Below, one piece after another: positions 1 to 64,000 of a DNA stretch of 64,000 bases (position 1 is its first letter; each line of letters starts with the position of its first letter). The stretch lies in the NCBI RefSeq assembly GCF_016526145.1, contig NZ_JADDUE010000007.1, positions 310,001 to 374,000 of the forward strand, written 5' to 3'. The notes beneath the pieces were generated by a model, which saw only the letters and a list, made by a program, of their open reading frames with translations, was not told the origin of the DNA and did no database searches. The position numbers and the translations under genes were made by a program. The DNA comes from Saccharopolyspora galaxeae (lineage in GTDB: Bacteria > Actinomycetota > Actinomycetes > Mycobacteriales > Pseudonocardiaceae).

Positions 1-1
1 C

Positions 2-400
2 CTGACCGGGCTGCTACTGGGCTTTGCCATCGTGCTGGCCCTGGGGCTGGCCGCCGTGTTGACCGTGCAGGTCTATGCCCTGCGCCAAGCTGTCGCGGCA
101 CGCTGCACTGCCGGAGGCCGGGCCGCACTCGGTGGACTCGGATTCCTTGCCAGCCTCGTGCCCAGCCTGTGCTGCAGTCCCGTGCTCCCTGCCGTCCTGG
201 CGCTGTTCGGTGTCGGCGCCAGCGGCGCTACCGCCACCATGAAAACCATCGCCCCGTATGCCACCGTGATCCTCACGGCAACCCTCGGATTCTTCTTGCT
301 CCACGGGTGGTGGAGCATCCGACGCCTCGCTCGCCAGGGCAGCGCGACCGCTGGCGTGGGCGAGGACTGCTGTGGCCCTGCGGAGTCCACGGGCCGCTGA
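2..400 (+). CDS. Integral membrane protein with a CC motif, 5'-truncated by the window edge
   Basis: The frame is open from base 2, so the true start lies outside the window; an internal GTG at 32 is not a convincing start. The visible 132 residues form about three hydrophobic segments. The second contains a Ser-Leu-Cys-Cys-Ser-Pro motif, and an Asp-Cys-Cys-Gly motif sits near the C-terminus. Vicinal cysteines in and after membrane helices suggest handling of a soft metal or metalloid, which fits the arsenic genes downstream. I cannot assign it to a named transporter family. Confidence 0.55.
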   Translation: MTGLLLGFAIVLALGLAAVLTVQVYALRQAVAARCTAGGRAALGGLGFLASLVPSLCCSPVLPAVLALFGVGASGATATMKTIAPYATVILTATLGFFLLHGWWSIRRLARQGSATAGVGEDCCGPAESTGR

Positions 401-554
401 GGTGCGGCTGCGTCACGTCGGTGTTGCCGGGAGGGATACCCTCCCGCGGTCGACATCGACGGCTCGGACAGGTCCGTTGACCCGACAGAGCGGCAACCCA
501 CGCAAGCAATCCTTCCTGGATCTTGCTCGGTTCACGTTGATGTTGCCGCGTCGG

Positions 555-1394
555 TCAGTTGACGGGTGAGCGGCGTTCCAGGAGCACGGTGTCGTGCCAG
601 ACGCCGTCACGTTGGGCGATGCGTTCGCGGATGCCGACGGTGCGGTAGCCGGCTGCGTGGTGCAGGGCGATGCTCGCGCGGTTGTTGGTGAAGATCGCGG
701 TTTGCAGGGTCCAGAGACCGGCGGCGTCGGCTTCGGTGACTTGCTTATGCAGCAGTGCTTTTCCGACTCCGCGTCCGCGGTGTCCGTCAGCGACGTAGAC
801 GGCGGTCTCGGCGACTCCGGCGTAGCACTCGCGTGGTGAGACGGGGCTGGCGGCGGTCCAGCCGACGACCTCGCCGTCGAGTTCGGCGACCCAGCGGTGG
901 TCGGGCAGCCACTTGGCGTCGAGGCTGGCTTTGCTGGGCACGGTGGTCTCGAAGGTGGCGATGCCGGTGTCGATGCCTTCGGCGTAGACGCGGCGCACGG
1001 CGATCCAGTCCTCGCTGCTGAGGGCGCGGACGGTGACATCGGGCGGGAGGTTGTCCGGGCAGCAGGGCTGCGGCCCGAGCAGGCCCATCACGGCGTCGGC
1101 GGCATGGGGCAGGCCGGTGCAGCAGGCTTCGTTGATGGTGACGATCGTGGCGGTGCCTTCCTTGGCCTGGCGGATGAAGCCCGCGTCGGCGAGCTTGCGC
1201 ACGTGGAATGAGCAAGTCGACTGGCTGGTTCCGAGGATCTTGGTCAACGCGCCCACGGTGATGCCATTCGGGCTGGTGGCCACGGCGTGCAGCAGTCGCA
1301 CCCGGACGGGTTCGCCGAGGCAGGCGAACCAGTCGGCGTAGGTGGCTGCGTCGGAGGTGGGCAGGACCTGGGCTTGCCGGAGCGCGATCGCCAT
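555..1394 (-). CDS. arsN: ArsR-type repressor fused to ArsN-type GNAT acetyltransferase
   Basis: Two-domain protein of 279 residues. Residues ~10-95 are an ArsR/SmtB winged helix. Cysteines 91-92 and 111-112 form two vicinal pairs just after it, a plausible As(III) or organoarsenical site. Residues ~116-275 are a GNAT domain like phosphinothricin N-acetyltransferase, with the acetyl-CoA loop Arg-Gly-Arg-Gly-Val-Gly. ArsN enzymes acetylate the organoarsenical antibiotic arsinothricin, so this looks like a sensor and a detoxifying enzyme in one chain. The frame extends to 1451, but ATG 1394 is preferred because the upstream bases hold the operator-like palindrome. It is divergent from the flavoprotein gene at 1496, which it probably co-regulates (inference). 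Confidence 0.85.
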   Translation of the reverse strand: MAIALRQAQVLPTSDAATYADWFACLGEPVRVRLLHAVATSPNGITVGALTKILGTSQSTCSFHVRKLADAGFIRQAKEGTATIVTINEACCTGLPHAADAVMGLLGPQPCCPDNLPPDVTVRALSSEDWIAVRRVYAEGIDTGIATFETTVPSKASLDAKWLPDHRWVAELDGEVVGWTAASPVSPRECYAGVAETAVYVADGHRGRGVGKALLHKQVTEADAAGLWTLQTAIFTNNRASIALHHAAGYRTVGIRERIAQRDGVWHDTVLLERRSPVN

Positions 1395-1430
1395 ACCGTC
1401 AGTGTATCGACCGGAATCGATGGTTGCGTC

Positions 1431-1480
1431 TATCGAGTGTGCTCGATACATTCACCTCAACTCAATCGAGCTATATCGAT
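1431..1480. promoter_or_regulatory. Candidate ArsR operator region between arsR-arsN and the flavoprotein gene
   Basis: A perfect inverted repeat, TATCGAG and CTCGATA separated by TGTG, lies at 1431-1448. A second, weaker pair, ATCGA and TCGAT, lies at 1465-1480. They sit between divergent starts at 1394 (minus) and 1496 (plus), where an ArsR dimer could block both promoters. Assignment to the fusion repressor is by position only. Confidence 0.6.
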
Positions 1481-1495
1481 GGAATGGAGTGAGGG

Positions 1496-2833
1496 ATGAG
1501 CGAGTCGCCTGTGGTAGTGATCGGTGCTGGGCCGGTGGGGTTGGCAGCGGCTGCCGAGTTGGCCGAGCGAGGTGTGGAACCGCTCGTGCTGGAGCGCGCC
1601 GATCGAGCTGGGGCTGCGGTGGCGCAGTGGCATCACGTGCGTTTGTTCTCGCGTTGGGTCGAGCTGATCGACCCGGCCGCCCGTCGGCTGTTGGACACGC
1701 GTGGTTGGCAGTCCCCGGACGAGGACAGCTATCCGACGGGGCGGGAGTGGACCGAGCACTATCTGCGCCCGCTGGCCGAAGCGTTGGGCACGCGGGTGCG
1801 GCTCGGTGCCGAGGTCGTTGGGGTGGCTCGACGGGGCCGGGGCCGGGTCGTCGACGCCGGGCGCGACAGCGAGCCGTTGACCGTTCACCTGCGCACCGAT
1901 TCGGGCGTCGAGGAACGGGTGACAGCCAGCGCCGTGATCGATGCCTCGGGAACCTGGGACAACCCGAACCCGCTCGGTGGGGACGGGCTGCCGGCTGCGG
2001 GCGAGCGGGCCGTGGCCGAGAAGATCGCCTACCAGGTGCCCGATCTGACCGATCCCGCTGTGCGGGAGGGGTATGTGGGTCGGCACGTGGTGATCGCCGG
2101 GAGCGGGCATTCGGCGTTGACGGCCCTGGTCGCCTTCGACGAGCTGGCCACCCCTCGACCGGATACGCGGATCACGTGGCTGCTGCGGCGCGGGGAGGTG
2201 GGGGACACCTTCGGCGGCGGCCAAGCCGATCAGTTGCCCGCCCGCGGTGCGCTGGGCCAGCGGGCCAAGGCCGCGGTCGAGGCTGGGCGGATCGCGGTCG
2301 TCACCGGGTTCCGCACCGCCGAGGTTGAAAGCGACGAGCACCAGCGCCTGGCCTTGGTATCCGATGCGGGCGCGCGGGTTGAGTCGGTCGACGAGGTGGT
2401 GGTGCTGACCGGGTTCCGCCCGGACCTGTCCTGGTTGTCAGAAGTCCGGCTTGGCCTGGACGCGACGTTGCAGGCGCCGGTGGCGTTGGCGCCGTTGATC
2501 GACCCGAATGTGCACTCCTGCGGCACGGTTTACCCCCACGGGGTCACCGAGTTGTCTCATCCGGAGCCGGGGGTGTTCCTGGCTGGGATGAAGAGCTACG
2601 GCCGTGCGCCGACGTTTTTGGCCCTGACCGGCTACGAGCAGGTGCGCTCGATCGCCGCGGCACTGGCTGGTGACCAGGAGTCCGCCGAGCGGGTCGAGTT
2701 GGTGTTGCCGGAAACGGGCGTGTGCGGTGGTGCCGGGGTATTCGACGCTCCTGCCGAGGAGCAGGCGGAGGGGTGCTGCGGTGCATCCGGCAAACCGGAG
2801 ACGCTGACCGTGTCCACGCCGGCCGCGCACTGA
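1496..2833 (+). CDS. FAD/NAD(P)-binding flavoprotein with Cys-rich C-terminal tail, arsenic island
   Basis: A 445-residue protein with an N-terminal Rossmann motif (Gly-Ala-Gly-Pro-Val-Gly near residue 10) and a second nucleotide-binding motif (Gly-Ser-Gly-His-Ser-Ala near residue 200), the layout of flavin monooxygenases and pyridine-nucleotide oxidoreductases. The last ~45 residues carry Cys410 and the pair Cys427-Cys428 in a Gly-rich tail, resembling thiol tails that bind As(III). It starts 100 bp from the divergent ArsR-ArsN gene and is followed 13 nt later by an MFS gene, so it belongs to the ars regulon. A role in oxidising or reducing an arsenical is inferred; the substrate is unknown. 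Confidence 0.75.
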   Translation: MSESPVVVIGAGPVGLAAAAELAERGVEPLVLERADRAGAAVAQWHHVRLFSRWVELIDPAARRLLDTRGWQSPDEDSYPTGREWTEHYLRPLAEALGTRVRLGAEVVGVARRGRGRVVDAGRDSEPLTVHLRTDSGVEERVTASAVIDASGTWDNPNPLGGDGLPAAGERAVAEKIAYQVPDLTDPAVREGYVGRHVVIAGSGHSALTALVAFDELATPRPDTRITWLLRRGEVGDTFGGGQADQLPARGALGQRAKAAVEAGRIAVVTGFRTAEVESDEHQRLALVSDAGARVESVDEVVVLTGFRPDLSWLSEVRLGLDATLQAPVALAPLIDPNVHSCGTVYPHGVTELSHPEPGVFLAGMKSYGRAPTFLALTGYEQVRSIAAALAGDQESAERVELVLPETGVCGGAGVFDAPAEEQAEGCCGASGKPETLTVSTPAAH

Positions 2834-2846
2834 GCGGGGCAACGGG

Positions 2847-4061
2847 GTGGCGTTCAAAGCGCTCGCGCAGTCGGATGTCGTGAGTCGGGCGGGGTTGCGG
2901 CGGGCGTTGATGACTTTGTGCGTCACTGAGGTCACCAGTTGGGGCGTGCTCTACTACGCCTTTCCCGTCCTAGCCGGGGATATCACGGAGGCGACGGGCT
3001 GGCCGACCACGGCGATCACCGCGGCGTTGTCGGCCAGCCAACTCGTCGCCGCACTGGTCGGCATCCCGGTCGGCCGGTGGCTCGATCACCATGGTCCGCG
3101 CGGGGTGATGACCGCGGGCTCGGTGCTGGCGGTGCCAGCCCTGGTGGCGGTGGCTACCGCGCAGAACCTGGCATGGTTTCTCGCGGCGTGGCTGCTGGTC
3201 GGGGTGGCGATGGGGGCGGTGCTGTATCCGCCCGCGTTCGCAGCCTTGACCCGCTGGCACGGCCCCGACCGGGTCCGGGCGCTGACCATCCTGACCTTGG
3301 CCGCTGGGCTGGCCAGCACCGTGTTCGCCCCGCTGACCGCCGCCCTCGCCGCCGTTCTGGACTGGCGGGCGACTTACCTCGTGCTGGCAGGCATCCTCGC
3401 GCTGATCACGATTCCTGGACACTGGTTCGGACTCGCACTCCCGTGGCCCGAACGCCCGGATGCCGAAGCCCAGCATGAGCGAGCCGACCCGGGGACGGTG
3501 GCGCGCAGTCGGGCGTTTGTCACGCTCACGGTCGCGTTGAGCGTGGCCGCCTTCGCGACCTTCGCCGTCGTGATCAACCTCGTGCCGTTGCTGGCCGAAC
3601 ACGGCATCGGCACTGGTACCGCCGCGATCGCGCTCGGTCTCGGTGGGGCGGGCCAGGTCCTCGGACGGCTCGGCTACACCACTCTGACCCGCCGCACCAC
3701 CGTGCGGGCACGTACCGCGCTGATTCTGCTGGCGATGGCGGTGACCACCGCGCTGCTCGGGATGCTCACTTCGATGGCCTCGTTGATCGTCGCCGCGATC
3801 CTGGCGGGCATGGCGCGCGGGGTGTTCACGCTGTTGCAGGCCACAGCGGTCACCGACCGGTGGGGACCCCGGTATTACGGGCAGCTCACCGGCCTGCTGT
3901 CCGCGCCGTTGACGATCACGATGGCGCTGGCCCCCTTCGCCGGTGCCGCGCTGGCCGGCCTGCTCGGTGGCTACGCGACCACCTTTCTCGTCCTGGGGGC
4001 GGTCACCGTGGCCGCTGCCCTGCTCTCCCTGGTCACGAACCCTGGAAGGAACGTGCCGTGA
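2847..4061 (+). CDS. MFS exporter in the arsenic island
   Basis: 404 residues with about 12 hydrophobic helices and a Gly-Arg-Trp-Leu-Asp-His-His-Gly loop after TM2, the major facilitator signature. It starts at GTG 2847 with only a weak ribosome site; later starts within the first 25 residues are possible. It is sandwiched between two flavoprotein genes and its stop overlaps the next GTG start by four bases. Since ArsN detoxifies arsinothricin, and MFS proteins such as ArsL and ArsJ export organoarsenicals elsewhere, export of an oxidised, acetylated or organic arsenical is the best guess. The sequence does not prove the substrate. Confidence 0.75.
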   Translation: MAFKALAQSDVVSRAGLRRALMTLCVTEVTSWGVLYYAFPVLAGDITEATGWPTTAITAALSASQLVAALVGIPVGRWLDHHGPRGVMTAGSVLAVPALVAVATAQNLAWFLAAWLLVGVAMGAVLYPPAFAALTRWHGPDRVRALTILTLAAGLASTVFAPLTAALAAVLDWRATYLVLAGILALITIPGHWFGLALPWPERPDAEAQHERADPGTVARSRAFVTLTVALSVAAFATFAVVINLVPLLAEHGIGTGTAAIALGLGGAGQVLGRLGYTTLTRRTTVRARTALILLAMAVTTALLGMLTSMASLIVAAILAGMARGVFTLLQATAVTDRWGPRYYGQLTGLLSAPLTITMALAPFAGAALAGLLGGYATTFLVLGAVTVAAALLSLVTNPGRNVP

Positions 4062-5107
4062 CTGATGTTGATGCTCTGGTGATTGGCGGTGGGCAGTCCG
4101 GGCTCGCCGCCGCCCATGCCCTTCGGAAGGTCGGCCGCGCGCCGGTGTTGCTGGAAGCCGGTGCCGAACCGGTGGGGTCGTGGCCGTCGTACTACGACAG
4201 CCTCACCCTGTTCTCCCCGGCCCGCTATAGCACGTTGCCCGGTATGGCCTTTCCCGGCGATCCGTGGCACTACCCGCATCGCGACGAGGTCATCGACTAT
4301 CTCCGCCGCTACGCCAAGAACCTCGACGCCGACATCCGCACCGACCACCGCGTCGAGCACCTTCGTTGCGAGGGCAGGCGATTCGTGGCACACGTCCACG
4401 GCGGGGAGGTGTTGACGGCGCCGGTCGTGATCGCGGCGAGCGGTGCCTTTGGCCGCCCCTATCAACCGGATCTCCCCGGCCTGGATTCCTTCAGCGGGAC
4501 CGTGCTGCACGCCGCCGACTACCGCGAACCCACTCAGTACGCCGGGCAGCGGGTCGTCGTGGTGGGCGCAGCGAATTCAGCGGTGCAGATCGGGGCCGAA
4601 CTCGCCGAGCACGCCCGGGTCACCTTGGCCACCCGGCATCCGATCAAGTTCGCACCGCAGCTTCTTCTTGGCCGGGACGTGCATTTCTGGTCCGTGGTCA
4701 GTGGATTTGACCACCTGCCGATCGGGCACCTGGTGCGCAATCCGCCGCCGATGCCGGTCAACGATGACGGTCGCTACCGTCGAGCCGTCGAGGCGGGTAA
4801 CCCCGACCAGCGGCGCATGTTCACCGCCATCGACGGCACCCGGCTCATCTGGTCGGACGGCACCCGCGAACACGTCGACACGCTCATCCTCGCCACCGGC
4901 TACCGCCCCGAACTCTCCTACCTGGACGGAACTGGCGCGCTGACCGCCGACGGCTTGCCCCGACACAAGCGCGGGCTGTCGACCACCGTGCCCGGACTGG
5001 GCTATGTCGGGCTGGAATGGCAACGCAGCTTCGCCTCCGCCACCCTGCGCGGAGTCGGCCGCGATGCCCGCTATGTCACCGCGAGACTCATCCGAGCCCG
5101 CGCCTGA
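4058..5107 (+). CDS. arsO: ArsO-type flavin-dependent monooxygenase (first copy)
   Basis: 349 residues from GTG 4058, which overlaps the stop of the MFS gene as GTGA and shows translational coupling. It has an N-terminal FAD motif Gly-Gly-Gly-Gln-Ser-Gly, a middle NAD(P)H motif Gly-Ala-Ala-Asn-Ser-Ala and an Ala-Thr-Gly-Tyr-Arg-Pro motif near the C-terminus, matching the short flavin-containing monooxygenases found in ars operons as ArsO. These are thought to oxidise arsenicals, but their exact reaction is unsettled. A second member lies on the other strand at 5718-6788. Confidence 0.8.
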   Translation: MTDVDALVIGGGQSGLAAAHALRKVGRAPVLLEAGAEPVGSWPSYYDSLTLFSPARYSTLPGMAFPGDPWHYPHRDEVIDYLRRYAKNLDADIRTDHRVEHLRCEGRRFVAHVHGGEVLTAPVVIAASGAFGRPYQPDLPGLDSFSGTVLHAADYREPTQYAGQRVVVVGAANSAVQIGAELAEHARVTLATRHPIKFAPQLLLGRDVHFWSVVSGFDHLPIGHLVRNPPPMPVNDDGRYRRAVEAGNPDQRRMFTAIDGTRLIWSDGTREHVDTLILATGYRPELSYLDGTGALTADGLPRHKRGLSTTVPGLGYVGLEWQRSFASATLRGVGRDARYVTARLIRARA

Positions 5108-5119
5108 TCGGCTTTTGTA

Positions 5120-5623
5120 GTGGTGGATCAACTGATAGACCTGACGATGTCCTGGCTTCGTGCGTTCACGGCGGGCTTGTCGAGGTTTCGTTCGCGGGCG
5201 AACCGTGCTCCGCTGTTGGTTCTCGCGGATGCCCTTGCCGTCCTCGGGCACGATCCCGACGCTGCCTGCAACGACAAGCGGAGCCAATCGGATGTGGTTC
5301 CTCTCGCCAGGATCGCGGGAACGCTCGCTCTGGCTGCCGACTTCGATCGCGCTTTCCGGCCGTTGAACCCGGAGGTGCGGGCACGCCGCGACCGGCTTGC
5401 CCGGACGCATCATGACGCGCGGGCGTGGACCCCTATTCGCTTGATCCAACTGGGTGAGCTGTACTTCGTCGACGACGGGCACCATCGCATCGCATTGGCA
5501 CATCAACGATCCCAGCGCAGCGTGGACGCCGCAGTCCATCGGATGTGCACCGTGCGATGGGTGCCCGCGACGTTGACCCACCGCGATCTCGGCGATCTGG
5601 CGAACAGGAGCCTGGCTCCCTGA
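5120..5623 (+). CDS. ParB/sulfiredoxin-fold protein with a DGHHR motif
   Basis: 167 residues, starting at GTG 5120, 12 nt after arsO. Residues ~80-155 read as a ParB-N-like fold: an Asp-Phe-Asp-Arg-Ala-Phe segment, then Tyr-Phe-Val-Asp-Asp-Gly-His-His-Arg, which is the ParB/Srx box where Asp-Gly-His-Arg usually binds nucleotide. No DNA-binding helix-turn-helix follows, so it is not a complete partition protein. Its position at the end of the flavoprotein operon suggests an accessory role in the arsenic response, but no function can be named. Confidence 0.65.
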   Translation: MVDQLIDLTMSWLRAFTAGLSRFRSRANRAPLLVLADALAVLGHDPDAACNDKRSQSDVVPLARIAGTLALAADFDRAFRPLNPEVRARRDRLARTHHDARAWTPIRLIQLGELYFVDDGHHRIALAHQRSQRSVDAAVHRMCTVRWVPATLTHRDLGDLANRSLAP

Positions 5624-5717
5624 TCGCTGGGCAGGACCTGTGCAACGTGAAGACGACGGCTCGGATGGTTCAGGAGCGTCGATTTGCGGGTTCACACCTA
5701 CCGAGGCTCGCGTGGTG

Positions 5718-6788
5718 TCACGTCGTCTTCTCGTGTGGGTGCAGGCGGTCGGCGAGGTCTGCGATGGTCGACTTCGCGGTGCGGCCGGCGCCGATCAGGG
5801 TGGCCGAGGCGGAGCCGGTCCAGTCTCCGTATCCCAGCAGGTATAGCCGTGGCTCGTCGACCGACCGCGTGCCTACGGTTTTCGGCACGCCGTTCTGGTA
5901 CTCCAATCCCAAGGGATCGAGGTGGTGCAGGCTGGGACGGAACCCGGTGCACCAGATGATCGCGTCACAATGCTGGTGGGTTCCGTCGTTCCAAGCGATG
6001 CCCTCGCGGGTGAGGCGGTCGAACATGGGGTGGGCGTGCAGCACGCCGCGGTCACGGGCTTCGCGCACGCTGGGCACCATCACGATGTCGCCCAACCCGG
6101 AGACGCCCTCGGTGTCGGTACCGGCCCGCCGGGCGGCTTCGCGCTGGGTGGCCACGTCGAACAGGACGCGCCCGTCCACGTCGTCGGGCATGAACCGCGG
6201 AGGGCTCTGGGTTACCCAGGTCGCGTCAGCGATGGTGGAGACTTCGGCCAGGATCTGGGCCGCGGAGTTGCCGCCTCCCACGACCACTACCCGTTGGCCT
6301 CGGAACTGCTCGGGGGAGCGGTAGGCGACGGTGTGCAGTTGTTCTCCCGCGAACTCGTCGTCGCCCGGATAGTCCGGCAGGTACGGCGAGTCCCAGGTGC
6401 CGGTCGCGCTGATGACGATCGAGGTGCGCCAGGTCCCGTGGTCGGTGTCGACGGCCAGCCACGCACCCGCGTCGTGGACACCCTGCACGTGAACGGGGCG
6501 GTGAACGGGCAGCTCGTATCGCTGCTCATAGTTGCGCAGGTAACTGGCGACGTGGCCTGCGGTGGGGAAGGTTTCGCCTTCTTGGTGAGGCATCCACCAG
6601 CCGGGCAGCGGGCTGTACTCGGCCGGGGAGAACAGCCGCAGCGAGTCCCACCCGTACCGCCATGCGCCTCCCGGCCGGTCTTGCGCATCCAGGATGACGA
6701 AGTTCAGCCGGGCACGGCGGAGGAAGTACCCGGCGGCCAAGCCGGCTTGCCCGCCACCGATCACGACCACGTCCGCTGTGTCGGCCAT
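5718..6788 (-). CDS. arsO: ArsO-type flavin-dependent monooxygenase (second copy)
   Basis: 356 residues starting at ATG 6788. An N-terminal Gly-Gly-Gly-Gln-Ala-Gly FAD motif, a central Gly-Gly-Gly-Asn-Ser-Ala motif and a Cys-Thr-Gly-Phe-Arg-Pro motif place it with ArsO and related flavin monooxygenases. The N-terminal third closely parallels the rightward copy, including a Leu-Phe-Ser-Pro-Ala-Glu-Tyr-Ser-Pro-Leu-Pro-Gly segment. It is last in the leftward arsD-arsA-arsB set, about 50 bp after the small zinc-ribbon gene. Two ArsO paralogues plus a third flavoprotein in one island is unusual and suggests distinct substrates. Confidence 0.8.
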   Translation of the reverse strand: MADTADVVVIGGGQAGLAAGYFLRRARLNFVILDAQDRPGGAWRYGWDSLRLFSPAEYSPLPGWWMPHQEGETFPTAGHVASYLRNYEQRYELPVHRPVHVQGVHDAGAWLAVDTDHGTWRTSIVISATGTWDSPYLPDYPGDDEFAGEQLHTVAYRSPEQFRGQRVVVVGGGNSAAQILAEVSTIADATWVTQSPPRFMPDDVDGRVLFDVATQREAARRAGTDTEGVSGLGDIVMVPSVREARDRGVLHAHPMFDRLTREGIAWNDGTHQHCDAIIWCTGFRPSLHHLDPLGLEYQNGVPKTVGTRSVDEPRLYLLGYGDWTGSASATLIGAGRTAKSTIADLADRLHPHEKTT

Positions 6789-6835
6789 GTCCTACCTCCG
6801 CTCGCTTCCCGTGCCCTCGAACGCCCTGGGGATCA

Positions 6836-7084
6836 TTAGCAATCTCGGCCGCCCTGTGTTTCGCAGGCCGCGACGGTCGTACGGACCTGGGTGCAGGCGG
6901 AGCAGCGCAGGATACGAGCTGCCACTCGTGCCGGGTGGTTCACGACGGTCAGACCGACCACCCGACAGGTGACAGGGCGCCTCTCGGGGCGTGCGTGCTC
7001 GGCGCACACCCCCGCGCCGCAGTCCATACAGGTCCCCACGGCCGGCCGGTCGACGTTTTGCTCGGCGCAGTCGAAGCAGTGCAT
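6836..7084 (-). CDS. Small Cys-rich DUF2180-like protein
   Basis: 82 residues beginning Met-His-Cys-Phe-Asp-Cys, with a good ribosome site (GGAAGGAG) just before ATG 7084, so the longer open frame is not used. Eight cysteines form a zinc-ribbon or B-box-like pattern (Cys-x2-Cys, Cys-x2-Cys, then a C-terminal Cys-x2-Cys and a final Cys). This matches the DUF2180 family, often found beside arsenic and metal genes. It lies between arsB and the second arsO in the same direction. It may bind zinc or trivalent arsenic; the function is unknown. Confidence 0.7.
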   Translation of the reverse strand: MHCFDCAEQNVDRPAVGTCMDCGAGVCAEHARPERRPVTCRVVGLTVVNHPARVAARILRCSACTQVRTTVAACETQGGRDC

Positions 7085-7134
7085 GACGGTCTCCTTCCGT
7101 GCGTGCCCGGGACAACCGGCCCGGAACTCCGGGT

Positions 7135-8601
7135 TTAGGTGCCGATGACGGTGAGCCACCCGGCCAGCGCGGCGAGCGTGATGAGCAGGACGGGGATGGT
7201 GAGCACGATGCCGGTGCGGAAGTAGCGGCCCCAGCCGATGTGCATTCCCTTGCGGTCGAGCACGTGCAGCCACAGCAGGGTGGCCAGGCTGCCAATCGGG
7301 GTGATCTTGGGTCCGAGGTCGGAGCCGATGACGTTGGCGTAGACCATCGCTTCGTGGGAGAGCCCGGTTGCGCCGACGGCGCCGATGGCCAGCGCGGCGA
7401 TGAGCACCGTGGGCATGTTGTTCATGATCGAGGACAGCACCGCGACCACGACGCCGGTGCCGAGTGCGGCGGCCAGCACTCCGTGGTCGGCGAAGAATCC
7501 GAACAGCTTGGCCAGTTCACCGGTCAGTCCCTGGTTGCGCAGGCCGTAGACGACGAGGTACATGCCGATCGAAAACAGCACGATCTGCCAGGGCGCTTCC
7601 CGGATGACCTTGCCGACCGGAATCCGTCGCGGTCCGGTGGGACGGTCGTCGTCGGGCGTGGCCGAGGCTCCGGCGGGGTCGCCCGCGTCGGCGGTGCTGC
7701 GCGGATGGCCCATTGAGTGCTGTTCTGCGGTTTCCGTGCTGCCTGCGCCCACGATCGCGGGAAGCGGTGGGCGGACTGCCTGGGGGAAGGCGAAGGCGGG
7801 TTTGCGGGCGGCGACGGCGATGAGGATCAGCGCGCCGGCTCCGGCTACGACCGACAGTGGCACGCCGACGGGGTCGGCGCCGAAGTAGCCGACGAGCAGC
7901 AACGCGAGCACGACCCACCCGGCGCGGAAGGTCACCTGATCGCTGATGGCCTCCGCCGGTCGGCGCAGGGCGGTGACGTCGTAGGTCTGGGGGATCGAGC
8001 GGCGGAAGTACAGCAGCAGCACGCCCAGGCTGGCGGCGACCGAGACAATCCCGACCGGGACCATGACGGCGGCGAAGCGGGCGAAGCTGATGTGGAAGAA
8101 GTCGGCGGAGACGATGTTGACCAGGTTTGACACGACCAGCGGCAGGCTGCCGGTGTCGGCGATGAATCCGGTGGCCATCACGAAGCCCAGCGACGCTTTC
8201 GCGGAGAACCGCAGCGCGAGCATGATCTGCATGACGATCGGGGTCAGGATCAGCGCGGCGCCGTCGTTGGCGAACACCGCGGCGATCGCGGCACCGAGCA
8301 GCACGATCAACACGAACAGCGCCCGACCGTGGCCGCGCCCCCAGCGGGCGACGTGGAGTGCGGCCCACTCGAAGAAGCCGCACTCGTCGAGGATCAGGGA
8401 AATGATGATCACGGCGACGAAGGCCAGCGTCGCGTTCCAGACGATGCCCACCACGGTGGGCACGTCGGAGAGGTGCACCACCGTGGTGGCCAGGGCGACG
8501 ACCGCACCGCCGAGCGCGCTCCAGCCGATGCCCAGGCCCTTGGGTTGCCAGATCACCAGGGTGAGCGTGGCGAGGAAGATCAGAATGGCTGCCACAGTCA
8601 T
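7135..8601 (-). CDS. arsB: ArsB arsenite efflux permease
   Basis: 488 residues with about 12 hydrophobic segments. The conserved ArsB/NhaD segments are present: Ala-Val-Phe-Ala-Asn-Asp-Gly-Ala-Ala near residue 110, Gly-Phe-Ile-Ala-Asp-Thr-Gly-Ser, and in the second half Ser-Ser-Ile-Met-Asn-Asn-Met-Pro-Thr. A polar loop of about 60 residues separates the halves. ArsB extrudes As(III) or Sb(III) using the proton gradient or, with ArsA, ATP. The start ATG 8601 overlaps the arsA stop as ATGA, so permease and ATPase are translationally coupled. Confidence 0.95.
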
Positions 8602-10472
8602 GGCGTCGTCGTCTCTCCTGTCGAGCCTGAGTCGGGGTCGGTGGCCGGGACGTGTGTGACCACCGGTTGGGGTAAGTAGTCGCCGTGGGCGAGCCGCACC
8701 AAGTGCTCGGCTCCGACCGGTGCTGCGGCCTGCCAGGGCAGCACCACAGTGCGCTCGGCGTGGTCAGTGGCGACTTCGGCGAGGTAGCGGCGTTCTGAGG
8801 CGGCGCGTGCCACCAGCAGGGGGTCGACTGGGGAGGCCGCGGCCAAGCTTTGGTTGACCACCCAGGCGAACGGCTTGATTCCCGCCCGAGCGAGGTCGCC
8901 CTGCAGCGCGGCGGCCTCATGCACGGGTGTCGCCTCCGGGAGGCTCACCAGCACGACGCGGGTGTAATCCGGATCGGTCAGCCGGTCGAGGAGTTCCACG
9001 GCTTCGGCCGGTGGAGCCTGGCCGGTCTGCTGGGACAACTGGCGCTGGTAGCTACGGGAGGCATCCAGCAGCAACAGGGTGTGCCCGGTCGGGGCGGTGT
9101 CGACTACCACGATCCGATCCCGAGCGGCGGCCACGGTGCGGGCGAACGCGTGGAAGACCGCGATCTCCTCGGTGCAGGGCGACCGTAGGTCCTCAACCAG
9201 CAAGGCCCGGCCCTGCTCATCCAGTTCCGCGCCGGCCTCGGCAAGTACTGCCTCGGTATACGACGCCGTCTCGGCCACCGGGTCGATACGCGTGACCTCC
9301 AGGTCACCAAGCCCGTCGCCCAGGGCGGTGTCGAGGTGCGCGGCCGGGTCGGTCGTGGTCAGCGTGACCGGAAGCCCCCGTTGGGCCAGCGCCACGGCCA
9401 CGGCTGAGGCGACCGTAGTCTTGCCGACGCCGCCCTTGCCCAGCGTCATCACCAGCCCGCGGCCGTTGGCGGCGACCTCGTCGACCAGCTCCCGCAGGTC
9501 GGTAGCCGTCCCGGCGGGCACCACGGTGTCGGCTGTCGAGACCGATTGTGCTGGCAGCGTGGGACGGAGCATGGCGCGCAAGCCCGGCACACCCAGTGGC
9601 AGCTCCGGCAGCAGGGGCACGGACTCGACCTCGGTCACTTCCGCCAACGACTCGGGCATCTGCTCTAGCGCGTCCTCGGCGCGCTGCTGCCACGCTTGTG
9701 CCAGGGGATCGTCGTTGCGGGTGGCGGTGAACACGCCGTTGACGATCAAGCGCTGGTTGTCGACGCCGAGTTCCCGGAGCTCAGCAGACGCCCGTCCGGC
9801 CTCTGCCAGTGCTCCCTGCTCGGGGCGGGTCACCAGAACCAGCGTGGTCTGGTCGCCGTCGGCCAGCGCGTGCATCGCCTCGGCGTAGCGCTGCTGCTGT
9901 GCCCCCATCTCCGCCAGCGGGCCGAGACACGAGGCGCCGCCGGGGTTGGTGGCCAGGAAGTCCGACCACGCGCTGGGCAGGCTCAGCAACCGCAGGGTGT
10001 GCCCGGTGGGCGCGGTGTCGAACACGACGTGGTCGAATCGCTCGCGGATCTCCGGGTCGGTCAGCAACGCGACGAACTCGTTGAACGCGGCGATCTCAAC
10101 CGTGCAGGCGCCGGAGAGCTGTTCCTCGATCTGCTCCACGGCCGAGGCGGGCAGGCTGTCCCGGTACGGGCCGAGGACCTTCTCCCGGTACTGTGCCGCC
10201 GCGACGCCCGGATCGATGTTCATCACAGACAACCCAGCGACCCCGGGTACCGGCTGCGGATCCCGACCTGCGCTGGTCTCCAGGACTTCATCGAGGTTCG
10301 AGGCGGGATCGGTGCTGACCACCAGGACGCTGCGTCCGGCATCGGCCAGCCCGATCGCCGTCGCCGAAGCTGTTGAGGTCTTGCCCACGCCGCCCTTGCC
10401 GGTGAAGAACACGAACGGCGTGCGCACCCGGAGTAGACCGCCGAGGACCTGATCGGTGGGCACGGTGGCCAC
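8598..10472 (-). CDS. arsA: ArsA arsenite-stimulated ATPase
   Basis: About 624 residues with two homologous halves. Each half has a deviant Walker A (Gly-Lys-Gly-Gly-Val-Gly-Lys-Thr, near residues 25 and 330) and the ArsA signature Asp-Thr-Ala-Pro-Thr-Gly-His-Thr. Cys123, Cys182 and a third Cys in Arg-Ser-Pro-Cys-Thr-Glu-Glu correspond to the three metalloid ligands of E. coli ArsA. GTG 10472 is preferred because GGGGAG lies eight bases upstream; GTG 10479-10481 is an alternative and would overlap the arsD stop. It powers ArsB and receives As(III) from ArsD. Confidence 0.93.
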
Positions 10473-10474
10473 GT

Positions 10475-10849
10475 TCAGCACTCCCCGCCGCCGCAGCACC
10501 CACCGGACTCGGACTGCTCGACCACCGGCAGTCCGGGGCGCTCGGTGGACACCCCCGTCCACTCGGCCAGTTCCACCCGTGTCGGATACCGCCCCGAGGT
10601 GCGCAGCGCACCATCGACGAACACGGCAGGCAGGGCTTCCTCGCTCTTGTCCTTCAGTAGCGCGCCGACCTCGGCGTTCTCCACGAACTTGCCGGGCTCG
10701 GTCGACAAGCCGAACCTGTGGACCTCCACGCCAGCCGAGCCCAGCCACTCCACATCAGCAGCGAACTGCGTCAACGCCGGGTCCACCGACGGCCCACACA
10801 CCCCGGTCGAACAGCACATCGCCGGGTCATAAATCTCGACAGACGTCAT
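10475..10849 (-). CDS. arsD: ArsD arsenic metallochaperone
   Basis: 124 residues starting at ATG 10849. With this start the As(III)-binding cysteines fall at positions 12, 13 and 18, exactly as in characterised ArsD, which decides against the GTG one codon earlier. A second Cys cluster, Gly-Gly-Cys-Cys-Gly-Gly-Gly-Glu-Cys, ends the protein. ArsD hands As(III) to the ArsA ATPase. It is first in the leftward arsDAB set and is divergent from arsR. Confidence 0.93.
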   Translation of the reverse strand: MTSVEIYDPAMCCSTGVCGPSVDPALTQFAADVEWLGSAGVEVHRFGLSTEPGKFVENAEVGALLKDKSEEALPAVFVDGALRTSGRYPTRVELAEWTGVSTERPGLPVVEQSESGGCCGGGEC

Positions 10850-10908
10850 CACGGACCCCTTCCCGCTGGGAGCACTACGCAGCCGACGTTACATCGACTC
10901 ACGCTGAT

Positions 10909-10928
10909 GAATCAAACCAAGCTGATTC
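10909..10928. promoter_or_regulatory. Candidate ArsR operator in the arsD/arsR divergent region
   Basis: A perfect inverted repeat, GAATCA and TGATTC with an eight-base spacer, lies about 60 bp upstream of arsD and 120 bp upstream of arsR. Further short CATCGA/TCGATG repeats lie at 11030-11050, close to the arsR start. The placement between divergent promoters suits ArsR autoregulation and control of both arms. No -35 or -10 element is clear. Confidence 0.5.
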
Positions 10929-11050
10929 GAATGCCGACTTCGACAGGGTCTTGCCCTCGAAGGCGAGGATCAAAACAGCAGCGCACAGGTATCTTGCGCC
11001 GCCTGGAACATCACTTGACGGGATGTGTCCATCGATGCTTTCATCGAACC

Positions 11051-11416
11051 ATGTTGATGTCACCCGTTGCTGGGGAAGACGAAGACGCTTCCGGGAACGC
11101 TGCGGACGCGCAACCGGACCTCGCCGAGGCCGCCGTGAAGCTCTTCGGAGATCCGCTCCGCGCGGAGATCGTGCGCCTGCTTGCCCGTGAGCAGATGTGT
11201 ACCTGTCACCTGGTGGACGACACCGGCGCACGGCAGTCCACCATCAGCCACCACCTGCGCGTTCTGCGCGAAGCGGGCTTCGTGGCCGCCGAGGCGCGTG
11301 GCCGGTACACCTACTATCGGCTGCGCCCGGAAGCGCTGAGTCTGCTGACCGTCGGTATCGCGAACCTTGCCGCGCAGGCACACCACGCCCAGGCCATCCG
11401 CCGCCCCTGTGCCTGA
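11051..11416 (+). CDS. arsR: ArsR/SmtB arsenical-responsive repressor
   Basis: 121 residues from ATG 11051. Winged helix with the metal-binding Met-Cys-Thr-Cys-His-Leu at residues ~49-54, the position of the ELCVCDL box of classical ArsR, followed by the recognition helix Arg-Gln-Ser-Thr-Ile-Ser-His-His-Leu. It should release DNA when As(III) or Sb(III) binds. It is the first gene of the rightward arsR-arsC-trxB set. It is a different subtype from the ArsR-ArsN fusion, so the island has two independent arsenic sensors. Confidence 0.9.
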   Translation: MLMSPVAGEDEDASGNAADAQPDLAEAAVKLFGDPLRAEIVRLLAREQMCTCHLVDDTGARQSTISHHLRVLREAGFVAAEARGRYTYYRLRPEALSLLTVGIANLAAQAHHAQAIRRPCA

Positions 11417-11518
11417 CCCGATCGCGACGTCCCATCAACATCCCTCGATAGGAGATCCGAGCCCCAGCCGAAGCGTCCCGCGCCAAGAATCGTCCTACCG
11501 AACTCCAGGCGGCCGACC

Positions 11519-12196
11519 ATGTCCACGTCACCCCAGCACCACCACGACGCCGAGGAATACCGGCTGACCGACCCACACGTCACCGAACTCCTCGACCGCG
11601 CCACCGCCGACCTGCAACCCCAGTTCCAGGGGATCTTCGGCCCGGAAACCATCCGCGCGGTATTGGACGAGACCTACACGCAACTCAACGCCACAGCCCG
11701 GGTGCACACCCACCTCGCCACACTCGCGACGCGATTCGCCCGCGAACGTCTCACCTCGATTGCCAAGAACCAAGGAGCCCTCGTGTCCTCGACCCCCGAA
11801 GTGCTGTTCGTCTGCGTGCACAACGCCGGCCGATCCCAGATGGCCGCCGCACTGCTGCACCACCGCGCCCAAGGCCGAGTCACCGTCCGTTCGGCCGGCT
11901 CCGCGCCGGCCGAGACCATCAACCCAGCGGTGGTGCTCGCGATGGCCGAACTCGACCTCGACCTGTCCCAGGAATTCCCCAAGCCTCTGACCACCGAGGC
12001 GGTCGAAGCCGCCGACGTCGTGATCACGATGGGCTGCGGGGACGCGTGCCCGGTCTTTCCCGGCAAGCGCTACCTCGACTGGGAACTCGACGACCCCGCC
12101 GGTAAGTCGGTCGAGGAGGTCCGCGCCGTCCGCGACGAGATCGACCGCCGCGTCACCGGACTGCTGGCCGAGCTGGCACCGGAGGCCGCGCGGTGA
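11519..12196 (+). CDS. arsC: Arsenate reductase, actinobacterial type with N-terminal helical domain
   Basis: 225 residues. Residues ~15-85 are a helical domain like the three-helix-bundle dimerisation segment found before some actinobacterial ArsC enzymes. Residues ~94-220 are a low-molecular-weight-phosphatase-fold ArsC with the active loop Cys99-Val-His-Asn-Ala-Gly-Arg-Ser and a second Cys pair, Cys173 and Cys177, in Gly-Cys-Gly-Asp-Ala-Cys-Pro. It reduces As(V) to As(III), using a mycothiol/mycoredoxin or thioredoxin cycle. The stop overlaps the GTG start of the following thioredoxin reductase, which supports a thiol relay. Confidence 0.9.
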
Positions 12197-13197
12197 CGGG
12201 CGAGGTCCGCAACCTGATCATCGTGGGCTCTGGCCCGGCCGGATACACCGCTGCGGTGTATGCGGCTCGCGCGGAACTCGAACCGCTCGTTTTTGAGGGC
12301 ACTCAGTTCGGTGGTGCGCTGATGACCACCACCGAGGTCGAGAACTACCCGGGCTTCCGCGACGGCATCATGGGTCCCGACCTCATGGAGCAGATGCGCA
12401 ACCAAGCCCAGCGCTTCGGCGCCGACCTCCGGGCCGAGGACGTCGAGAACATCGCCCTCAGTGGCGAGACGAAAACAGTCCTCGCCAACGGCGTCGAGTA
12501 CCGCGCCAAGGCCATCATCCTCGCGATGGGCGCCGCCGCCCGCTACGTCGGCGTGCCCGGAGAAGACCGCCTGCTCGGACGCGGCGTGTCCTCCTGCGCG
12601 ACCTGCGACGGGTTCTTCTTCCGCGACCAGGACATCGCCGTCGTCGGCGGCGGGGATTCGGCGATGGAGGAAGCGACCTTCCTCACCCGCTTCGCCCGCT
12701 CGGTCACGATCATCCACCGCCGCGAGGAATTCCGCGCCTCCAAGATCATGCTCGAACGCGCCCGCGCGAACGAGAAGATCAAGTGGCGCACCAACGCCGT
12801 CGTCACCGAGGTCGTCGGCGACACCGCAGTCACCGGACTGAAGCTTCAGGACACGGTCACCGGCGTCGAATCCGAGCTTCCGGTGACCGCCATGTTCGTC
12901 GCCATCGGGCACGACCCGCGCAGCCAGCTCGTCCGCGACCAGCTCCAGGTCGACTCCGAGGGCTACGTCCTCGTGCAACAGCCCACCACGCACACGAGAA
13001 TCCCCGGCGTCTTCGCCGCTGGCGATCTGGTGGACAAGACTTACCGCCAGGCGGTCACCGCGGCCGGGACCGGTTGTGCGGCAGCCATCGACGCGGAACG
13101 CTGGCTGGCCGAGCACGAAGCGACCAGCGCCGCACACGTCGCACCCGAGCACACAGGCGGCGGATACGCCGCCGAGATCGGAGCCACCGCGCGCTGA
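12193..13197 (+). CDS. trxB: Thioredoxin reductase
   Basis: 334 residues, GTG start overlapping the arsC stop as GTGA. It has an FAD motif Gly-Ser-Gly-Pro-Ala-Gly at ~12-17, the redox pair Cys135-Ala-Thr-Cys138, an NADPH motif Gly-Gly-Gly-Asp-Ser-Ala and a C-terminal Ala-Ala-Gly-Asp motif: a complete low-molecular-weight TrxB. It probably recycles the thiol donor for arsenate reduction. It is last in the arsR-arsC-trxB operon and is followed by a strong hairpin. Confidence 0.93.
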
Positions 13198-13211
13198 CTT
13201 CACACCCGAAA

Positions 13212-13261
13212 CCGTGGCCCTCACTCGCGCAAGTTCGTCGATGCGCGGGTAAGGGCCACGG
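13212..13261. terminator. Inverted repeat after trxB, likely bidirectional terminator
   Basis: Ten-base perfect arms (13212-13221 and 13252-13261) enclose a second, imperfect internal stem. There is no T-tract, as is common in high-GC actinobacteria. It separates convergent trxB (plus) and the DUF2637 gene (minus). Confidence 0.6.
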
Positions 13262-13265
13262 CAGT

Positions 13266-13991
13266 CTATTCCACCGCCGCCAGGACCGCTCCGGGCTGGC
13301 GGTGCTGGCGGATGTGGCGGGTGAGGGCACGGGCTCGGGTCGAGCCGATGCTGAGCTTTCGGCGGAGTGTGTCGGCTGAGATCGGACGTTGGTGCAGGTT
13401 CCAGTGTTCGGCGTCGAGTCGGTACGCGTCCTCGCGCAGCGGATCATCATCCTCACCGTGCGGTGCCTCCGGGGCAGCATCCGTGCTGTTAGCGCTGTGA
13501 CCAGGCGCGTTGTTCACCATCGTGCGCAGCGCTGGTACATCCTCAGCCTCCTCGGGAGCCTCCAGTGATGGGCTGGACTCGCCCGAGTCCGTCGAGTGCG
13601 GCTGCGCTGATTTGGCCTCGTCGGACTCGTGAACCGCCCCACCTGCCGTCTCCGCGCGGCGCCGCTTGAGAGCCTGGTTGAGCAGTTCGACGGACAGCAG
13701 CAGCGCCAGAGGTGGGCAGGCAGCCACGGCGATGGAGAAGGCGTTCAGCTCGGGTGCGGAGGCGATGTTGGCGCACAGCGACAACCCGATTCCGAGGGCG
13801 AACGACAGCCACGCCTTCCACTGTCCGGTGGCACGAGGGCGGTGGCCGGTCTTCCACAGTTCGATGGTGGCCATCGTCAACAATCCGTCGACAATAAGAG
13901 GCCAGAGGGTGGCGGTGGTCTCGTCGGCGCCGAACCGCAAGGCGAACTCCCGGCCGTGCCGGTAGGAGACGTAGGCCGCGCCGACGGCCAC
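13266..13991 (-). CDS. DUF2637/SpdB-like membrane protein, probably N-terminally truncated
   Basis: 241 residues from GTG 13991. Three or four hydrophobic helices in the first ~110 residues include a Pro-Leu-Ile-Val-Asp-Gly motif typical of DUF2637 (SpdB2-type spread proteins of actinomycete conjugative plasmids and AICEs). A long acidic linker and a C-terminal HTH-like segment follow. The reading frame stays open and hydrophobic upstream to 14054 with no ATG, GTG or TTG, and ends at the TGA of the recombinase gene in the same frame. The first membrane helix is therefore cut by GTG 13991 and the native start seems lost. Likely a relic of a transfer region. Confidence 0.65.
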
Positions 13992-14054
13992 CAGCAGCGT
14001 GCACGCGAAAGCGCACAGGTTCGCGGCGACGTGTGCGAGGTGGTGCCTGAAACG

Positions 14055-15704
14055 TCACGGGTTCGGCGGGGTGGTCGACGTGAGGTGATCGGCGTCGGCG
14101 TGGTCTGCGAGGTAGCGCATGGCGGCCTGGGGGTGCATCCCGAAGGCGACGGCCACGAGTTTGGGGTCCATGCCGTTGACGAGGTCGAGCAGGCGGGTGC
14201 CGCGAAGTGTGCGTGGGGTGACGCCGTCGGGGAGCCGGGAGTTGAGGTAGTTCGCGGACGCCGGGTTCGACCTGGTTCTGGTGATGTGGTTGACCACGAG
14301 GTGGGGATTGCTGGTGTGCTGGGCCTGCCGGTGGGTCAGGCAGCGCTGCAGGATGGCCCAGCTTGCTGGGTCCAGCGGGACGGGGTGAGGGCGCTGACCC
14401 GTCCGGATTGTGCGGTCGGCGGGGTCGATGTCGGTGCATTGCAGGTGCTGGACTTCGCGGCTGGAAGCGCCGTGCAGCAGCGCGAGGATTCCGATCAGAG
14501 CCTCATGGGGATGGGTACTGGTGTCGGTGGTCCATCGGCGGAACAGGTCGCGTTGCTGCTGCATGGTCAGCGTCTGGCCGATGAATCCGTTCGGCGCTTT
14601 CGTAGATAGCCCAGCGGTGGGATCGATGAGCACGAGTCGATGGGTGCGAGCGAAACGGAAGAACTGCCGCAGCGCGGGCAATCGTCGTCTGGGCAGTTGT
14701 GAATCCTGGGCCAGGAATGCCTCGATGTCATGGATGTCCACTGTGGCCCAATCTGGCTTTCCGCGCTGTGTGAACAGGAAACGAGCCAGGTCGCGGACGG
14801 TGGACAGCAGGGAGTCGAGGGTGCTGTCGGCTCGGGGGCGGGTGCGGGCTCGGCTCGACCGTTGTCGCGCCCGCAGTAGTGCAGTCTCGAAGGCCGCGAC
14901 GGCCGCGCGCAACGATTTGGGTGTCTCGGCGATCCGGCGCTGGCGCCGTCCCGCCGCGAGCCGGGCGGCGTGATCGGTGGGCAGCGCGAGGTGGCGCTCG
15001 ACGAAGAAGTCTTCCAGGGCTCGTGCCAGCGTCCCCATCGACCGGCCCGGCTGACGAGCACGTTCCAAGAGCTGCTGGGGGTGGCAGCTGTGACCATCGG
15101 TGAGCAGCTGGCCGAGCGTGGTGATCAGGTCGCAGGCACGATCGACGGAATGGTGCTCGGCGAGGTAGGCCACGCAGTCAGGTAGCCACCGGGGCGGATC
15201 GGTGAGCCGGGCGATGAGGTTGTCGCCACGGACGAAGGGGCGGTCGGGATCGCGTTGGAAGCAAAGCCGGCACATGCCGTGCGCTTCGTGTCGTCGCACC
15301 TGGCCACAGGTCACGCAGGCGCGTGGTGGTTTCCGGGCTGGGCCTGGGTGGGAACAACGCCCGCACCTGCCCGTTTCTGCGCGTAGGAGGTATCGCTTGC
15401 CGCACCGTGGGCATGGTGCTTTCGCGGCTTCTCGGCCGGCCCGATGCTGGCAGGGACGGCAGATGGACGCGCCGCGGGCACGCACCGGCTTGCCGCACTC
15501 GGTGCAGCGGCGCGAGCAGGTCACGCACCGCCCGGTCTTGGTGACCAGGAGCCGAGCGTGGCCGCAGTCCGGGCATGGTTGCTTGGCGGCGGCCTTGCGG
15601 AGCCGCTGGGCGCATCGGGTGCAGTGCTGCCGGCCGAGAAGCCCGACCGGTTTGCCGCAGCGAAGGCAATCGCACCGTTTGTAGCCCATGGCACTCGCCG
15701 ACAC
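14055..15704 (-). CDS. Zn-ribbon tyrosine recombinase (TnpB-like)
   Basis: 549 residues. Residues ~10-155 contain about seven Cys-x2-Cys pairs, a row of zinc ribbons. Residues ~280-540 read as a tyrosine recombinase: an Arg in Ala-Ser-Ser-Arg-Glu-Val, a degenerate box Pro-Arg-Thr-Leu-Arg-Gly-Thr-Arg where the canonical His is Arg, then Gly-Met-His-Pro-Gln and Tyr531 in Met-Arg-Tyr-Leu. It begins three bases after the small HTH gene, third in a coupled operon. The domain pairing resembles TnpB of the Tn554 group. The altered His box suggests it acts together with the upstream recombinase. Confidence 0.8.
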   Translation of the reverse strand: MSASAMGYKRCDCLRCGKPVGLLGRQHCTRCAQRLRKAAAKQPCPDCGHARLLVTKTGRCVTCSRRCTECGKPVRARGASICRPCQHRAGREAAKAPCPRCGKRYLLRAETGRCGRCSHPGPARKPPRACVTCGQVRRHEAHGMCRLCFQRDPDRPFVRGDNLIARLTDPPRWLPDCVAYLAEHHSVDRACDLITTLGQLLTDGHSCHPQQLLERARQPGRSMGTLARALEDFFVERHLALPTDHAARLAAGRRQRRIAETPKSLRAAVAAFETALLRARQRSSRARTRPRADSTLDSLLSTVRDLARFLFTQRGKPDWATVDIHDIEAFLAQDSQLPRRRLPALRQFFRFARTHRLVLIDPTAGLSTKAPNGFIGQTLTMQQQRDLFRRWTTDTSTHPHEALIGILALLHGASSREVQHLQCTDIDPADRTIRTGQRPHPVPLDPASWAILQRCLTHRQAQHTSNPHLVVNHITRTRSNPASANYLNSRLPDGVTPRTLRGTRLLDLVNGMDPKLVAVAFGMHPQAAMRYLADHADADHLTSTTPPNP

Positions 15705-15707
15705 CCG

Positions 15708-16022
15708 TCACAGCGGGGGCATTGAGCGGCCCTGGGCGTTGACGGCTCGTGGCTCCCTCGCGTGCTGGCCTTCGGCGGTGGCCGGTTGCGCTACCGGTGT
15801 TGTGTCCACTTCGAACAGATCGTTGGGCGTGCATTCCAGTGCGGTGCACAACGCGATGAGCGTGGACAGCTTGATCTGGCTGGGTTCTTTGGTGAATAGA
15901 GCCGATACGGAGGCCGAGGACAGCTGCAGTCCGGCGCGTTCGGCCAGCAGCCTCCGCAGCTGGGTGCCGGTCCAGATTTCCCGCTGTGCTGCGGCCATCC
16001 GCAGCTTCCACCGAATCCGCAT
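15708..16022 (-). CDS. Small Cro/C1-type helix-turn-helix protein in the recombinase operon
   Basis: 104 residues from ATG 16022, two bases after the TGA of the upstream recombinase. Residues ~18-70 form an XRE-type HTH with Ser-Ala-Ser-Val-Ser-Ala-Leu-Phe and the family tail Cys-Thr-Pro-Asn-Asp-Leu-Phe. It may repress or help the recombinases, taking the place of the small TnpC protein of Tn554-like elements, although it sits between the two recombinases rather than after them. Identity as an XRE protein is firm; the role is inferred. Confidence 0.8.
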   Translation of the reverse strand: MRIRWKLRMAAAQREIWTGTQLRRLLAERAGLQLSSASVSALFTKEPSQIKLSTLIALCTALECTPNDLFEVDTTPVAQPATAEGQHAREPRAVNAQGRSMPPL

Positions 16023-16024
16023 GC

Positions 16025-17095
16025 TCACTCCTTCCCATCCTCGTGCTGCAGTGCGGTCAATGTCGTGGACACGGCGTTGCGGTAGGCGTCCTCGATGAAC
16101 GTCGCCGACGGTCGGACATACCGCATCGTTGAGCCCACCGTCCAGTGACCGAGCAATTGCTGGATGGCGACGAGATCGACACCGCGTTCGTAGTTGTGCG
16201 TGGCACACGCCCTCCGCAGCCCGTGCGGGCTGAACCGGTCGCCAGTCGCGCAGCCTTCCACGGTTTGCAGATAGGACAGCCTGTTGCGGATCGTTCCCCG
16301 GCTCAGCGGCCCGCCGCTTTGATCGCAGAACAGCACCGGCGAGTCCGGCAGTTTCGGCCGAACATCGGCCAAATACCAGCGCAGGATCAAGTCCAGCCCG
16401 TCGAGCATCGGCACCCACCGCGGACGGGGTCCCGAGGTTCGCGCTCCTTTGCCGAAGCGCACATGCAACTTCCCGAACGGCCCCCGCCCGAAGTGGACAT
16501 CCGAGACCTCCAGCAGTGAGGCTTCCTCCGAACGCAGCCCCACGTGATACACCGTGCGGAACAGGGCGTAGTCCCGGGCTGCTGGTGCGTACTTGCGGGC
16601 CGTGGCGATCCGGTTGCGCAAGAACGCGAAGAACGCCTCGACCCGTTCGGCCTCGGGAGGCGGCAGTTCACGCGGCGAGTCATCGGCGACATGGCGAGCG
16701 GCGTTGAACTCATCCACCGGAGAGGACAGGCGCACGCCAAACGCGGCCTCGATGTCGGCGGATTTCCGGGCCACCAGGAACCGATGGAACGCCTTCAACG
16801 CCTGAACATAGTTGCGCCGAGTCGACGCCCCCACCCCTTCGGCAGCCAATGCGCCAAGCACCCGATCGACATCGTCCGGACTCGCCTCCCACACCGGCTT
16901 GCCCAGCGCGGTCAGCATTCGTTCCAGCACGCCCGTCTCGTTGGTGATCGTGACCGGGCTAAACCCCCGCGCTGTCCACGAGGCGACGAAGGCGTCCAGG
17001 CACTCGACCTGGAACCGCACTGGATCGCTCGGCAGCTCGGCATCCGCCACCGACTGCCCCTGAATGATCCGCAGACTGTGATCCACGTCGCACAC
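16025..17095 (-). CDS. Tyrosine recombinase/integrase (XerC/TnpA-like)
   Basis: 356 residues from GTG 17095. An N-terminal SAM-like core-binding domain spans ~28-115. The catalytic domain shows the full set: Arg188 in Gly-Leu-Arg-Ser-Glu, Lys216, His291-Gly-Leu-Arg294, His317 and nucleophile Tyr326. It is first in the three-gene operon and, unlike the third gene, has an intact active site, so it is the likely strand-transfer enzyme. Its size matches TnpA of Tn554-type elements. A 37-base palindromic region lies just upstream. Confidence 0.88.
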   Translation of the reverse strand: MCDVDHSLRIIQGQSVADAELPSDPVRFQVECLDAFVASWTARGFSPVTITNETGVLERMLTALGKPVWEASPDDVDRVLGALAAEGVGASTRRNYVQALKAFHRFLVARKSADIEAAFGVRLSSPVDEFNAARHVADDSPRELPPPEAERVEAFFAFLRNRIATARKYAPAARDYALFRTVYHVGLRSEEASLLEVSDVHFGRGPFGKLHVRFGKGARTSGPRPRWVPMLDGLDLILRWYLADVRPKLPDSPVLFCDQSGGPLSRGTIRNRLSYLQTVEGCATGDRFSPHGLRRACATHNYERGVDLVAIQQLLGHWTVGSTMRYVRPSATFIEDAYRNAVSTTLTALQHEDGKE

Positions 17096-17114
17096 GTTAG
17101 ATCAACCGCGAGAA

Positions 17115-17151
17115 TCAAGGTGTCACCTAAACTGATGGACTTGCACCTTGA
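17115..17151. repeat. Nested palindromes upstream of the recombinase operon
   Basis: Outer arms TCAAGGTG (17115-17122) and CACCTTGA (17144-17151) are perfect. Inside them AGGTGTCACCT (17118-17128) is itself a palindrome. A related palindrome, CACCTAAGGTG, lies at 17877-17887, on the far side of the neighbouring HTH gene. They could be recombinase or repressor sites, or element ends. Confidence 0.5.
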
Positions 17152-17287
17152 AGATCGCTGCCAAGTCCACGACCGGGATTGCCGCAGCTAGCAGCCAACA
17201 CCGGCCGAACCGAACCTGTGCCAGTTCCAGATCATTGCAGGTGCAGCGATCGATCGGGAGGTGCGCTTGATGTGGATGGTGTGCTGG

Positions 17288-17740
17288 TCATCGGGCGTCA
17301 CCTGCCCGGCGCTGTCCCTGGGTGTCGCGGATCGGGACGCCACGCTCATACAAGCGCTGGCGCACGGTGCCCGCGGCGACATCCATACGCCCGGCGATCT
17401 GGGCAAGCGACCACCCCTGTTGGTAGAGCCGGGACGCGTCGTCGATCTGCTCCTCGGACAGACCGCGTCGCCGCATCGGGACACCGTGGCGGTGCAGGAT
17501 CGTGCTGACGGTGCGGCGCTCGATGCCGAACTGATCACCCAGCTCGTAGACGGTGGCGCCGGACTTGTAGCCCTCGATCAGTTGCTGCACTTGGTCGAGG
17601 GGGAGGCGCCGGGTGCGGCCGGGCTTTGCCCGCTTCGGTGACGGTTGGGGCTGTGTAGCCAGGTCCGGCAACTTCGTCCGCAGTGTTTCCAGGGCACTGA
17701 CCTGGGCATTTGTGTTCGAGTAAGTTCCCGCAACCTCCAC
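17288..17740 (-). CDS. Double helix-turn-helix protein, Hin-recombinase DNA-binding type
   Basis: 150 residues from GTG 17740. Two resolvase-type HTH segments are visible: residues ~45-90 ([10 protein letters not shown]) and ~95-140 (Ser-Leu-Ala-Gln-Ile-Ala-Gly-Arg-Met). No catalytic serine-recombinase domain precedes them. Such orphan proteins are common in actinobacterial mobile regions. It is likely a DNA-binding accessory or a remnant of a serine recombinase. It is flanked by the CACCT/AGGTG palindromes at 17118 and 17877. Confidence 0.65.
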
Positions 17741-18004
17741 TCAGGAAGGCATTCAAGAATCCCTTGTAGTAGGTTTGACCTGTGAAGAAGGCGGCCATGC
17801 GGGTTCTTGTTGAGACAGTGCGCCTCTGCGTGGCGCCTGCGAATACGCTGGTCAGAGCTGTGTTTGGGTTCTAGTTCACCTAAGGTGTCGTGCAGCGAGA
17901 TTGATCCGGTGGTAAGAGCGCGGCCATTTGGCGGCCGCGGCTGATCGCATGCGCGTGCTCAGTCTGTTATCCAGCTTGGCTCGGTCGGTCCGGCTTGTTC
18001 GGGG
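17741..18004. other. Non-coding spacer between recombinase module and M56 gene
   Basis: No supported gene. It contains the 11-base palindrome CACCTAAGGTG at 17877-17887. Open frames here are short and show no family features. Confidence 0.4.
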
Positions 18005-19018
18005 TCAGGTTCTCGTGTGCTGGGCGTGGGTCGGTGGCTGTTGGTCCTGGCACAGCGGTGTGGGATCTGCGGTGGCGGCCGGTATCAGCACGGCTGTTGC
18101 GGCGGCGAGGACGAGGACGGGTGCCGTGATCGCCGTGCTGACCGGCCAGCGGGCGCCTCGCGCAGTCGTGTGAGGTTCGATGAGACGTCGGACGCGGTCG
18201 AGGACGTCGGATCCGGTGGCCGTCAGGGCGGCATCGGGCCGCGGGCTGGTCGGCGAGGGGACGCCGGTTGCCATTGTGGCGACGGCGCGGGCAACCGAGT
18301 GCCTGCCGTGTCGACGGCCGGCGTAGTCGTCGGCGAGCCATTCGACGAGGCGCGCGAGCTCGTGCGGGGCGCTGCGCAGCAGGGGGATGAACGGGAACGC
18401 CTTCGCCAGGATCGAGCCCCATGCCACGTAGAGGTGGTGTCTGCCTCGCAGATGGGCTTGCTCGTGGGCGATGACCGCGTCGAGTTGCCGCGGCGGCAGT
18501 CCCCAGAGGGCGCCCGTGGTCAGGACGATCGCCGAACGGCGCCCGGGAACGCAGTATGCGGCCGGTGTGGGACTGTCGACGATCGAGACCCGCTGTCCAG
18601 CACGGTGTGCGGTCCTCATCGGACCGCACACTCCGCGCTGGTGTGTCCTCCGCTGCTTCCGGTCGTGGTGGGCCTGCCGTGTGGCAACCCCGCCGAGGCG
18701 TAGCAGGATGGTCAGGGATCCGAGCAGGGCGACGGCGGCCGGGACGTCCGCCGGATGGTGCACGCCGAGGATCACTTGCACCGCGCGCAGGCACGCGTGC
18801 AGCAGTCCGGCGAGACCAAGACCGCCGGAGAGCTGCGCTGTGGCGGCGAGCCCGACAGCGAGCACGGCGATGATCCATGACGTGGGCAGGGCGGTCCACA
18901 GCACGAGGCCGAACCGCGGCGCGGCGCGTTGCCGAAGCTCGCACGCGTGCATCAACCGTGGGCCGAACACTGCGAATGCCACGGTGTAGGCGGATAACCC
19001 GAGCAACAGCGGCGTCAA
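18005..19018 (-). CDS. M56-family membrane metallopeptidase (BlaR1/MecR1-like, no sensor domain)
   Basis: 337 residues from TTG 19018, overlapping the BlaI stop as TTGA, the usual coupling of blaI and M56 genes. Three N-terminal helices precede a zinc-protease motif His-Glu-Gln-Ala-His near residue 205, and a last helix lies near residue 305. There is no C-terminal penicillin-binding sensor, as in M. tuberculosis Rv1845c. It probably inactivates the adjacent BlaI-type repressor in response to an envelope signal. A longer open frame reaching 19225 only overlaps blaI and is not used. Confidence 0.85.
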   Translation of the reverse strand: MTPLLLGLSAYTVAFAVFGPRLMHACELRQRAAPRFGLVLWTALPTSWIIAVLAVGLAATAQLSGGLGLAGLLHACLRAVQVILGVHHPADVPAAVALLGSLTILLRLGGVATRQAHHDRKQRRTHQRGVCGPMRTAHRAGQRVSIVDSPTPAAYCVPGRRSAIVLTTGALWGLPPRQLDAVIAHEQAHLRGRHHLYVAWGSILAKAFPFIPLLRSAPHELARLVEWLADDYAGRRHGRHSVARAVATMATGVPSPTSPRPDAALTATGSDVLDRVRRLIEPHTTARGARWPVSTAITAPVLVLAAATAVLIPAATADPTPLCQDQQPPTHAQHTRT

Positions 19019-19380
19019 TTTTCCTCCGATGGCGTGGCGTCGGAGAGTAGCTCGCGCAGCAGCGCGGCCTCTTCGTCGCTGATCTCGTCGACAAACTTGA
19101 GGAACGTGGCGCGGGGGCTGTTGCTGGCCGCCAGTGCCTCCCGCATCTGCGAGGCCGCGTGCTCGCTGGATTGCACGCGTGGGTGGTAGAACCACACCCG
19201 GCCGAGTCGTTGCCGCTCGACCCATTCCTTGCGGTGGAGGTTCTCCAGGACCGTGGCCACCGTGGTGTAGGCGAGGTCGCGGTCGCGCAGGTTGTCGAGC
19301 ACCTGCCGCACGCTCAGGACGTCATCGGCGTCCCACAGCAGGGACATGACCGCTGATTCCAGCGGACCGAGATTGCGCAT
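19015..19380 (-). CDS. BlaI/MecI-family transcriptional repressor
   Basis: 121 residues from ATG 19380. Winged helix beginning Met-Arg-Asn-Leu-Gly-Pro-Leu-Glu with the recognition region Tyr-Thr-Thr-Val-Ala-Thr-Val-Leu-Glu-Asn-Leu, and a C-terminal dimerisation helix, as in BlaI. It pairs with the M56 peptidase downstream. Likely targets are the divergent region at 19865-19963, which holds ACTATAGT-type repeats, and so the CPTC membrane gene and the dsbA-ccdA genes. That regulon is inferred from position. Confidence 0.88.
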   Translation of the reverse strand: MRNLGPLESAVMSLLWDADDVLSVRQVLDNLRDRDLAYTTVATVLENLHRKEWVERQRLGRVWFYHPRVQSSEHAASQMREALAASNSPRATFLKFVDEISDEEAALLRELLSDATPSEEN

Positions 19381-19412
19381 CGAGCTGATCCCCCTTCTGC
19401 CAGCAGCGTAGG

Positions 19413-19864
19413 TCATGGTCGTCCCGCTGCGGCGGGGGCTGGGCAGCTGGTGGGGACGCGCAACCGGTCCCGCAGCGCGAAGCCGAGCAGCGCGAGCGAT
19501 CCAATCGCTAGTACTGGCTGCAAGGGGCCGAACCAGGCGAGCGCGCCATTGGTGCCCAGTGCGAGGACCACCAGCTTGTTGCACGTCGGGAGCCGACAGC
19601 CAGGAACGACAGCACAGCCCCGGTGATGCTCCGGCGCTCGCTCTGCCGGTGCTCGGCTGAGGACCGGTCGGCCGCGTAGGTCGCGATCAGCAATCCGGAC
19701 AGGACTGCGGAAGCGATCCAGACCGGGTAGGTCCACCACGGTGCTTCGACCATGCGCGTGAAGACCGGGTTCGGAATGAGAACGGGCGTAGTTCCGGTGA
19801 CCACTGCCGTGACCACGGCCGCCGCGGCGGCCCACAGCCAGTGGCGTGTTGTCCAGCTGCGCAC
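19413..19864 (-). pseudogene. Frameshifted membrane protein with a CPTC motif beside dsbA/ccdA
   Basis: The N-terminal part (GTG 19864 to about 19600: two helices, then Ser-Ile-Thr-Gly-Ala-Val-Leu-Ser-Phe-Leu-Ala-Val-Gly) and the C-terminal part (Pro-Thr-Cys-Asn-Lys-Leu-Val-Val-Leu-Ala-Leu-Gly, a helix, stop at 19413) are in different frames. Adding one G near 19600 restores a single protein of ~150 residues with Gly-Cys-Pro-Thr-Cys-Asn-Lys at the junction. The CPTC next to DsbA and CcdA suggests a thiol-redox membrane protein. It is either inactivated by a one-base deletion or miscalled. Confidence 0.7.
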
Positions 19865-19910
19865 GGCGTCTCGCTTCCTGGAAGGGGCGTGCTGTCGATG
19901 ACGAGACCAT

Positions 19911-19950
19911 CCTACTATCAAACATAAAAGGTCTACTATAGTCGATAGAA
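19911..19950. promoter_or_regulatory. Candidate BlaI-type operator
   Basis: An AT-rich stretch in GC-rich DNA between divergent starts at 19864 and 19964. It includes the palindrome ACTATAGT (19935-19942), flanked by CTACTAT and CGATAG repeats. BlaI operators in related bacteria are TACTA/TAGTA-based palindromes, so this is the natural site for the adjacent repressor. Confidence 0.5.
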
Positions 19951-19963
19951 GACAGTCCGACGG

Positions 19964-20701
19964 GTGGGAGTGATGGGGATGGCAAGGAAAGAAGGGAAGG
20001 GCTCGGCTCGGGTGCTGTGGTTCGCCGTGGCGTTGGCGGTCGTTGTGGTCGCCGCGCTGGCGTGGGGCACGTACGGCGGCCGTCCGACCGGTTCGGAAGG
20101 CGGTCAGCAGCATCAGGCGGCAGCGCCGGACAGCGGCATGGCCCAGCAGCTGAGGGCTCTGCAACGGCGGCAGCCCGGGGACCCGTTCGCGATGGGACGC
20201 ACGGACGCGCCGGTCGTGTTGATCAAATATGAGGACTTCCGCTGCCCGTTCTGCTCGAAATTCACCGCCGACGTCGAGCCCCAGTTGATCGAGCGGTATG
20301 TCAGGACCGGTGTGCTGCGCATCGAGTGGCGTGACTTCCCGATCTTCGGCGCGGAGTCGGTGGAGATGGCCAAGGCGGGTCGCGCCGCCGCGCACCAGGG
20401 CAGGTTCTGGCAGTTCCACGACATCGCGTACGCGATGGGCGGCGGGACAAAGAAGGCCAGCTTCCCCGAGGAACGCATCCAGGAGGTCGCGCGCGAGGCC
20501 GGTGTGCCGGACCTGGCGAAGTTCAACGCCGACCGCGCCGACCCGACCATCCAGCAGGCGATCCAGGCCGATGCGACCGAGGGGCAGCAACTCGGGGTCT
20601 CCAGCACGCCCGCTTTCATCGTCAACACCGAACCGATTCTGGGGGCCCAACCGCTGGAGTCGTTCGTTTCGGTGATCGAAGCGGAACGGGTCAAAGTATG
20701 A
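19964..20701 (+). CDS. DsbA-family thiol-disulfide oxidoreductase, membrane-anchored
   Basis: About 242-245 residues; GTG 19964, ATG 19973 and ATG 19979 are all possible starts. One N-terminal helix (~15-37) anchors it outside the membrane, then a low-complexity linker leads to a thioredoxin fold with Cys-Pro-Phe-Cys near residue 95 and a cis-Pro loop Ser-Thr-Pro-Ala-Phe near residue 212. It should form or isomerise disulfides in exported proteins. The stop overlaps the ATG of the CcdA-like gene, a natural redox partner. Confidence 0.9.
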   Translation: MGVMGMARKEGKGSARVLWFAVALAVVVVAALAWGTYGGRPTGSEGGQQHQAAAPDSGMAQQLRALQRRQPGDPFAMGRTDAPVVLIKYEDFRCPFCSKFTADVEPQLIERYVRTGVLRIEWRDFPIFGAESVEMAKAGRAAAHQGRFWQFHDIAYAMGGGTKKASFPEERIQEVAREAGVPDLAKFNADRADPTIQQAIQADATEGQQLGVSSTPAFIVNTEPILGAQPLESFVSVIEAERVKV

Positions 20702-21621
20702 ACATCGGCTACCTGGGCGCCTTCCTCGGTGGCGTGCTGTCGCTGCTGAGTCCCTGCTCTGCGCTGCTCATCCCGGCCTTCTTCGCCTACGCCTTCGTCG
20801 ATCGAGTGCGTTTGCTGCTGCGGACCGGCATCTTCTACCTCGGGCTGGCGACGACGCTGGTGCCGATGGGCGTGGCGGCCGGCTCCTTCGGCGCCGTGCT
20901 CAACCAGCACCGCGGCGTCGTGGTCTTGGCGGGCGGGCTGCTCATGATCACGCTGGGCGCGGCCCAGATCCTCGGGGTCGGATTCGGCTCAGGTGCGGCG
21001 CAACGGGTGAGCGGCCGGATCCGGGTCTCCTCAGCGCTGTCGGTTTACCTGCTGGGCAGCGTGTACGGGCTGGCCGGGTTCTGCGCCGGTCCGCTCCTGG
21101 GCAGTGTCCTGGCGATGGCGATGACCGGGGCCAGCCCGGCTTACGGCGGGCTCCTGCTAGCCATCTATGCCCTGGGCATGGCGCTGCCGCTGTTCTTGAT
21201 CGCCGCGTTGTGGGATCGGTTCGACCTCGGTCGGCGTCGGTGGCTGCGGGGCCGGCCCGTGCGTCTAGGAGCGCTCCGGGTGCACAGCACCACGCTGCTA
21301 TCGGGGCTCGTCTTCATCGCATTGGGGGCGATGTTCCTGGCAACCGACGGAACCGGATCGCTGGGCGGTCTTATCGGTCTCGACGCCCAGTTCGCCGCGC
21401 AGGCACAGGTCCAGCAGGCGGCCGGCTCGGTGTCGGACCGAGCTGTGCTGCTAGTCGTGGCCGTCGCCACGGCCGCCGGACTGGGCTGGGCGCTGATCAC
21501 AGCACGCCGCTCGGTCCGGCGAGCACCCGCGGAGACCACCCACGCCCCCGCCTCGTCGTCGGCCGGTGGCCGGGAGAGCGCTCGGGCGGCCGACACCCCG
21601 CAGGACCGACCGAAGGAGTGA
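20698..21621 (+). CDS. ccdA: CcdA/DsbD-type transmembrane thiol-electron carrier
   Basis: 307 residues with six or more helices. Ser-Pro-Cys-Ser near residue 19 and Phe-Cys-Ala-Gly-Pro-Leu near residue 142 are the paired membrane cysteines of CcdA. A seventh helix near residue 265 and a polar C-terminal tail follow. CcdA passes reducing equivalents from cytoplasmic thioredoxin across the membrane. The start overlaps the dsbA-like gene by four bases (ATGA), so the two form a coupled extracytoplasmic redox module. Confidence 0.88.
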   Translation: MNIGYLGAFLGGVLSLLSPCSALLIPAFFAYAFVDRVRLLLRTGIFYLGLATTLVPMGVAAGSFGAVLNQHRGVVVLAGGLLMITLGAAQILGVGFGSGAAQRVSGRIRVSSALSVYLLGSVYGLAGFCAGPLLGSVLAMAMTGASPAYGGLLLAIYALGMALPLFLIAALWDRFDLGRRRWLRGRPVRLGALRVHSTTLLSGLVFIALGAMFLATDGTGSLGGLIGLDAQFAAQAQVQQAAGSVSDRAVLLVVAVATAAGLGWALITARRSVRRAPAETTHAPASSSAGGRESARAADTPQDRPKE

Positions 21622-21631
21622 TGCCGGGACC

Positions 21632-22672
21632 ATGCCGATCAACCGCAAGCACGCGATACGCAGCGCGCTGGTGGCCACTACCGCACTGTCCACTGTGTTC
21701 ATCGGTGGGGTGTCCGCCGTGGCCCGGCCACCGGGATCCGCGTCCGATGCCGCGAAGCGCCTGCGCGAGCTGTCCCGGCAGCGGAGGTGCTCACCGAGAC
21801 CGTCAAGAAGTCCCAGGACGACCACGCCGCGCGGCAGCGAGAACTCGACGAGTCCACCGCGGCGGCACACCAGTCCGACCTGGTCGCCAAGCGGGCCCGC
21901 GGCGAGGAAGAGCGCTTCCGCAGCCGGGTCGACGAGCTCACCGCAGCTTCCTGCCAGGGTGCGCGGGTGAACACCTCCCGACGTTGCTCACTAGCGAATC
22001 GCCCGGGTCCTTCTCCGATCGGGCGACGGCGGCGGCGGAGGCGCTCGCCAACGACAGCCACGAGGCGGTGCGCGCACTGGCCACCGCCACCTCGGCAGGC
22101 CGAATCCGCCCAACAGCGAGCGACGGACGAGCGGGCACGTCACGTGCCTCTCGGGCCGAGGCCGACGCCGCCCGGTTGCAGCACGATATCGCCGCCCGCA
22201 AGGAAGCGATGGACGCCCAAATCGCCCAGGTCAAGCAGCAGTACAGCCAGCTCAGTTCCGTCGAGCAGGACGCGTTGTCCGGTGGCGGCAGCGACGTCGG
22301 GCCTATTGCCGGGAGCGGGATGGCGATCGCCGCGGTCAACGCGGCGCTGGGAAAGCAGGGCTCGCCCTACGTGTTCGGCGCCAAGGGTCTCGACGAGTTC
22401 GACTGCTCCGGCCTGGTGCAGTGGTCTTACCAGCAGGCGGGCAAAGTCCCTGCCCGGCTCCACCCGGTCGCAGGTGTCGACGGGCAGCAGTGTGTCCAAG
22501 GACGAGCTCTGACCCGGGAACGTGATCTTCTTTTTACAGCTCGGCCAGCCACAACGGGATCTACATCAGTGGCGGCAAGATCGTGCACGCACCGACCGAG
22601 GGCCAGGACGTCAAGGTCGAGAACTACCAGGACATCGGTGATACCCACTCCATTCGCCGGATGGCTGGCTGA
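21632..22672 (+). pseudogene. NlpC/P60 (C40) cell-wall peptidase gene broken by several frameshifts
   Basis: Family segments appear in order but in changing frames. A signal peptide starts at ATG 21632. A coiled-coil segment (Glu-Thr-Val-Lys-Lys-Ser-Gln-Asp-Asp-His) follows from ~21790 and more coiled coil from ~21975. Then comes the catalytic Asp-Cys-Ser-Gly-Leu-Val-Gln-Trp-Ser near 22400, and the His box (His-Asn-Gly-Ile-Tyr-Ile-Ser-Gly-Gly-Lys) near 22550, ending at the TGA at 22672. At least four indels are needed to join them. The intact protein would be an RipA-like secreted endopeptidase. As given, no full product can be made. Confidence 0.75.
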
Positions 22673-22787
22673 TCGGCAGGCGTGCAATCCGTACGCAGTC
22701 TTGAAAACACGCAGTTATTGGCCCACCGCGAGCGTTGTTCGGGCCAGTCACCGGGTGAAGAGACCCAACCAGGAAAAGGAGCTAAAA

Positions 22788-23129
22788 GTGAGCGCTTATC
22801 AGGTCGTTTTTCAGGTTCCCCGGGAAGATACCGGCTTCCACGAGACCGTCGTGCGCAACGTGCGCAATGTAACGGCGGAGCTCGACGACGTCGCCATCTG
22901 CATCATCGCCCATGGTGACGGGATCGAGTTCGCCACCGGCCGGACTGCCGCCAGCGTCGGCGTGCGCGCCGCGCTGGAGTCCGGTGTAGAGGTAGTGGCG
23001 TGTCAGAACACCCTGCGCCGCAAGGAGATTCCGGAAGTCGAGGTGCTACCCGGCGTGCGGTTAGTGCGAGCTGGGCTGGCCGAACTGGTGCGGCTGCAAC
23101 ACAACGGCTGGGCCTACATTCACCCGTGA
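22788..23129 (+). CDS. DsrE/DsrF-like sulfur-relay protein
   Basis: 113 residues from GTG 22788 with AGGAAAAGGAG just upstream. The alpha/beta DsrE fold is evident: Ile-Ile-Ala-His-Gly-Asp-Gly-Ile at ~45-52 and Val-Ala-Cys-Gln-Asn-Thr-Leu near residue 75, where the Cys is the usual sulfur-carrying position. It opens the sulfane-sulfur island that holds TauE exporters, a rhodanese and a persulfide dioxygenase, so a role in trafficking protein-bound persulfide is likely. Confidence 0.8.
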   Translation: MSAYQVVFQVPREDTGFHETVVRNVRNVTAELDDVAICIIAHGDGIEFATGRTAASVGVRAALESGVEVVACQNTLRRKEIPEVEVLPGVRLVRAGLAELVRLQHNGWAYIHP

Positions 23130-23423
23130 ACGCTCCCGCGACGCGCGACACATTGAGTTGCCGAGCGTGTCTTTGGACCACCGGAGGCACTGGCGCCTGA
23201 CCGACTCCGTCCTCTTCGATCCGTGCAGCTGTTTTCGCCGCTTAAGCAACTCGCATCGACGCGCCCTTTCTGTCGAGGAGAGTCCGATGTCGCGGAGCGG
23301 CTTACTTCGCCAGGGATGCTCCAGTGAGACGGCGGCTGAGGTTCCGCGCGCTTGGCAAGCAACGCGGAACGAGACGAAAGACAGGTTCTGAAACCACAAA
23401 CGCCGGAAGGAGCGGAACCTGCG
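23130..23423. other. Intergenic region, no supported gene
   Basis: A 34-codon frame at 23287-23391 follows a GGAG-like site but has no recognisable family features. I see no strong hairpin or operator. Confidence 0.3.
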
Positions 23424-24329
23424 ATGCCCACTGCCCCCACGCAAGCCCTGCACCATCCGTGGCTGAGCTACCGCCACCTGACCATGATCTTGGCCGTCTT
23501 GTTGGTCGCCGTCCCCGCGGTCGCGCTATTTCCCGGGGTGGATCACCTCGCGGATGGGTTGCGCGACGACGTCACCGCCTTGAGCCTACTGGCTTTCGCA
23601 GCGGTCGCCGTGATTGGCGCGGCCCTGAAAGGGATCTCTGGGTTCGGCTACTCGCTGCTGGTGACCCCGGTCGCCGCGCTGATCATCGATCCGACGTTAG
23701 CCGTGATCGTGCTTGCCATCCCACCGTTGATGCTCAACGTGTTCCAAGTCGGGGAAACCGGCACCGGACGGACCTACGTGCGGCAGAATTGGAGCCTGTT
23801 CGCCTTCGGCCTGCTCGGCTCCGTGGTCGGTGTAGCACTGCTGAGCACTAAACCGGACCAGGCGCTGCTGTCGGTGCTGGTCGCGGTCATCCTGCTCGCC
23901 CACATCACCTTCCAGCTCACCCGCCGTTTCGCCACCACACCACGGGCCGGCCACCCTGCCCTGCTAAGCCTGGTGGGCCTAGTGCAGGGATTCCTGCTCG
24001 GAGCCGTGAATCTGGGGCCTGTCCTGCCCGCCTACCTGCAGACCTTCGAACGCAACGCCCAGCGCTACATAGGCGGCATGTCCCTGTTCTTCGCCGTGGT
24101 TATCGGCGAGCGCATCGTGCAGATGTGGGTGCAGGGAGTCCTCACCGAGTACCGGATCTGGCTGGGCTCGACCATTGCGCTGGTCACGCTGCTCGGTCTC
24201 GCGCTCGGCACGGTCATCCGCCGCCGCTTCGCCATCGACAAGCGTCGGTTGGACGCCGTCATCACTGCGCTGCTGCTCGCCACCGCGGTGAACCTGCTGT
24301 GGAGGGCACTCCCGCAACTGCTGAGCTGA
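23424..24329 (+). CDS. TauE/SafE-family sulfite or sulfur-compound exporter (first copy)
   Basis: 301 residues from ATG 23424, preceded by GGAAGGAG; the open frame upstream lacks a ribosome site. About eight helices in two repeats, with the family motif Lys-Gly-Ile-Ser-Gly-Phe-Gly-Tyr-Ser near residue 70 and its counterpart Gly-Leu-Val-Gln-Gly-Phe-Leu-Leu-Gly-Ala in the second half. TauE/SafE proteins export sulfite, sulfoacetate or related anions. In a persulfide-oxidising island, export of sulfite or thiosulfate is the natural role. A second, dissimilar TauE is at 27733. Confidence 0.88.
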   Translation: MPTAPTQALHHPWLSYRHLTMILAVLLVAVPAVALFPGVDHLADGLRDDVTALSLLAFAAVAVIGAALKGISGFGYSLLVTPVAALIIDPTLAVIVLAIPPLMLNVFQVGETGTGRTYVRQNWSLFAFGLLGSVVGVALLSTKPDQALLSVLVAVILLAHITFQLTRRFATTPRAGHPALLSLVGLVQGFLLGAVNLGPVLPAYLQTFERNAQRYIGGMSLFFAVVIGERIVQMWVQGVLTEYRIWLGSTIALVTLLGLALGTVIRRRFAIDKRRLDAVITALLLATAVNLLWRALPQLLS

Positions 24330-24373
24330 CACCGCCTAGTCGGCAAGAAACCCGACAGGAAAGGAGGTCCACA

Positions 24374-25262
<889 letters not shown>

Positions 25263-25304
25263 GGGCGGTCTCTCCCTCGTCTGCCGGGGTCGTGTAAATC
25301 ATCG

Positions 25305-25320
25305 ATACCACCGCGGGTAT
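25305..25320. promoter_or_regulatory. Candidate CstR operator upstream of the rhodanese/persulfide dioxygenase genes
   Basis: ATACC and GGTAT flank a six-base GC spacer, ending two bases before the AGGAGG ribosome site of the rhodanese gene. It resembles the site at 24942 and would couple the downstream sulfur genes to the adjacent repressor. Confidence 0.6.
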
Positions 25321-25331
25321 TAGGAGGATTC

Positions 25332-25615
25332 TTGCCTGAACAGACGCCGGAAGTCGGCTGGTCGATGTGCGTTTCCAGGAGGAATACGCGTCGGGCCACG
25401 TGCCGGGAGCAATGAACGTGCCGTTGGAAGACGTGTTGGCCTCGCCCCAGCAGTTCGTGGGAGAGGAGTGGCTTGTCATCTGCCGGTCTGGCGGACGCAG
25501 CCTGAAAGCGGAGGAAGCGATGAACGTAGCCGGTGCGCGAGCGGTCTCGGTGTCCGGTGGGACATCGGAGTGGATCGACGTCGGGCATGAGATTGAAAGG
25601 GGTGTGGCGCAGTGA
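25332..25615 (+). pseudogene. Single-domain rhodanese with damaged N-terminus
   Basis: AGGAGG precedes TTG 25332, opening Leu-Pro-Glu-Gln-Thr-Pro-Glu-Val, but that frame is not the rhodanese frame. From ~25356 another frame reads Arg-Leu-Val-Asp-Val-Arg-Phe-Gln-Glu-Glu-Tyr and continues to the active Cys-Arg-Ser-Gly-Gly-Arg-Ser and the stop at 25615. A normal domain would have about ten more residues between the two parts, so a small frameshifting deletion is likely. An internal GTG at 25367 could give an 82-residue fragment that keeps the catalytic Cys. The stop overlaps the next GTG start. Confidence 0.6.
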
Positions 25616-27039
25616 CGGCAGTGAACGCGGTGAAGCAGGAAGAGCGGTTGCCCGGTGGTTTGTCGGTCGAGGTGATCGAGACGTCCTCGCTGGGAGACCG
25701 CAGCTACATGGCCAGTGACGGTGACGTGGCGGTGGTGGTCGATCCGCAGCGGGATGTGGATCGAGTGATTGCGGCCGCCGGGCGGTTCGGCGTGCGGATC
25801 GCCTTAGTGCTGGAAACGCATGTGCACAACGATTACGTGTCCGGTGGTCTGGAATTGGCCCGGTTGACCGGGGCGGAGTACGGGTTGGCGGCCGCGGACG
25901 AGGTGCCCTTCGACCGGCGCCCGTTGTCCGACGGCGACGTGGGGGAGCTGTCGGCGCGGATGCAGGTGCGGTCGGTGGCCACTCCCGGGCACACCTACCA
26001 CCACCTGTCCTACGTGCTGGAAGGGGAGCAGGGACCGGTAGGGGTGTTCACTGGGGGTTCGCTGCTGTTTGGCACTACCGGGCGCACCGACCTGGTGGGT
26101 GAGCAACACAGCAAGCAGCTGGCTCGCCACCAGCACGCTTCCGCGCAGAAGCTGGCGGCGATCTTGCCGGACGGTGCGCAGATTTGGCCCACCCACGGGT
26201 TCGGCAGTTTCTGCTCGGCCACCCAGGCCTCGGGCGACTCGGCCACACTGGGCGAGCAGAAGAAAATCAATCCGGCGCTGACGCTGGCCGAGGGTGACTT
26301 CGTCGAGCAGACGCTGGCGGGGCTGGATGCCTACCCGGCCTACTACGCGCACATGGGTGTGCAGAACACGACGGGGCCGGAACCGCTCGACCTGCGCGAG
26401 CCGGTCCGAGCCTCGCCGGAGGAGCTGCGGCGCCGCCTGGAGCACGGGGAGTGGGTGGTGGACCTGCGTTCCCGGAAGGCCTACGTGGTCTCGCACCTGG
26501 CCGGCACGGTCAGCCTCGGTCTGGACGGTCCGATGGTGACCTGGCTCGGTTGGATGATCGACTGGGGCGCTCCCATCACGCTGCTGGGCGAGTCCCGGGA
26601 ACAGGTCGGCGAGGCCCAACGCGAGCTCGCCCGGATCGGCATCGACAAGTTCGCGGCGGCGGCCGTGGGCAGCCCAGCGGAGCTGGCCGCCGACGCAGCC
26701 CAGCTGCGCAGCACTCCGACTGCCACGTTCGTGGACCTGGCCGCGGCGCTGGACGGCAACACCAACGAGCGGCCCGCGCCGGAGGTGGTGCTCGACGTGC
26801 GCACCCACAACGAGTTCGCCGCCTCCCACGTCACCGACGCGGTGCACATCCCGCTCTACGAGGTCAAAGACCGGCTCGGCGAGATCCCGGCCGGTGTGGT
26901 GTGGGTGCACTGCGGCAGTGGCTACCGCGCGACCGCAGCGGCCTCACTGCTGCAAGCAGTCGGTCGCACGGTCGTGCTCATCGACGACCACTTCGGAGTC
27001 GCCGCCGGGGCCGGCGTGCCGATGACCGATGGAACCTGA
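25612..27039 (+). CDS. Persulfide dioxygenase fused to tandem rhodanese domains
   Basis: 475 residues from GTG 25612, overlapping the preceding stop. Residues ~20-240 are a metallo-beta-lactamase fold of the ETHE1 type with the iron ligands in Thr-His70-Val-His72-Asn-Asp74-Tyr and His127. Residues ~265-360 are a rhodanese-like domain lacking a catalytic Cys. Residues ~375-470 are a second rhodanese with active Cys434 in His-Cys-Gly-Ser-Gly-Tyr-Arg. Such CstB-like enzymes oxidise low-molecular-weight persulfides to sulfite or thiosulfate. It is regulated, by position, through CstR. Confidence 0.9.
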   Translation: MTAVNAVKQEERLPGGLSVEVIETSSLGDRSYMASDGDVAVVVDPQRDVDRVIAAAGRFGVRIALVLETHVHNDYVSGGLELARLTGAEYGLAAADEVPFDRRPLSDGDVGELSARMQVRSVATPGHTYHHLSYVLEGEQGPVGVFTGGSLLFGTTGRTDLVGEQHSKQLARHQHASAQKLAAILPDGAQIWPTHGFGSFCSATQASGDSATLGEQKKINPALTLAEGDFVEQTLAGLDAYPAYYAHMGVQNTTGPEPLDLREPVRASPEELRRRLEHGEWVVDLRSRKAYVVSHLAGTVSLGLDGPMVTWLGWMIDWGAPITLLGESREQVGEAQRELARIGIDKFAAAAVGSPAELAADAAQLRSTPTATFVDLAAALDGNTNERPAPEVVLDVRTHNEFAASHVTDAVHIPLYEVKDRLGEIPAGVVWVHCGSGYRATAAASLLQAVGRTVVLIDDHFGVAAGAGVPMTDGT

Positions 27040-27076
27040 CGCCACATCCGGAAGCGATCGCGGAGGAACGCGAAGA

Positions 27077-27667
27077 ATGCCAAAGACCCTGCCCAAGATT
27101 GTCGACACCGCTCAGGTCCGCGAGTTCCGCGAGGCCGACCCGCAAGTCAGGTTGATCGACGTGCGCATGCCCGGCGAGTTCGCCTCGGCCCACATCCCCG
27201 GCTCCGACAATGTCCCGCTGAACCTGCTGCGTGAACACCGCGACGAGCTCACCGCGCAGCACGGCGACCCGGTGGTGCTGGTGTGTGCCTCGGGCGCTCG
27301 TGCCGAGCAAGCCCGCACCCTGCTGGAGACCGCCGGGTTGGACCGGCTCAGCGTGCTCCGCGGCGGCATCACCGGCTGGGAACAGGAAAACGGCGAGCTC
27401 AACCGGGGTCGAGGCACTTGGGCCATGGAACGGCAAGTGCGGCTGGTGGCCGGCCTGCTCGTGCTCACCGGCGTGGTGGCCAGCACGGTCTTCGACCCGC
27501 TGAAGTGGATCGCCGGGTTCGTCGGCGCGGGCCTGACCTTCGCTGCGGTGACCAACACCTGCGCCATGTCCCGGGCGCTTGGGCTGCTGCCGCACAACCG
27601 CACATCCACCACGGATGGTCGAACCCTTCTCGATGCCCTTACCAGCGCAAAAGATCAGGGGCAGTAA
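27077..27667 (+). CDS. Membrane rhodanese (rhodanese plus DUF2892, YgaP-like)
   Basis: 196 residues from ATG 27077, preceded by GGAGG. Residues ~8-108 are a rhodanese with active Cys-Ala-Ser-Gly-Ala-Arg-Ala near residue 77. Two C-terminal helices (~120-165) form the DUF2892 membrane domain, as in YgaP. It tethers sulfurtransferase activity to the inner membrane, perhaps passing sulfane sulfur toward the TauE exporter that follows. It lies 37 nt after the persulfide dioxygenase gene in the same direction. Confidence 0.87.
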   Translation: MPKTLPKIVDTAQVREFREADPQVRLIDVRMPGEFASAHIPGSDNVPLNLLREHRDELTAQHGDPVVLVCASGARAEQARTLLETAGLDRLSVLRGGITGWEQENGELNRGRGTWAMERQVRLVAGLLVLTGVVASTVFDPLKWIAGFVGAGLTFAAVTNTCAMSRALGLLPHNRTSTTDGRTLLDALTSAKDQGQ

Positions 27668-27732
27668 GCCCCACTGAGCACGGGCACGACCAACGACAGC
27701 GGTGGCGCACGGTGCGCCCGCTGCCGGGATAG

Positions 27733-28524
27733 GTGGTTTCGTTGTACTTGGCAGTGGTGTTCGGTGCAGTGATCGGCCTGGCACTGGGCTTGCTCGGTGC
27801 GGGTGGCTCGATCCTCGCCGTGCCGGCCCTGGTCTACGGCGTTGGGCAGCCCTTGCAGACAGCGATCCCCACCTCGCTGGCCGTAGTCGCACTGTCCTCG
27901 CTGGGGGGCCTGGTGCCCCGCGAGCGGCGCACCGCGGTGCGGTGGCCGGTCGCGCTGGTCTTCGGCATGGCCGGCACCCCGGCCGCCTTCGGCGGCGCCG
28001 CGCTCGGGAAGCTCTTCCCGCAACGCTGGCTGCTGCTGGCTTTCGCCGCGCTCATGGTCGTCGTCGCGGTGCGGATGCTTCGCGGCGGGGACAGCCACGC
28101 CGGCGCCTGCCGTACCCAGGAGGGCGGGGTCAACTGGCGCACCTGCCTGCCCAAGTCAGTGGTCGCTGGTGCACTCGTCGGATTGCTCACCGGCTTGTTC
28201 GGCGTAGGCGGCGGCTTCGTGATCGTTCCTGCTCTGAGCCTGTTGCTGGGCCTGGGAGCGCAGCAGGCAGTCGCCACCTCCCTGGTGGTGGTGCTGATCA
28301 ACTCGGCGGCAGGGCTTGTTGCCCACGCTGGCGCGGCAAGGAGCATCGACTACCCAGTGCTACTACTGTTCGCTGGCACATCACTGGTGGTGTCCATTGT
28401 GGCCGCTCGGATGTCGACGAGGCTGCGCTCGCCCACCGTGCGCCGCTGGTTCTCCTACATCGTCCTCGCTGTTGCGGTCTTCGTCGCCGTCGCCGCCATC
28501 GTCAGCCCTTCGGCATTGGGATGA
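27733..28524 (+). CDS. TauE/SafE-family exporter (second copy)
   Basis: 263 residues from GTG 27733 with about eight helices. Two internal repeats carry Gly-Leu-Leu-Gly-Ala-Gly-Gly-Ser near residue 20 and Gly-Leu-Phe-Gly-Val-Gly-Gly-Gly-Phe near residue 155, the classic TauE signature. It is closer to typical SafE than the copy at 23424. As last gene of the CstR island it is the best candidate to export sulfite made by the persulfide dioxygenase. Confidence 0.88.
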   Translation: MVSLYLAVVFGAVIGLALGLLGAGGSILAVPALVYGVGQPLQTAIPTSLAVVALSSLGGLVPRERRTAVRWPVALVFGMAGTPAAFGGAALGKLFPQRWLLLAFAALMVVVAVRMLRGGDSHAGACRTQEGGVNWRTCLPKSVVAGALVGLLTGLFGVGGGFVIVPALSLLLGLGAQQAVATSLVVVLINSAAGLVAHAGAARSIDYPVLLLFAGTSLVVSIVAARMSTRLRSPTVRRWFSYIVLAVAVFVAVAAIVSPSALG

Positions 28525-28590
28525 CACCTGAGGTCGGCCCAGATCGACAATTTCTTAAACGTAGAGGCGGAACCTATGTTGTCGCGTTGA

Positions 28591-28905
28591 GTGCCGCAGG
28601 TGCGGGAAGGCGACCTACGCGACGAGGTGGCGGTCGAGCGGTACCGCTACATGCAGCGCACCGCGCCACCAGGGACCGTCGAGCAGGCGCATGTCGAGGC
28701 CTTCGCCAAGCTCACCCCCGAGCAGCGTCGCCGTGTGCTCGACGAAATGAGCCAGACTGTGCCCGCGTCCGAACGTGCCTCGTCTGATGATCCGCAGGCG
28801 ATGGCGCGAATGGCGACCCGAAGCGAGACGCGCCAGCCCGGCACGATGGAACGCGCCCTCGGCTCAGGTGGCGGCGGCCGCGGCATGGACGATCTCGAGA
28901 TATGA
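28591..28905 (+). CDS. Small hydrophilic protein of unknown function, in-frame TGA at codon 5 of an upstream start
   Basis: 104 residues from GTG 28591. A segment with Glu-Arg-Tyr-Arg-Tyr-Met, then Glu-Ala-Phe-Ala-Lys-Leu-Thr-Pro-Glu-Gln-Arg-Arg, and a Gly-rich tail, resembles a small actinobacterial family I have no function for. Just upstream, in the same frame, ATG 28576 opens Met-Leu-Ser-Arg and then meets TGA at 28588. The ribosome-site-like GAGGCGGA fits ATG 28576, so the native start is probably ATG with a nonsense mutation and restart at the adjacent GTG. Confidence 0.5.
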   Translation: MPQVREGDLRDEVAVERYRYMQRTAPPGTVEQAHVEAFAKLTPEQRRRVLDEMSQTVPASERASSDDPQAMARMATRSETRQPGTMERALGSGGGGRGMDDLEI

Positions 28906-29019
28906 CCGCGGTGTGCGCCGCGCCAGCCCGCGGCGCACACCCCGACGGCGGCAGGACACGAGCGTTCGATGGGAACGGGAGCCGACTAACTACAGCCCCG
29001 CTCACCGTGGAGCTCGTGG

Positions 29020-29673
29020 TCAGATGTAGTCGCAGCTCCTGTACGCGGGTTCGGTCGGGGCAGGCGAGTTTGTATATTCCGGAGCGGTGCAGCCCGTCCG
29101 CACGAACTCGCCTCCGAACTCGAGGTAGGTTTCCCAGTATTGAGGCGCTTCAGCGTAGTTGGGATCATAGGTGCTTTGGCGAAGCGCTACATCAGCGCGT
29201 CCGTTGCCGTCCAGGTAGGTCGGCATGGTGCCCGGTGCCCCGCCGAGAATGTCGTCGGTAATCTCGATGCCGGCATCAGCGCTGAAGAACACAGACTTGG
29301 CGCCGCTGCTGTGGGCTCCGGTGAAGTACGACACGGCGCACCGTTGTGCGTCGCCTTCCCACCCACACGACGCCTGTTCCACGTACTCGTAGTCAAGCGT
29401 GGCGGTATCCCGCAACTGGCCGTCAATGTAGTACGCAAGCACGCTGTGTCCCGACGGGTCGGGAGTGTTCCGCCAGCCCTCAACATGCGCGTCATATCCC
29501 AATTGTTTGCTGAAGACTTGTTCACATCTGCTTCCGCACCCGGGAGGTGCGAGGGAAGGTTCTGCTTTCGTCTCCGCTACTGCCGTAGCAGGCATACCTA
29601 CCAACGAAACCACGAGCGCCGTGACCGCCAAGCCCAAGCTCCCCGCGTGGAGCGTCGACCGTCCTGAGTGCAT
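29020..29673 (-). CDS. Secreted protein of unknown function
   Basis: 217 residues from ATG 29673 (the frame extends to 29748). A signal peptide with helix ~12-32 ends Ala-Thr-Ala-Val-Ala-Glu. The mature part has six cysteines in likely pairs (Cys-Gly-Ser-Arg-Cys; Cys-Gly-Trp and Cys-Ala-Val; two near the C-terminus) and many aromatic and Asp residues. Base composition is less GC-rich than the neighbours. No domain is recognised; an extracytoplasmic disulfide-bonded protein is all that can be said. Confidence 0.6.
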   Translation of the reverse strand: MHSGRSTLHAGSLGLAVTALVVSLVGMPATAVAETKAEPSLAPPGCGSRCEQVFSKQLGYDAHVEGWRNTPDPSGHSVLAYYIDGQLRDTATLDYEYVEQASCGWEGDAQRCAVSYFTGAHSSGAKSVFFSADAGIEITDDILGGAPGTMPTYLDGNGRADVALRQSTYDPNYAEAPQYWETYLEFGGEFVRTGCTAPEYTNSPAPTEPAYRSCDYI

Positions 29674-29994
29674 ACCCAACCTCCGTAAAAACGGTGTGCG
29701 ATCCACTGGTACAGACGCTCCCGCATCACGCATGGTTGCCGGCGTCACTTTCCGTGATCATACTGTGACCTATCGTGTGGGTGGAGCACGGACTACAGCG
29801 CTGAGTGCGCGGCACGCCGCAAGGTTTGTAGACGTATCCTTTGGGTGGCCCTCTGACGCATTCTTCCCCGTGCGGTAGAAAATCTTTAGCAGCGAAGGTT
29901 CATGGTCAGCGCATCGGGCTGCACTTCGAAGAAGCAAGGGACCCTCCAAAAGCCGGCTGGCTTCCGTGCGCTCGCCGCAGTGAGATTATCTCAA

Positions 29995-30336
29995 CTACCT
30001 GGCGCAAACGTATTTCCATGTAGCGTCCGCATACGTTTCCGCTGCCCGTTTCGGATTTCTATCGGGAGCGGCCAGTTCCGCGTCCGGCTGGGTACTATTG
30101 CTCCCTGACAACGAGAGGCGAAGGAGAGACGTGATCGATTCCTTGCTGCCGCTCTCGCAGAGTAGTCGTGTCCGGTCGTACAATCCTTGGTAGGAAGCCC
30201 CGTTCTGCGCTTCGACGCCGGCGGCCTTAATCTCGTCAGTCCATTGTTCTTCAGAAGATGACGCTCCGGGGCCGCACCCTGCCAAGGACAGAGCAATGGC
30301 CGTCGTAGCCGAGATGATTCCGATGGTCCGCTTCAT
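29995..30336 (-). CDS. Small lipoprotein
   Basis: 113 residues from ATG 30336. A signal peptide with lipobox Leu-Ala-Gly-Cys near residue 21 is followed by a Ser-rich linker and a helical C-terminal half with Cys-Glu-Ser-Gly and a final Val-Cys-Ala-Arg, a likely disulfide. This pattern recalls DUF732-like actinobacterial lipoproteins, but the match is weak. The gene lies in the same locally AT-richer stretch as the secreted protein at 29020. Confidence 0.6.
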   Translation of the reverse strand: MKRTIGIISATTAIALSLAGCGPGASSSEEQWTDEIKAAGVEAQNGASYQGLYDRTRLLCESGSKESITSLLRLSLSGSNSTQPDAELAAPDRNPKRAAETYADATWKYVCAR

Positions 30337-30509
30337 GCGCTTCCCTTTATGCTTGGGGTAACCCTAAAGCGATGGTGGCATCGAGTGCCCCACGCTGGAC
30401 AAGAAGGCGATAACAGGGGAGAAGGCGAGAAACCAACGCGGGCGATGAGAGAGGCAAGAAGAGAGGAAATTTAGTCCCTTCGCCGACGCCGCGCATCGCC
30501 GACTGCTCG

Positions 30510-31358
30510 TTAGTGTTTCTCGGCGACGCCGCACCATGCGAAGGGCCGCATCTTCTCGGCTTCAGCTTTGGCATTCGGGGCGATCTGCTCGGGTCGCCAG
30601 TCCGGTAACTGGGTTACTCCCGGGGACAGCAGTGTCCAGTCGTGCCCGAGTCCGTCCAGCCAGCTAATGATCGTGTCGCGGTCGCGGAGATACAGCGGGT
30701 TAGGGGTGACGTCGCATTCGGTGCGGAACCGTTCCATGGCGGCGCGTGCATCCGGGTCGGGCACGTCGGAGGCGAAGTGCGACACGGCTACCCGGGAGCC
30801 GGTGGCGAGTTTCGTGCCGTAGCGGCGCAGCACCGCCGGGATGCCGCGGTCGGGAGCGACGAACTGGAGGGCGGCGACGGCGAGCAGGCACACCGGTTCG
30901 TTGCGGTCGAGGAGGTGCTTGGTCGTGGCGTGGGTGAGGACCTCGTGGGAGTGCATGAGGTCGGCTTGGACGACCCCTGCCCAGTCGGTGTGCTCCAGTT
31001 TCACGCGCGAGTGGGCGGTGGCGACCGGTTCGCAGTCGACGTAGACGACGCTGGCCGGGTCGTTGGTGTGCTGTTGGACGATTTCGTGCACGTTGCCCAC
31101 GGTCGGGATACCCGAACCGAGATCGAGGAATTGGCGGATGCCCGCGTCCAGAGCGTCCACGACGACGCGTTGCAGGAAGGCGCGGTTCTGCCGGGCCACG
31201 CCTGCGATCTGCGGCCACATGCCCAGCAGGCGTTCGCCGAAGACGCGGTCGATGGCCCAGTTGGAGTTGCCGCCGAGGAACCAGTCGTAGATCCGTCCCG
31301 GGTTGGGGCGCTCCAAGTCCACCCCGGCGAGAACTTCGGGTGGCTTCCGTTCGGCCAT
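30510..31358 (-). CDS. DUF574-type S-adenosyl methyltransferase
   Basis: 282 residues. Begins with the family segment Arg-Ile-Tyr-Asp-Trp-Phe-Leu-Gly-Gly near residue 22 and has the SAM motif Leu-Asp-Leu-Gly-Ser-Gly-Ile-Pro-Thr near residue 80, both typical of the actinomycete DUF574 methyltransferases. Members are numerous in actinomycete genomes and their substrates are mostly unknown. It stands alone on the minus strand. Confidence 0.87.
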   Translation of the reverse strand: MAERKPPEVLAGVDLERPNPGRIYDWFLGGNSNWAIDRVFGERLLGMWPQIAGVARQNRAFLQRVVVDALDAGIRQFLDLGSGIPTVGNVHEIVQQHTNDPASVVYVDCEPVATAHSRVKLEHTDWAGVVQADLMHSHEVLTHATTKHLLDRNEPVCLLAVAALQFVAPDRGIPAVLRRYGTKLATGSRVAVSHFASDVPDPDARAAMERFRTECDVTPNPLYLRDRDTIISWLDGLGHDWTLLSPGVTQLPDWRPEQIAPNAKAEAEKMRPFAWCGVAEKH

Positions 31359-31978
31359 CGGCGTCCCTTCCCGTCGATAACGCGCGGTTTCGATGATCTC
31401 ATCGACAGTACCGCCGTGGGAGTCCGGGAGGGCTCGCCGTGCCGGGTGGTTGTGGAGTGGCGGCAGGCTCAGAGGTCACCGTCTTGGTCCCACCATCCCC
31501 ACCAGGTCGATGTCCTCGTCGGCGTCCCCCTTGGTGGCCGGGTTCGGCAATGCTGCCTCGCGAACATGGCCCCATGCCGTGGTCGCAGTCGCCGACGTGC
31601 AGCGGAGTTCGGGCGGGCTCGTCGCCCGCGCCTCACTGGTGATACGGCTCCGGCTCTCCAGAATGGTCCGGTCCGGAGACACGATGGGCAGCGCCTTGCC
31701 GGTGATCGGCGCTTGATACACCAGCGTTTCCACGAGCCTGCCGATGGTGCGGGCGTGCGTCGGTGGCTGTCCGAAGAGTTCTCGTCCGGGCGCCTCCGCC
31801 AGGGCATTGCGGCCGACACTCGTCGCTGAGGGCGGGCGTCGTGTTCGAGCTCGCCCGCTCAGTGCCGGGCGAAAGGCTGCCCGTCGGCAGCGGTGCCACA
31901 GTGAACTGCCGTTGGCGCGAGTGGCGGTGTATCGGCATCCCGCTGAGGCCCGGTGCGTGGAACTTCGCCGGGGTCGGT
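31359..31978. other. About 620 bp without a supported gene
   Basis: Open frames exist on both strands but switch composition and share no family motifs. A minus-strand frame around 31500-31780 reads somewhat protein-like (Glu-Thr-Leu-Val-Tyr-Gln-Ala-Pro-Ile-Thr-Gly) and may be a gene remnant. Confidence 0.35.
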
Positions 31979-32338
31979 TCAGTCGTGGTCGGGTGCCCCG
32001 GTGCGGTGGTGTTCGGCGGCAGAGAACACCTCTTCGACCAGGTGTCGCACATGGCCGCCGCGGGCGGCGGACACGGCATGGCGCCCGTGGCGGCGCGTTC
32101 GCACCAATCCGGCCAGGCGGAGCTTGGCCAAGTGCTGCGAGACCGCGGGGCGTGCTGCGCCGACGGCCGTCGCGAGACTGGCCACGTCCATTTCGGTGTC
32201 GCGTAGCAGCCACACGATCCGCAGCCGTGTGGGGTCGGCCAACATGCGCAGCGCGGTTACTGCCGTCTCCACCTGGCCCTCGCTGGGCAGTTGTTGTTGC
32301 TCCTCGTTGGCAGCTGCAACGTTGTCGCGTGCGTACAT
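31979..32338 (-). CDS. ArsR/SmtB-family metal sensor, likely for the divergent CDF exporter
   Basis: 119 residues from ATG 32338. Winged helix with recognition segment Arg-Pro-Ala-Val-Ser-Gln-His-Leu. It lacks the alpha-3 Cys box of arsenic sensors; instead the C-terminal helix has His-Val-Arg-His and Ala-Glu-His-His plus a His/Asp tail, the alpha-5 ligand pattern of CzrA, SmtB and NmtR (Zn, Co or Ni). It is 57 bp from the divergent CDF gene, so it should derepress efflux when the metal is in excess. Confidence 0.82.
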   Translation of the reverse strand: MYARDNVAAANEEQQQLPSEGQVETAVTALRMLADPTRLRIVWLLRDTEMDVASLATAVGAARPAVSQHLAKLRLAGLVRTRRHGRHAVSAARGGHVRHLVEEVFSAAEHHRTGAPDHD

Positions 32339-32339
32339 G

Positions 32340-32357
32340 AGCACATATGGTCGTGCT
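32340..32357. promoter_or_regulatory. Possible sensor operator in the sensor/CDF intergenic region
   Basis: AGCAC (32340-32344) and GTGCT (32353-32357) flank an eight-base AT-rich spacer, immediately beside the sensor start and 40 bp before the exporter start. The site is short, so it could be chance. Confidence 0.4.
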
Positions 32358-32395
32358 ACTTCGGTGCCGCTGTCCACCACCGGGAGCGAGGTCGC

Positions 32396-33460
32396 ATGAA
32401 CGACGAGTCCGCACCCGATTCGCACTGTCTCGGACCGATGTCTGACGTGCAGCATCCCCACGGCCACGGTGGCAGCGCGTGGGCGGGCCTGTGGTCGCAG
32501 ATCAAGCACGCGCTGACTCCACACAGCCATGACAGCAATGAGCTTGTGGATTCGACGTTGCGTGCCAGCCGTGCCGGGATGCGAGCTTTGTGGATCTCGT
32601 TCGCGGTGTTGATGGCGACGGCTTTGGCTCAGTTGGTTTTGGTGTCGTTCACCGACTCGGTGGCGTTGTTGGGCGACACTCTGCACAACTTCGCCGATGC
32701 CCTCACTGCGGTGCCGCTGGCGATCGCGTTCGTACTCGGTCGGCGGGCGGCTTCGCGACGGTTCACCTACGGGCTCGGACGCGGCGAGGACCTGGCAGGT
32801 CTGGTGATCTTGCTGGTTATGTCGGCTTCGGCGGTGCTGGCTGCGTGGACGGCGATCGATCGGTTGCTTCATCCGCAGGACATCAGCCATGTCGGGTGGG
32901 TGGCGGCCGCGGGCCTTGTCGGTTTCGCCGGCAACGAGGTAGTAGCTCGCTACCGCACCACGGTCGGTCGCCGTATCGGTTCGGCGGCGTTGGTCGCCGA
33001 CGGGCTGCACGCGCGCACCGACGGGTTCACGTCGCTGGGAGTGCTGCTTGCCGCCGGTGGCGCGTGGCTAGGCTGGTGGTGGGTCGACCCGCTGGCGGGA
33101 ATACTGATTACCGCGGCGATCCTGTCCGTGCTCGTCGGCGCGGCCAAGGAGGTTTTTGCCCGGATGCTCGACGCCGTCGACCCGTGCCTGGTCGAGCAAG
33201 CCGAGACCGCGTTGCGGGTCACCCCTGGTGTGTTGCGTGTCGACTCGTTGCGGATGCGCTGGGTCGGGCACGACCTACAGGCCGAGACCGATCTCGTCGT
33301 CGATTCGGCCCTGTCCGTCATCGAGGCGCATTCGATCGCCGCGGACGCCGAACACCACCTGCTGCACGTCTTGCCGAGACTCGGGCGCGCGACCGTGCAC
33401 ATCGATCCCGCAGTCACCTCCGGCGAGGACCCGCACGCCCAACTGTCCCATCACCGCTAG
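32396..33460 (+). CDS. Cation diffusion facilitator metal exporter
   Basis: 354 residues from ATG 32396. A His-containing N-terminus (His-Pro-His-Gly-His-Gly; Pro-His-Ser-His-Asp) is followed by six helices. The transport-site motifs are His-Asn-Phe-Ala-Asp in TM2 and His-Ala-Arg-Thr-Asp in TM5, the HxxxD arrangement of zinc-type CDF proteins. A C-terminal cytoplasmic domain ends in a His-rich tail. It exports Zn, Co or Ni in exchange for protons. The divergent ArsR-type sensor with a His-based site supports divalent metal control. Confidence 0.9.
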   Translation: MNDESAPDSHCLGPMSDVQHPHGHGGSAWAGLWSQIKHALTPHSHDSNELVDSTLRASRAGMRALWISFAVLMATALAQLVLVSFTDSVALLGDTLHNFADALTAVPLAIAFVLGRRAASRRFTYGLGRGEDLAGLVILLVMSASAVLAAWTAIDRLLHPQDISHVGWVAAAGLVGFAGNEVVARYRTTVGRRIGSAALVADGLHARTDGFTSLGVLLAAGGAWLGWWWVDPLAGILITAAILSVLVGAAKEVFARMLDAVDPCLVEQAETALRVTPGVLRVDSLRMRWVGHDLQAETDLVVDSALSVIEAHSIAADAEHHLLHVLPRLGRATVHIDPAVTSGEDPHAQLSHHR

Positions 33461-34097
33461 CGCATCGAGGAGGCAGCGCCATGGACTGGGCAAGCGACCT
33501 ATCGGAACCCGCACCATAAGGCGGTGGTGACCTTATCGGCTGCCCACGGGCTTTACGAAGCCGTGTCCGTAGGGAACTTCTTCGGGCAGCTACGCATCTT
33601 CGACCGGATCGTCGCGGTCAGCGGCGCCCGCGCCGGGAGGACCTGTGGCGCGATCGTCGACATCGACCCGCCCGCGTCGATGGTGCATCGTGCGCGGCAC
33701 GTCGTTGCCGACCGGTGCCGGTTCCGGGTCGCCCGCCCCGGAGTCATTCGGTTCGCCGATGTCTCCTTCGACCTCCCGGTCTCCAGCTTTGCTTCGCACC
33801 AGGTGGACCCAGTTTCGCGTCGGTTGCTGTGCGAAAGGCGATCCGCCGGTGATCCGGACCTCGCCGACGAGGTTGTGCTTGGGCGGACGTGGGGGGTGGA
33901 GCACGGTGTCCACGGAGGGGCGCCGATCGGCTTGGCGCTCCGCCGTTGGAGATACGATGTGCGTCCGATTTTTCCGCTTTGTGACGAGGGGTGAACCCGT
34001 TCGTGCTTGAAACACTGTCCCCGGGCGACCCTGCGGAGCCCGATCGGGGCTCGGGCCCGCTGCGCCATTCGGCCGACATCTTGCGACGAGGTGATCG
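33461..34097. other. About 640 bp without a supported gene
   Basis: Frames such as 33524-33994 (plus) and the minus-strand frames opposite it show no domain, signal peptide or ribosome site. I see no clear terminator. Confidence 0.35.
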
Positions 34098-35438
34098 GTG
34101 ATGGACATCCTGATCGCCGTTGCCGGCCTGCTGTTCGTCGGAGTCCTCACGCTAGGCACCGGTCTCGCGGTCGCTGCGGAGTTTTCCCTGACTTCTCTGG
34201 AGCGCAGCACCGTTGATGCGCATGTGCGTCAGGTCGGTGATCGTCGTGCTCGGTCGGTGCAGAAGGCGCATCGTTCGCTGTCATTCCAGCTGTCCGGTGC
34301 TCAGGTCGCCATCACCCTGACCACACTGGTGACTGGTTACGTGGCCGAGCCGCTGATCGGTGAGTTGATTCGGCCGGGCTTGGCGGGTGTGGGGCTGCCC
34401 GGAGCGGCTGCCGCCGCGGCGTCGTTGACGTTGGCGATCCTGCTGGCCACGACGGTGTCGATGGTGTTCGGCGAGATGGTGCCGAAGAACTTGGCGATCG
34501 CGCGTCCGTTGCCGACGGCGCGGACGGTGTCGGGCTACCACTCGGGATTCTCACAGACATTCCGCTGGTTGATCGATGCGATGAACAACAGCGCGAACTG
34601 GGTGGTGCGCCGCTTCGGGATCGAACCTCAGGAGGAGCTGCGCTCGGCCCGGTCGGCCGACGAGCTCGGCATGATCGTGCGTTCCAGTGCCGAACACGGC
34701 ACGTTGGACACCGCGACCGCGCAGCTGCTGGATCGTTCGCTGCGGTTCGGTGATCGCACCGCCGACGAGCTGATGACACCGCGGGTGCAGGTGGAATCCC
34801 TGTTGTCAGGGGCGACGGTGGCGGAGGTGGTCGACCTCGCCCGGCGAAGCGGGCACTCGCGGTTCTTGGTGCACGGGGGTGATCTCGATGATGTGCAGGG
34901 TGTCGTGCACATCAAGCAGGCATTCGGAATCGCTGCGGAGGAACGGGAGCGCATCCCCGTGCGCTCGCTGATCCAGCCGGTGCCGACGGTGCCGGAGACC
35001 TTGGACGGCGACGCCCTGTTGGAGCAGTTGCGCCGGTCAGGACTGCAACTGGCCATGGTCATCGACGAGTACGGCGGCACCGCCGGGATCGTCACGCTCG
35101 AAGACCTCGTCGAAGAGATCATCGGCGACGTTCGCGACGAACACGATCGCGGCGAATCCATCGCCGTGCGGCAGGTCGACGACACCTCGTGGTTGATCTC
35201 CGGACTGCTGCGCCTGGATGAGCTGGCCGAAGCCACCGGGCTCACCTTGACCGAGGGCGACTACGAGACCGCCGCCGGGTTCGTGCTGTCCCGGCTCAGC
35301 CGCATCCCTGAAGCTGGCGACCAGGTGGCCGTGGACGGTTGGGTCCTGACGGTGACACGCATGGATCGCAAACGCGTTGACGAACTCCGCGTCACTCAGC
35401 AATCCGATAGCGCCGACGGCGATGGAGAGGTGTCCTGA
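34098..35438 (+). CDS. DUF21/CBS-pair membrane protein, CNNM/CorC-type (first of tandem pair)
   Basis: 446 residues from GTG 34098 or ATG 34101. A DUF21 membrane domain (~1-190) includes Gly-Glu-Met-Val-Pro-Lys-Asn-Leu-Ala-Ile-Ala. CBS repeats span ~215-335 with Asp-Glu-Tyr-Gly-Gly-Thr-Ala-Gly-Ile-Val, and a CorC/HlyC domain ends the chain. Relatives are Mg2+ (or Co2+) transporters or regulators. The stop overlaps the start of the second copy (TGATG). A scrambled third copy lies at 41562. Confidence 0.88.
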   Translation: MMDILIAVAGLLFVGVLTLGTGLAVAAEFSLTSLERSTVDAHVRQVGDRRARSVQKAHRSLSFQLSGAQVAITLTTLVTGYVAEPLIGELIRPGLAGVGLPGAAAAAASLTLAILLATTVSMVFGEMVPKNLAIARPLPTARTVSGYHSGFSQTFRWLIDAMNNSANWVVRRFGIEPQEELRSARSADELGMIVRSSAEHGTLDTATAQLLDRSLRFGDRTADELMTPRVQVESLLSGATVAEVVDLARRSGHSRFLVHGGDLDDVQGVVHIKQAFGIAAEERERIPVRSLIQPVPTVPETLDGDALLEQLRRSGLQLAMVIDEYGGTAGIVTLEDLVEEIIGDVRDEHDRGESIAVRQVDDTSWLISGLLRLDELAEATGLTLTEGDYETAAGFVLSRLSRIPEAGDQVAVDGWVLTVTRMDRKRVDELRVTQQSDSADGDGEVS

Positions 35439-36478
35439 TGAGTGACGGTGTCGCGATGCTGCTCGGCATCGTCCTGCTCGTGCTCAACGCGTTCTTCGTC
35501 GGCGCGGAGTTCGCACTGCTGTCCTCGCGCCGGGACCGCCTGGAAGCGTTGCTGGCACAAGGTAAGACGCGAGCAAGAGTGGTTATCAAGGCGAGTCAGG
35601 AAGGCTCGTTGATGCTCACCAGCGCCCAGCTGGGCATCACCCTGTGCTCGCTGGGCCTCGGTCGTCTTGGCGAGCCCGCCGTGGCGCATCAGCTGGAAAT
35701 CCCCTTCGCCGCGCTGGGAATCCCCGAGGCGGTGCTGCACGTCGTGGCATTCACACTGGCGTTGGCCATCGTGGTGGCGCTGCACGTGCTGGTCGGCGAG
35801 ATGGTGCCGAAGAATCTGGCCATCGCCGAGCCGGAACGACTCGCGCTGTGGCTGGTCCCGGCCCTGGTCGGATTCGTCAAACTGGCGCGGCCGTTGATCG
35901 CGCTGTTCAACATGATGGCCAACGGCGTGCTGCGGCTGCTGCGGGTGGAGCCCAAAGACGAACTCGACACCGCCTACACCTCAGCCGAGCTCGCGGAGCT
36001 GCTGGTGGAATCCCGCCGGGAAGGGTTGCTGGAGCAGTCCGAGCACCGCAGGCTCGCCCAAACGCTGTCCTCGGTGGAGAACACCGTTGGCGACGTGTAC
36101 GTCCCTCTGCCGGAGTTGACGACGCTGCCGGCCGAACCCGCGCTCCGAGACGTCGAACGCGTCGTCGCCGATACCGGCTTCTCGCGCTTCCCGATCCGCG
36201 CCGCCGACGGAAATCTTCCCGGTTACCTGCACCTCAAGGACGTGCTCGATCTCGTTGGCAACGAACCGTCCACGCTGATCGCCTCTTCGCGAGTACGCGC
36301 ACTGCCCACGGTTCGCGCGGACTCCCGGCTGCACGACGCCCTCGCGGTCCTGCGGCGGGCGGGCAGCCATCTCGCCACAGCCGTCGACAGCACCGGCCGC
36401 CCAGTCGGCGTCGTCGCGCTGGAGGACCTCGTCGAGGAATACGTCGGCACCGTGCGCGACACCACCCACGTCGACTAG
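35438..36478 (+). CDS. DUF21/CBS-pair membrane protein, CNNM-type (second of tandem pair)
   Basis: 346 residues. Its ATG shares a base with the upstream TGA. Same DUF21 domain with Gly-Glu-Met-Val-Pro-Lys-Asn-Leu-Ala-Ile-Ala and a CBS pair, but it ends right after the second CBS without a CorC/HlyC domain, so it is ~100 residues shorter than its partner. The pair probably forms a hetero-oligomer in the membrane, as such genes very often occur side by side in actinobacteria. Confidence 0.87.
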   Translation: MSDGVAMLLGIVLLVLNAFFVGAEFALLSSRRDRLEALLAQGKTRARVVIKASQEGSLMLTSAQLGITLCSLGLGRLGEPAVAHQLEIPFAALGIPEAVLHVVAFTLALAIVVALHVLVGEMVPKNLAIAEPERLALWLVPALVGFVKLARPLIALFNMMANGVLRLLRVEPKDELDTAYTSAELAELLVESRREGLLEQSEHRRLAQTLSSVENTVGDVYVPLPELTTLPAEPALRDVERVVADTGFSRFPIRAADGNLPGYLHLKDVLDLVGNEPSTLIASSRVRALPTVRADSRLHDALAVLRRAGSHLATAVDSTGRPVGVVALEDLVEEYVGTVRDTTHVD

Positions 36479-36532
36479 ATCGTCGGATGCTGAAAGCGAG
36501 CACCGTGTGCGATAGGTCCTTGAGACATCGGC

Positions 36533-37177
36533 TCAGCGAGCGCGTTCTAACGGCTTCTGCGGGCTGGAGTCGCGCGTGCGGAAGCGCCGCCACAGGATGA
36601 CGCCGCCGACAACCATGACGGCGACGGTGAGAACGATCCAGCTTGCGCGCCCGAGGACGTCTTCGATGTAGCGCGCCGATGCGCCCGCACTGGCGCCGAT
36701 GCCCACGTGCAACGTTGACCAGCACAACGCACCGAGTGCCGAAGCCGGCAAGAATCGCTTGAATTCGAGGTCCGAGGCGCCGGCCGCAGCAGGTGTCAAA
36801 GTGCGGACAACGGGCAGGAAGCGCCCGACGAAAACCGCGCCGACGCCGCGTCTGTGAAGAAGGTCGGCAGCACGGTCCCAGTGCTGGCTGCCGATCTTCT
36901 CCACGATTCGGGTCTCGCGCAGCCGGTGGCCGAACCGGTGCCCGAGCCAGAATCCGAGGGTGTCGCCGACAGTGGCGCAGGCGGCGACGACGCTGACCAT
37001 GATGACGAAAATCGCGGGATTGGTGACCGCGGCTGCAGCGATGAGCAAGCCGCTCTCACCGGGGACAACAAAGCCCAGGCCGAGGGTGCACTCCGCGAGA
37101 GCGAGCCCGCCTGCAGCCGCGATGACCAAAGGCGTCGGCAGTTGCGCCAATGCGGACAGCGGCTCCTCGATGAGCAT
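36533..37177 (-). CDS. DedA-family membrane protein
   Basis: 214 residues from ATG 37177, chosen because AGGAGG lies seven bases upstream. Four to five helices include the family segment Phe-Val-Val-Pro-Gly-Glu-Ser near residue 38 and Gly-Arg-Phe-Leu-Pro-Val-Val-Arg-Thr near residue 118, the reentrant-loop motifs of DedA/SNARE-associated proteins, now viewed as lipid flippases. It converges with the DUF21 pair. Confidence 0.88.
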   Translation of the reverse strand: MLIEEPLSALAQLPTPLVIAAAGGLALAECTLGLGFVVPGESGLLIAAAAVTNPAIFVIMVSVVAACATVGDTLGFWLGHRFGHRLRETRIVEKIGSQHWDRAADLLHRRGVGAVFVGRFLPVVRTLTPAAAGASDLEFKRFLPASALGALCWSTLHVGIGASAGASARYIEDVLGRASWIVLTVAVMVVGGVILWRRFRTRDSSPQKPLERAR

Positions 37178-37369
37178 CAACCAGCCTCCTCACCAGCACA
37201 TCCTCGTGCTGGATCGGTATGTACGCACGAACGACACGACGATACCTAGCCGACCGAGCATTCGTGCGGTCGCACGGTGGGCACAGGCACCAGCCACGCC
37301 AGGTATTTGCGTATCCTGACGCTGGCACAGCGACCGCGACCGAGACATCGCAAGCAGGAAGGAGTTCGC

Positions 37370-38950
37370 GTGGGTCGAGGCGAGAGTCCGGGATCGCATC
37401 AGCGTCCGTCCAGACGTCTGGATTCCCGTCAGCCGCGACAAAGCGAGCGTGTCGATCGCACGGTCCCGATTCCAGCCGCCCCTCCTGCGCCGGTGCCGCA
37501 GCAAGCGCAGCGACGTCCGTGGCGATCCGCGGCCCGCACCGCCACGGCTGCGGTCTCCGCTCTCGTATTCGCCTTGACGGGGTATGGCTGGATGACCGTG
37601 AGCGACCTCGAAAGCGGCTTGTCGACCAGCGATGTCACCGCCGGTGCGAGCGCCGACGGTTCCCTCGATGTACTGCTCGTCGGCATGGACAGCCGCACCG
37701 ACGCACAAGGCAATCCGCTTCCTGATGACGTCCTGGAACGTCTCGGCGCTGGCGACAACGAAGCCAACCTGACCGACACCCTGATCTTGCTGCACATCCC
37801 GAAGGATCGGTCACGTGCGGTCGCCTACTCGCTGCCGCGGGACACCTATACCAGAATCCCCGATGGCCATGGCAAACATAAGATCAATTCCGCCTTCGGT
37901 CGGGGCAAGTCCGAAGCCGAAAGCGAGCTACAACAACAAGGTGTGTCCGGTTCCGCTGAGCTGGAGCGCCGTTCGTCCGAGGCGGGGCGCAAACTCTTGC
38001 TGAGCACCGTCGAAGACCTCACCGGTGTGGGTATCGACCATTACGCCGAGGTGAACCTCCTCGGCTTCTACCAGCTCACGAAAGCCGTCGGTGGTGTTGA
38101 CGTCTGCCTGAACGATGCCGTCGACGACTCGTACTCCGGAGCCGATTTCTCCGCCGGGCCGCAAACCATTTCCGGTTCAGACGCGCTCGCATTCGTCCGG
38201 CAACGCCACGGCTTGCCGCGCGGCGATCTTGACCGGGTGGTCCGCCAGCAAGCTTTCCTCGCCGGACTCGCCCGTTCGATCCTGTCCACCGGAACACTCG
38301 CGTCTCCGAGCAAGCTCAGCGGGCTGTTCGATTCGCTGCAAAAGTCCGTGGTGCTCGACCAGGACTGGGATGTTCTGACCTTCGCCGGGCAAATGCAAAA
38401 CCTGGCCGGCGGCAACCTCGCGTTCGACACGATTCCCGTGGAAGATCCCGCCTACGACACTCCCGACGGCGAAGCCATTCAAGTCGATCCCTACGAGGTG
38501 CGGACCACCATCCAAAGAGTCAACCAGGGCTTGCCGCCCGAGCCACCGCAGCCGCCCGGTCTCGCGTCAACCACTGTTGACGTACGCAACGCGACTGACA
38601 CCAGCGGACTTGCGTCCGGTGTGCTCGATGAACTGGCTTCCGACGACATCCCGACCGGCACAGCGGAGAATGCCACTCCCCGCAATACCTCAAGGGTGAG
38701 TTACGCGCCCGGCCACGGTGAGATCGCCCGCTATATCGCCGAGCAGCTTAACGGCCTGCCCGTACGACGCGATCCCGAACTCGGGAGTGGACAACTGAAC
38801 GTACTGCTCGCCGACGATTACGACGGTCCAGGAAACGAACAAAACTTCGCCTCCCAAAAACCGCTCCAACTCGACGGCGCACAACGTGAGCAACCCCCTG
38901 CACCCAGCGACGACGCCATCACCGCCGACGGCGTCCCGTGCATTAACTAA
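37370..38950 (+). CDS. LytR-CpsA-Psr (LCP) cell-wall ligase
   Basis: 526 residues from GTG 37370 with GGAAGGAG upstream. A cytoplasmic Arg/Pro-rich N-terminus, one membrane helix (~55-75), then the LCP domain: Leu-Leu-Val-Gly-Met-Asp-Ser-Arg, Ser-Leu-Pro-Arg-Asp-Thr-Tyr and Phe-Val-Arg-Gln-Arg-His, which hold the conserved Asp/Arg residues. A LytR_C domain (~390-480) follows. LCP enzymes attach teichoic acid-like polymers or arabinogalactan to peptidoglycan. Confidence 0.9.
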   Translation: MGRGESPGSHQRPSRRLDSRQPRQSERVDRTVPIPAAPPAPVPQQAQRRPWRSAARTATAAVSALVFALTGYGWMTVSDLESGLSTSDVTAGASADGSLDVLLVGMDSRTDAQGNPLPDDVLERLGAGDNEANLTDTLILLHIPKDRSRAVAYSLPRDTYTRIPDGHGKHKINSAFGRGKSEAESELQQQGVSGSAELERRSSEAGRKLLLSTVEDLTGVGIDHYAEVNLLGFYQLTKAVGGVDVCLNDAVDDSYSGADFSAGPQTISGSDALAFVRQRHGLPRGDLDRVVRQQAFLAGLARSILSTGTLASPSKLSGLFDSLQKSVVLDQDWDVLTFAGQMQNLAGGNLAFDTIPVEDPAYDTPDGEAIQVDPYEVRTTIQRVNQGLPPEPPQPPGLASTTVDVRNATDTSGLASGVLDELASDDIPTGTAENATPRNTSRVSYAPGHGEIARYIAEQLNGLPVRRDPELGSGQLNVLLADDYDGPGNEQNFASQKPLQLDGAQREQPPAPSDDAITADGVPCIN

Positions 38951-39110
38951 CCGATGGATCTACTGCTATTTCGTCTGTTGCAGGCGTGCACTGTGGGGTT
39001 GCGGTGTTCAGCTGATTCGTGCTGCGGCGCGAACTGGTGACCACCGAACGCTCGGCCGATACTGCGAGAACGTGTCGACGGTAAAGATTCGATCTTCGAC
39101 CGGGGGTGGG

Positions 39111-39368
39111 GTGGTGATGGGCGAGCTAATTTTGATCATCGTGGTCGCCTTGTTGATCTGGGTCTACCGGACCCGCGATCGCTACATCAACGCTGGCCTG
39201 CAACAGGAGTCGGGCGGGCGAGATGGCGGCGCCTACTTCCGGGGGCGTGCGCCGGGCGGTCGTCAGTTACCTTGCGGCGCGATCGAACGGCTTACCACCG
39301 ACGGCTCTACTCAGGAGCGCAATTCCGGTGTCCCGGCTCGCGATGCCCGCCCGAACCAACACAGCTGA
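39111..39368 (+). CDS. Small single-helix membrane protein, uncertain
   Basis: About 83-85 residues; GTG 39111, GTG 39114 or ATG 39117 after a G-rich stretch. One N-terminal helix (Leu-Ile-Leu-Ile-Ile-Val-Val-Ala-Leu-Leu-Ile-Trp-Val) is followed by a hydrophilic Arg/Gly-rich tail. No family is recognised. It could be real or chance. Confidence 0.35.
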   Translation: MVMGELILIIVVALLIWVYRTRDRYINAGLQQESGGRDGGAYFRGRAPGGRQLPCGAIERLTTDGSTQERNSGVPARDARPNQHS

Positions 39369-39797
39369 GCGCGCCTGGGAAGCGGGGGTGCTCTCGTAGC
39401 GGCGATGTCCAGGCGCCGCTGCTGCGGTAGCTCTGGCCGGACTGCCTGCCCCGTGTGACGATGCCAGGTGTTCTGCCGAACTCGAGCGGTGGGGCTGGGG
39501 TCCTACCGTGCCGTCACGGACCGTTGCGCGACCATTCCAGCGGTTGCTGAATGGCAGGGTAGGACGTTTTGAACTACAAAAACAGGAACAGGGTTTGACC
39601 GCTACCGAATCCGCGGGCGCTGTGGTGCGCCTGCCTGATTCTACGGTTTTCTGGCAAACCCTTGAGGCGCAACTTGATGAGCTCTCGGTATTCCCGCCAC
39701 GCTAACGCGAACCAAGTTCTTTGGTCGCGACTCTAGCTCCGGCCTTGGCGAGGCGAGTGGACGCCGCCCGGTAGCTAAGGGATCCGCAGGAGGGGAG
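39369..39797. other. Intergenic region before the BCCT gene
   Basis: No supported gene. A purine-rich AGGAGGGG ribosome site for the BCCT gene ends the region at ~39788-39795. Confidence 0.35.
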
Positions 39798-41465
39798 GTG
39801 GGCGTGATGATGCAGCGGTACTTGAAGAAGCATACGAATCCACCCGTGTTCGTCGTCTCGGCGATCGTGATCGTGGGCTTCGTGCTGTGGGGAGTCATCG
39901 CGCCCGGAAACGTCGCCGCCGTAGCCAGTTCGGTGAACACTTTCATCACCACGAACTTCGAGTGGCTCTACATCATCGCGGCCACGTTCTTCCTGGTTTT
40001 CGTGATCGCGCTGATGGTGAGCAGGTACGGAAACGTGCGTCTCGGCCCTTCGGATTCCCGGCCGGAGTACGGCAACCTGGCGTGGTTCGCGATGTTGTTC
40101 ACGGCCGGGATGGGAATCGGGTTGGTGTACTTCGCGGTGAGCGAGCCGGTGGCGCACTTCCTCGAACCCCCGGTGGGGCCTGGGGGAACGGATGCGGCCG
40201 CGTCGAACGCGATGAATCTGACCTTCTTCCACTGGGGGTTGCACCCGTGGGCGATCTACATCGTGCTCGGACTGTCGCTGGGGTACTTCACCTTCCGCAG
40301 GGGACTACCCCTGCGGCCCGACGCCGCCTTTTACCCACTGATCGGAGACCGCATCTACGGGTGGCTCGGGCACCTCGTCGACATCTTGGCGGTGTTCGGG
40401 ACCTTGTTCGGGCTGGCGACCTCGCTCGGGCTCGGCGGCCAGCAGGTCGGAGCGGGACTTGAGACGTTGTTCGGCATCCCGAACAGCGGGACGTTGCAGG
40501 TGGTGCTGATCCTGGCGATCACAGCGGTCGCGGTGGTCTCGGTGATGCTGGGTATCGACAAGGGCATCCGCAACTTGTCGTTGATCAACCTCTGGCTTGC
40601 TCTGGTGTTGATGCTGTTCGTGTTCTTCCTGGCGTCTTCGCGTGATCTGCTCAATGCGCTGGCGGCCAACGTTGGCTTTTATCTGCAGAATCTGCCGTTG
40701 ACGAGCTTCGAGACCTACCCAGGCGACAGTGCTGCTCAGGAATGGCAGAGCTCGTGGACGCTGTTTTACTGGGGCTGGTGGATCTCGTGGTCGCCGTTCG
40801 TGGGGATGTTCATCGCACGGATCTCATACGGACGCACGATCCGACAGTTCATTGCCGGGGCGCTGTTCGCACCGGTCGGCGCGTCGATGGTGTGGCTGAC
40901 GGTGTTCGGTAACTCATCACTAAACCTGCTGGTCAGCGATCCCACGAACCCGTTGGCCACGGCGAGTTCGGAAACCGCGATGTTCTTCCTGCTCGACCAA
41001 CTGCCGGTGCCGGGAGTGCTCACGACCCTGTCGTCGGTGCTGGCGATCATCGTGGTGGTGTTGTTCTTCGCCACGTCGTCGGATTCGGGCTCGCTGGTGG
41101 TCGACATCCTCACCAACGGCGGCGATCCGCATCCGCGCTGGCAGCAACGCCTGTTCTGGGCCGTGCTGGAGGGTGTGGTCGCGGCCGTCCTGCTCGTGGT
41201 CGGGGTGGTCAGCGGTGAGGATGCGTTGAGCGCGTTGCAGACCGCCTCGATCCTGGCCGGCCTGCCGTTCTGCATCGTGCTGTTCGCCATGTGTGCCGGG
41301 CTGGTGCGCGGGCTCGCAGCGGAACGGATGGCGCTGATGATCCCGCGCGAGCCCAGCCCTGCCGAGCTGATGCGCGAGAGCTACCGGCTGGGAAAAGGAG
41401 ACGCGCGTGCCGATAACGGTCCCGACGAGCAGGCGCCTGGAGACGAAGGCACACGTCAAGAGTGA
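39798..41465 (+). CDS. BCCT-family betaine/choline/carnitine transporter
   Basis: 555 residues with 12 helices. Family hallmarks: Gly-Met-Gly-Ile-Gly-Leu-Val-Tyr-Phe (TM3 Gly-rich stretch) and the Trp motif Trp-Thr-Leu-Phe-Tyr-Trp-Gly-Trp-Trp-Ile-Ser-Trp (TM8), which lines the betaine site. The short, acidic C-terminal tail differs from the long osmosensing tail of BetP. It imports a trimethylammonium compatible solute with Na+ or H+. Confidence 0.92.
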   Translation: MGVMMQRYLKKHTNPPVFVVSAIVIVGFVLWGVIAPGNVAAVASSVNTFITTNFEWLYIIAATFFLVFVIALMVSRYGNVRLGPSDSRPEYGNLAWFAMLFTAGMGIGLVYFAVSEPVAHFLEPPVGPGGTDAAASNAMNLTFFHWGLHPWAIYIVLGLSLGYFTFRRGLPLRPDAAFYPLIGDRIYGWLGHLVDILAVFGTLFGLATSLGLGGQQVGAGLETLFGIPNSGTLQVVLILAITAVAVVSVMLGIDKGIRNLSLINLWLALVLMLFVFFLASSRDLLNALAANVGFYLQNLPLTSFETYPGDSAAQEWQSSWTLFYWGWWISWSPFVGMFIARISYGRTIRQFIAGALFAPVGASMVWLTVFGNSSLNLLVSDPTNPLATASSETAMFFLLDQLPVPGVLTTLSSVLAIIVVVLFFATSSDSGSLVVDILTNGGDPHPRWQQRLFWAVLEGVVAAVLLVVGVVSGEDALSALQTASILAGLPFCIVLFAMCAGLVRGLAAERMALMIPREPSPAELMRESYRLGKGDARADNGPDEQAPGDEGTRQE

Positions 41466-41561
41466 GGATGCCGCGACCGGTCGAGTCGGCTTTGATGTCG
41501 CAAGGACGTCTCGATGAACGGTCGTGCAGTGGTCGAGCGCTGCGGCGGGGGTACGAGTCTC

Positions 41562-42016
41562 GTTGTCGGCTACATCGTGGAGCCCTCTTTGGGTGCCCTG
41601 TTGCGTGGTCCGTTGGGCGTGGTCGGGCAGTTCAGCCTCGTGGCAGTGGATCGGGCCACCGTGGAGCGAGAAGCCGAGCGCAGTGATCGCGGTTCGCAAC
41701 GGCTGCTGGGGCACTGACCTCGCTGTCGACCCAGCTATCGGGTGCTCAGTTGGGGATCACGACCGGGCGAGGCGACGACCCCGGCGGCGTTCACGGTCGC
41801 GTTCGTGGTGGCGACGGTGTTGCAGATGGTTCTGGGTGAGCTGGTGCCGAAGAATCTGGCGATCGCACGCCCGTTGCAGGTCGGTAGGGCAGTAGCGGGC
41901 GCACAGCGCGGTTTCACCACCGTTGCGCGCCCATTGATTGTGGGATTGAACGGGTCGGCGAATTGCGTCCTGCGCAGGCTCGGTGTGCAGCCACAAGAGG
42001 AGTTGGTGTCAGCGTC
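41562..42016 (+). pseudogene. Scrambled DUF21 membrane-protein remnant
   Basis: Three pieces match the DUF21 gene at 34098 but not in its order. Val-Gly-Tyr-Ile-Val-Glu-Pro-Ser-Leu-Gly-Ala-Leu (~41567, equivalent to the second helix region) comes first. The more N-terminal Gln-Phe-Ser-Leu-Val-Ala-Val-Asp-Arg-Ala-Thr-Val-Glu (~41630) follows and passes by frameshift into Gln-Leu-Ser-Gly-Ala-Gln-Leu-Gly-Ile. Last is Gly-Glu-Leu-Val-Pro-Lys-Asn-Leu-Ala-Ile-Ala (~41836) through Pro-Gln-Glu-Glu-Leu. The CBS domains are gone. It joins the nhaA remnant directly. Confidence 0.7.
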
Positions 42017-42724
42017 CGTCTCGGGCGGAATCTCGCGCTCTTGCCGAGCTGTTGTGTACGGAGACGGTGGGTGGGGGCCTGCTGGTGCTCGCCGCGATCG
42101 TCGCGTTGGTGTGGGTGAATTCGCCGTGTAGGGGCTCTTATGGATCGATAAGTTCGTACGTGCCGTGGCGGGGTGGCGCTATCGTCGGCTTGAACCTGGA
42201 CCTGGCGCACTGGACCGCTGACGGCTTGTTGGCGATCTTTTTCTTCGTCGTGGGGTTGGAGCTCAAACGCGAATTCGTCGTTGGGAATCTACGCCATCCA
42301 AGTCGGGCGGTGGTTCCGGTGGTGCCGGCGGTGTGCGGGATGATCGCGCCTGCGCTGCTGTTCGTGGCGATCAACCTCGGCGCCGGTGGCGATGCGCTGC
42401 GTGGTTGGGCGATCCCTACCGCCACGGACAATATTCGGATCGAGTTTCGTGCTGTCGACATGCACACGTGCACGGCTCGACGAGGAGCTGTCGTGGTGGG
42501 ACCTGTTCGGCGTGTCGTTGCTGGCGGGGATCGGATTCACCGTGTCGCTGCTGATCGGCGAACTCGCCTACGGCGTCGGCAGCCCGCGGGACGAACACGT
42601 GAAGACGGCGGTGCTGGTCGGCTCGGTGACCGCTGCCGTTCTGGCGTCGGTGGTGTTGACCCTGCGCAACCGGGCTTACCGACGCATCGAGGCGGTCGAT
42701 GCCGCAGGCGGCGACCGGGTTTGA
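42017..42724 (+). pseudogene. nhaA: NhaA Na+/H+ antiporter with large internal deletion
   Basis: The first third of NhaA is intact in one frame: Thr-Glu-Thr-Val-Gly-Gly-Gly-Leu-Leu, then [12 protein letters not shown], then Gly-Trp-Ala-Ile-Pro-Thr-Ala-Thr. Right where the key Asp pair should follow, the sequence degenerates. At ~42475 another frame resumes with the C-terminal [16 protein letters not shown] and runs to 42724. About half the protein, including the transport aspartates, is missing. Confidence 0.75.
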
Positions 42725-42897
42725 CGGTTGTCCTCAAGTTGAACCGTGCGTCGACGATGCCCCGGCATTCGGGTAGTGATCTTTATAAGCTCTCGCGGAT
42801 GGGATAGCGTAGGCGGTATCGCTCCCCCGGGGAGTCGATGGTGTGCCGGGAAGTCTGGTCGGCGTGACAGAACACTCGCTCGTGCGAAGGAACTGCC

Positions 42898-43776
42898 ATG
42901 TCGAGTCGGCGTCACGACGCTGCTGAGCACACCGCCCTCGGGCCGATGACGATCGTCGCGGTTGACCAGCACGAGGACGTTCCCGTGGTTCGCGACAAGC
43001 TCGCGTGCCGGATGCTGCCGGCCACCGGCAAAGCAGCCGTCGCTGCCACCGCCGTCGCGCTGGTGCGCAGGCAGCTGATCGCAGCTACGGAGAAGAAGAT
43101 CCCGGGCCTGTGGGCGAGCATCTTGTGTCGCAAACGCTATATCGACGATCAACTGCGCGCGGCATGGCGCGACGGCATCGACGTCGCGGTCGTGCTCGGG
43201 GCGGGACTGGACACCCGGGCCTACCGGGTTCCCGACCCGACCGCGGTCCACTTCTACGAGGTCGACCTGGCCGAGAGCTGCGACGGGAAACGTGAGTGCC
43301 TCCGCAGGCTGTACGGCGAAGTTCCCGATCACGTCACGCTGGTCGCAGCGGACCTGGAAACCCGAGGTCCGATCAAGGCGCTCGTCGCGTGTGGTTTCGA
43401 CCCGGCGCGGCGAACCGTCTTCGTGTGCGAGGCCGTGACCCAATACTTGTCGGAAGACGCCGTACGATGGATGTTCAGCTCGCTCGCGAGCGTCCCGCCG
43501 GGAAGTCGCCTCGTATTCACTTACGTGCGCAAAGACTTCCTCGATGGCGTCGCCTTGTATGGAGCCGAGCAAGTCTACCGCGAATACGTCCTCGAACGCG
43601 GGCTGTGGCACTTCGGGATTCACCCAGAGAACGTCGCGACCTTCCTGGCCGAATACGGCTGGCTGGAAATCGACCGGGCTGGGCCACGCGAGTACGCCGA
43701 ACGCTACCTCGGACCTCTCAACCTGCCGTCCCCTGTCTCCGGCATCGAGCTGTCCGTCGTTGCCGAGAAGAGATGA
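42898..43776 (+). CDS. Ppm1/LCM-type SAM-dependent methyltransferase
   Basis: 292 residues from ATG 42898. SAM motif Val-Val-Leu-Gly-Ala-Gly-Leu-Asp-Thr-Arg-Ala-Tyr-Arg near residue 100, then an acidic Tyr-Glu-Val-Asp-Leu and a Glu-Ala-Val-Thr-Gln-Tyr-Leu motif near residue 182, all typical of the leucine carboxyl methyltransferase-like family that is abundant in actinobacteria. The substrate is unknown. It stands alone between the nhaA remnant and the MerR gene. Confidence 0.88.
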   Translation: MSSRRHDAAEHTALGPMTIVAVDQHEDVPVVRDKLACRMLPATGKAAVAATAVALVRRQLIAATEKKIPGLWASILCRKRYIDDQLRAAWRDGIDVAVVLGAGLDTRAYRVPDPTAVHFYEVDLAESCDGKRECLRRLYGEVPDHVTLVAADLETRGPIKALVACGFDPARRTVFVCEAVTQYLSEDAVRWMFSSLASVPPGSRLVFTYVRKDFLDGVALYGAEQVYREYVLERGLWHFGIHPENVATFLAEYGWLEIDRAGPREYAERYLGPLNLPSPVSGIELSVVAEKR

Positions 43777-44225
43777 GAACAGCTTCTGCGTCCAGGGGCT
43801 CTTTCTCCCGGAACTCGCCGCGTGGGTTCACCGAAAGGATGGCGGGCCGGTTTCGTCCGGACGCCCGGCCTGCGAGGGGGAGGGAGATACAGGCCGGGCG
43901 CCACCAAGGCCACGGAGGGGGATCGTGGCGATCGCAACTGTAGCCGAACCCGCACCCGAAAGAACTTCACATCGCGGTCCGGGTACAACGGGTTTGGTCA
44001 ACGCTTGACTCAGCAACCGGGTTCGCACGAGTGCTCACGCGAACGTGCACAGATGCGTATGCCTGTGCGACGTTGGAGGTCCTGCTGGGACTCGGGGCGG
44101 GCGACCGTCGGGAGTCGCCCGCCCTGCTGGTGCGGGGGTGTGACACCGGCGCAGCTGTGGAGCAGGTCGCCGTGGTGATCGCGGTGTGCAGCAGTCGTGC
44201 TATTCGGTTGGCAGGCTTGGGCTGG
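43777..44225. other. Intergenic region with a strong hairpin
   Basis: No supported gene. A perfect ten-base stem with an eight-base loop lies at 44096-44123 and could end transcription. Open frames across it lack family features. Confidence 0.4.
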
Positions 44226-44247
44226 ACCTTCCAGTCGGCTGGAGGGT
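44226..44247 (+). promoter_or_regulatory. Candidate MerR-family operator for the merR gene
   Basis: ACCTTCCAG and CTGGAGGGT, spaced by four bases, form a dyad with one mismatch, 46 bp before the MerR start. The same TTCCA/TGGAA core recurs at 44715-44730 before the downstream gene, so both are likely bound by this regulator. Confidence 0.65.
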
Positions 44248-44292
44248 GCACTCTTGAGGGAACACTAGGGATTCGATCGGCAGGGAGCTGCG

Positions 44293-44712
44293 GTGCACAT
44301 CGGGCAACTGGCCCGGACGGTGCGGGTAAATCCCAAGACCGTCCGCTATTACGAGAGCATCGGTCTGCTGCCTGCGGCCGAGCGCAACGCTGCTGGCTAT
44401 CGGGTGTACAGCGAAAGCGATGCCGACCGGGTGGGTTTCATCAAGGCCGCGCAGCGGCTGGGCATGCGGTTGGACGAGATCAGCGAAGTACTGGCGCTCA
44501 GGGACGCGGACAAGCGTCCGTGCGGCTATGTCCGACAGGTCCTGCACGAGCATGTCGGCGACATCGATGAGCGGATCGCGGAGTTGCAGCGGATGCGGCA
44601 GCAGCTGCTGGAGTTGGACGCGCGTGCCGATCGGTTGGCCACGGAGGAGGCCGATGCCGCCTCCTGCCCGCTGATCGACCACATGCGGCGAGAGAGCGAA
44701 CCGCGGACTTGA
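44293..44712 (+). CDS. MerR-family divalent-metal regulator (ZntR/CadR-like)
   Basis: 139 residues. N-terminal MerR HTH with Pro-Lys-Thr-Val-Arg-Tyr-Tyr-Glu and Ala-Gly-Tyr-Arg-Val-Tyr. Cys77 in Arg-Pro-Cys-Gly-Tyr, at the start of the dimerisation helix, occupies the position of Cys82 of MerR and marks a +2 metal sensor rather than a copper sensor (Ser there). A C-terminal Ser-Cys-Pro-Leu-Ile matches the last MerR ligand; the middle Cys is absent. It likely senses Zn, Cd, Pb or Hg and activates the promoter at 44709. Confidence 0.85.
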   Translation: MHIGQLARTVRVNPKTVRYYESIGLLPAAERNAAGYRVYSESDADRVGFIKAAQRLGMRLDEISEVLALRDADKRPCGYVRQVLHEHVGDIDERIAELQRMRQQLLELDARADRLATEEADAASCPLIDHMRRESEPRT

Positions 44713-44740
44713 CCTTCCACTCGACTGGAAACCTTAGCGT
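44709..44740 (+). promoter_or_regulatory. MerR-type promoter with elongated spacer
   Basis: A -35 TTGACC at 44709-44714 and a weak -10 around 44735-44740 are separated by about 20 bases. The dyad TTCCA/TGGAA sits in the middle (44715-44730). Elongated spacers with a central dyad are the hallmark of MerR-activated promoters. It drives the CPGC thioredoxin-like gene at 44762. Confidence 0.75.
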
Positions 44741-44761
44741 GCCGCCTCGGAGGTGATGACG

Positions 44762-45031
44762 ATGGCAAACCGCCACGTTGAAGTGTTCACGACTGGGTGC
44801 CCGGGCTGCGCGCCCGTGGTGGAGCTGGTGGAGGACATGGCCGGACCTGGTTGCGAGGTCGCGGTGCGCGACCTGCGCAGCGACGCGAATGCCGCGGACC
44901 GGGCGGCCGAATATGGCCTTGCCCGGATTCCTGCTGTGGTCGTGGATGGCGAGCTGGCCGAGTGCTGCCGGAGTGGGCAGGGCCCGACCAGGGAAGGGTT
45001 GACCGCCGCCGGGGTCGGCCGCTGCGGCTGA
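44762..45031 (+). CDS. Small thioredoxin/glutaredoxin-like protein with CPGC, MerR-regulated
   Basis: About 89 residues from ATG 44762, with GGAGG eight bases upstream. Begins with a beta strand, then Thr-Gly-Cys-Pro-Gly-Cys-Ala near residue 12 and the cis-Pro motif Arg-Ile-Pro-Ala-Val near residue 56. A further Glu-Cys-Cys and a C-terminal Cys-Gly add thiols. It may bind or sequester the metal sensed by the MerR protein, or reduce a partner. It is the only gene behind that promoter and is followed by a strong terminator. Confidence 0.8.
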   Translation: MANRHVEVFTTGCPGCAPVVELVEDMAGPGCEVAVRDLRSDANAADRAAEYGLARIPAVVVDGELAECCRSGQGPTREGLTAAGVGRCG

Positions 45032-45038
45032 TCACCAA

Positions 45039-45067
45039 GGGCGGCCCCGCCGAGCGCGGGGCCGCCC
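45039..45067 (+). terminator. Perfect 12-bp stem terminator
   Basis: Arms 45039-45050 and 45056-45067 are perfectly complementary around a five-base loop, starting eight bases after the thioredoxin-like gene stop. Confidence 0.8.
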
Positions 45068-45137
45068 CTCGCTGCTTTCTTCCCGGTTTGGCTGCGGCGG
45101 CGCTGCTCGAGTTCGGCAACAGCGCCGCCGTGGTCTG

Positions 45138-45797
45138 TCAGCCGTGCTTGAGCATCTGGTGCATGGTGTTGATCTCAGCTTGTTGGGAACTGATGATCCG
45201 CTGGGCCATCTGCTTGGCGGCGGGGAACTGGCCCTGTGCGAGCTCGGTTTGAGCCATGCCCACCGCTCCTTCGTGGTGCTTGATCATCATGGTGAGGAAC
45301 ATTCGGTCGAACTCGGGCCCGTTGACCTGCTGCAGCTTTTGCATGTCGTCGGCGGTCATCATGCCGGGCATGTTCCCGTGGTTCATGCCGGGCATATTCT
45401 CGCGCTCCATGCCCGGCATGGTGCCGTGGTTCATGGGCATGCCGGGCTGGGGTGTGGGGACACCCCAGCTGCGCAGCCAGCCGTTGAGCGTCTCGATTTC
45501 GGGGCCTTGGGCCACCTCGATCTGACGCGCGAGGTTCTTGACCTGGTCGGACTGGGCGCGTTCGGCGGCCAGTCGGGACATGTCGATGGCCTGGCTGTGG
45601 TGGGGAATCATGCCCTGGGCGAACGCCACGTCAGCGTTATTGTGCTGCCCGGCTGCGGCGGGCGGCTGGGAGGTGCTTGCCGGCGGGGTGGCGTGGTTCA
45701 TGCCCGGCATGCCCTGCTCGGAACCGGTACACGCGGCAAGGACGCCACCTGCGGTGGCGATGGCCAACGCAACGCCGACTGTGCGCATCGTGTTCAT
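45138..45797 (-). CDS. DUF305 lipoprotein, copper island (first copy)
   Basis: 219 residues. Signal peptide with lipobox Leu-Ala-Ala-Cys near residue 22. The DUF305 ferritin-like helical repeats carry Met-Ile-Pro-His-His-Ser-Gln and Met-Ile-Lys-His-His-Glu-Gly. Between them lies a Met/His-rich linker with repeated Met-Pro-Gly-Met and Asn-His-Gly units, a likely Cu(I) site. It is exported and probably stores or buffers copper outside the membrane. The second DUF305 copy at 49494 lacks this linker. Confidence 0.88.
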   Translation of the reverse strand: MNTMRTVGVALAIATAGGVLAACTGSEQGMPGMNHATPPASTSQPPAAAGQHNNADVAFAQGMIPHHSQAIDMSRLAAERAQSDQVKNLARQIEVAQGPEIETLNGWLRSWGVPTPQPGMPMNHGTMPGMERENMPGMNHGNMPGMMTADDMQKLQQVNGPEFDRMFLTMMIKHHEGAVGMAQTELAQGQFPAAKQMAQRIISSQQAEINTMHQMLKHG

Positions 45798-45877
45798 GGT
45801 TTATTCACTTTCGTCGTTCCGAATTGGTTGCTGCAGGAAAAGGAACGATCCGTCGGATCGTTCGGAACGGCGAAAGA

Positions 45878-46324
45878 TCACAACCGGAGCACGCACAGCT
45901 GCGCCAGTCTTCGAGGTAACGGGGGCGGGGGGCGACTCCGGCTTCGACCTGGGCCGAGTGCGGCCGCCCGGAACGGTGCTTTCGGGAGGAGTGCCGAGGC
46001 GCGGAGGGCGTGTGCGGCGAACAGGACGATCGCTGCGGCCAGGATCGCCAGACACAGGTGGAGCCACCCGTGCTCATGAGCAGGCTGCCTGTCGGGTGAC
46101 GAATGGGCAGCCGGTTCTGCGGAGCGGCCGACCTGGGCGTGGGGGACGTCAGCTGCCTGTGCGGCGTGCGTGCCGTGCAGCTGCACCAGGGCTGGCGGCA
46201 TCGGCATCGGCGCGGAGTCGCTGGCGTGGGCCAGCGGCGCATGGTGCATGACCATGACGCCGAAGGCGAGCAGCGCCAGCAGCCACCCGTAACCGTTCGT
46301 GGACCGATACCCCACGGATTCCAC
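45878..46324 (-). CDS. DUF6153-like small membrane protein
   Basis: 148 residues from GTG 46324. One N-terminal helix leads to Met-His-His-Ala-Pro-Leu-Ala-His, a His/Ala-rich extracytoplasmic loop, and a second helix beginning Leu-His-Leu-Cys-Leu-Ala-Ile-Leu, then a basic tail. This is the pattern of the DUF6153 family that accompanies DUF305 and copper genes in actinobacteria. Function unknown. It lies in the same direction upstream of the DUF305 gene. Confidence 0.7.
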   Translation of the reverse strand: MESVGYRSTNGYGWLLALLAFGVMVMHHAPLAHASDSAPMPMPPALVQLHGTHAAQAADVPHAQVGRSAEPAAHSSPDRQPAHEHGWLHLCLAILAAAIVLFAAHALRASALLPKAPFRAAALGPGRSRSRPPPPLPRRLAQLCVLRL

Positions 46325-46456
46325 CCTAGTTCGTGACTCGTTCTGCTTGGGGAGACGGTGCTGTCGCCCAGCGCCAACCGGGAATGTGCTTTCCGCCTTA
46401 CCGACCGGGAGGGGAAAGTCGTGCTTGAACAGTGGTCCTACCCGCCGTACCGGCCG

Positions 46457-48790
46457 TTAGGAGCGCGTCGCGCTGGGCCGCGGTGAGGACACGTCGTGTG
46501 TTTCGGTGCCCAGCTGGCGTGGGTTGGTAGTGGTGCTGTGGAAGCGGCGCAGGCGCAGGCTGTTGGCGACGACGAACACGGAGCTGAACGCCATGGCGGC
46601 CCCGGCGATCATGGGGTTGAGGAGTCCGGCTGCTGCCAGCGGCAGGGCGGCGACGTTGTAGGCGAAGGCCCAGAACAGGTTGCCCTTGATGGTGCCGAGG
46701 GTTCGGCGGGCGAGCCGGATCGCGTCGACGGCCGCACGCAGGTCGCCGCGGACGAGGGTGAGATCGGATGCCTCGATGGCAACGTCGGTGCCGGTGCCCA
46801 TGGCCAGTCCGAGGTCGGCTTGGGCCAGTGCGGCGGCGTCGTTGATGCCGTCGCCGACCATGGCCACCACGCGGCCCTCTCGTTGCAGCCGGGCGACGAC
46901 GTCGACCTTGTCGGCGGGCAGGACCTCGGCGATGACCTCGTCGATGCCGACCTGCACGGCGATCGCCTGGGCGACGGCCTCGTTGTCGCCGGTCAGCAGC
47001 ACCGGCCGCAGCCCCAGGCCGCGCAGGCCGTGGATCGCCTCCGGCGAGGTGGGTTTGATGGTGTCGGCGATCACCAGCGCAGCGCGGGTTTGCCCGTCGA
47101 CGGCGGCGACGACGGCGGTACTGCCGTCCCGCTCGGCGTCCAGTTTGGCCTGCGCCAGCGTCTCGGGGACCCGGATACTCCATTGCTCCAACAGCTGCGC
47201 CCGGCCGACCAGGATGGCGTGGCCGTCGACGACGGCTTGCACGCCGAGTCCTTCGATGTTGGTGAACTCCTCGACTTCAGGGAGATCGCCGACGCGGTCG
47301 GCCGCGCCGCGCGCGATCGCTTGAGCGATGGGGTGCTCCGAGGCGTGCTCGGCGGCTCCGGCCAGTCGGAGTACTTCGTTCTTGTCGACGCTGTCGAGGG
47401 TGTGCACTGCGGTTAGGGACATCTGTCCGCTGGTGATGGTGCCGGTCTTGTCGAGCACGACGGTGTCGATGCGGCGGGTGGATTCGAGGACCTCGGGGCC
47501 CTTGAGCAGGATGCCCAGCTGGGCGCCGCGGCCGGTGCCGACCAGCAGCGCGGTGGGGGTGGCCAGTCCGAGTGCGCAGGGGCAGGCGATGATCAGTACG
47601 GCGACGGCGGCGGTGAACGCCGCTGTGGCTCCGGCTCCGGTGACGAGCCAGAAGATCAGGGTGGCCAGCGCCAGGGCGATGACGATCGGGACGAAGACCG
47701 CGGAGATGCGGTCGGCCAGGCGCTGGACGGCGGCCTTGCCGGTCTGGGCGTCTTCGACGAGCTTGGCCATCTGGGCCAGCTGGGTGTCCGAGCCGATTCG
47801 GGTGGCGCGGACGACGAGCCGACCACCGGCGTTGACCGTCGCGCCGGTCACGAGGTCGCCTCGGGCGACCTCGACCGGGACGGATTCGCCGGTGAGCATG
47901 CTGGCATCGACCGCCGAGGAGCCGTCTTCGATCACGCCGTCGGTGGCGATCTTTTCGCCGGGGCGGACGATAAAGTGGTCTCCGACGGCGAGCTGGTCGG
48001 TGGGGATGCGCTGTTCGTGGCCGTTGCGCAGGACCGTGACGTCCTTGGCGCCGAGTTCGAGCAGGGCGCGCAACGCTGCGCCCGAGCGTCGTTTGGATCG
48101 GGCTTCGAAGTAGCGGCCGGCGAGGATGAACGTGGTGACCCCGGCGGCGACTTCGAGGTAGATGTTCCCGTCGCCGCTGCCCGGTTGGACGGTCAGGGCG
48201 AACGGGTGGGTCATGCCGGGCATGCCGGCGGTGCCGAACAGCAGCGCGTACAGCGACCACGTGAATGCGGCCAGGGTGCCCATCGAGATCAGGGTGTCCA
48301 TGGTGGCCGCGCCGTGGCGCAGGTTCGTGGCCGCGGCGCGGTGGAACGGCCACGCGCCCCACACGACCACGGGAGCGGCCAGGGTCAGCGAGATCCACTG
48401 CCAGTAGGTGAACTGCAACAGCGGGATCATCGCCAGTGCGATGACCGGCACGGACAGCACGGCGGAAATGATCAGGCGTTCCCGCAGCGACCGCGTCGGG
48501 TCGTCGGAGTCACCGTCGCTGGTGGACGGTGTGTTCGTGCGAGCGGGTTGGGGCAGGGTGGCGGTGTAGCCGGCGGCTTCGACCTGGTCGATCAGCTGCT
48601 GCGGGTCCAGCCCCTCGGGGTAGGTGACCTTGGCCTTTTCGGTGGCGTAGTTGACCGTGGCGGCCACCCCGTCGAGCTTGCCCAGTTTCTTCTCGACCCG
48701 CGCCGCGCACGAGGCACAGGTCATGCCGCCGATAGCGAGCTCGACGTCCTGACTGGGCGAGGCCGTGGACTGATTTGTGGTGGTAGTCAT
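46457..48790 (-). CDS. copA: Cu(I)-exporting P1B-type ATPase
   Basis: 777 residues from ATG 48790 (AGGAGGG five bases upstream; the frame extends ten codons further). One N-terminal heavy-metal domain with Gly-Met-Thr-Cys25-Ala-Ser-Cys28, eight helices with the transport motif Cys-Pro-Cys, then Asp-Lys-Thr-Gly-Thr, a His-Pro motif and Gly-Asp-Gly-Ile-Asn-Asp. The last helices carry Tyr-Asn and Met-x2-Ser-Ser, the Cu(I)-specific set. It exports Cu(I). The order csoR-copZ-copA and the CsoR box fit standard copper control. Confidence 0.95.
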
Positions 48791-48867
48791 GGAGCCCTCC
48801 TGTGTCCCTCCGGTGCTCACGGACGTCGGAGGGGTCGACTGCTCCTGCTGGCGAGCAGTGATGGTGG

Positions 48868-49077
48868 TTAGCGGGCTGCCAGTTGGTAGCCGGCTTCTTC
48901 GACGGCGGCTTGCACGTCGTCGTTGCTGACCGGTTCAGCGCTGGTCACCGTCACCGCACCGGTGGCGAGGTTCACCGCGACGTCGGACACGCCGTCGATC
49001 TCGGTGAGCTCTTCGGTCACCGACCGGGCGCAGTGCTCGCAGGTCATGCCGGTCACGATGTAGGTCGTCTCGGTCAT
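48868..49077 (-). CDS. copZ: CopZ-type copper chaperone
   Basis: 69 residues from ATG 49077. A single heavy-metal-associated domain with Gly-Met-Thr-Cys-Glu-His-Cys at residues ~10-16. It delivers Cu(I) to CopA and CsoR. It lies between csoR and copA on the same strand. Confidence 0.92.
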
Positions 49078-49130
49078 AGCGATTCTTTCCTTCTCGATGT
49101 GAACCGTGCGTCGGTGCTCGTCGCGTTTGG

Positions 49131-49412
49131 TCAGGAGCGCACCAGGCGGGCGATGGCGTCGCTGGCTTCGCGGACCTTCTCGTCGGCGGCCTCGCCGCCT
49201 TCGGCCATGGCTTCGGCCAGGCAGTGTTTGAGGTGCTCGTCCATCAGTCCCAGCGCGACCGACTGCAGGGCTTTGGGGGTCGCGCCGATCTGGGTGAGCA
49301 CGTCGATGCAGTACTGGTCGTCGTCGATCATCTTTGCCAACCCGCGGACCTGGCCTTCGATGCGACGCAGCCGCTTGGCGTAGGCGTCCTTGTCCTGGGC
49401 GTAGCCATGCAT
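49131..49412 (-). CDS. csoR: CsoR copper-sensing repressor
   Basis: 93 residues from ATG 49412, with AGGAGG six bases upstream; a longer frame from TTG 49454 would run through the operator. The Cu(I) site is complete: Cys35, His60 and Cys64, in the expected C and H-x3-C spacing. It represses csoR-copZ-copA and releases DNA on Cu(I) binding. Compare the CstR-like paralogue at 24984, which lacks the His. Confidence 0.94.
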   Translation of the reverse strand: MHGYAQDKDAYAKRLRRIEGQVRGLAKMIDDDQYCIDVLTQIGATPKALQSVALGLMDEHLKHCLAEAMAEGGEAADEKVREASDAIARLVRS

Positions 49413-49434
49413 GGCGAGCCTCCTCGGGACTATT

Positions 49435-49454
49435 AGGGGGTAGGGGTATGTCAA
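49435..49454 (-). promoter_or_regulatory. CsoR box and -35 element of the csoR-copZ-copA operon
   Basis: On the minus strand TTGACA is followed at once by TACCCC and TACCCCC runs, 25-40 bases before the csoR start. C/G runs with TA borders are typical CsoR boxes. The overlap with the -35 implies simple promoter occlusion. Confidence 0.7.
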
Positions 49455-49493
49455 GATTTCGCGGGCTGGGGCGCTGAAGGGGATCTGCGGTGC

Positions 49494-50117
49494 TTACAGG
49501 TGGTTGAGCATCGACTGCATGTGCTGGATCTGTTGGTTTTGGGACTGCACGATCGAGTGCGCCAGCTGCTTCGCCTGCGGGTTCTCCCCGCCCTGGATCT
49601 CGGGCTGCGACATGGACACAGCGCCCTCGTGGTGGGCGATCATCTGGTGCAGGAACAGCTTGGAGGCAGCCGCGCCGTCGGCGTGCTCGAGCGCGGCGAG
49701 GTCGTCGGGGGAAAGCAGTCCCTGCATGCCCTGTGCTTGTTCGAGCGACATCGCGGACCCGGCGTTCCAGGCACCCAGCCACGACTGCATCGTGGCGATC
49801 TCCAGGCGTTGCTCGCGCTGGATCTTCTCGGTCATTTGGCGCACCTGCGGGTCCGGTCCCTGCTTCGGCAGCACGATCTCGGCCATCCGCAGCGCTTGCT
49901 GGTGGTGCGGAATCATCATCTTCACGAACTGCACGTCGGCCTGGTTGTGTGCCGGGCTCACCGCGGTGCCGGGTTGCGCGGGCGCGCTCGCGGCCGGCGG
50001 TGGTGGCGGACTCGCAGACGGTGCCTGGGGCGCTGGCCCTTCCGGGGAGCAGGCCGCAACGCCGGCCAGGCCCAGCGCGAGAACGGACGCGGCTGCGGTG
50101 CGGCGAAGGTTGATCAT
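49494..50117 (-). CDS. DUF305 lipoprotein, copper island (second copy)
   Basis: 207 residues with lipobox Val-Ala-Ala-Cys near residue 23, a Pro/Ala-rich linker and two DUF305 helical repeats with Met-Ile-Pro-His-His-Gln and Met-Ile-Ala-His-His-Glu. It lacks the Met-rich insert of the copy at 45138. A perfect CsoR-type box lies 56 bp upstream, so it should be copper-induced independently of csoR-copZ-copA. Confidence 0.88.
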   Translation of the reverse strand: MINLRRTAAASVLALGLAGVAACSPEGPAPQAPSASPPPPPAASAPAQPGTAVSPAHNQADVQFVKMMIPHHQQALRMAEIVLPKQGPDPQVRQMTEKIQREQRLEIATMQSWLGAWNAGSAMSLEQAQGMQGLLSPDDLAALEHADGAAASKLFLHQMIAHHEGAVSMSQPEIQGGENPQAKQLAHSIVQSQNQQIQHMQSMLNHL

Positions 50118-50172
50118 GCTGTCCTCTCACGTCCTTGATTGTTCGACCAGCTGACACTTGCGCTAACACCCC

Positions 50173-50187
50173 TACCCCCTAGGGGTA
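50173..50187. promoter_or_regulatory. Perfect CsoR-type palindrome between duf305 and the nuo-like operon
   Basis: TACCCC and GGGGTA flank CTA, a perfect dyad. It lies 56 bp before the DUF305 gene (minus) and 213 bp before the NuoA-like gene (plus). Control of the DUF305 gene is likely; effect on the nuo-like operon is only possible. Confidence 0.75.
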
Positions 50188-50399
50188 TTCCGGCAGCCGA
50201 GACACATCCTTGTGTCGATCTAGGATCCGGCGCTCTCGATCGCGGTGGCAGTCGGCGTCGGCGAGCGTTCCGCTGGGTAGTCGGTCAGGCTGGGAAAGCC
50301 GTGATCTCGCTGTTCGGGGGTGGCGATGGGTGATGCACTGACGCTTCAAGCGCGGTGCGCGAGGTCTGTGGGCTCGAACGTGCTTGTGCTGCGTGGAGC

Positions 50400-50750
50400 A
50401 TGAGCGGGTTCGCGATGGCGCTGTTGGTCCTGGTCGTGGTCGTGGTGGTGGTCAGCGGCGTGTACGGCGTGGCCTCGCTGGTGCAGATCGGACCGGGCAG
50501 CATCCGAGTGAGGCCGTTTCTGGCCGGTCATGCACCGTCCGAACATGCGTTTTCGCGTTTCCACGTGCGGTGGTATGCGCTGACGATGATTTATCTGGCG
50601 TTCGAGATGGAGATGCTGTTCATGTATCCGTGGGCGCTGGTCGTCTCGTCGGTGGGTACGAGCGCGGTCGTCGAAATGTTCGTGTTTCTGGGGATTTTGC
50701 TGGCTGGGGTGGCGTATGCGTGGCGGGAAGGGGCGTTGCGATGGGCGTGA
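50400..50750 (+). CDS. nuoA: NuoA-like subunit of a complex-I-type membrane arm
   Basis: 116 residues from ATG 50400. Three helices; the loop and TM2 carry Ile-Tyr-Leu-Ala-Phe-Glu-Met-Glu-Met-Leu-Phe-Met-Tyr-Pro-Trp-Ala, equivalent to the NuoA Phe-Asp-x-Glu-x3-Leu-x-Pro-Trp-Ala motif with Glu for the first Asp. First gene of an eight-gene run; its stop is overlapped ten bases by the next ATG. Confidence 0.85.
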   Translation: MSGFAMALLVLVVVVVVVSGVYGVASLVQIGPGSIRVRPFLAGHAPSEHAFSRFHVRWYALTMIYLAFEMEMLFMYPWALVVSSVGTSAVVEMFVFLGILLAGVAYAWREGALRWA

Positions 50751-51970
50751 CCGCCCTGTTGCGGCGCTTCGCCGCCGGGGTGCCCCAGGTGCTCGTCGCC
50801 GAGGCTCCAGGAGGTACCGCGTCTCGGTTGGCGGTTGAGCAACTGCTGCGCCGATGGGGATGGGTGCAGGTGTCCCATCCGGCGGATGCTGATGTCCTGG
50901 CCGTCGTCGGGCCTGCGGGGCCGCAGTGGACGAGCTTCGCCGATCAGCTGTGGGACCAGGTTCCGCAGCCCCGGGTTCGCGTGCAGGTCGGCAACGCGGC
51001 CGAGGCCGACATCGCGCTTCAGCGTGCGGCGAGCCTGCTAACCGACCAGGGCGAGGCGCCTCCCGTTGGTGAAGGAATGTCGGCGCGGCGTGGGCGGGAT
51101 GGTGCGGGCCACGCTGAGCACGGTCGTTCTGATGACCAGTCCCAGGGCCACGAGCAGCACGGTGGCGGCGGGATGGACATGCCGGGCGGTGTGCCCATGG
51201 CCGATCGTGGTCCGGATCGGGATGGACTGATGCTCGATCAGCTCCATGTGCCGCTCGGCCCGGTGCTGCCGGACTGGCCCGCCGGTCTCGTGCTGCACAC
51301 CACGCTGCAGGGCGATGTCGTGCAGAGAGCCCGGCTCGAGGTGATTCGCGATTACGGCGACGTGCCGGATTTCTGGAACGAGCCATGGCGCCGGTCAGCC
51401 TCTGGTGAGGCCGTCACGGCGGGCGAGGCCGCGCGGCGCCGCGCTGCGGCGCACCTGGACAGCCTGGCGAGGTTGCTGGCTGTGGCGGGCTGGCGTGACG
51501 CGGCGCTGCGGGGGCGGCGAGCCCGCGACGACGTGCTTGCGGGCGTGCCTGCCGAGGTGGTCGCTCGCCTGGTGCACCGGTTGGTCCGGTGGCTGCGTCG
51601 GTCGCGAACGCTGCGGTGGCTCACCGGTGGGTTGGGGGTCTTGCCCGCGGAGGCGGCCGAGGCCGCAGGGGTGACCGGGCCTACCTTGATGGCATCTCGT
51701 GCCGGGGGTGACGTGCGTGCGCGGTGGCAGGCGTGGCTGGCCGAGATCGAGCGATCGGTGCCCGCATTCGACGACGGCGCGCCATTGACCATCACCGATT
51801 CCGGGCCACGAGGACGGCTCGGTGCCGGCGGGTGTTCGGCGGCGGCTCTGGGGGTGCTTTCCGGGCTGGTGGAGGGGGCCGAGCTGGCCGGGGCGCGGTT
51901 GATCGTGGCCAGTTTGGATCCGGATATCGCCGAGCTCGACCACGTCGACGTGGGAGCGGTGGATGGCTGA
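50741..51970 (+). CDS. NuoB/NuoD-like fusion lacking Fe-S ligands, with His/Met-rich linker
   Basis: 409 residues. Residues ~1-100 resemble NuoB in outline (Ala-Asp-Val-Leu-Ala-Val-Val-Gly-Pro, then Gln-Val-Pro-Gln-Pro-Arg-Val) but have none of the four cluster-N2 cysteines. Residues ~123-160 are a His/Asp/Met-rich linker (Gly-His-Glu-Gln-His; Met-Asp-Met-Pro-Gly-Gly). Residues ~165-205 resemble the start of NuoD (Leu-His-Val-Pro-Leu-Gly-Pro, then Leu-Gln-Gly-Asp-Val-Val); the rest is helical and unassigned. The only Cys is Cys365, so no Fe-S cluster can form. It overlaps nuoA and nuoH. Probably a structural cap of a membrane arm, not an electron carrier. Confidence 0.7.
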   Translation: MGVTALLRRFAAGVPQVLVAEAPGGTASRLAVEQLLRRWGWVQVSHPADADVLAVVGPAGPQWTSFADQLWDQVPQPRVRVQVGNAAEADIALQRAASLLTDQGEAPPVGEGMSARRGRDGAGHAEHGRSDDQSQGHEQHGGGGMDMPGGVPMADRGPDRDGLMLDQLHVPLGPVLPDWPAGLVLHTTLQGDVVQRARLEVIRDYGDVPDFWNEPWRRSASGEAVTAGEAARRRAAAHLDSLARLLAVAGWRDAALRGRRARDDVLAGVPAEVVARLVHRLVRWLRRSRTLRWLTGGLGVLPAEAAEAAGVTGPTLMASRAGGDVRARWQAWLAEIERSVPAFDDGAPLTITDSGPRGRLGAGGCSAAALGVLSGLVEGAELAGARLIVASLDPDIAELDHVDVGAVDG

Positions 51971-52892
51971 AGCTCCAGTGTGGAACGTGCTCGTGCTGCC
52001 CGTGTTGTTGGGGGCGGGTGCGGTCGCGGCGCTCGTCTTCGATGCGTCTTTGGCGGCACGCGCGGCTGGACGACCGGTGTCGGCGTCAGCGGCGTTGAGC
52101 GCACCGCTGCGTGCGGTGGTGCGGCTGCTGATCACGCAAAGGCGGACGACCGCGGCAGCTGACGCGGTGCTGTGGCGCACCGGCGTGGTGCTTGTTCCGG
52201 TCCTGGCGGTGCTGGCCGGATCGGTGCTGCCGCTGGGCGGGGTGGCCGTGTCGGATCTCGCGGTGGGGGTCGTGTGGTTCAACGCGATGGAGATCCTGAC
52301 CTGGGCGGCGGTGTGGATGGCCGGCTGGGGCCCGAATGCGGCGCTGTCCCTGGTCGGTGGGTACCGGTTCGTGGCCCAGGGGTTGGCTTACGAGTTGCCG
52401 CACATGTTCGCGTTGATCACGGCGGCCACCGGTGCGGGCACGTTGCGGGTGGGCGGGATCGTCGAGGCCCAGTCCGGGTTGTGGTTCGTGGTGTGGATGC
52501 CGGTCGCCTTCGTCGTCTATCTGCTCAGTGCGATGGCGATGGCGTTCTGGGGCCCGTTCGACGCGCCGCTGGGGCATGACCTCGCCGGCGGAGCGGCGGG
52601 GGAGTCCTCCGGTGTGGACCGGCTGGTGTTCCTCGGTGGGCGGTGGTTGCTGCTGGTGGTCGCGGTGGCGATGGCGGTGCCGCTGTTCCTCGGAGGAGGC
52701 GGTGGGCCCTGGCTGCCGGGCTGGGTGTGGACGGTGCTCAAGACTGCCGCGGTGCTGGGCGTGGTCGTGTGGGTCGGTCGCCGGTTTCCCACGGTGCGGA
52801 TGGAGCGGTTCGCCGAGTTCGCCTGGGTGGTGCTGGTCCCGCTGACGGTCCTGCAGGCGCTGGTCGTCGCGCTGGTGGTGCTGGTGCGGTGA
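51963..52892 (+). CDS. nuoH: NuoH-like subunit with altered quinone-site loop
   Basis: 309 residues, eight helices, ATG inside the end of the preceding gene. Gly-Trp-Gly-Pro-Asn-Ala-Ala-Leu-Ser-Leu-Val-Gly-Gly-Tyr-Arg and Tyr-Glu-Leu-Pro are the NuoH core. The canonical acidic loop Pro-Phe-Asp-Leu-Pro-Glu-Ala-Glu reads Pro-Phe-Asp-Ala-Pro-Leu-Gly-His here, and the later Glu-rich loop is reduced, so the quinone-linked proton path is changed. It anchors the NuoB/D-like subunit in the model. Confidence 0.85.
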   Translation: MAEAPVWNVLVLPVLLGAGAVAALVFDASLAARAAGRPVSASAALSAPLRAVVRLLITQRRTTAAADAVLWRTGVVLVPVLAVLAGSVLPLGGVAVSDLAVGVVWFNAMEILTWAAVWMAGWGPNAALSLVGGYRFVAQGLAYELPHMFALITAATGAGTLRVGGIVEAQSGLWFVVWMPVAFVVYLLSAMAMAFWGPFDAPLGHDLAGGAAGESSGVDRLVFLGGRWLLLVVAVAMAVPLFLGGGGGPWLPGWVWTVLKTAAVLGVVVWVGRRFPTVRMERFAEFAWVVLVPLTVLQALVVALVVLVR

Positions 52893-52902
52893 AAAGGGGT
52901 GC

Positions 52903-53466
52903 GTGGTGACGGTTGCGTTGTTCTGGCTGTTCGCGGTCGGCGCTCTGGTGTCCGGGTTCTTGGTGTTTCGGTTGAACTCGATGGCGCGGGTGACGTTCGC
53001 GTTGCTGGCCTCGTTCGTGTTCGTGGCCGCGGAAGTGGTGCTGCTCGGGTTGGCCTACCTCGGCGTGGTGATCGTGTTGATGATGGTCATGGAAATGGTG
53101 ATCATGGCCTTGTTCATGGTCATGTACATGATGAATCCCGCCGGGCTGATGCCGATGGCGATGGAACACAACAAGACCGGCGCCGCGGCGATCTCGGTCG
53201 GGACTTTCGTCGTGCTCGCGGTGGGCATCGTGCTCGTCGACTGGCCGCAGCGGGCTGGGATGCCGCCGCCGGACCCGACGGTCGCGCTCGGGGAAGCGCT
53301 GATGGGCCCGCACATGCTGACCATGATGACCCTGGGGGTGGCGCTGTTCGCCACCATCGTCGCCACCGTCGTTCTGGCCACCCACCGGGGGCGCTACGAC
53401 CGGTGGGGCGACGACCTGCGCGTCGTCCGCGCCGACGATCCGGTGCGTGGGGGGATCGGGCGGTGA
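52903..53466 (+). CDS. nuoJ: NuoJ-like subunit
   Basis: 187 residues from GTG 52903 (or GTG 52906). Five helices with Leu-Leu-Gly-Leu-Ala-Tyr-Leu-Gly-Val-Val-Ile-Val-Leu in TM3, where the conserved Tyr-Gly pi-bulge region of NuoJ lies. TM3-TM4 and the following loop are unusually Met-rich (Met-Met-Val-Met-Glu-Met; Met-Val-Met-Tyr-Met-Met). Stop overlaps nuoK. Confidence 0.85.
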   Translation: MVTVALFWLFAVGALVSGFLVFRLNSMARVTFALLASFVFVAAEVVLLGLAYLGVVIVLMMVMEMVIMALFMVMYMMNPAGLMPMAMEHNKTGAAAISVGTFVVLAVGIVLVDWPQRAGMPPPDPTVALGEALMGPHMLTMMTLGVALFATIVATVVLATHRGRYDRWGDDLRVVRADDPVRGGIGR

Positions 53467-53768
53467 GCCTGGAGCTGTTCCTGCTGCTCGGTGCCGGGCT
53501 GTTCGCCATCGGCCTCTACGGAGCGTTGTCGCAGCAGTCGATCGTGATGCTGATGATGGGCCTGGAGCTGATGCTCAATGGCATCACCGTTGCGGCGGCG
53601 GCATTCTGGCACTACGTCGCTCCGTCCAATTCGGACGGTCAGGTTCTGATCATCGTGGTGATCACCGCGATGGCGGTGGAGATGGCGGTCGGTTTCGCCG
53701 TGGTGACGGCGATTTTCCGCGCCCGGGATGTGGACATGACCGACATGGCCGCGGATCTCAAGGAGTAG
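53463..53768 (+). CDS. nuoK: NuoK-like subunit
   Basis: 101 residues from GTG 53463, overlapping nuoJ as GTGA. Three helices; Met-Gly-Leu-Glu-Leu-Met-Leu-Asn carries the conserved TM2 Glu, and Ala-Met-Ala-Val-Glu-Met-Ala-Val-Gly carries the TM3 Glu. Both proton-path acids are kept, so this MrpC-like subunit should still conduct. Confidence 0.9.
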   Translation: MSLELFLLLGAGLFAIGLYGALSQQSIVMLMMGLELMLNGITVAAAAFWHYVAPSNSDGQVLIIVVITAMAVEMAVGFAVVTAIFRARDVDMTDMAADLKE

Positions 53769-53771
53769 CCG

Positions 53772-55643
53772 ATGGGCGCGCTGGCATGGCTGCTGGTCGC
53801 GGTGCCGCTGGGCACCGGGGCAGTGCTGGCGTGCACCGGTAGGCGAGGCGATCGGATCGCGCCCGTAGTCGGAATCGCCGGCGCGGGGATCACGGTCGTG
53901 CTCGCCGTGCTGGCAGCGGTGGTGCGCCCTGCGGCGACCGCGCCCTTTCTGCAGGGGATGGACGCGGGTGTGGCCGTTGAAGGGCTTTCGGCGGTCCTGG
54001 TGGTCACGGTCGCGGTGGTCACTCTGGCGGTGCTGGTCTTCGCCGTGGGCGAGTTCGGCCGGGATGAGTCGCGGGCTCGGTTTTTCGGGCTGATGTTGCT
54101 GTTCGCGGGAGCCATGCTCGTCACGGTCACCGCCACCGGCCTCGCCCTGCTGCTTATGGGCTGGGAGGTCATGGGTGCAACGAGCTGGGCTTTGATCGGG
54201 TTCTGGTGGCGCGACCCTCGCCGGGTGCACGCGGCCAACGTTGCGTTTCTGACTACCCGCGCCGCGGATCTTGGTCTCTACCTCGCGGCCGGGGCGGCGC
54301 TCGCCGGAGGTGTCGGCACGCTCGCCCTCGCGGAGCTGCCCGCGGTGAGGTCACCCTGGCTGACCGTGCTCACCGTGGGGATCGTGCTGGCCGCGTTGGG
54401 CAAATCGGCCCAGGTGCCGTTCCACTTCTGGCTTTCGCGTGCCATGGAAGGTCCGAGCCCGGTCTCGGCGCTGCTGCACTCGGCCACCATGGTCGCCGCT
54501 GGTGCGTACCTGCTTCTCCGCCTGCACCCGGTACTGGCCGCCTCCGGTTGGGGCGGCCCCTTGGTCGCCTGGTGCGGTGCGAGCACCGCGCTGGCGCTGG
54601 GCCTGGTCGCGGTCGCGCAAACCGACCTCAAGCAGTTGCTCGCGGCCTCGACGTGTGCGCAGATCGGGTTCATGGTGCTGGCCGCGGGCACCGGCGGAAT
54701 CACCGCCGGCACGATGCAACTGGTGGCGCACGCGGCGACCAAGTCCGCGCTGTTCCTGGCCGCCGGAGCGTGGCTGACCGCGCTCGGCACGAAGGCACTG
54801 CCCTCCTTGCGGGGTGCCGCGCGGCGCCATCCGGTGGTGGGCGTGACGTTCGCGCTGGCTGCCGCGACGCTGGCCGGGTTGCCTCCGCTGTCGCTGTGGG
54901 TGACCAAGGACGCCGTGCTGGCCGCGACGGCAGAACACGCGATCGGCTTGTACGTGGTGGGACTGGCCGCCGCGGTGGTTTCCGCCGGGTACAGCGTCAA
55001 AGCGGTCTGGTTCGTCTGGCAACCAGTACCCGCCGACGCCGCGACCAGGTGGGACACGGAGCAGCCCGGCTCCCGCGAGGTGTCCGCCTTTGCCTGGCCG
55101 GTACTGGTGGTGCTGGCCGGCCTGGCTGCGGTCTTGGGGGTGTTCGGCCTGCCGTCGGTGGCCGAGAGCGCGCGAGGTCTGCTGGGTGCGGGACCTGCCG
55201 CCGCACCCCGCGTGTGGGAGCTTGCGCTGTCGGCGGCACTCGCCGTCGGCGGGTCGGCTTTGGCTTGGTGGTGGGGAGATCGACCGGTGCCGCTCACCGC
55301 ATCAGTACGGCGATGGTCACGGGACTGGCTCGGGTTCGAGCGCGCTGCCACGGTGCTGCTCGTGCGGCCCACGATGGTGCTCGCTCGCGCACTGGCGGTC
55401 TTCGACGACCGCATCCTCGACCGGGCTGTGCGGTCCGTGCCCGCACTCGGTATGTGGCTGGCCGAGCTCGCCAACCGGCGCACGGAAATCCCCGTCGACG
55501 GTCTCGTGCACGGCCTCGCCCACGGTGCCCGACGGCTCGGAAGGCTCGCCCGGCGCCCGCAAACCGGGCAACTGCACCAGTACTACGCCCAAGCCGTCAC
55601 GGTGCTGGCCGTGCTCGCCCTGCTGATCATCCTCGTGAGGTAG
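53772..55643 (+). CDS. nuoL: NuoL-like antiporter subunit
   Basis: 623 residues, three bases after nuoK. The antiporter residues are present: Glu in Gly-Trp-Glu-Val-Met (TM5), Lys in Leu-Gly-Lys-Ser-Ala-Gln-Val-Pro-Phe-His (TM7), Lys in Thr-Asp-Leu-Lys-Gln (TM8) and Lys in Trp-Val-Thr-Lys-Asp (TM12). The C-terminal ~120 residues contain the long lateral helix region (Arg-Pro-Thr-Met-Val-Leu-Ala) and a last helix, so it can clamp to its partners as in complex I. Confidence 0.9.
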   Translation: MGALAWLLVAVPLGTGAVLACTGRRGDRIAPVVGIAGAGITVVLAVLAAVVRPAATAPFLQGMDAGVAVEGLSAVLVVTVAVVTLAVLVFAVGEFGRDESRARFFGLMLLFAGAMLVTVTATGLALLLMGWEVMGATSWALIGFWWRDPRRVHAANVAFLTTRAADLGLYLAAGAALAGGVGTLALAELPAVRSPWLTVLTVGIVLAALGKSAQVPFHFWLSRAMEGPSPVSALLHSATMVAAGAYLLLRLHPVLAASGWGGPLVAWCGASTALALGLVAVAQTDLKQLLAASTCAQIGFMVLAAGTGGITAGTMQLVAHAATKSALFLAAGAWLTALGTKALPSLRGAARRHPVVGVTFALAAATLAGLPPLSLWVTKDAVLAATAEHAIGLYVVGLAAAVVSAGYSVKAVWFVWQPVPADAATRWDTEQPGSREVSAFAWPVLVVLAGLAAVLGVFGLPSVAESARGLLGAGPAAAPRVWELALSAALAVGGSALAWWWGDRPVPLTASVRRWSRDWLGFERAATVLLVRPTMVLARALAVFDDRILDRAVRSVPALGMWLAELANRRTEIPVDGLVHGLAHGARRLGRLARRPQTGQLHQYYAQAVTVLAVLALLIILVR

Positions 55644-55646
55644 CCC

Positions 55647-57152
55647 GTGCTGTCGCTGATCGTGTTCCTGCCGCTGGCGGCCGCGGCGATCCTCGCCGCG
55701 GTGCCCGCCTCGGCCGGGCGGCGGGTGTTCGTGTGGAGCTGGATCGGGATCACCGCAGCCGATTTCGCCTTGGTCGTGGCGGCCTGGATCGGCTACGAAG
55801 CCGGGACCGGACTCGCGTATGAGGAGAATCTGCGGTGGATTCCCAGCGCCGGAGTCGGTTACCACGTCGGTCTCGACGGGCTCTCGCTGCCGCTGGTGGC
55901 GATGACCGCACTGCTGTTCTTGGCCTGCGCGGTCCATTCGCTGCGGCACACGCAGCGGATCAAGAGCTTCGCGCTGCTGTTCCTTTTCCTGCAGACGGTG
56001 AGCATGGGATTGTTCACCGCGCTCGATTTGATCCTGTTCTTCGTCTACTTCGATCTGTCCATTGTGGGCATGTACTTCGTCATCGCCGGGTGGGGGCACG
56101 GCAACGCCCGCGAGTCGGCGTTGAAGTTCTTCCTCTACACCTTCATCGGCTCGCTGGCGCTGTTGCTGGGGTTCATCGGCCTGTACCTGGCCGCCGAGCC
56201 GCACACCTTCGACCTCGTCGCCCTCGCCCGTGCGAACCCGTTGGCGGGCAGGGGTGTCTTCGGCGGGCTGGTGCTGCTCGCGATCAGCATCGGTCTCGCG
56301 GTCAAAACCCCGACCGTGCCGCTGCACACCTGGCTCCCGCCGGCCCACACTGACGCTCCGGCTGCCGGGTCAGCGATCCTGGCCGGGGTGTTGCTGAAGA
56401 TGGGCACCTACGGTTTCGTCCGCATCGCAATGCCGCTGCTGCCCGGAACATGGCGGCACTACGCGGCGGTCGTCGTCATCATCGGCGTGGTCTCGGTGCT
56501 CTACGGCGCGCTCGTCGCACTGGCCCAAGAAAACTTCAAGCGGATGGTGGCCTACACCTCGGTCAACCACATGGGCTACATCGTTCTCGCTGTCGGTGCC
56601 GCCGGCATTCTCGCCGGGAGTGACGGGCAAGCCCGCTCGTTGGCCGTGACCGGGGCGGTGACCCAGATGGTCAGCCACGGTCTGCTCACCGCCGCGCTGT
56701 TCCTGCTCGCCGGGGTCTTCTACGACCGCAGCCGCACCTACGACATGGGCGCCTACTCCGGTTTGGCCGCTCCAGCACCGGTCTTCGCGGGTGTCACCGC
56801 GCTGGTCGCCTTCGCCTCTTTCGGCCTGCCCGGCTTCTCCGGGTTCATCGCTGAGTTCCAGATCTTCACCGGAAGCCTCGCTTCAGCCACCGTGGCCACC
56901 GCGTTGGCGCTGCTCGGCATCCTGATCACGGCCGGACTGTTCCTGCGGGTCGTGCACCGGATCTTCCTCGGGGAGCTGCGGGTGCCCGATTCCCCTGGCG
57001 CGGCCCGCGAGTTCACCGATCTGCGAGTCAGCGAAACCACGGCGATCGTGCCTCTGCTGGCGCTGGCCGTTGTCATCGGCGTGCTGCCGCGGTTTCTCCT
57101 CGACGTGATCGAACCCGCCTCGACGACGCTGATCGGTCTGGTCAGCCGATGA
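55647..57152 (+). CDS. nuoM: NuoM-like antiporter subunit
   Basis: 501 residues from GTG 55647. Fourteen helices. The TM5 acid is Asp rather than Glu (Val-Tyr-Phe-Asp-Leu). The TM7 Lys is present in Val-Lys-Thr-Pro-Thr-Val-Pro-Leu-His-Thr-Trp-Leu-Pro, followed by Pro-Ala-His-Thr-Asp where Asp-Ala-His-Thr-Glu is usual. TM8 Lys (Asn-Phe-Lys-Arg-Met) and TM12 Glu (Ile-Ala-Glu-Phe) are kept. Stop overlaps nuoN. Confidence 0.9.
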   Translation: MLSLIVFLPLAAAAILAAVPASAGRRVFVWSWIGITAADFALVVAAWIGYEAGTGLAYEENLRWIPSAGVGYHVGLDGLSLPLVAMTALLFLACAVHSLRHTQRIKSFALLFLFLQTVSMGLFTALDLILFFVYFDLSIVGMYFVIAGWGHGNARESALKFFLYTFIGSLALLLGFIGLYLAAEPHTFDLVALARANPLAGRGVFGGLVLLAISIGLAVKTPTVPLHTWLPPAHTDAPAAGSAILAGVLLKMGTYGFVRIAMPLLPGTWRHYAAVVVIIGVVSVLYGALVALAQENFKRMVAYTSVNHMGYIVLAVGAAGILAGSDGQARSLAVTGAVTQMVSHGLLTAALFLLAGVFYDRSRTYDMGAYSGLAAPAPVFAGVTALVAFASFGLPGFSGFIAEFQIFTGSLASATVATALALLGILITAGLFLRVVHRIFLGELRVPDSPGAAREFTDLRVSETTAIVPLLALAVVIGVLPRFLLDVIEPASTTLIGLVSR

Positions 57153-58573
57153 CCATGAACGAGAACCCCGCCGCGCTGATCCCCGAACTCGCGCTCGTCG
57201 CCGGAGCCGTGCTGGGTCTGCTGCTGGGCTCCTGGCTGCCACGGCATCGGCAGTGGCTCGTGCGCGTGCTTGCGGGCACCGCGTGCGTCGTCGGCCTGGT
57301 TGCCACCGTCATCGCAATGCGCACAGCCCCCGAAACGGTCTTCGGTGACAGCTTCGCCGTCGACACCGCCACCAACGCGGCCCGATTCATCGTGCTGGCC
57401 GCCACCCTGCTCACGCTGTGTTTGTCGATCGACACCGTCGACTCCCACCATCGGGAAACCGAGTTCTACGCCTTGGTGCAACTGGGCGCACTCGGCACGA
57501 TCATGCTCGTCGGCGCACTCGACCTGCTGCTGCTCGTGGCCGCCTACCTCCTCGCTTCCTTGCCGCTGTACGCGCTGGCCGGGTTCGGCAAGGATGCGCC
57601 GGGCACCGAGGCTGCATTGAAGTACTATCTCATGGGCGTCTTGTTCGGCGTCCTCATGCTCGCCGGGACCACCGTCCTCTACGGCACCGGCGGAGCCACC
57701 GACTACGCCACGCTCGCCCGCACACTGCCCGACACCTCCCGTGCCGCGGTCGCGATCGGCGTGCTCGCCGTCCTCGCCGGGCTGCTGTTCAAAATCGGCG
57801 GCGTGCCCGCGCACTTCTGGGTTCCCGACGTCACCGACGGCGCCACGACACCCGTCGCCGCGTTCGTCACCACAGTGCCCAAGATCGGTGGCCTAGCCGC
57901 CGCCTACCGGCTCGTCGTCGAGGCACTGCCCGCGGTGAGCCTCGACTGGCCCCTGTTGATCGCGATCCTGGCCACCGCATCGATGACACTGGGAAACCTC
58001 GCCGCGTTCTTCCAGGAGAATGTCCGCCGCCTGCTGGCCTACTCCACGATCAGCCAAGTCGGCTACGTTCTCATGGCCGTTGCGGTCGCCACCCGCAGCA
58101 GTCTCGCCCTGCCCGCCCTGCTGTTCTACCTAGCCGCCTACACCGTGACCAACCTCGGCGCGTTCGCCGTCGTCGCCGAACTCCCCGACGCGAGACGACT
58201 CGCCGACTACCGCGGCTTGGCCAGGCGGCATCCCGGATTAGCCGCCGTCCTCGTCGTGTGCCTGCTCGGCCTGGTCGGAACCCCGCCCACCGCGGTGTTC
58301 CTCGGCAAACTCGTCGTGTTCACCGCCACGATCAACGGTGACCTCGCGTGGCTGGCGGTCGTCGCGGTCATCAACACCGTCGCCAGCCTCTTCTACTACC
58401 TGCGCTGGATCGCCCCAGCTCTGTTCACCGCCCCCGACCGCGAGCACGACACGCTCGTTCCGGCCGGACGGTTCGCAGCGCTCGGCGCCTACACCGCCGG
58501 AACAGCCTCCCTCGCCCTCGGCCTCGCAGGAGGACTCGTGCTCCCCCTCGGTGCCGGACCCTTGCTGCCGTAG
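57149..58573 (+). CDS. nuoN: NuoN-like antiporter subunit lacking the TM5 glutamate
   Basis: 474 residues, ATG overlapping nuoM as ATGA. The TM7 Lys (Leu-Phe-Lys-Ile-Gly-Gly-Val-Pro-Ala-His-Phe-Trp) and later Lys are kept. The TM5 segment, normally Glu-Leu-x-Ser-Leu-Pro, reads Tyr-Leu-Leu-Ala-Ser-Leu-Pro, so the conserved Glu is lost. Last gene of the operon, followed by a long hairpin. Confidence 0.9.
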   Translation: MTMNENPAALIPELALVAGAVLGLLLGSWLPRHRQWLVRVLAGTACVVGLVATVIAMRTAPETVFGDSFAVDTATNAARFIVLAATLLTLCLSIDTVDSHHRETEFYALVQLGALGTIMLVGALDLLLLVAAYLLASLPLYALAGFGKDAPGTEAALKYYLMGVLFGVLMLAGTTVLYGTGGATDYATLARTLPDTSRAAVAIGVLAVLAGLLFKIGGVPAHFWVPDVTDGATTPVAAFVTTVPKIGGLAAAYRLVVEALPAVSLDWPLLIAILATASMTLGNLAAFFQENVRRLLAYSTISQVGYVLMAVAVATRSSLALPALLFYLAAYTVTNLGAFAVVAELPDARRLADYRGLARRHPGLAAVLVVCLLGLVGTPPTAVFLGKLVVFTATINGDLAWLAVVAVINTVASLFYYLRWIAPALFTAPDREHDTLVPAGRFAALGAYTAGTASLALGLAGGLVLPLGAGPLLP

Positions 58574-58604
58574 GCAAACGCGACGAGGACTTCGGCTTTT
58601 GGCG

Positions 58605-58642
58605 GCTGTCCCGCCGAACCTTGGTCGGTTCGGCGGGACAGC
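58605..58642 (+). terminator. Long stem-loop after the nuo-like operon
   Basis: Perfect 16-base arms (58605-58620 and 58627-58642) around a six-base loop, 31 bases after the nuoN stop. A strong terminator that separates the operon from the convergent MFS gene. Confidence 0.85.
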
Positions 58643-58891
58643 GGAGCGGAGGTCGGCAGTCTCGGTCGAGTCGATCCCAGCCAGCCTGGTGGTACTCGTT
58701 GCAAGCCGTGCATGAACCACTACCCGGGAGGTCAACGTCCACGGCCGGACGCTGATGCGGCAGCACGATCACGGTGTCCGTGCGCGGGCCCGGAGGTGGC
58801 GGTCAAGCGTCGGCGCAGGATGCGGTTCGCCGCGTGCGGTGGCCAAGCCCGCAGCAGCCAACCGGTCCCGAACTGAGGGCCCGGCGTGGTG
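58643..58891. other. Intergenic region between convergent operons
   Basis: No supported gene and no other clear repeat. Confidence 0.35.
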
Positions 58892-60328
58892 CTAAGCGCG
58901 GTTGCCAGGATCCGGGTGAGTCGCGAAGGTCCTTTCAGCCCTGTGTGCCGTACTCGCGGGTTGGGTGGGACTCGGCAGCTGGCCGCTGAGCGTTCTCGGT
59001 AAGGGGTGGAGGGGGAGGGTGCGCGCGGCCGGGGGTTCGAGTTCGCCGCTCATCCGACAGCGGATTTCGGGTTGGTCGCGATGGTGCGGCCTGGCTTCGT
59101 CCCGGTGCCGGTGAGCGTGCTCGTTCCGGAGTGCGCGCAGGCAGCACAGGCTCGCCACCGCACACACCGTCCCCATCAACGCGATCGAGGCTGGGGTGGG
59201 CAAGACGATGGCCATGGGGCCTGCGAGCAGTGGGCCGGCTGATTGGCCCGCGAGCAGGAAGCTGTTGGCCATGCCCACGTAACCGCTGCGGCGTTCCTCC
59301 GGGGCGTGCCGGCTGAAGTGGAAGAACAGCGACTGGGCCAGGGCGGCGAAGCTGGCCCCTTGCGCGAGTCGCAGCACGACCAACCCGGCCATGCCGAGCG
59401 GCAGCGCTTGGGCGGCGATGCTCACCGCGCACACTGCTGCGGCGATGGCCAGAGCACGGACGGGCTGTTGGGCCCGGTCGTTGTGCCGTCCCCACCAGAA
59501 CGAGGCGATCAGCGTCGCTGCCCACGTCAGGGACTGGAAGATCCCCACCCACAGGCCGGCCTGTCCGGGCGGAAAGCCTTGCTGCACGTGCTCGGCGAAG
59601 ACCGGGATCAGTCCGTAGACGCCGAAGTAGGCCGCGACCGCGGCCACCGCCAGCGGTGCCGCGCCGGGGACCTCCCAGAAGCCTGCCGGCCGGGAGCGCC
59701 CGTGCGGTGTGGTCGCACGGCGCTTGGGAGTCGGCTCTGACTGGCCCGCGTGAGGATCGCGGAGCCCGAGTGCGCAGGCACCCGCGAGCAGAGCCGCGAT
59801 GACCGCGATGGCGATCATGAGCACGGTGAGCTGGCCTGCGCCGATGAGGGCACCGCCGAGCACGGGGCCGGTCAGCGAGCCGGCGGCGGTGGCGCTAAAC
59901 GATTTGCCGAGCGCGGAACCCCGCTTGTTGCCCGGCCCGGCTGCTCCGGCGAAGGCTTGGGCAGCTTCGACGACCCCGCCGAGACTGCCTTGCAGCAATC
60001 GTCCCACGACCAGCATGATCGGGTTGCCCGCCACCGCCATGACCAGCATCGACAAGGCGAGTCCGACAAGGGCGCGCACGACCATCCAGTGCCGCCCGAT
60101 CCGGTCGCCGAGGCGACCCCACAGCGGGGTCGCCACGGTCAGCGCCAGCGCAGGCGCCGCGATCGCCACGCCCGCCCACGTTTGGATCTCGGCGGTGCCG
60201 CGCACGCCCATGCCCTGCACGTAGAAGGGCATGATCGGCACCAGCATCATCAACCCCGCGGTGTTGATGAACTGGCTGGCCCACAACAGCACGAGGTTGC
60301 GTTGTTGCACACGGTCCGGAGTGCTCAC
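58892..60328 (-). CDS. MFS drug or siderophore-type exporter coupled to sbnA
   Basis: 478 residues from GTG 60328, overlapping the sbnA-like stop as GTGA. Twelve helices in ~10-395 with Gly-Arg-Leu-Gly-Asp-Arg-Ile-Gly-Arg after TM2, typical of DHA1-type exporters. The C-terminal ~80 residues are a polar His/Arg/Pro-rich tail. In staphyloferrin B loci an MFS protein exports a product made from SbnA-derived diaminopropionate; the coupling here hints at export of a small amino-acid-derived metabolite. Confidence 0.8.
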   Translation of the reverse strand: MSTPDRVQQRNLVLLWASQFINTAGLMMLVPIMPFYVQGMGVRGTAEIQTWAGVAIAAPALALTVATPLWGRLGDRIGRHWMVVRALVGLALSMLVMAVAGNPIMLVVGRLLQGSLGGVVEAAQAFAGAAGPGNKRGSALGKSFSATAAGSLTGPVLGGALIGAGQLTVLMIAIAVIAALLAGACALGLRDPHAGQSEPTPKRRATTPHGRSRPAGFWEVPGAAPLAVAAVAAYFGVYGLIPVFAEHVQQGFPPGQAGLWVGIFQSLTWAATLIASFWWGRHNDRAQQPVRALAIAAAVCAVSIAAQALPLGMAGLVVLRLAQGASFAALAQSLFFHFSRHAPEERRSGYVGMANSFLLAGQSAGPLLAGPMAIVLPTPASIALMGTVCAVASLCCLRALRNEHAHRHRDEARPHHRDQPEIRCRMSGELEPPAARTLPLHPLPRTLSGQLPSPTQPASTAHRAERTFATHPDPGNRA

Positions 60329-61305
60329 GGGGCCTCCGCCAGATCGCCTCGGGTAACCTCGTCCTTCAGGTTCTCGGCCCACGCGTCGTCGTAGACCGTG
60401 TCGAGGTAGCGTTCGCCACGGTCGGGCAGCAGCGTGACCACCCGCGCTGGGCCGGGCAGGCGTTCGATGAGGCCGTCGAGCGCTGAGATGACCGCTCCGG
60501 AGGAGCCGCCGGCCAAGATTCCTTCGGTTTCGACCAACCTCCGGCAGCCCGAGGTCGACGCCAGATCCGCGACGTGGACGACCTCGTCGATCTCGGCCGG
60601 GTTGAAGATCTCCGGTACGCGACTGGCACCGAACCCGGGGATGCGCCGCTTCTGCGGCGGACTACCGAAGATCACCGAGCCCACCGCATCAACGGCCACG
60701 ACCCGCAGCTCGGGGTGCGACTCGCGCAGTCGCCGGGCGGTGCCTTGCAGCGAACCGGTCGTGGACACCGGCCCGACCAGGTAGTCGATCGGCCCGTGCA
60801 CCTGCTGCAGCAGCTCGGTGCCGACCGTGTCGTAGTACGCCTTCCAGTTGCGCTCGTTGGCGTACTGGTTGATCCAGACCACCTCGGGGTCGGTTTCGGC
60901 GTAGCTCTGGGCACGACGCACGCGGGTGTGCAGGTAGCCACCCGCCTCGTCGGGCTCGGTCACCATGTCCACGTCGGCGCCGAACAGATCCAACAGCCGC
61001 AAGTTCGTCGCGGAGGTGTTGGGATCGACCACCGCGGTGAACGCCAGCCCGTGCATCCGGGCGGCCACGGCCAAGGCCACTCCGAGGTTGCCCGAGGTGC
61101 TTTCCACCAGTCGCATCCCCGGTCGCAGTGCGCCGTCGCGCACGCCCTGCTCAACGATGTAGCGCGCAGGCCGATCCTTCATGCTTCCGCACGGATTGAG
61201 CATCTCGAGCTTGGCCAACACCTCCACGTCGCGGTGCGGAAAGCAGCGCCGCAACCGCACCAGTGGGGTCGAACCGACAGCGTCCAGAACAGATTCGTAT
61301 GCCAC
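60325..61305 (-). CDS. sbnA: SbnA-like PLP-dependent synthase (2,3-diaminopropionate pathway)
   Basis: 326 residues. A cysteine-synthase-fold enzyme with PLP Lys in Ser-Met-Lys-Asp-Arg-Pro near residue 43, phosphate loop Thr-Ser-Gly-Asn-Leu-Gly and the SbnA-type segment Gly-Ser-Val-Ile-Phe-Gly-Ser-Pro-Pro. SbnA joins O-phosphoserine and glutamate to make ACEGA, which SbnB then splits to L-2,3-diaminopropionate. No SbnB gene lies in the window: only an MFS gene follows. Either SbnB is elsewhere or the product differs; a cysteine synthase role is less likely given the motif. Confidence 0.82.
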   Translation of the reverse strand: MAYESVLDAVGSTPLVRLRRCFPHRDVEVLAKLEMLNPCGSMKDRPARYIVEQGVRDGALRPGMRLVESTSGNLGVALAVAARMHGLAFTAVVDPNTSATNLRLLDLFGADVDMVTEPDEAGGYLHTRVRRAQSYAETDPEVVWINQYANERNWKAYYDTVGTELLQQVHGPIDYLVGPVSTTGSLQGTARRLRESHPELRVVAVDAVGSVIFGSPPQKRRIPGFGASRVPEIFNPAEIDEVVHVADLASTSGCRRLVETEGILAGGSSGAVISALDGLIERLPGPARVVTLLPDRGERYLDTVYDDAWAENLKDEVTRGDLAEAP

Positions 61306-61528
61306 AACAACCTCCCGGCCGCGCCACGCACGGGCGCCGCCGTATCCACGTCAACGAGACCGACCGCCATCGCCGGGCGGACGGTGAACAAAGAAGGAAC
61401 TCCGCCGCACACCGCGCTGCACGCGGCCGCTATCAGCGAAAACGTCGGCGGACCGAAGAACAGGAAACGATGCCGATCAGGAAATGTTCAGCCTGAGTTC
61501 AGGAAGGCATCAGCCTGCGAAACGTGAA
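61306..61528. other. Region upstream of sbnA, no supported gene
   Basis: I see no convincing Zur or iron box, though the stretch is AT-richer than its surroundings. Confidence 0.3.
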
Positions 61529-61981
61529 TCAGGTTCGCGACACACCGAGGGTGAGCAACAACGAAAAACCGGAAAGGCGACCAGGTGGTCGCGTGGACCA
61601 CCACCGAGCACGTGCCTGCCTATCAAGAAGCGTGGCGCCCACCGCAGCGACCAGCAGTGCCGCAGGAAGCCCCGGGAACATGCCCTGCAGCGGCTTCACC
61701 ACGTCCACGAAGTGCGTGCTCGTGGCGTGACACACCGGCGCCGAGTGGTGGTGGTGCTCGGAGTGGCCATCCTGCGGTGTGCTCGACGCCGACGCGGAAT
61801 CACCGGTTTGTCCCGGCGCCATTGGCTGGGCCGTGGCCGCAGAAACGCTCTCCGGGCCCGACAGTGCCGCTGCCGTCACATGCGAGTGGTGCAGCGGAAG
61901 GATGCACAGCAGGAAAGCTGAAAGAGCAAACATCGCCAGGAACGCGGTGCGCCCGCGTTGGGGGCTGATTGCTCTCCGCAT
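61529..61981 (-). CDS. Small His-rich membrane or secreted protein
   Basis: About 150 residues from ATG 61981 (ATG 62035 and 62026 are alternatives; none has a clear ribosome site). An N-terminal helix (Leu-Ala-Met-Phe-Ala-Leu-Ser-Ala-Phe-Leu-Leu) leads to Leu-His-His-Ser-His, then Gly-His-Ser-Glu-His-His-His-His and Cys-His, a second helix and a basic tail. The layout is like the DUF6153-type protein at 45878. A metal-related role is possible. Confidence 0.45.
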   Translation of the reverse strand: MRRAISPQRGRTAFLAMFALSAFLLCILPLHHSHVTAAALSGPESVSAATAQPMAPGQTGDSASASSTPQDGHSEHHHHSAPVCHATSTHFVDVVKPLQGMFPGLPAALLVAAVGATLLDRQARARWWSTRPPGRLSGFSLLLTLGVSRT

Positions 61982-62349
61982 GGCCCCCACTCTAGCCAAA
62001 GCCGGTTCGGGATCGGCTACCGGCATGGGACTCATCACGCCGCGAAGTAGCGGCGTGGAACGGCGTCTTCTCGGAAAGAAGCGCTCGGTCGGCTCACCGC
62101 GCCACCGTGTCGTGCAAGCTTCCTTCCGCGATGTGTTCGAGCGACCGCGGGTAACGGCGATGCGGTGGTACAAATCGCAACGGCGCGCGTGCCGTCATGC
62201 TCGTCACGCTGGGCGCGAGGGCGGTGCCGAGCTTGGCGCCTACACCGCGTAACTACGAAGCGGGATGCCACTGGCCGAACGAACGCACGGATAGAACACT
62301 GCCCCGAGTCGATTCCCAGTGCCGCCGACCATCCGTCGAAGCAGCATGT
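61982..62349. other. Intergenic region, no supported gene
   Basis: Open frames on both strands lack family features. The region may hold the promoter of the His-rich gene. Confidence 0.3.
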
Positions 62350-62389
62350 GTGCAGCCCCGCCGCTTCGCGCATGGAGGCGGGGCTGCAC
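62350..62389 (-). terminator. Perfect 13-bp stem terminator after the aminotransferase gene
   Basis: Arms 62350-62362 and 62377-62389 are perfectly complementary with a 14-base loop, 40 bases past the stop of the minus-strand gene. Confidence 0.75.
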
Positions 62390-62429
62390 GGCTCGGGTCA
62401 GGCAAGCGCCGGGGCGGGGCCGCCCGTGT

Positions 62430-63749
62430 TCATGTGCGGAACCGGTCGGCTGTCTCGCGCAGGGCCGATCCGAAGCGGTCGACGTGATCGAGCGTGGTGA
62501 ACAGCGCGGGGGTCACGCGCACGCAACTACCGCGAGCGGGGCCTTCCCGCGCGACGGTGAAGATTCTGTGTTTGTCGAACAGGTACTTGGCGATGGCCTC
62601 GTTGTCTTCTTTGCTCGTCCGTCCGGCGATGCGGAAGCTGGTGATGGCGCCGTACATCGACGGCTCTTGGGGAGTGAGGATCTGAATGTCGGTGCGGTCG
62701 GCGACGGCCGAGACCCAGCGGTCGCGAAGATACCGCAGCCGCGCCTGCTTGACCGTACTGCCCAGCGCCTGATGAAAGTCCAATGCGGTGGGTACCGATA
62801 ACATGCCTGCGACGTCGCGGGTCCCTGAGACGACCCTTGAGCGGATGTCGGTTTCGGGATGGGATTCGTCGGCGAATGTGCGGTCGATCGCGTCGAGTCG
62901 TGTCCGCCTGATGTAGAGGAACCCCGTGCCCAACGGGGCTCCGATCCACTTGTGCAGGGAAAATCCGGCGAAGTCGGCGTCGAGGTCGTTGATGGTGAAG
63001 TCCAATTGCCCCCACGAGTGCGCCGCGTCGAGGATGACGTCCACGCCATGGGCGCGTGCCATGGCGATGATCTCGCGGGCGGGGGTGGCGAGTCCCGTCC
63101 GGTTGTTGACATGGGACAAGAGAAGAAGTTTGACGGTCGGGTGGTTGCGCAGCGCTGCGGCGTAGGTGTCGAGAACGGCTTGCTGTGTCGCCGGTTCGGG
63201 CAGCGCGATGGGAACGACCTCGACCCCGCGCCTGTCGCGCAGCCAATCCATGGCATCGACCATGTCCGGGTAGTCCAGGTCGGCGTACATGACCGAGTCT
63301 CCTGGGTGAAGCTGGTTGTAGCCCGAGATGAGGTTTTGCAGCGCTTCGGTGCCGCTCTGCGTGAGTGCGATCTCTTCCGTGCGGGCCCCGACCAGCGAGG
63401 CGATCCGTTCCCGGATCTGTTCGGATTCGGGTTTGTACGTTTTGCGCAGCAGGTGCGAGTTCTGCTCGTTCAACCGGTCAACGTTGTTGTGGAAAGCCCG
63501 CCGAACAGGGTCGGGCATGATGCCGTAGTACCCGTTTTCCAAGTTGACGAAGTCGTCAGTGAGCGTGTACTGCTGCGCGACCGACTTCCAGAAGCTTTCG
63601 TCTGCGGCGGTTTGAGCGGGATCTTTCCCTTGGGGAAGCGTCATCGAGGCCAATTCGGTCCGCGGTGTTGCGGCGCAGGCCGAGGTTGCGCCTGCGACTG
63701 AAGCCAGTGCTCCCATGGTGGCGAACAGGTGGCGGCGGGGGATTGCCAT
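62430..63749 (-). CDS. Exported class V PLP aminotransferase (isopenicillin N epimerase-like)
   Basis: 439 residues. The N-terminus has a Tat-like Arg-Arg-His-Leu-Phe followed by a helix and Thr-Ser-Ala-Cys near residue 24, a possible lipobox. Mature class V fold: Thr-Gln-Ser-Gly-Thr-Glu-Ala near residue 130, Asp-Ala-Ala-His-Ser-Trp-Gly near residue 240 and the PLP Lys in Ser-Leu-His-Lys-Trp near residue 265. Family members epimerise isopenicillin N, desulfurate cysteine or cleave ergothioneine. Tat export would explain a cofactor enzyme folded before crossing the membrane. Confidence 0.85.
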   Translation of the reverse strand: MAIPRRHLFATMGALASVAGATSACAATPRTELASMTLPQGKDPAQTAADESFWKSVAQQYTLTDDFVNLENGYYGIMPDPVRRAFHNNVDRLNEQNSHLLRKTYKPESEQIRERIASLVGARTEEIALTQSGTEALQNLISGYNQLHPGDSVMYADLDYPDMVDAMDWLRDRRGVEVVPIALPEPATQQAVLDTYAAALRNHPTVKLLLLSHVNNRTGLATPAREIIAMARAHGVDVILDAAHSWGQLDFTINDLDADFAGFSLHKWIGAPLGTGFLYIRRTRLDAIDRTFADESHPETDIRSRVVSGTRDVAGMLSVPTALDFHQALGSTVKQARLRYLRDRWVSAVADRTDIQILTPQEPSMYGAITSFRIAGRTSKEDNEAIAKYLFDKHRIFTVAREGPARGSCVRVTPALFTTLDHVDRFGSALRETADRFRT

Positions 63750-63856
63750 GGTGGTTCTCCGATTCGGGTGTGGGGTTGGGCGGTCTTGATGGGCCGAGGC
63801 CAGGTCACGGCCGGTCGCTGTGTGACCGTGGGCGGGTGCTGGCTGATTGCGCGCCG

Positions 63857-64000
63857 TCAGCCGAATACGCGAGGTCGGGCAGGGGTCTGTTCGGAAGGCA
63901 GATCAAGAGTTCCGCTCATGCTGGTGGGCAGCCGAGGCAGGGTGTCGGTGGTGAGGGTGTGTTCGTCGTTGTGGACGGCGGCGGACTCGGCTGAGCTGGC
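63857..64000 (-). CDS. C-terminal end of a gene running off the window, uncertain
   Basis: A minus-strand frame is open from the window edge to the TGA at 63857, coding about 47 Thr/Pro/Ala-rich residues ending Arg-Val-Phe-Gly. The codon pattern is gene-like but no domain is visible. Confidence 0.35.
   Translation of the reverse strand, partial: ASSAESAAVHNDEHTLTTDTLPRLPTSMSGTLDLPSEQTPARPRVFG

Follow-up and report, generated by a model that had tools for sequence, protein, structure and literature searches.

Within the window, the whole 64,000-nucleotide stretch of Saccharopolyspora galaxeae DNA that was analysed (contig NZ_JADDUE010000007.1, positions 310,001 to 374,000), an eight-gene set with the order nuoA, BD, nuoH, J, K, L, M, N spans positions 50400-58573. 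All seven membrane subunits of complex I were above the Pfam cut-off: NuoA-like (50400..50750, +; PF00507 E 1.9e-23), NuoH-like (51963..52892, +; PF00146 E 6.8e-43), NuoJ-like, which is rich in methionine (52903..53466, +; PF00499 E 6.9e-12), NuoK-like (53463..53768, +; PF00420 E 1.2e-14), and the antiporter subunits NuoL-like (53772..55643, +; PF00361 E 2.8e-53), NuoM-like (55647..57152, +; PF00361 E 3.5e-61) and NuoN-like (57149..58573, +; PF00361 E 1.2e-55). The remaining gene, BD (50741..51970, +), encodes a fusion of NuoB and NuoD from which the Fe-S and quinone ligands are missing, and it shares 10 nt with the end of nuoA. An earlier note on this DNA had given the coordinates and identities of all eight genes correctly, and its description of them as overlapping was nearly right, since four of the seven junctions overlap by 4-10 bases and the other three have gaps of 3-10 bases.

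The same gene order was found in 138 further loci (38 from the order, 20 from the phylum and 80 GTDB-named), 5 of them interrupted by contig ends, and because the order recurs in this way the set is a real family rather than a chance arrangement. These loci are not all independent: one (L040) belongs to the window's own species, and some pairs of named loci (for example L152/L153, L176/L198 and L226/L228) give identical figures. One locus assigned outside Actinomycetota lies on a 4.7-kb Trueperaceae MAG contig (L204), which may be mis-binned. We also considered whether the set is a relic or a group of pseudogenes; this reading was dropped because the window's eight genes are intact and the other 138 loci, which span three deep branches, preserve both the gene order and the key residues.

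A canonical nuo operon sits elsewhere in the same genome. Using its genome's own NuoB, C, D and I together with E. coli NuoE, F, G and I as queries (E, F and G being sought via the E. coli proteins), we obtained no match to NuoE/F/G, NuoI or NuoC outside BD in the neighbourhoods of the 38 order, 20 phylum and 80 named loci, in agreement with the earlier statement that NuoC, E, F, G and I are missing beside the operon. The only matches in the 38 order loci were two weak ones to NuoB (L049 and L056), both of them within the BD gene.

BD scored weakly in Pfam (49kDa E 0.0032; Oxidored_q6 E 0.28; both below cut-off), and longer relatives exceed the NuoD cut-off. A predicted structure and a fold look-up of both halves revealed that BD folds as NuoB plus NuoD; since the look-up with the whole model barely tested the B part, that part was then folded alone. 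As had been noted before, the window's BD has a single Cys (residue 365, in the D part) and no ligands for an Fe-S cluster. The CC pair of NuoB, which we used to test for the N2 ligands, was present in 1/139 BD proteins versus 17/17 canonical NuoB, and there is no conserved Cys column in BD, the best being 49/139. The quinone His in the HPxxHG motif of NuoD is Pro in 139/139 BD proteins versus His in 19/19 canonical sequences. The R[LM]DY motif that holds the quinone Tyr was found in 0/139 BD proteins, a test that is weak by itself because it detects the motif in just 10/18 canonical NuoD. A miscalled BD frame concealing Fe-S ligands was ruled out by the structure model and the alignment. The large subunit of group 4 [NiFe] hydrogenases binds NiFe through two CxxC motifs, for which BD, having no conserved Cys column, offers no counterpart. 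Residues 112-144 of BD (51074..51172, +) form a disordered, His/Met/Asp-rich linker (pLDDT <50 at residues 112-133 and 135-144). This linker is usually His/Met-rich across the family (His 9.0% and Met 5.0% versus 1.8% and 1.1% elsewhere in BD; means of 139 sequences); fewer than three His/Met/Cys occur in 13/139 linkers (one each in L199, L217 and L224), and the linker search came up empty for L229. The heavy-metal-binding domain HMBD, a generic metal-binding domain, is represented by its motif in 8/139 BD proteins from distant loci, and PF19335 was over cut-off in 6/10 chosen relatives.

Next to these losses, we examined the proton path in a family alignment with E. coli reference residues. 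L, M and K have largely kept their antiporter residues, as the earlier note had it: the proton-path residues of NuoL as well as NuoK E36 and E72 are retained, as are NuoH E157 and NuoA E81, and NuoA has Glu at the position of E. coli D79. The alterations claimed for N, M and H were also observed, in that the TM5 Glu of NuoN (E. coli E133) is Leu (L134) in the window and Leu in 128/137 rows, NuoM E144 is Asp in the window (129/136 rows), and the quinone-side acids E36, E71 and E216 of NuoH are changed. The two findings that the earlier note had named as contrary to its reading did not appear: electron-input genes beyond the operon were not found, and Fe-S ligands in BD are absent. Its proposal of repurposing away from NADH oxidation is thus supported, because the N2 ligands and the quinone His are absent family-wide and N-module genes do not adjoin the operon, while the proton-path residues are conserved.

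Among the fixed family-specific positions, Met accounts for 16/33 in A/J/K versus 1/45 in H/L/M/N (p 8.6e-7, with columns treated as independent). NuoJ has 11 columns with Met in 138-139/139 rows and, among the residues listed, in 0/18 canonical NuoJ. TM3 and the next loop of NuoJ (residues 57-89; 53071..53169, +) carry a Met stripe at 61/65/68/72/76, E64, and M85/M87/H89; computed helix angles place the five stripe residues on one helix face. M134 (131/139) and M138 (139/139) are at the start of TM5. The family-specific Met residues of NuoA and NuoK are M75 and M29, M31, M70 and M74, respectively. Composition bias was ruled out as the source of the array, given that NuoL/M/N are not Met-rich.

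The operon faces a csoR-copZ-copA-DUF305 gene set, namely a DUF305 protein that is a probable lipoprotein (49494..50117, -; PF03713 E 1.3e-42), a CsoR-type repressor (49131..49454, -; PF02583 E 5.2e-28), a CopZ-like copper chaperone (48868..49077, -; HMA domain E 6.1e-16, scored on the longer ORF described below; NCBIfam CopZ models best, under cut-offs) and a CopA-like copper P-type ATPase (46457..48820, -; TIGR01511, copper-translocating P-type ATPase, above cut-off). A second DUF305 protein is encoded at 45138..45797 (-; PF03713 E 7.2e-54). CopM/DUF305 is described as binding copper (PMC4335983). A 433-aa "HMA" ORF at 48868-50169 (-) is wrong as one gene: its own frame holds CopZ at the end only, and different frames encode CsoR and DUF305. 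A predicted CsoR-type operator, TACCCCCTAGGGGTA, is located 227 bp ahead of nuoA (50173..50187, no strand assigned). It is the only TACCC-N(4-6)-GGGTA site within the window and one of 4 places with TACCC-N5-GGGTA in the 6.4-Mb genome, and an operator lies ≤1 kb upstream in 12/139 family loci. The same 15-mer is the core of the verified Streptomyces lividans CsoR operators copZA1 and copZA2 (PMC3902906, Table 1). Three sites under CsoR control are described there, none of which belongs to a nuo-like operon.

Quantification of the flanks revealed copper genes within 6 kb in 60/138 loci versus 0/40 random regions (Fisher p 5.7e-9), a comparison that favours the cluster side in that the search proteins represent the neighbour clusters, and in which flanks measured 12 kb for the controls and 8.6 kb on average for the loci. 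Chance linkage to copper genes was ruled out by the 0/40 random regions. Taken singly against random regions, CopZ (p 0.34), multicopper oxidase (p 0.12) and DUF326 (p 0.21) were not significant. None of the six copper markers lay within 6 kb in 78/138 loci, 52 of which are among the 80 GTDB-named; in the genomes other than the GTDB-named ones, 26/36 genera have at least one copper-flanked locus.

We are highly confident that the operon product is copper-linked and redox-dead. The complex most likely moves or responds to copper rather than oxidising NADH, because the known electron- and quinone-handling parts are lost, copper-defence neighbours and a putative copper-controlled switch adjoin the operon, and a Met chain runs through the membrane core. 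This copper link is new here; the earlier note did not develop a copper role. We tentatively favour, at a little under even confidence, a non-redox complex I derivative that may transport Cu(I), probably by proton-coupled export; translocation of any substrate is suggested by the residues, and a membrane-crossing route by homology. Copper would de-repress the operon via CsoR; the BD cap, on the cytoplasmic face, would capture Cu(I) with its His/Met linker or HMBD domain, and from there the ion would enter the A/J/K core, which is lined by Met and Glu and was once the E-channel; and proton flow through L/M/N would power the crossing of Cu(I), the likeliest direction being export towards DUF305 proteins and multicopper oxidases, whose genes lie beside some copies. 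Somewhat more tentatively still, a branch of the complex I superfamily may have ceased to be a redox enzyme and become a proton-coupled transition-metal transporter, its antiporter arm providing or consuming proton flow, its E-channel re-lined with Met as a Cu(I) path and its quinone-site module turned into a copper-loading cap. CusA and CTR1 carry Cu(I) across the membrane by methionines, and to that extent resemble the proposed path; unlike theirs, the Met residues here sit in a complex I core, and sequence kinship is not expected. Against Cu(I) transport, the Met residues could form a sensor or regulatory site instead of a path, and NuoN is without its TM5 Glu. The loci that have no copper marker nearby, the low share of loci with the operator, the single markers that are not significant, the linkers poor in His/Met/Cys and the Gordonia plasmid copy described below also count against it. 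Since CopA-type ATPases already pump Cu(I) out, it would have to be explained why cells keep another exporter.

The same operator, neighbours and residues would also fit a copper-gated proton channel or pump, in which Cu(I) on BD and the Met core would switch proton flow through L/M/N and guard pH or the proton-motive force during copper stress, with copper itself not transported. The E-channel is where coupling is controlled in complex I, and several Met lie within one turn of E-channel acids; however, the Met run from the NuoJ loop (M85, M87, H89) via TM3 to the TM5 start is longer than a single regulatory site needs and an ungated proton leak would be costly, so that we consider such gating rather unlikely. 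A redox machine, whose arm would pump protons with electrons from copper itself (Cu(I)/Cu(II)) or from a soluble protein encoded elsewhere, would draw on the redox activity of copper, the metal-binding motifs of BD and the multicopper oxidases that adjoin 10/138 loci, but the family-wide loss of the quinone His, the loss of the CC pair in 138/139, the missing R[LM]DY motif and the changed quinone-side acids of NuoH make it quite improbable. That the complex handles Ag(I), Zn(II) or Cd(II), likewise metals of soft or borderline character, instead of copper is compatible with the generic nature of HMBD and with ArsR-family regulators near 15/138 loci and BlaI/CopY-type ones near 18/138 (0/40 each in controls); CsoR, CopZ, copper-type ATPases, DUF305 and multicopper oxidases all indicate copper, and we regard this alternative as very unlikely.

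Marine actinomycetes (Salinispora, Kocuria flava S43 and Streptomyces SM17/SM18) carry a partial nuo-operon which, from its presence in marine isolates, has been interpreted as a pump of protons or cations that serves under osmotic or salt stress (PMC6676996; PMC6002675). The order printed there, nuoA, hypothetical protein, nuoH-J-K-L-M-N, makes it very likely that this is the same family as the window operon, and retention of the antiporter residues is consistent with such a pump. The passages available from both papers contain no gene-level test, and read the operon as osmoadaptation without BD identity, copper link or Met. They also record it in strain SM254, which came from copper-rich mine fluid (PMC6676996), and list nuo in Kocuria marina SO9-6, whose source is a copper iron sulphide mineral (PMC6002675). 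As the CsoR operator, HMBD and methionines would be left unexplained, we find osmotic pumping highly improbable, and the published "marine adaptation" operon is here re-read as copper-linked.

Coupling in complex I poses a long-standing puzzle, namely by what means the quinone site drives antiporter subunits lying far from it. Homologues of A, H, J, K, L, M and N, the NuoB/NuoD folds and the proton-path residues are common to the family and to respiratory complex I (NDH-1, Nuo); in contrast to the latter, the family lacks the N2 Cys and neighbouring NuoC/E/F/G/I, has Pro for the quinone His, and has Met-rich A/J/K and a metal-binding insert in BD. A naturally occurring version in which the proton machinery is intact, a recognisable redox driver is missing and copper may be the input, in the channel held to transmit coupling, would be a direct test system for this puzzle. 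Mrp cation/proton antiporters have the NuoL/M/N-type subunit in common with the family and are not known to include NuoA, H or B/D; the MrpA-G gene set is not matched by the window operon, where genes for NuoA, H, J, K and BD stand in its place. If the proposed metal transport is true, we know of no earlier case in the complex I superfamily in which a metal ion other than an alkali cation is moved. In the literature covered, which leaves out most subscription journals and all bioRxiv preprints, we recognised no description of a copper-linked complex I variant.

The family is also a further candidate copper system that is spread by plasmids among actinobacteria, as a nuo-like cluster is present on plasmids of Curtobacterium C1, Pseudonocardia alni, Arthrobacter FB24, M. 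avium (pHP17a) and Gordonia. The stretch shown of the Gordonia copy has no copper gene. The P-type ATPase and HMA genes adjoin the cluster on pHP17a, and a multicopper oxidase and DUF305 do so in Arthrobacter FB24. In Curtobacterium C1 the neighbours are a multicopper oxidase, DUF305, a metal-sensitive regulator, HMA and a P-type ATPase; the same five kinds of gene accompany the P. alni cluster, where BD is not annotated as one gene.

The eight genes that the earlier note had read at 50400-58573 (nuoA, BD, nuoH, J, K, L, M, and N) are real. Seven of the products (NuoA, H, J, K, L, M, and N) scored over Pfam cut-offs, and the second gene encodes a NuoB-NuoD fusion of 409 aa (BD) that fell under the cut-off for both NuoB and NuoD. 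The lack of an electron-input module by the operon, also claimed there, held across the family: no electron-input gene outside BD was matched adjoining the operons at the 138 further loci. Contig C21 of the window's own genome (6.4 Mb) carries a canonical nuo operon, whose subunits we read as NuoA, B, C, D, H, I, J, K, L, M, and N; therefore, the window set is an extra one and not the sole complex I of the cell.

Within the order, 77 of the 397 genomes searched gave a BD match (23 of 85 genera), and a BD profile matched 30 of 396 genomes sampled from the phylum (21 of 237 genera); both figures include the window's own genome. A GTDB genome scan returned 218 relatives, the best 80 of which were taken further and include Streptomyces, Actinomadura, Nonomuraea, Nocardiopsis, Amycolatopsis, Arthrobacter, and Leifsonia. 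We compared wide regions at 38 order loci (of the 77 genomes), 20 phylum loci (of the 30 genomes), and the 80 GTDB-named loci. The eight-gene order was common to all 138, save five cut by contig ends (L139, L145, L148, L202, and L204); BD in six phylum loci was visible solely as an open frame or via canonical NuoB/NuoD queries. With the BD start placed at the first start codon close to the end of nuoA, it lies 10 nt inside nuoA at 80/80 named loci and in 38 of 39 rows of a further set that includes the window. In an E. coli-rooted tree of joined NuoH/L/M/N, which held 136 of the 139 family members (the rest are without a subunit), all 136 formed one clade apart from 18 canonical sets (support 1.0, stem 0.66) that splits into branches of 119, 9, and 8 (supports 0.57, 1.0, and 0.90, respectively).

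Judged from the alignment, the proton machinery is kept in this family. In E. coli numbering, NuoL E144, K229, H254, K305, H338, K342, and K399 are retained in 136-137 of 137 rows, NuoM K234, K265, H322, H348, and E407 in 134-136 of 136, NuoN K217, K247, and K395 in 122, 135, and 136 of 137, and, out of 139, NuoK E36 in 139 and E72 in 131, NuoA E81 in 139, and NuoH E157 in 123. Conversely, NuoM E144 is Asp in 129/136 rows, NuoN E133 is lost (Leu in 128/137), NuoH E71 and E216 are lost as well (E71 is Glu in 8/139), and NuoJ Y59 is replaced by Met in 138/139. These rows agree with the earlier reading that antiporter residues are largely kept in L, M, and K, that the TM5 Glu of NuoN is lost, and that M and H are altered.

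Opposite the window operon lie genes for DUF305, csoR, copZ, copA, and a second DUF305 protein; CopM, a resistance protein that binds copper, has the DUF305 domain (PMC4335983). At least one copper marker occurred within 6 kb at 60 of 138 loci vs 0 of 40 random same-genome regions (p = 5.7e-9), a comparison to be read with the caveats that the search proteins were taken from cluster neighbours and that the counts overstate independence because the loci are related. The markers were CopA (29 loci), CsoR (28), DUF305 (24), multicopper oxidase (10), DUF326 (9), and CopZ (6), with CopA, CsoR, and DUF305 individually significant. The link was more frequent in the order (20/38) and phylum (12/20) sets than in the named set (28/80) and, counted by genus among genomes outside the named set, 26 of 36 had a copper-marker locus. 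The 78 of 138 loci with copper markers absent within 6 kb count against a copper reading. A drawn genome of the window's species holds a second full cluster copy (L041, G381 C1:5100265; BD 56% identical), likewise accompanied by CsoR, CopZ, and CopA. Also recurrent by the cluster (e.g., named loci L156, L170, and L191) are an NlpC/P60 hydrolase and a repressor of the BlaI/CopY type, the latter often accompanied by an M56/M48 peptidase; 14 of the 17 repressor loci are absent from the csoR list of that tally, and the repressor is possibly an alternative mode of metal control.

Between the operon and the opposing block, at 50173-50187, lies TACCCCCTAGGGGTA, the core of the Streptomyces lividans CsoR operators copZA1 and copZA2 as listed in Table 1 of PMC3902906. 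Such a box lies within 1 kb upstream of nuoA at 12 of 139 loci, counting the window and the own-species locus L040, with 13 sites observed vs 0.08 expected; the expectation is set by how often the box occurs within operons (1 in 1.11 Mb) and in control sequence (0 in 0.76 Mb). The window's genome has CsoR-type boxes in four places in all: the window, ahead of another csoR-copZ-copA operon, ahead of a DUF4396 gene, and a fourth whose core differs and which may be a chance match. The DUF4396 protein (HQHH N-terminus; L289:3973-4452, C21, ~93.97 kb) is encoded directly behind its box, suggesting a further copper-regulon member.

BD was also matched on 14 plasmid records, seven of which we inspected. 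Multicopper oxidase and DUF305 genes adjoin it in Arthrobacter FB24, Curtobacterium C1, and Pseudonocardia alni. The latter two also have genes for a metal-sensitive regulator, a P-type ATPase, and an HMA protein there, and on M. avium pHP17a the cluster adjoins P-type ATPase and HMA genes. In the Gordonia copy, a copper gene was absent from the stretch inspected, and the Rhodococcus and Streptomyces copies appear to be incomplete, judged from a gene table that has gaps of its own. The FB24 plasmid is typed conjugative, and the cluster also occurs on plasmids from human Mycobacterium avium/intracellulare isolates.

Candidate metal ligands are found in the proteins themselves. A linker inside BD averages 9.0% His and 5.0% Met vs 1.8% and 1.1% in the remainder (n = 139), and 116/139 linkers hold at least five His/Met/Cys; 13/139 hold fewer than three, and such ligand-poor linkers count against the copper reading. 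The heavy-metal-binding domain HMBD (PF19335) lies over cut-off inside the linker in one distant branch, in 6 of 10 chosen proteins (once each in L141, L142, L143, L144, and L146, twice in L149); it was not found in L147 of that branch, and the HMBD motif occurs in 8/139 BD proteins. We compared the membrane core with 18-19 canonical sets and took the residues that at least 95% of the family share but canonical proteins rarely carry; Met accounts for 16 of 33 such positions in NuoA/J/K vs 1 of 45 in NuoH/L/M/N (p = 8.6e-7). NuoJ alone supplies 11 of these. In its TM3, Met 61, 65, 68, 72, and 76 lie on a single helix face, with E64 beside them; the following loop carries M85, M87, and H89, and M134/M138 are at the start of TM5. 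Several Mets lie within one turn of conserved acids of NuoA and NuoK and, less strictly, of NuoH (M148 in 127/139).

In complex I, the E-channel formed by acids of NuoH/A/J/K connects the antiporters with the quinone site, whereas in Cu(I) transporters methionines serve as ligands; combining the two, we propose a core that would handle Cu(I). A cap would collect copper (a loading step that we infer) and the arm would translocate protons; the Cu(I) path, its direction, and its coupling to protons are likewise predicted, and the complex would probably be an exporter. The nearest rival is a copper-gated proton device, which would share the copper-gene neighbours and the kept proton residues. A redox machine with an unknown partner is less likely.

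Also less likely is osmoadaptation, the published view: nuoA-hypothetical-nuoHJKLMN in Streptomyces SM17/SM18, Salinispora, and Kocuria flava S43 was described as an osmotic-stress trait (PMC6676996), and the Kocuria operon was treated as a marine adaptation (PMC6002675). The same operon was noted in SM254, a strain that came from copper-rich mine fluid (PMC6676996). A 2025 complex I survey has an 'incomplete C-I' category of 2,171 species, into which sets like the window operon would fall, and its main text has zero occurrences of 'copper' (PMC12361115). Our literature search found no copper reading of the nuoA-BD-nuoHJKLMN operon.

The window also encodes ArsB (7135-8601, minus strand), an ArsA ATPase matched over three stretches (8598-10748, minus), an ArsC-like LMW phosphatase (11519-12196, plus), and a thioredoxin reductase-like protein (12193-13197, plus). 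Taken with the copper block, the window looks like a metal-resistance region. Near these arsenic genes, a 549-aa protein (14055-15704, minus) carries CxxC pairs along its N-terminal stretch and a weak, under-cut-off phage-integrase SAM-like match, and is possibly a mobile-element integrase.
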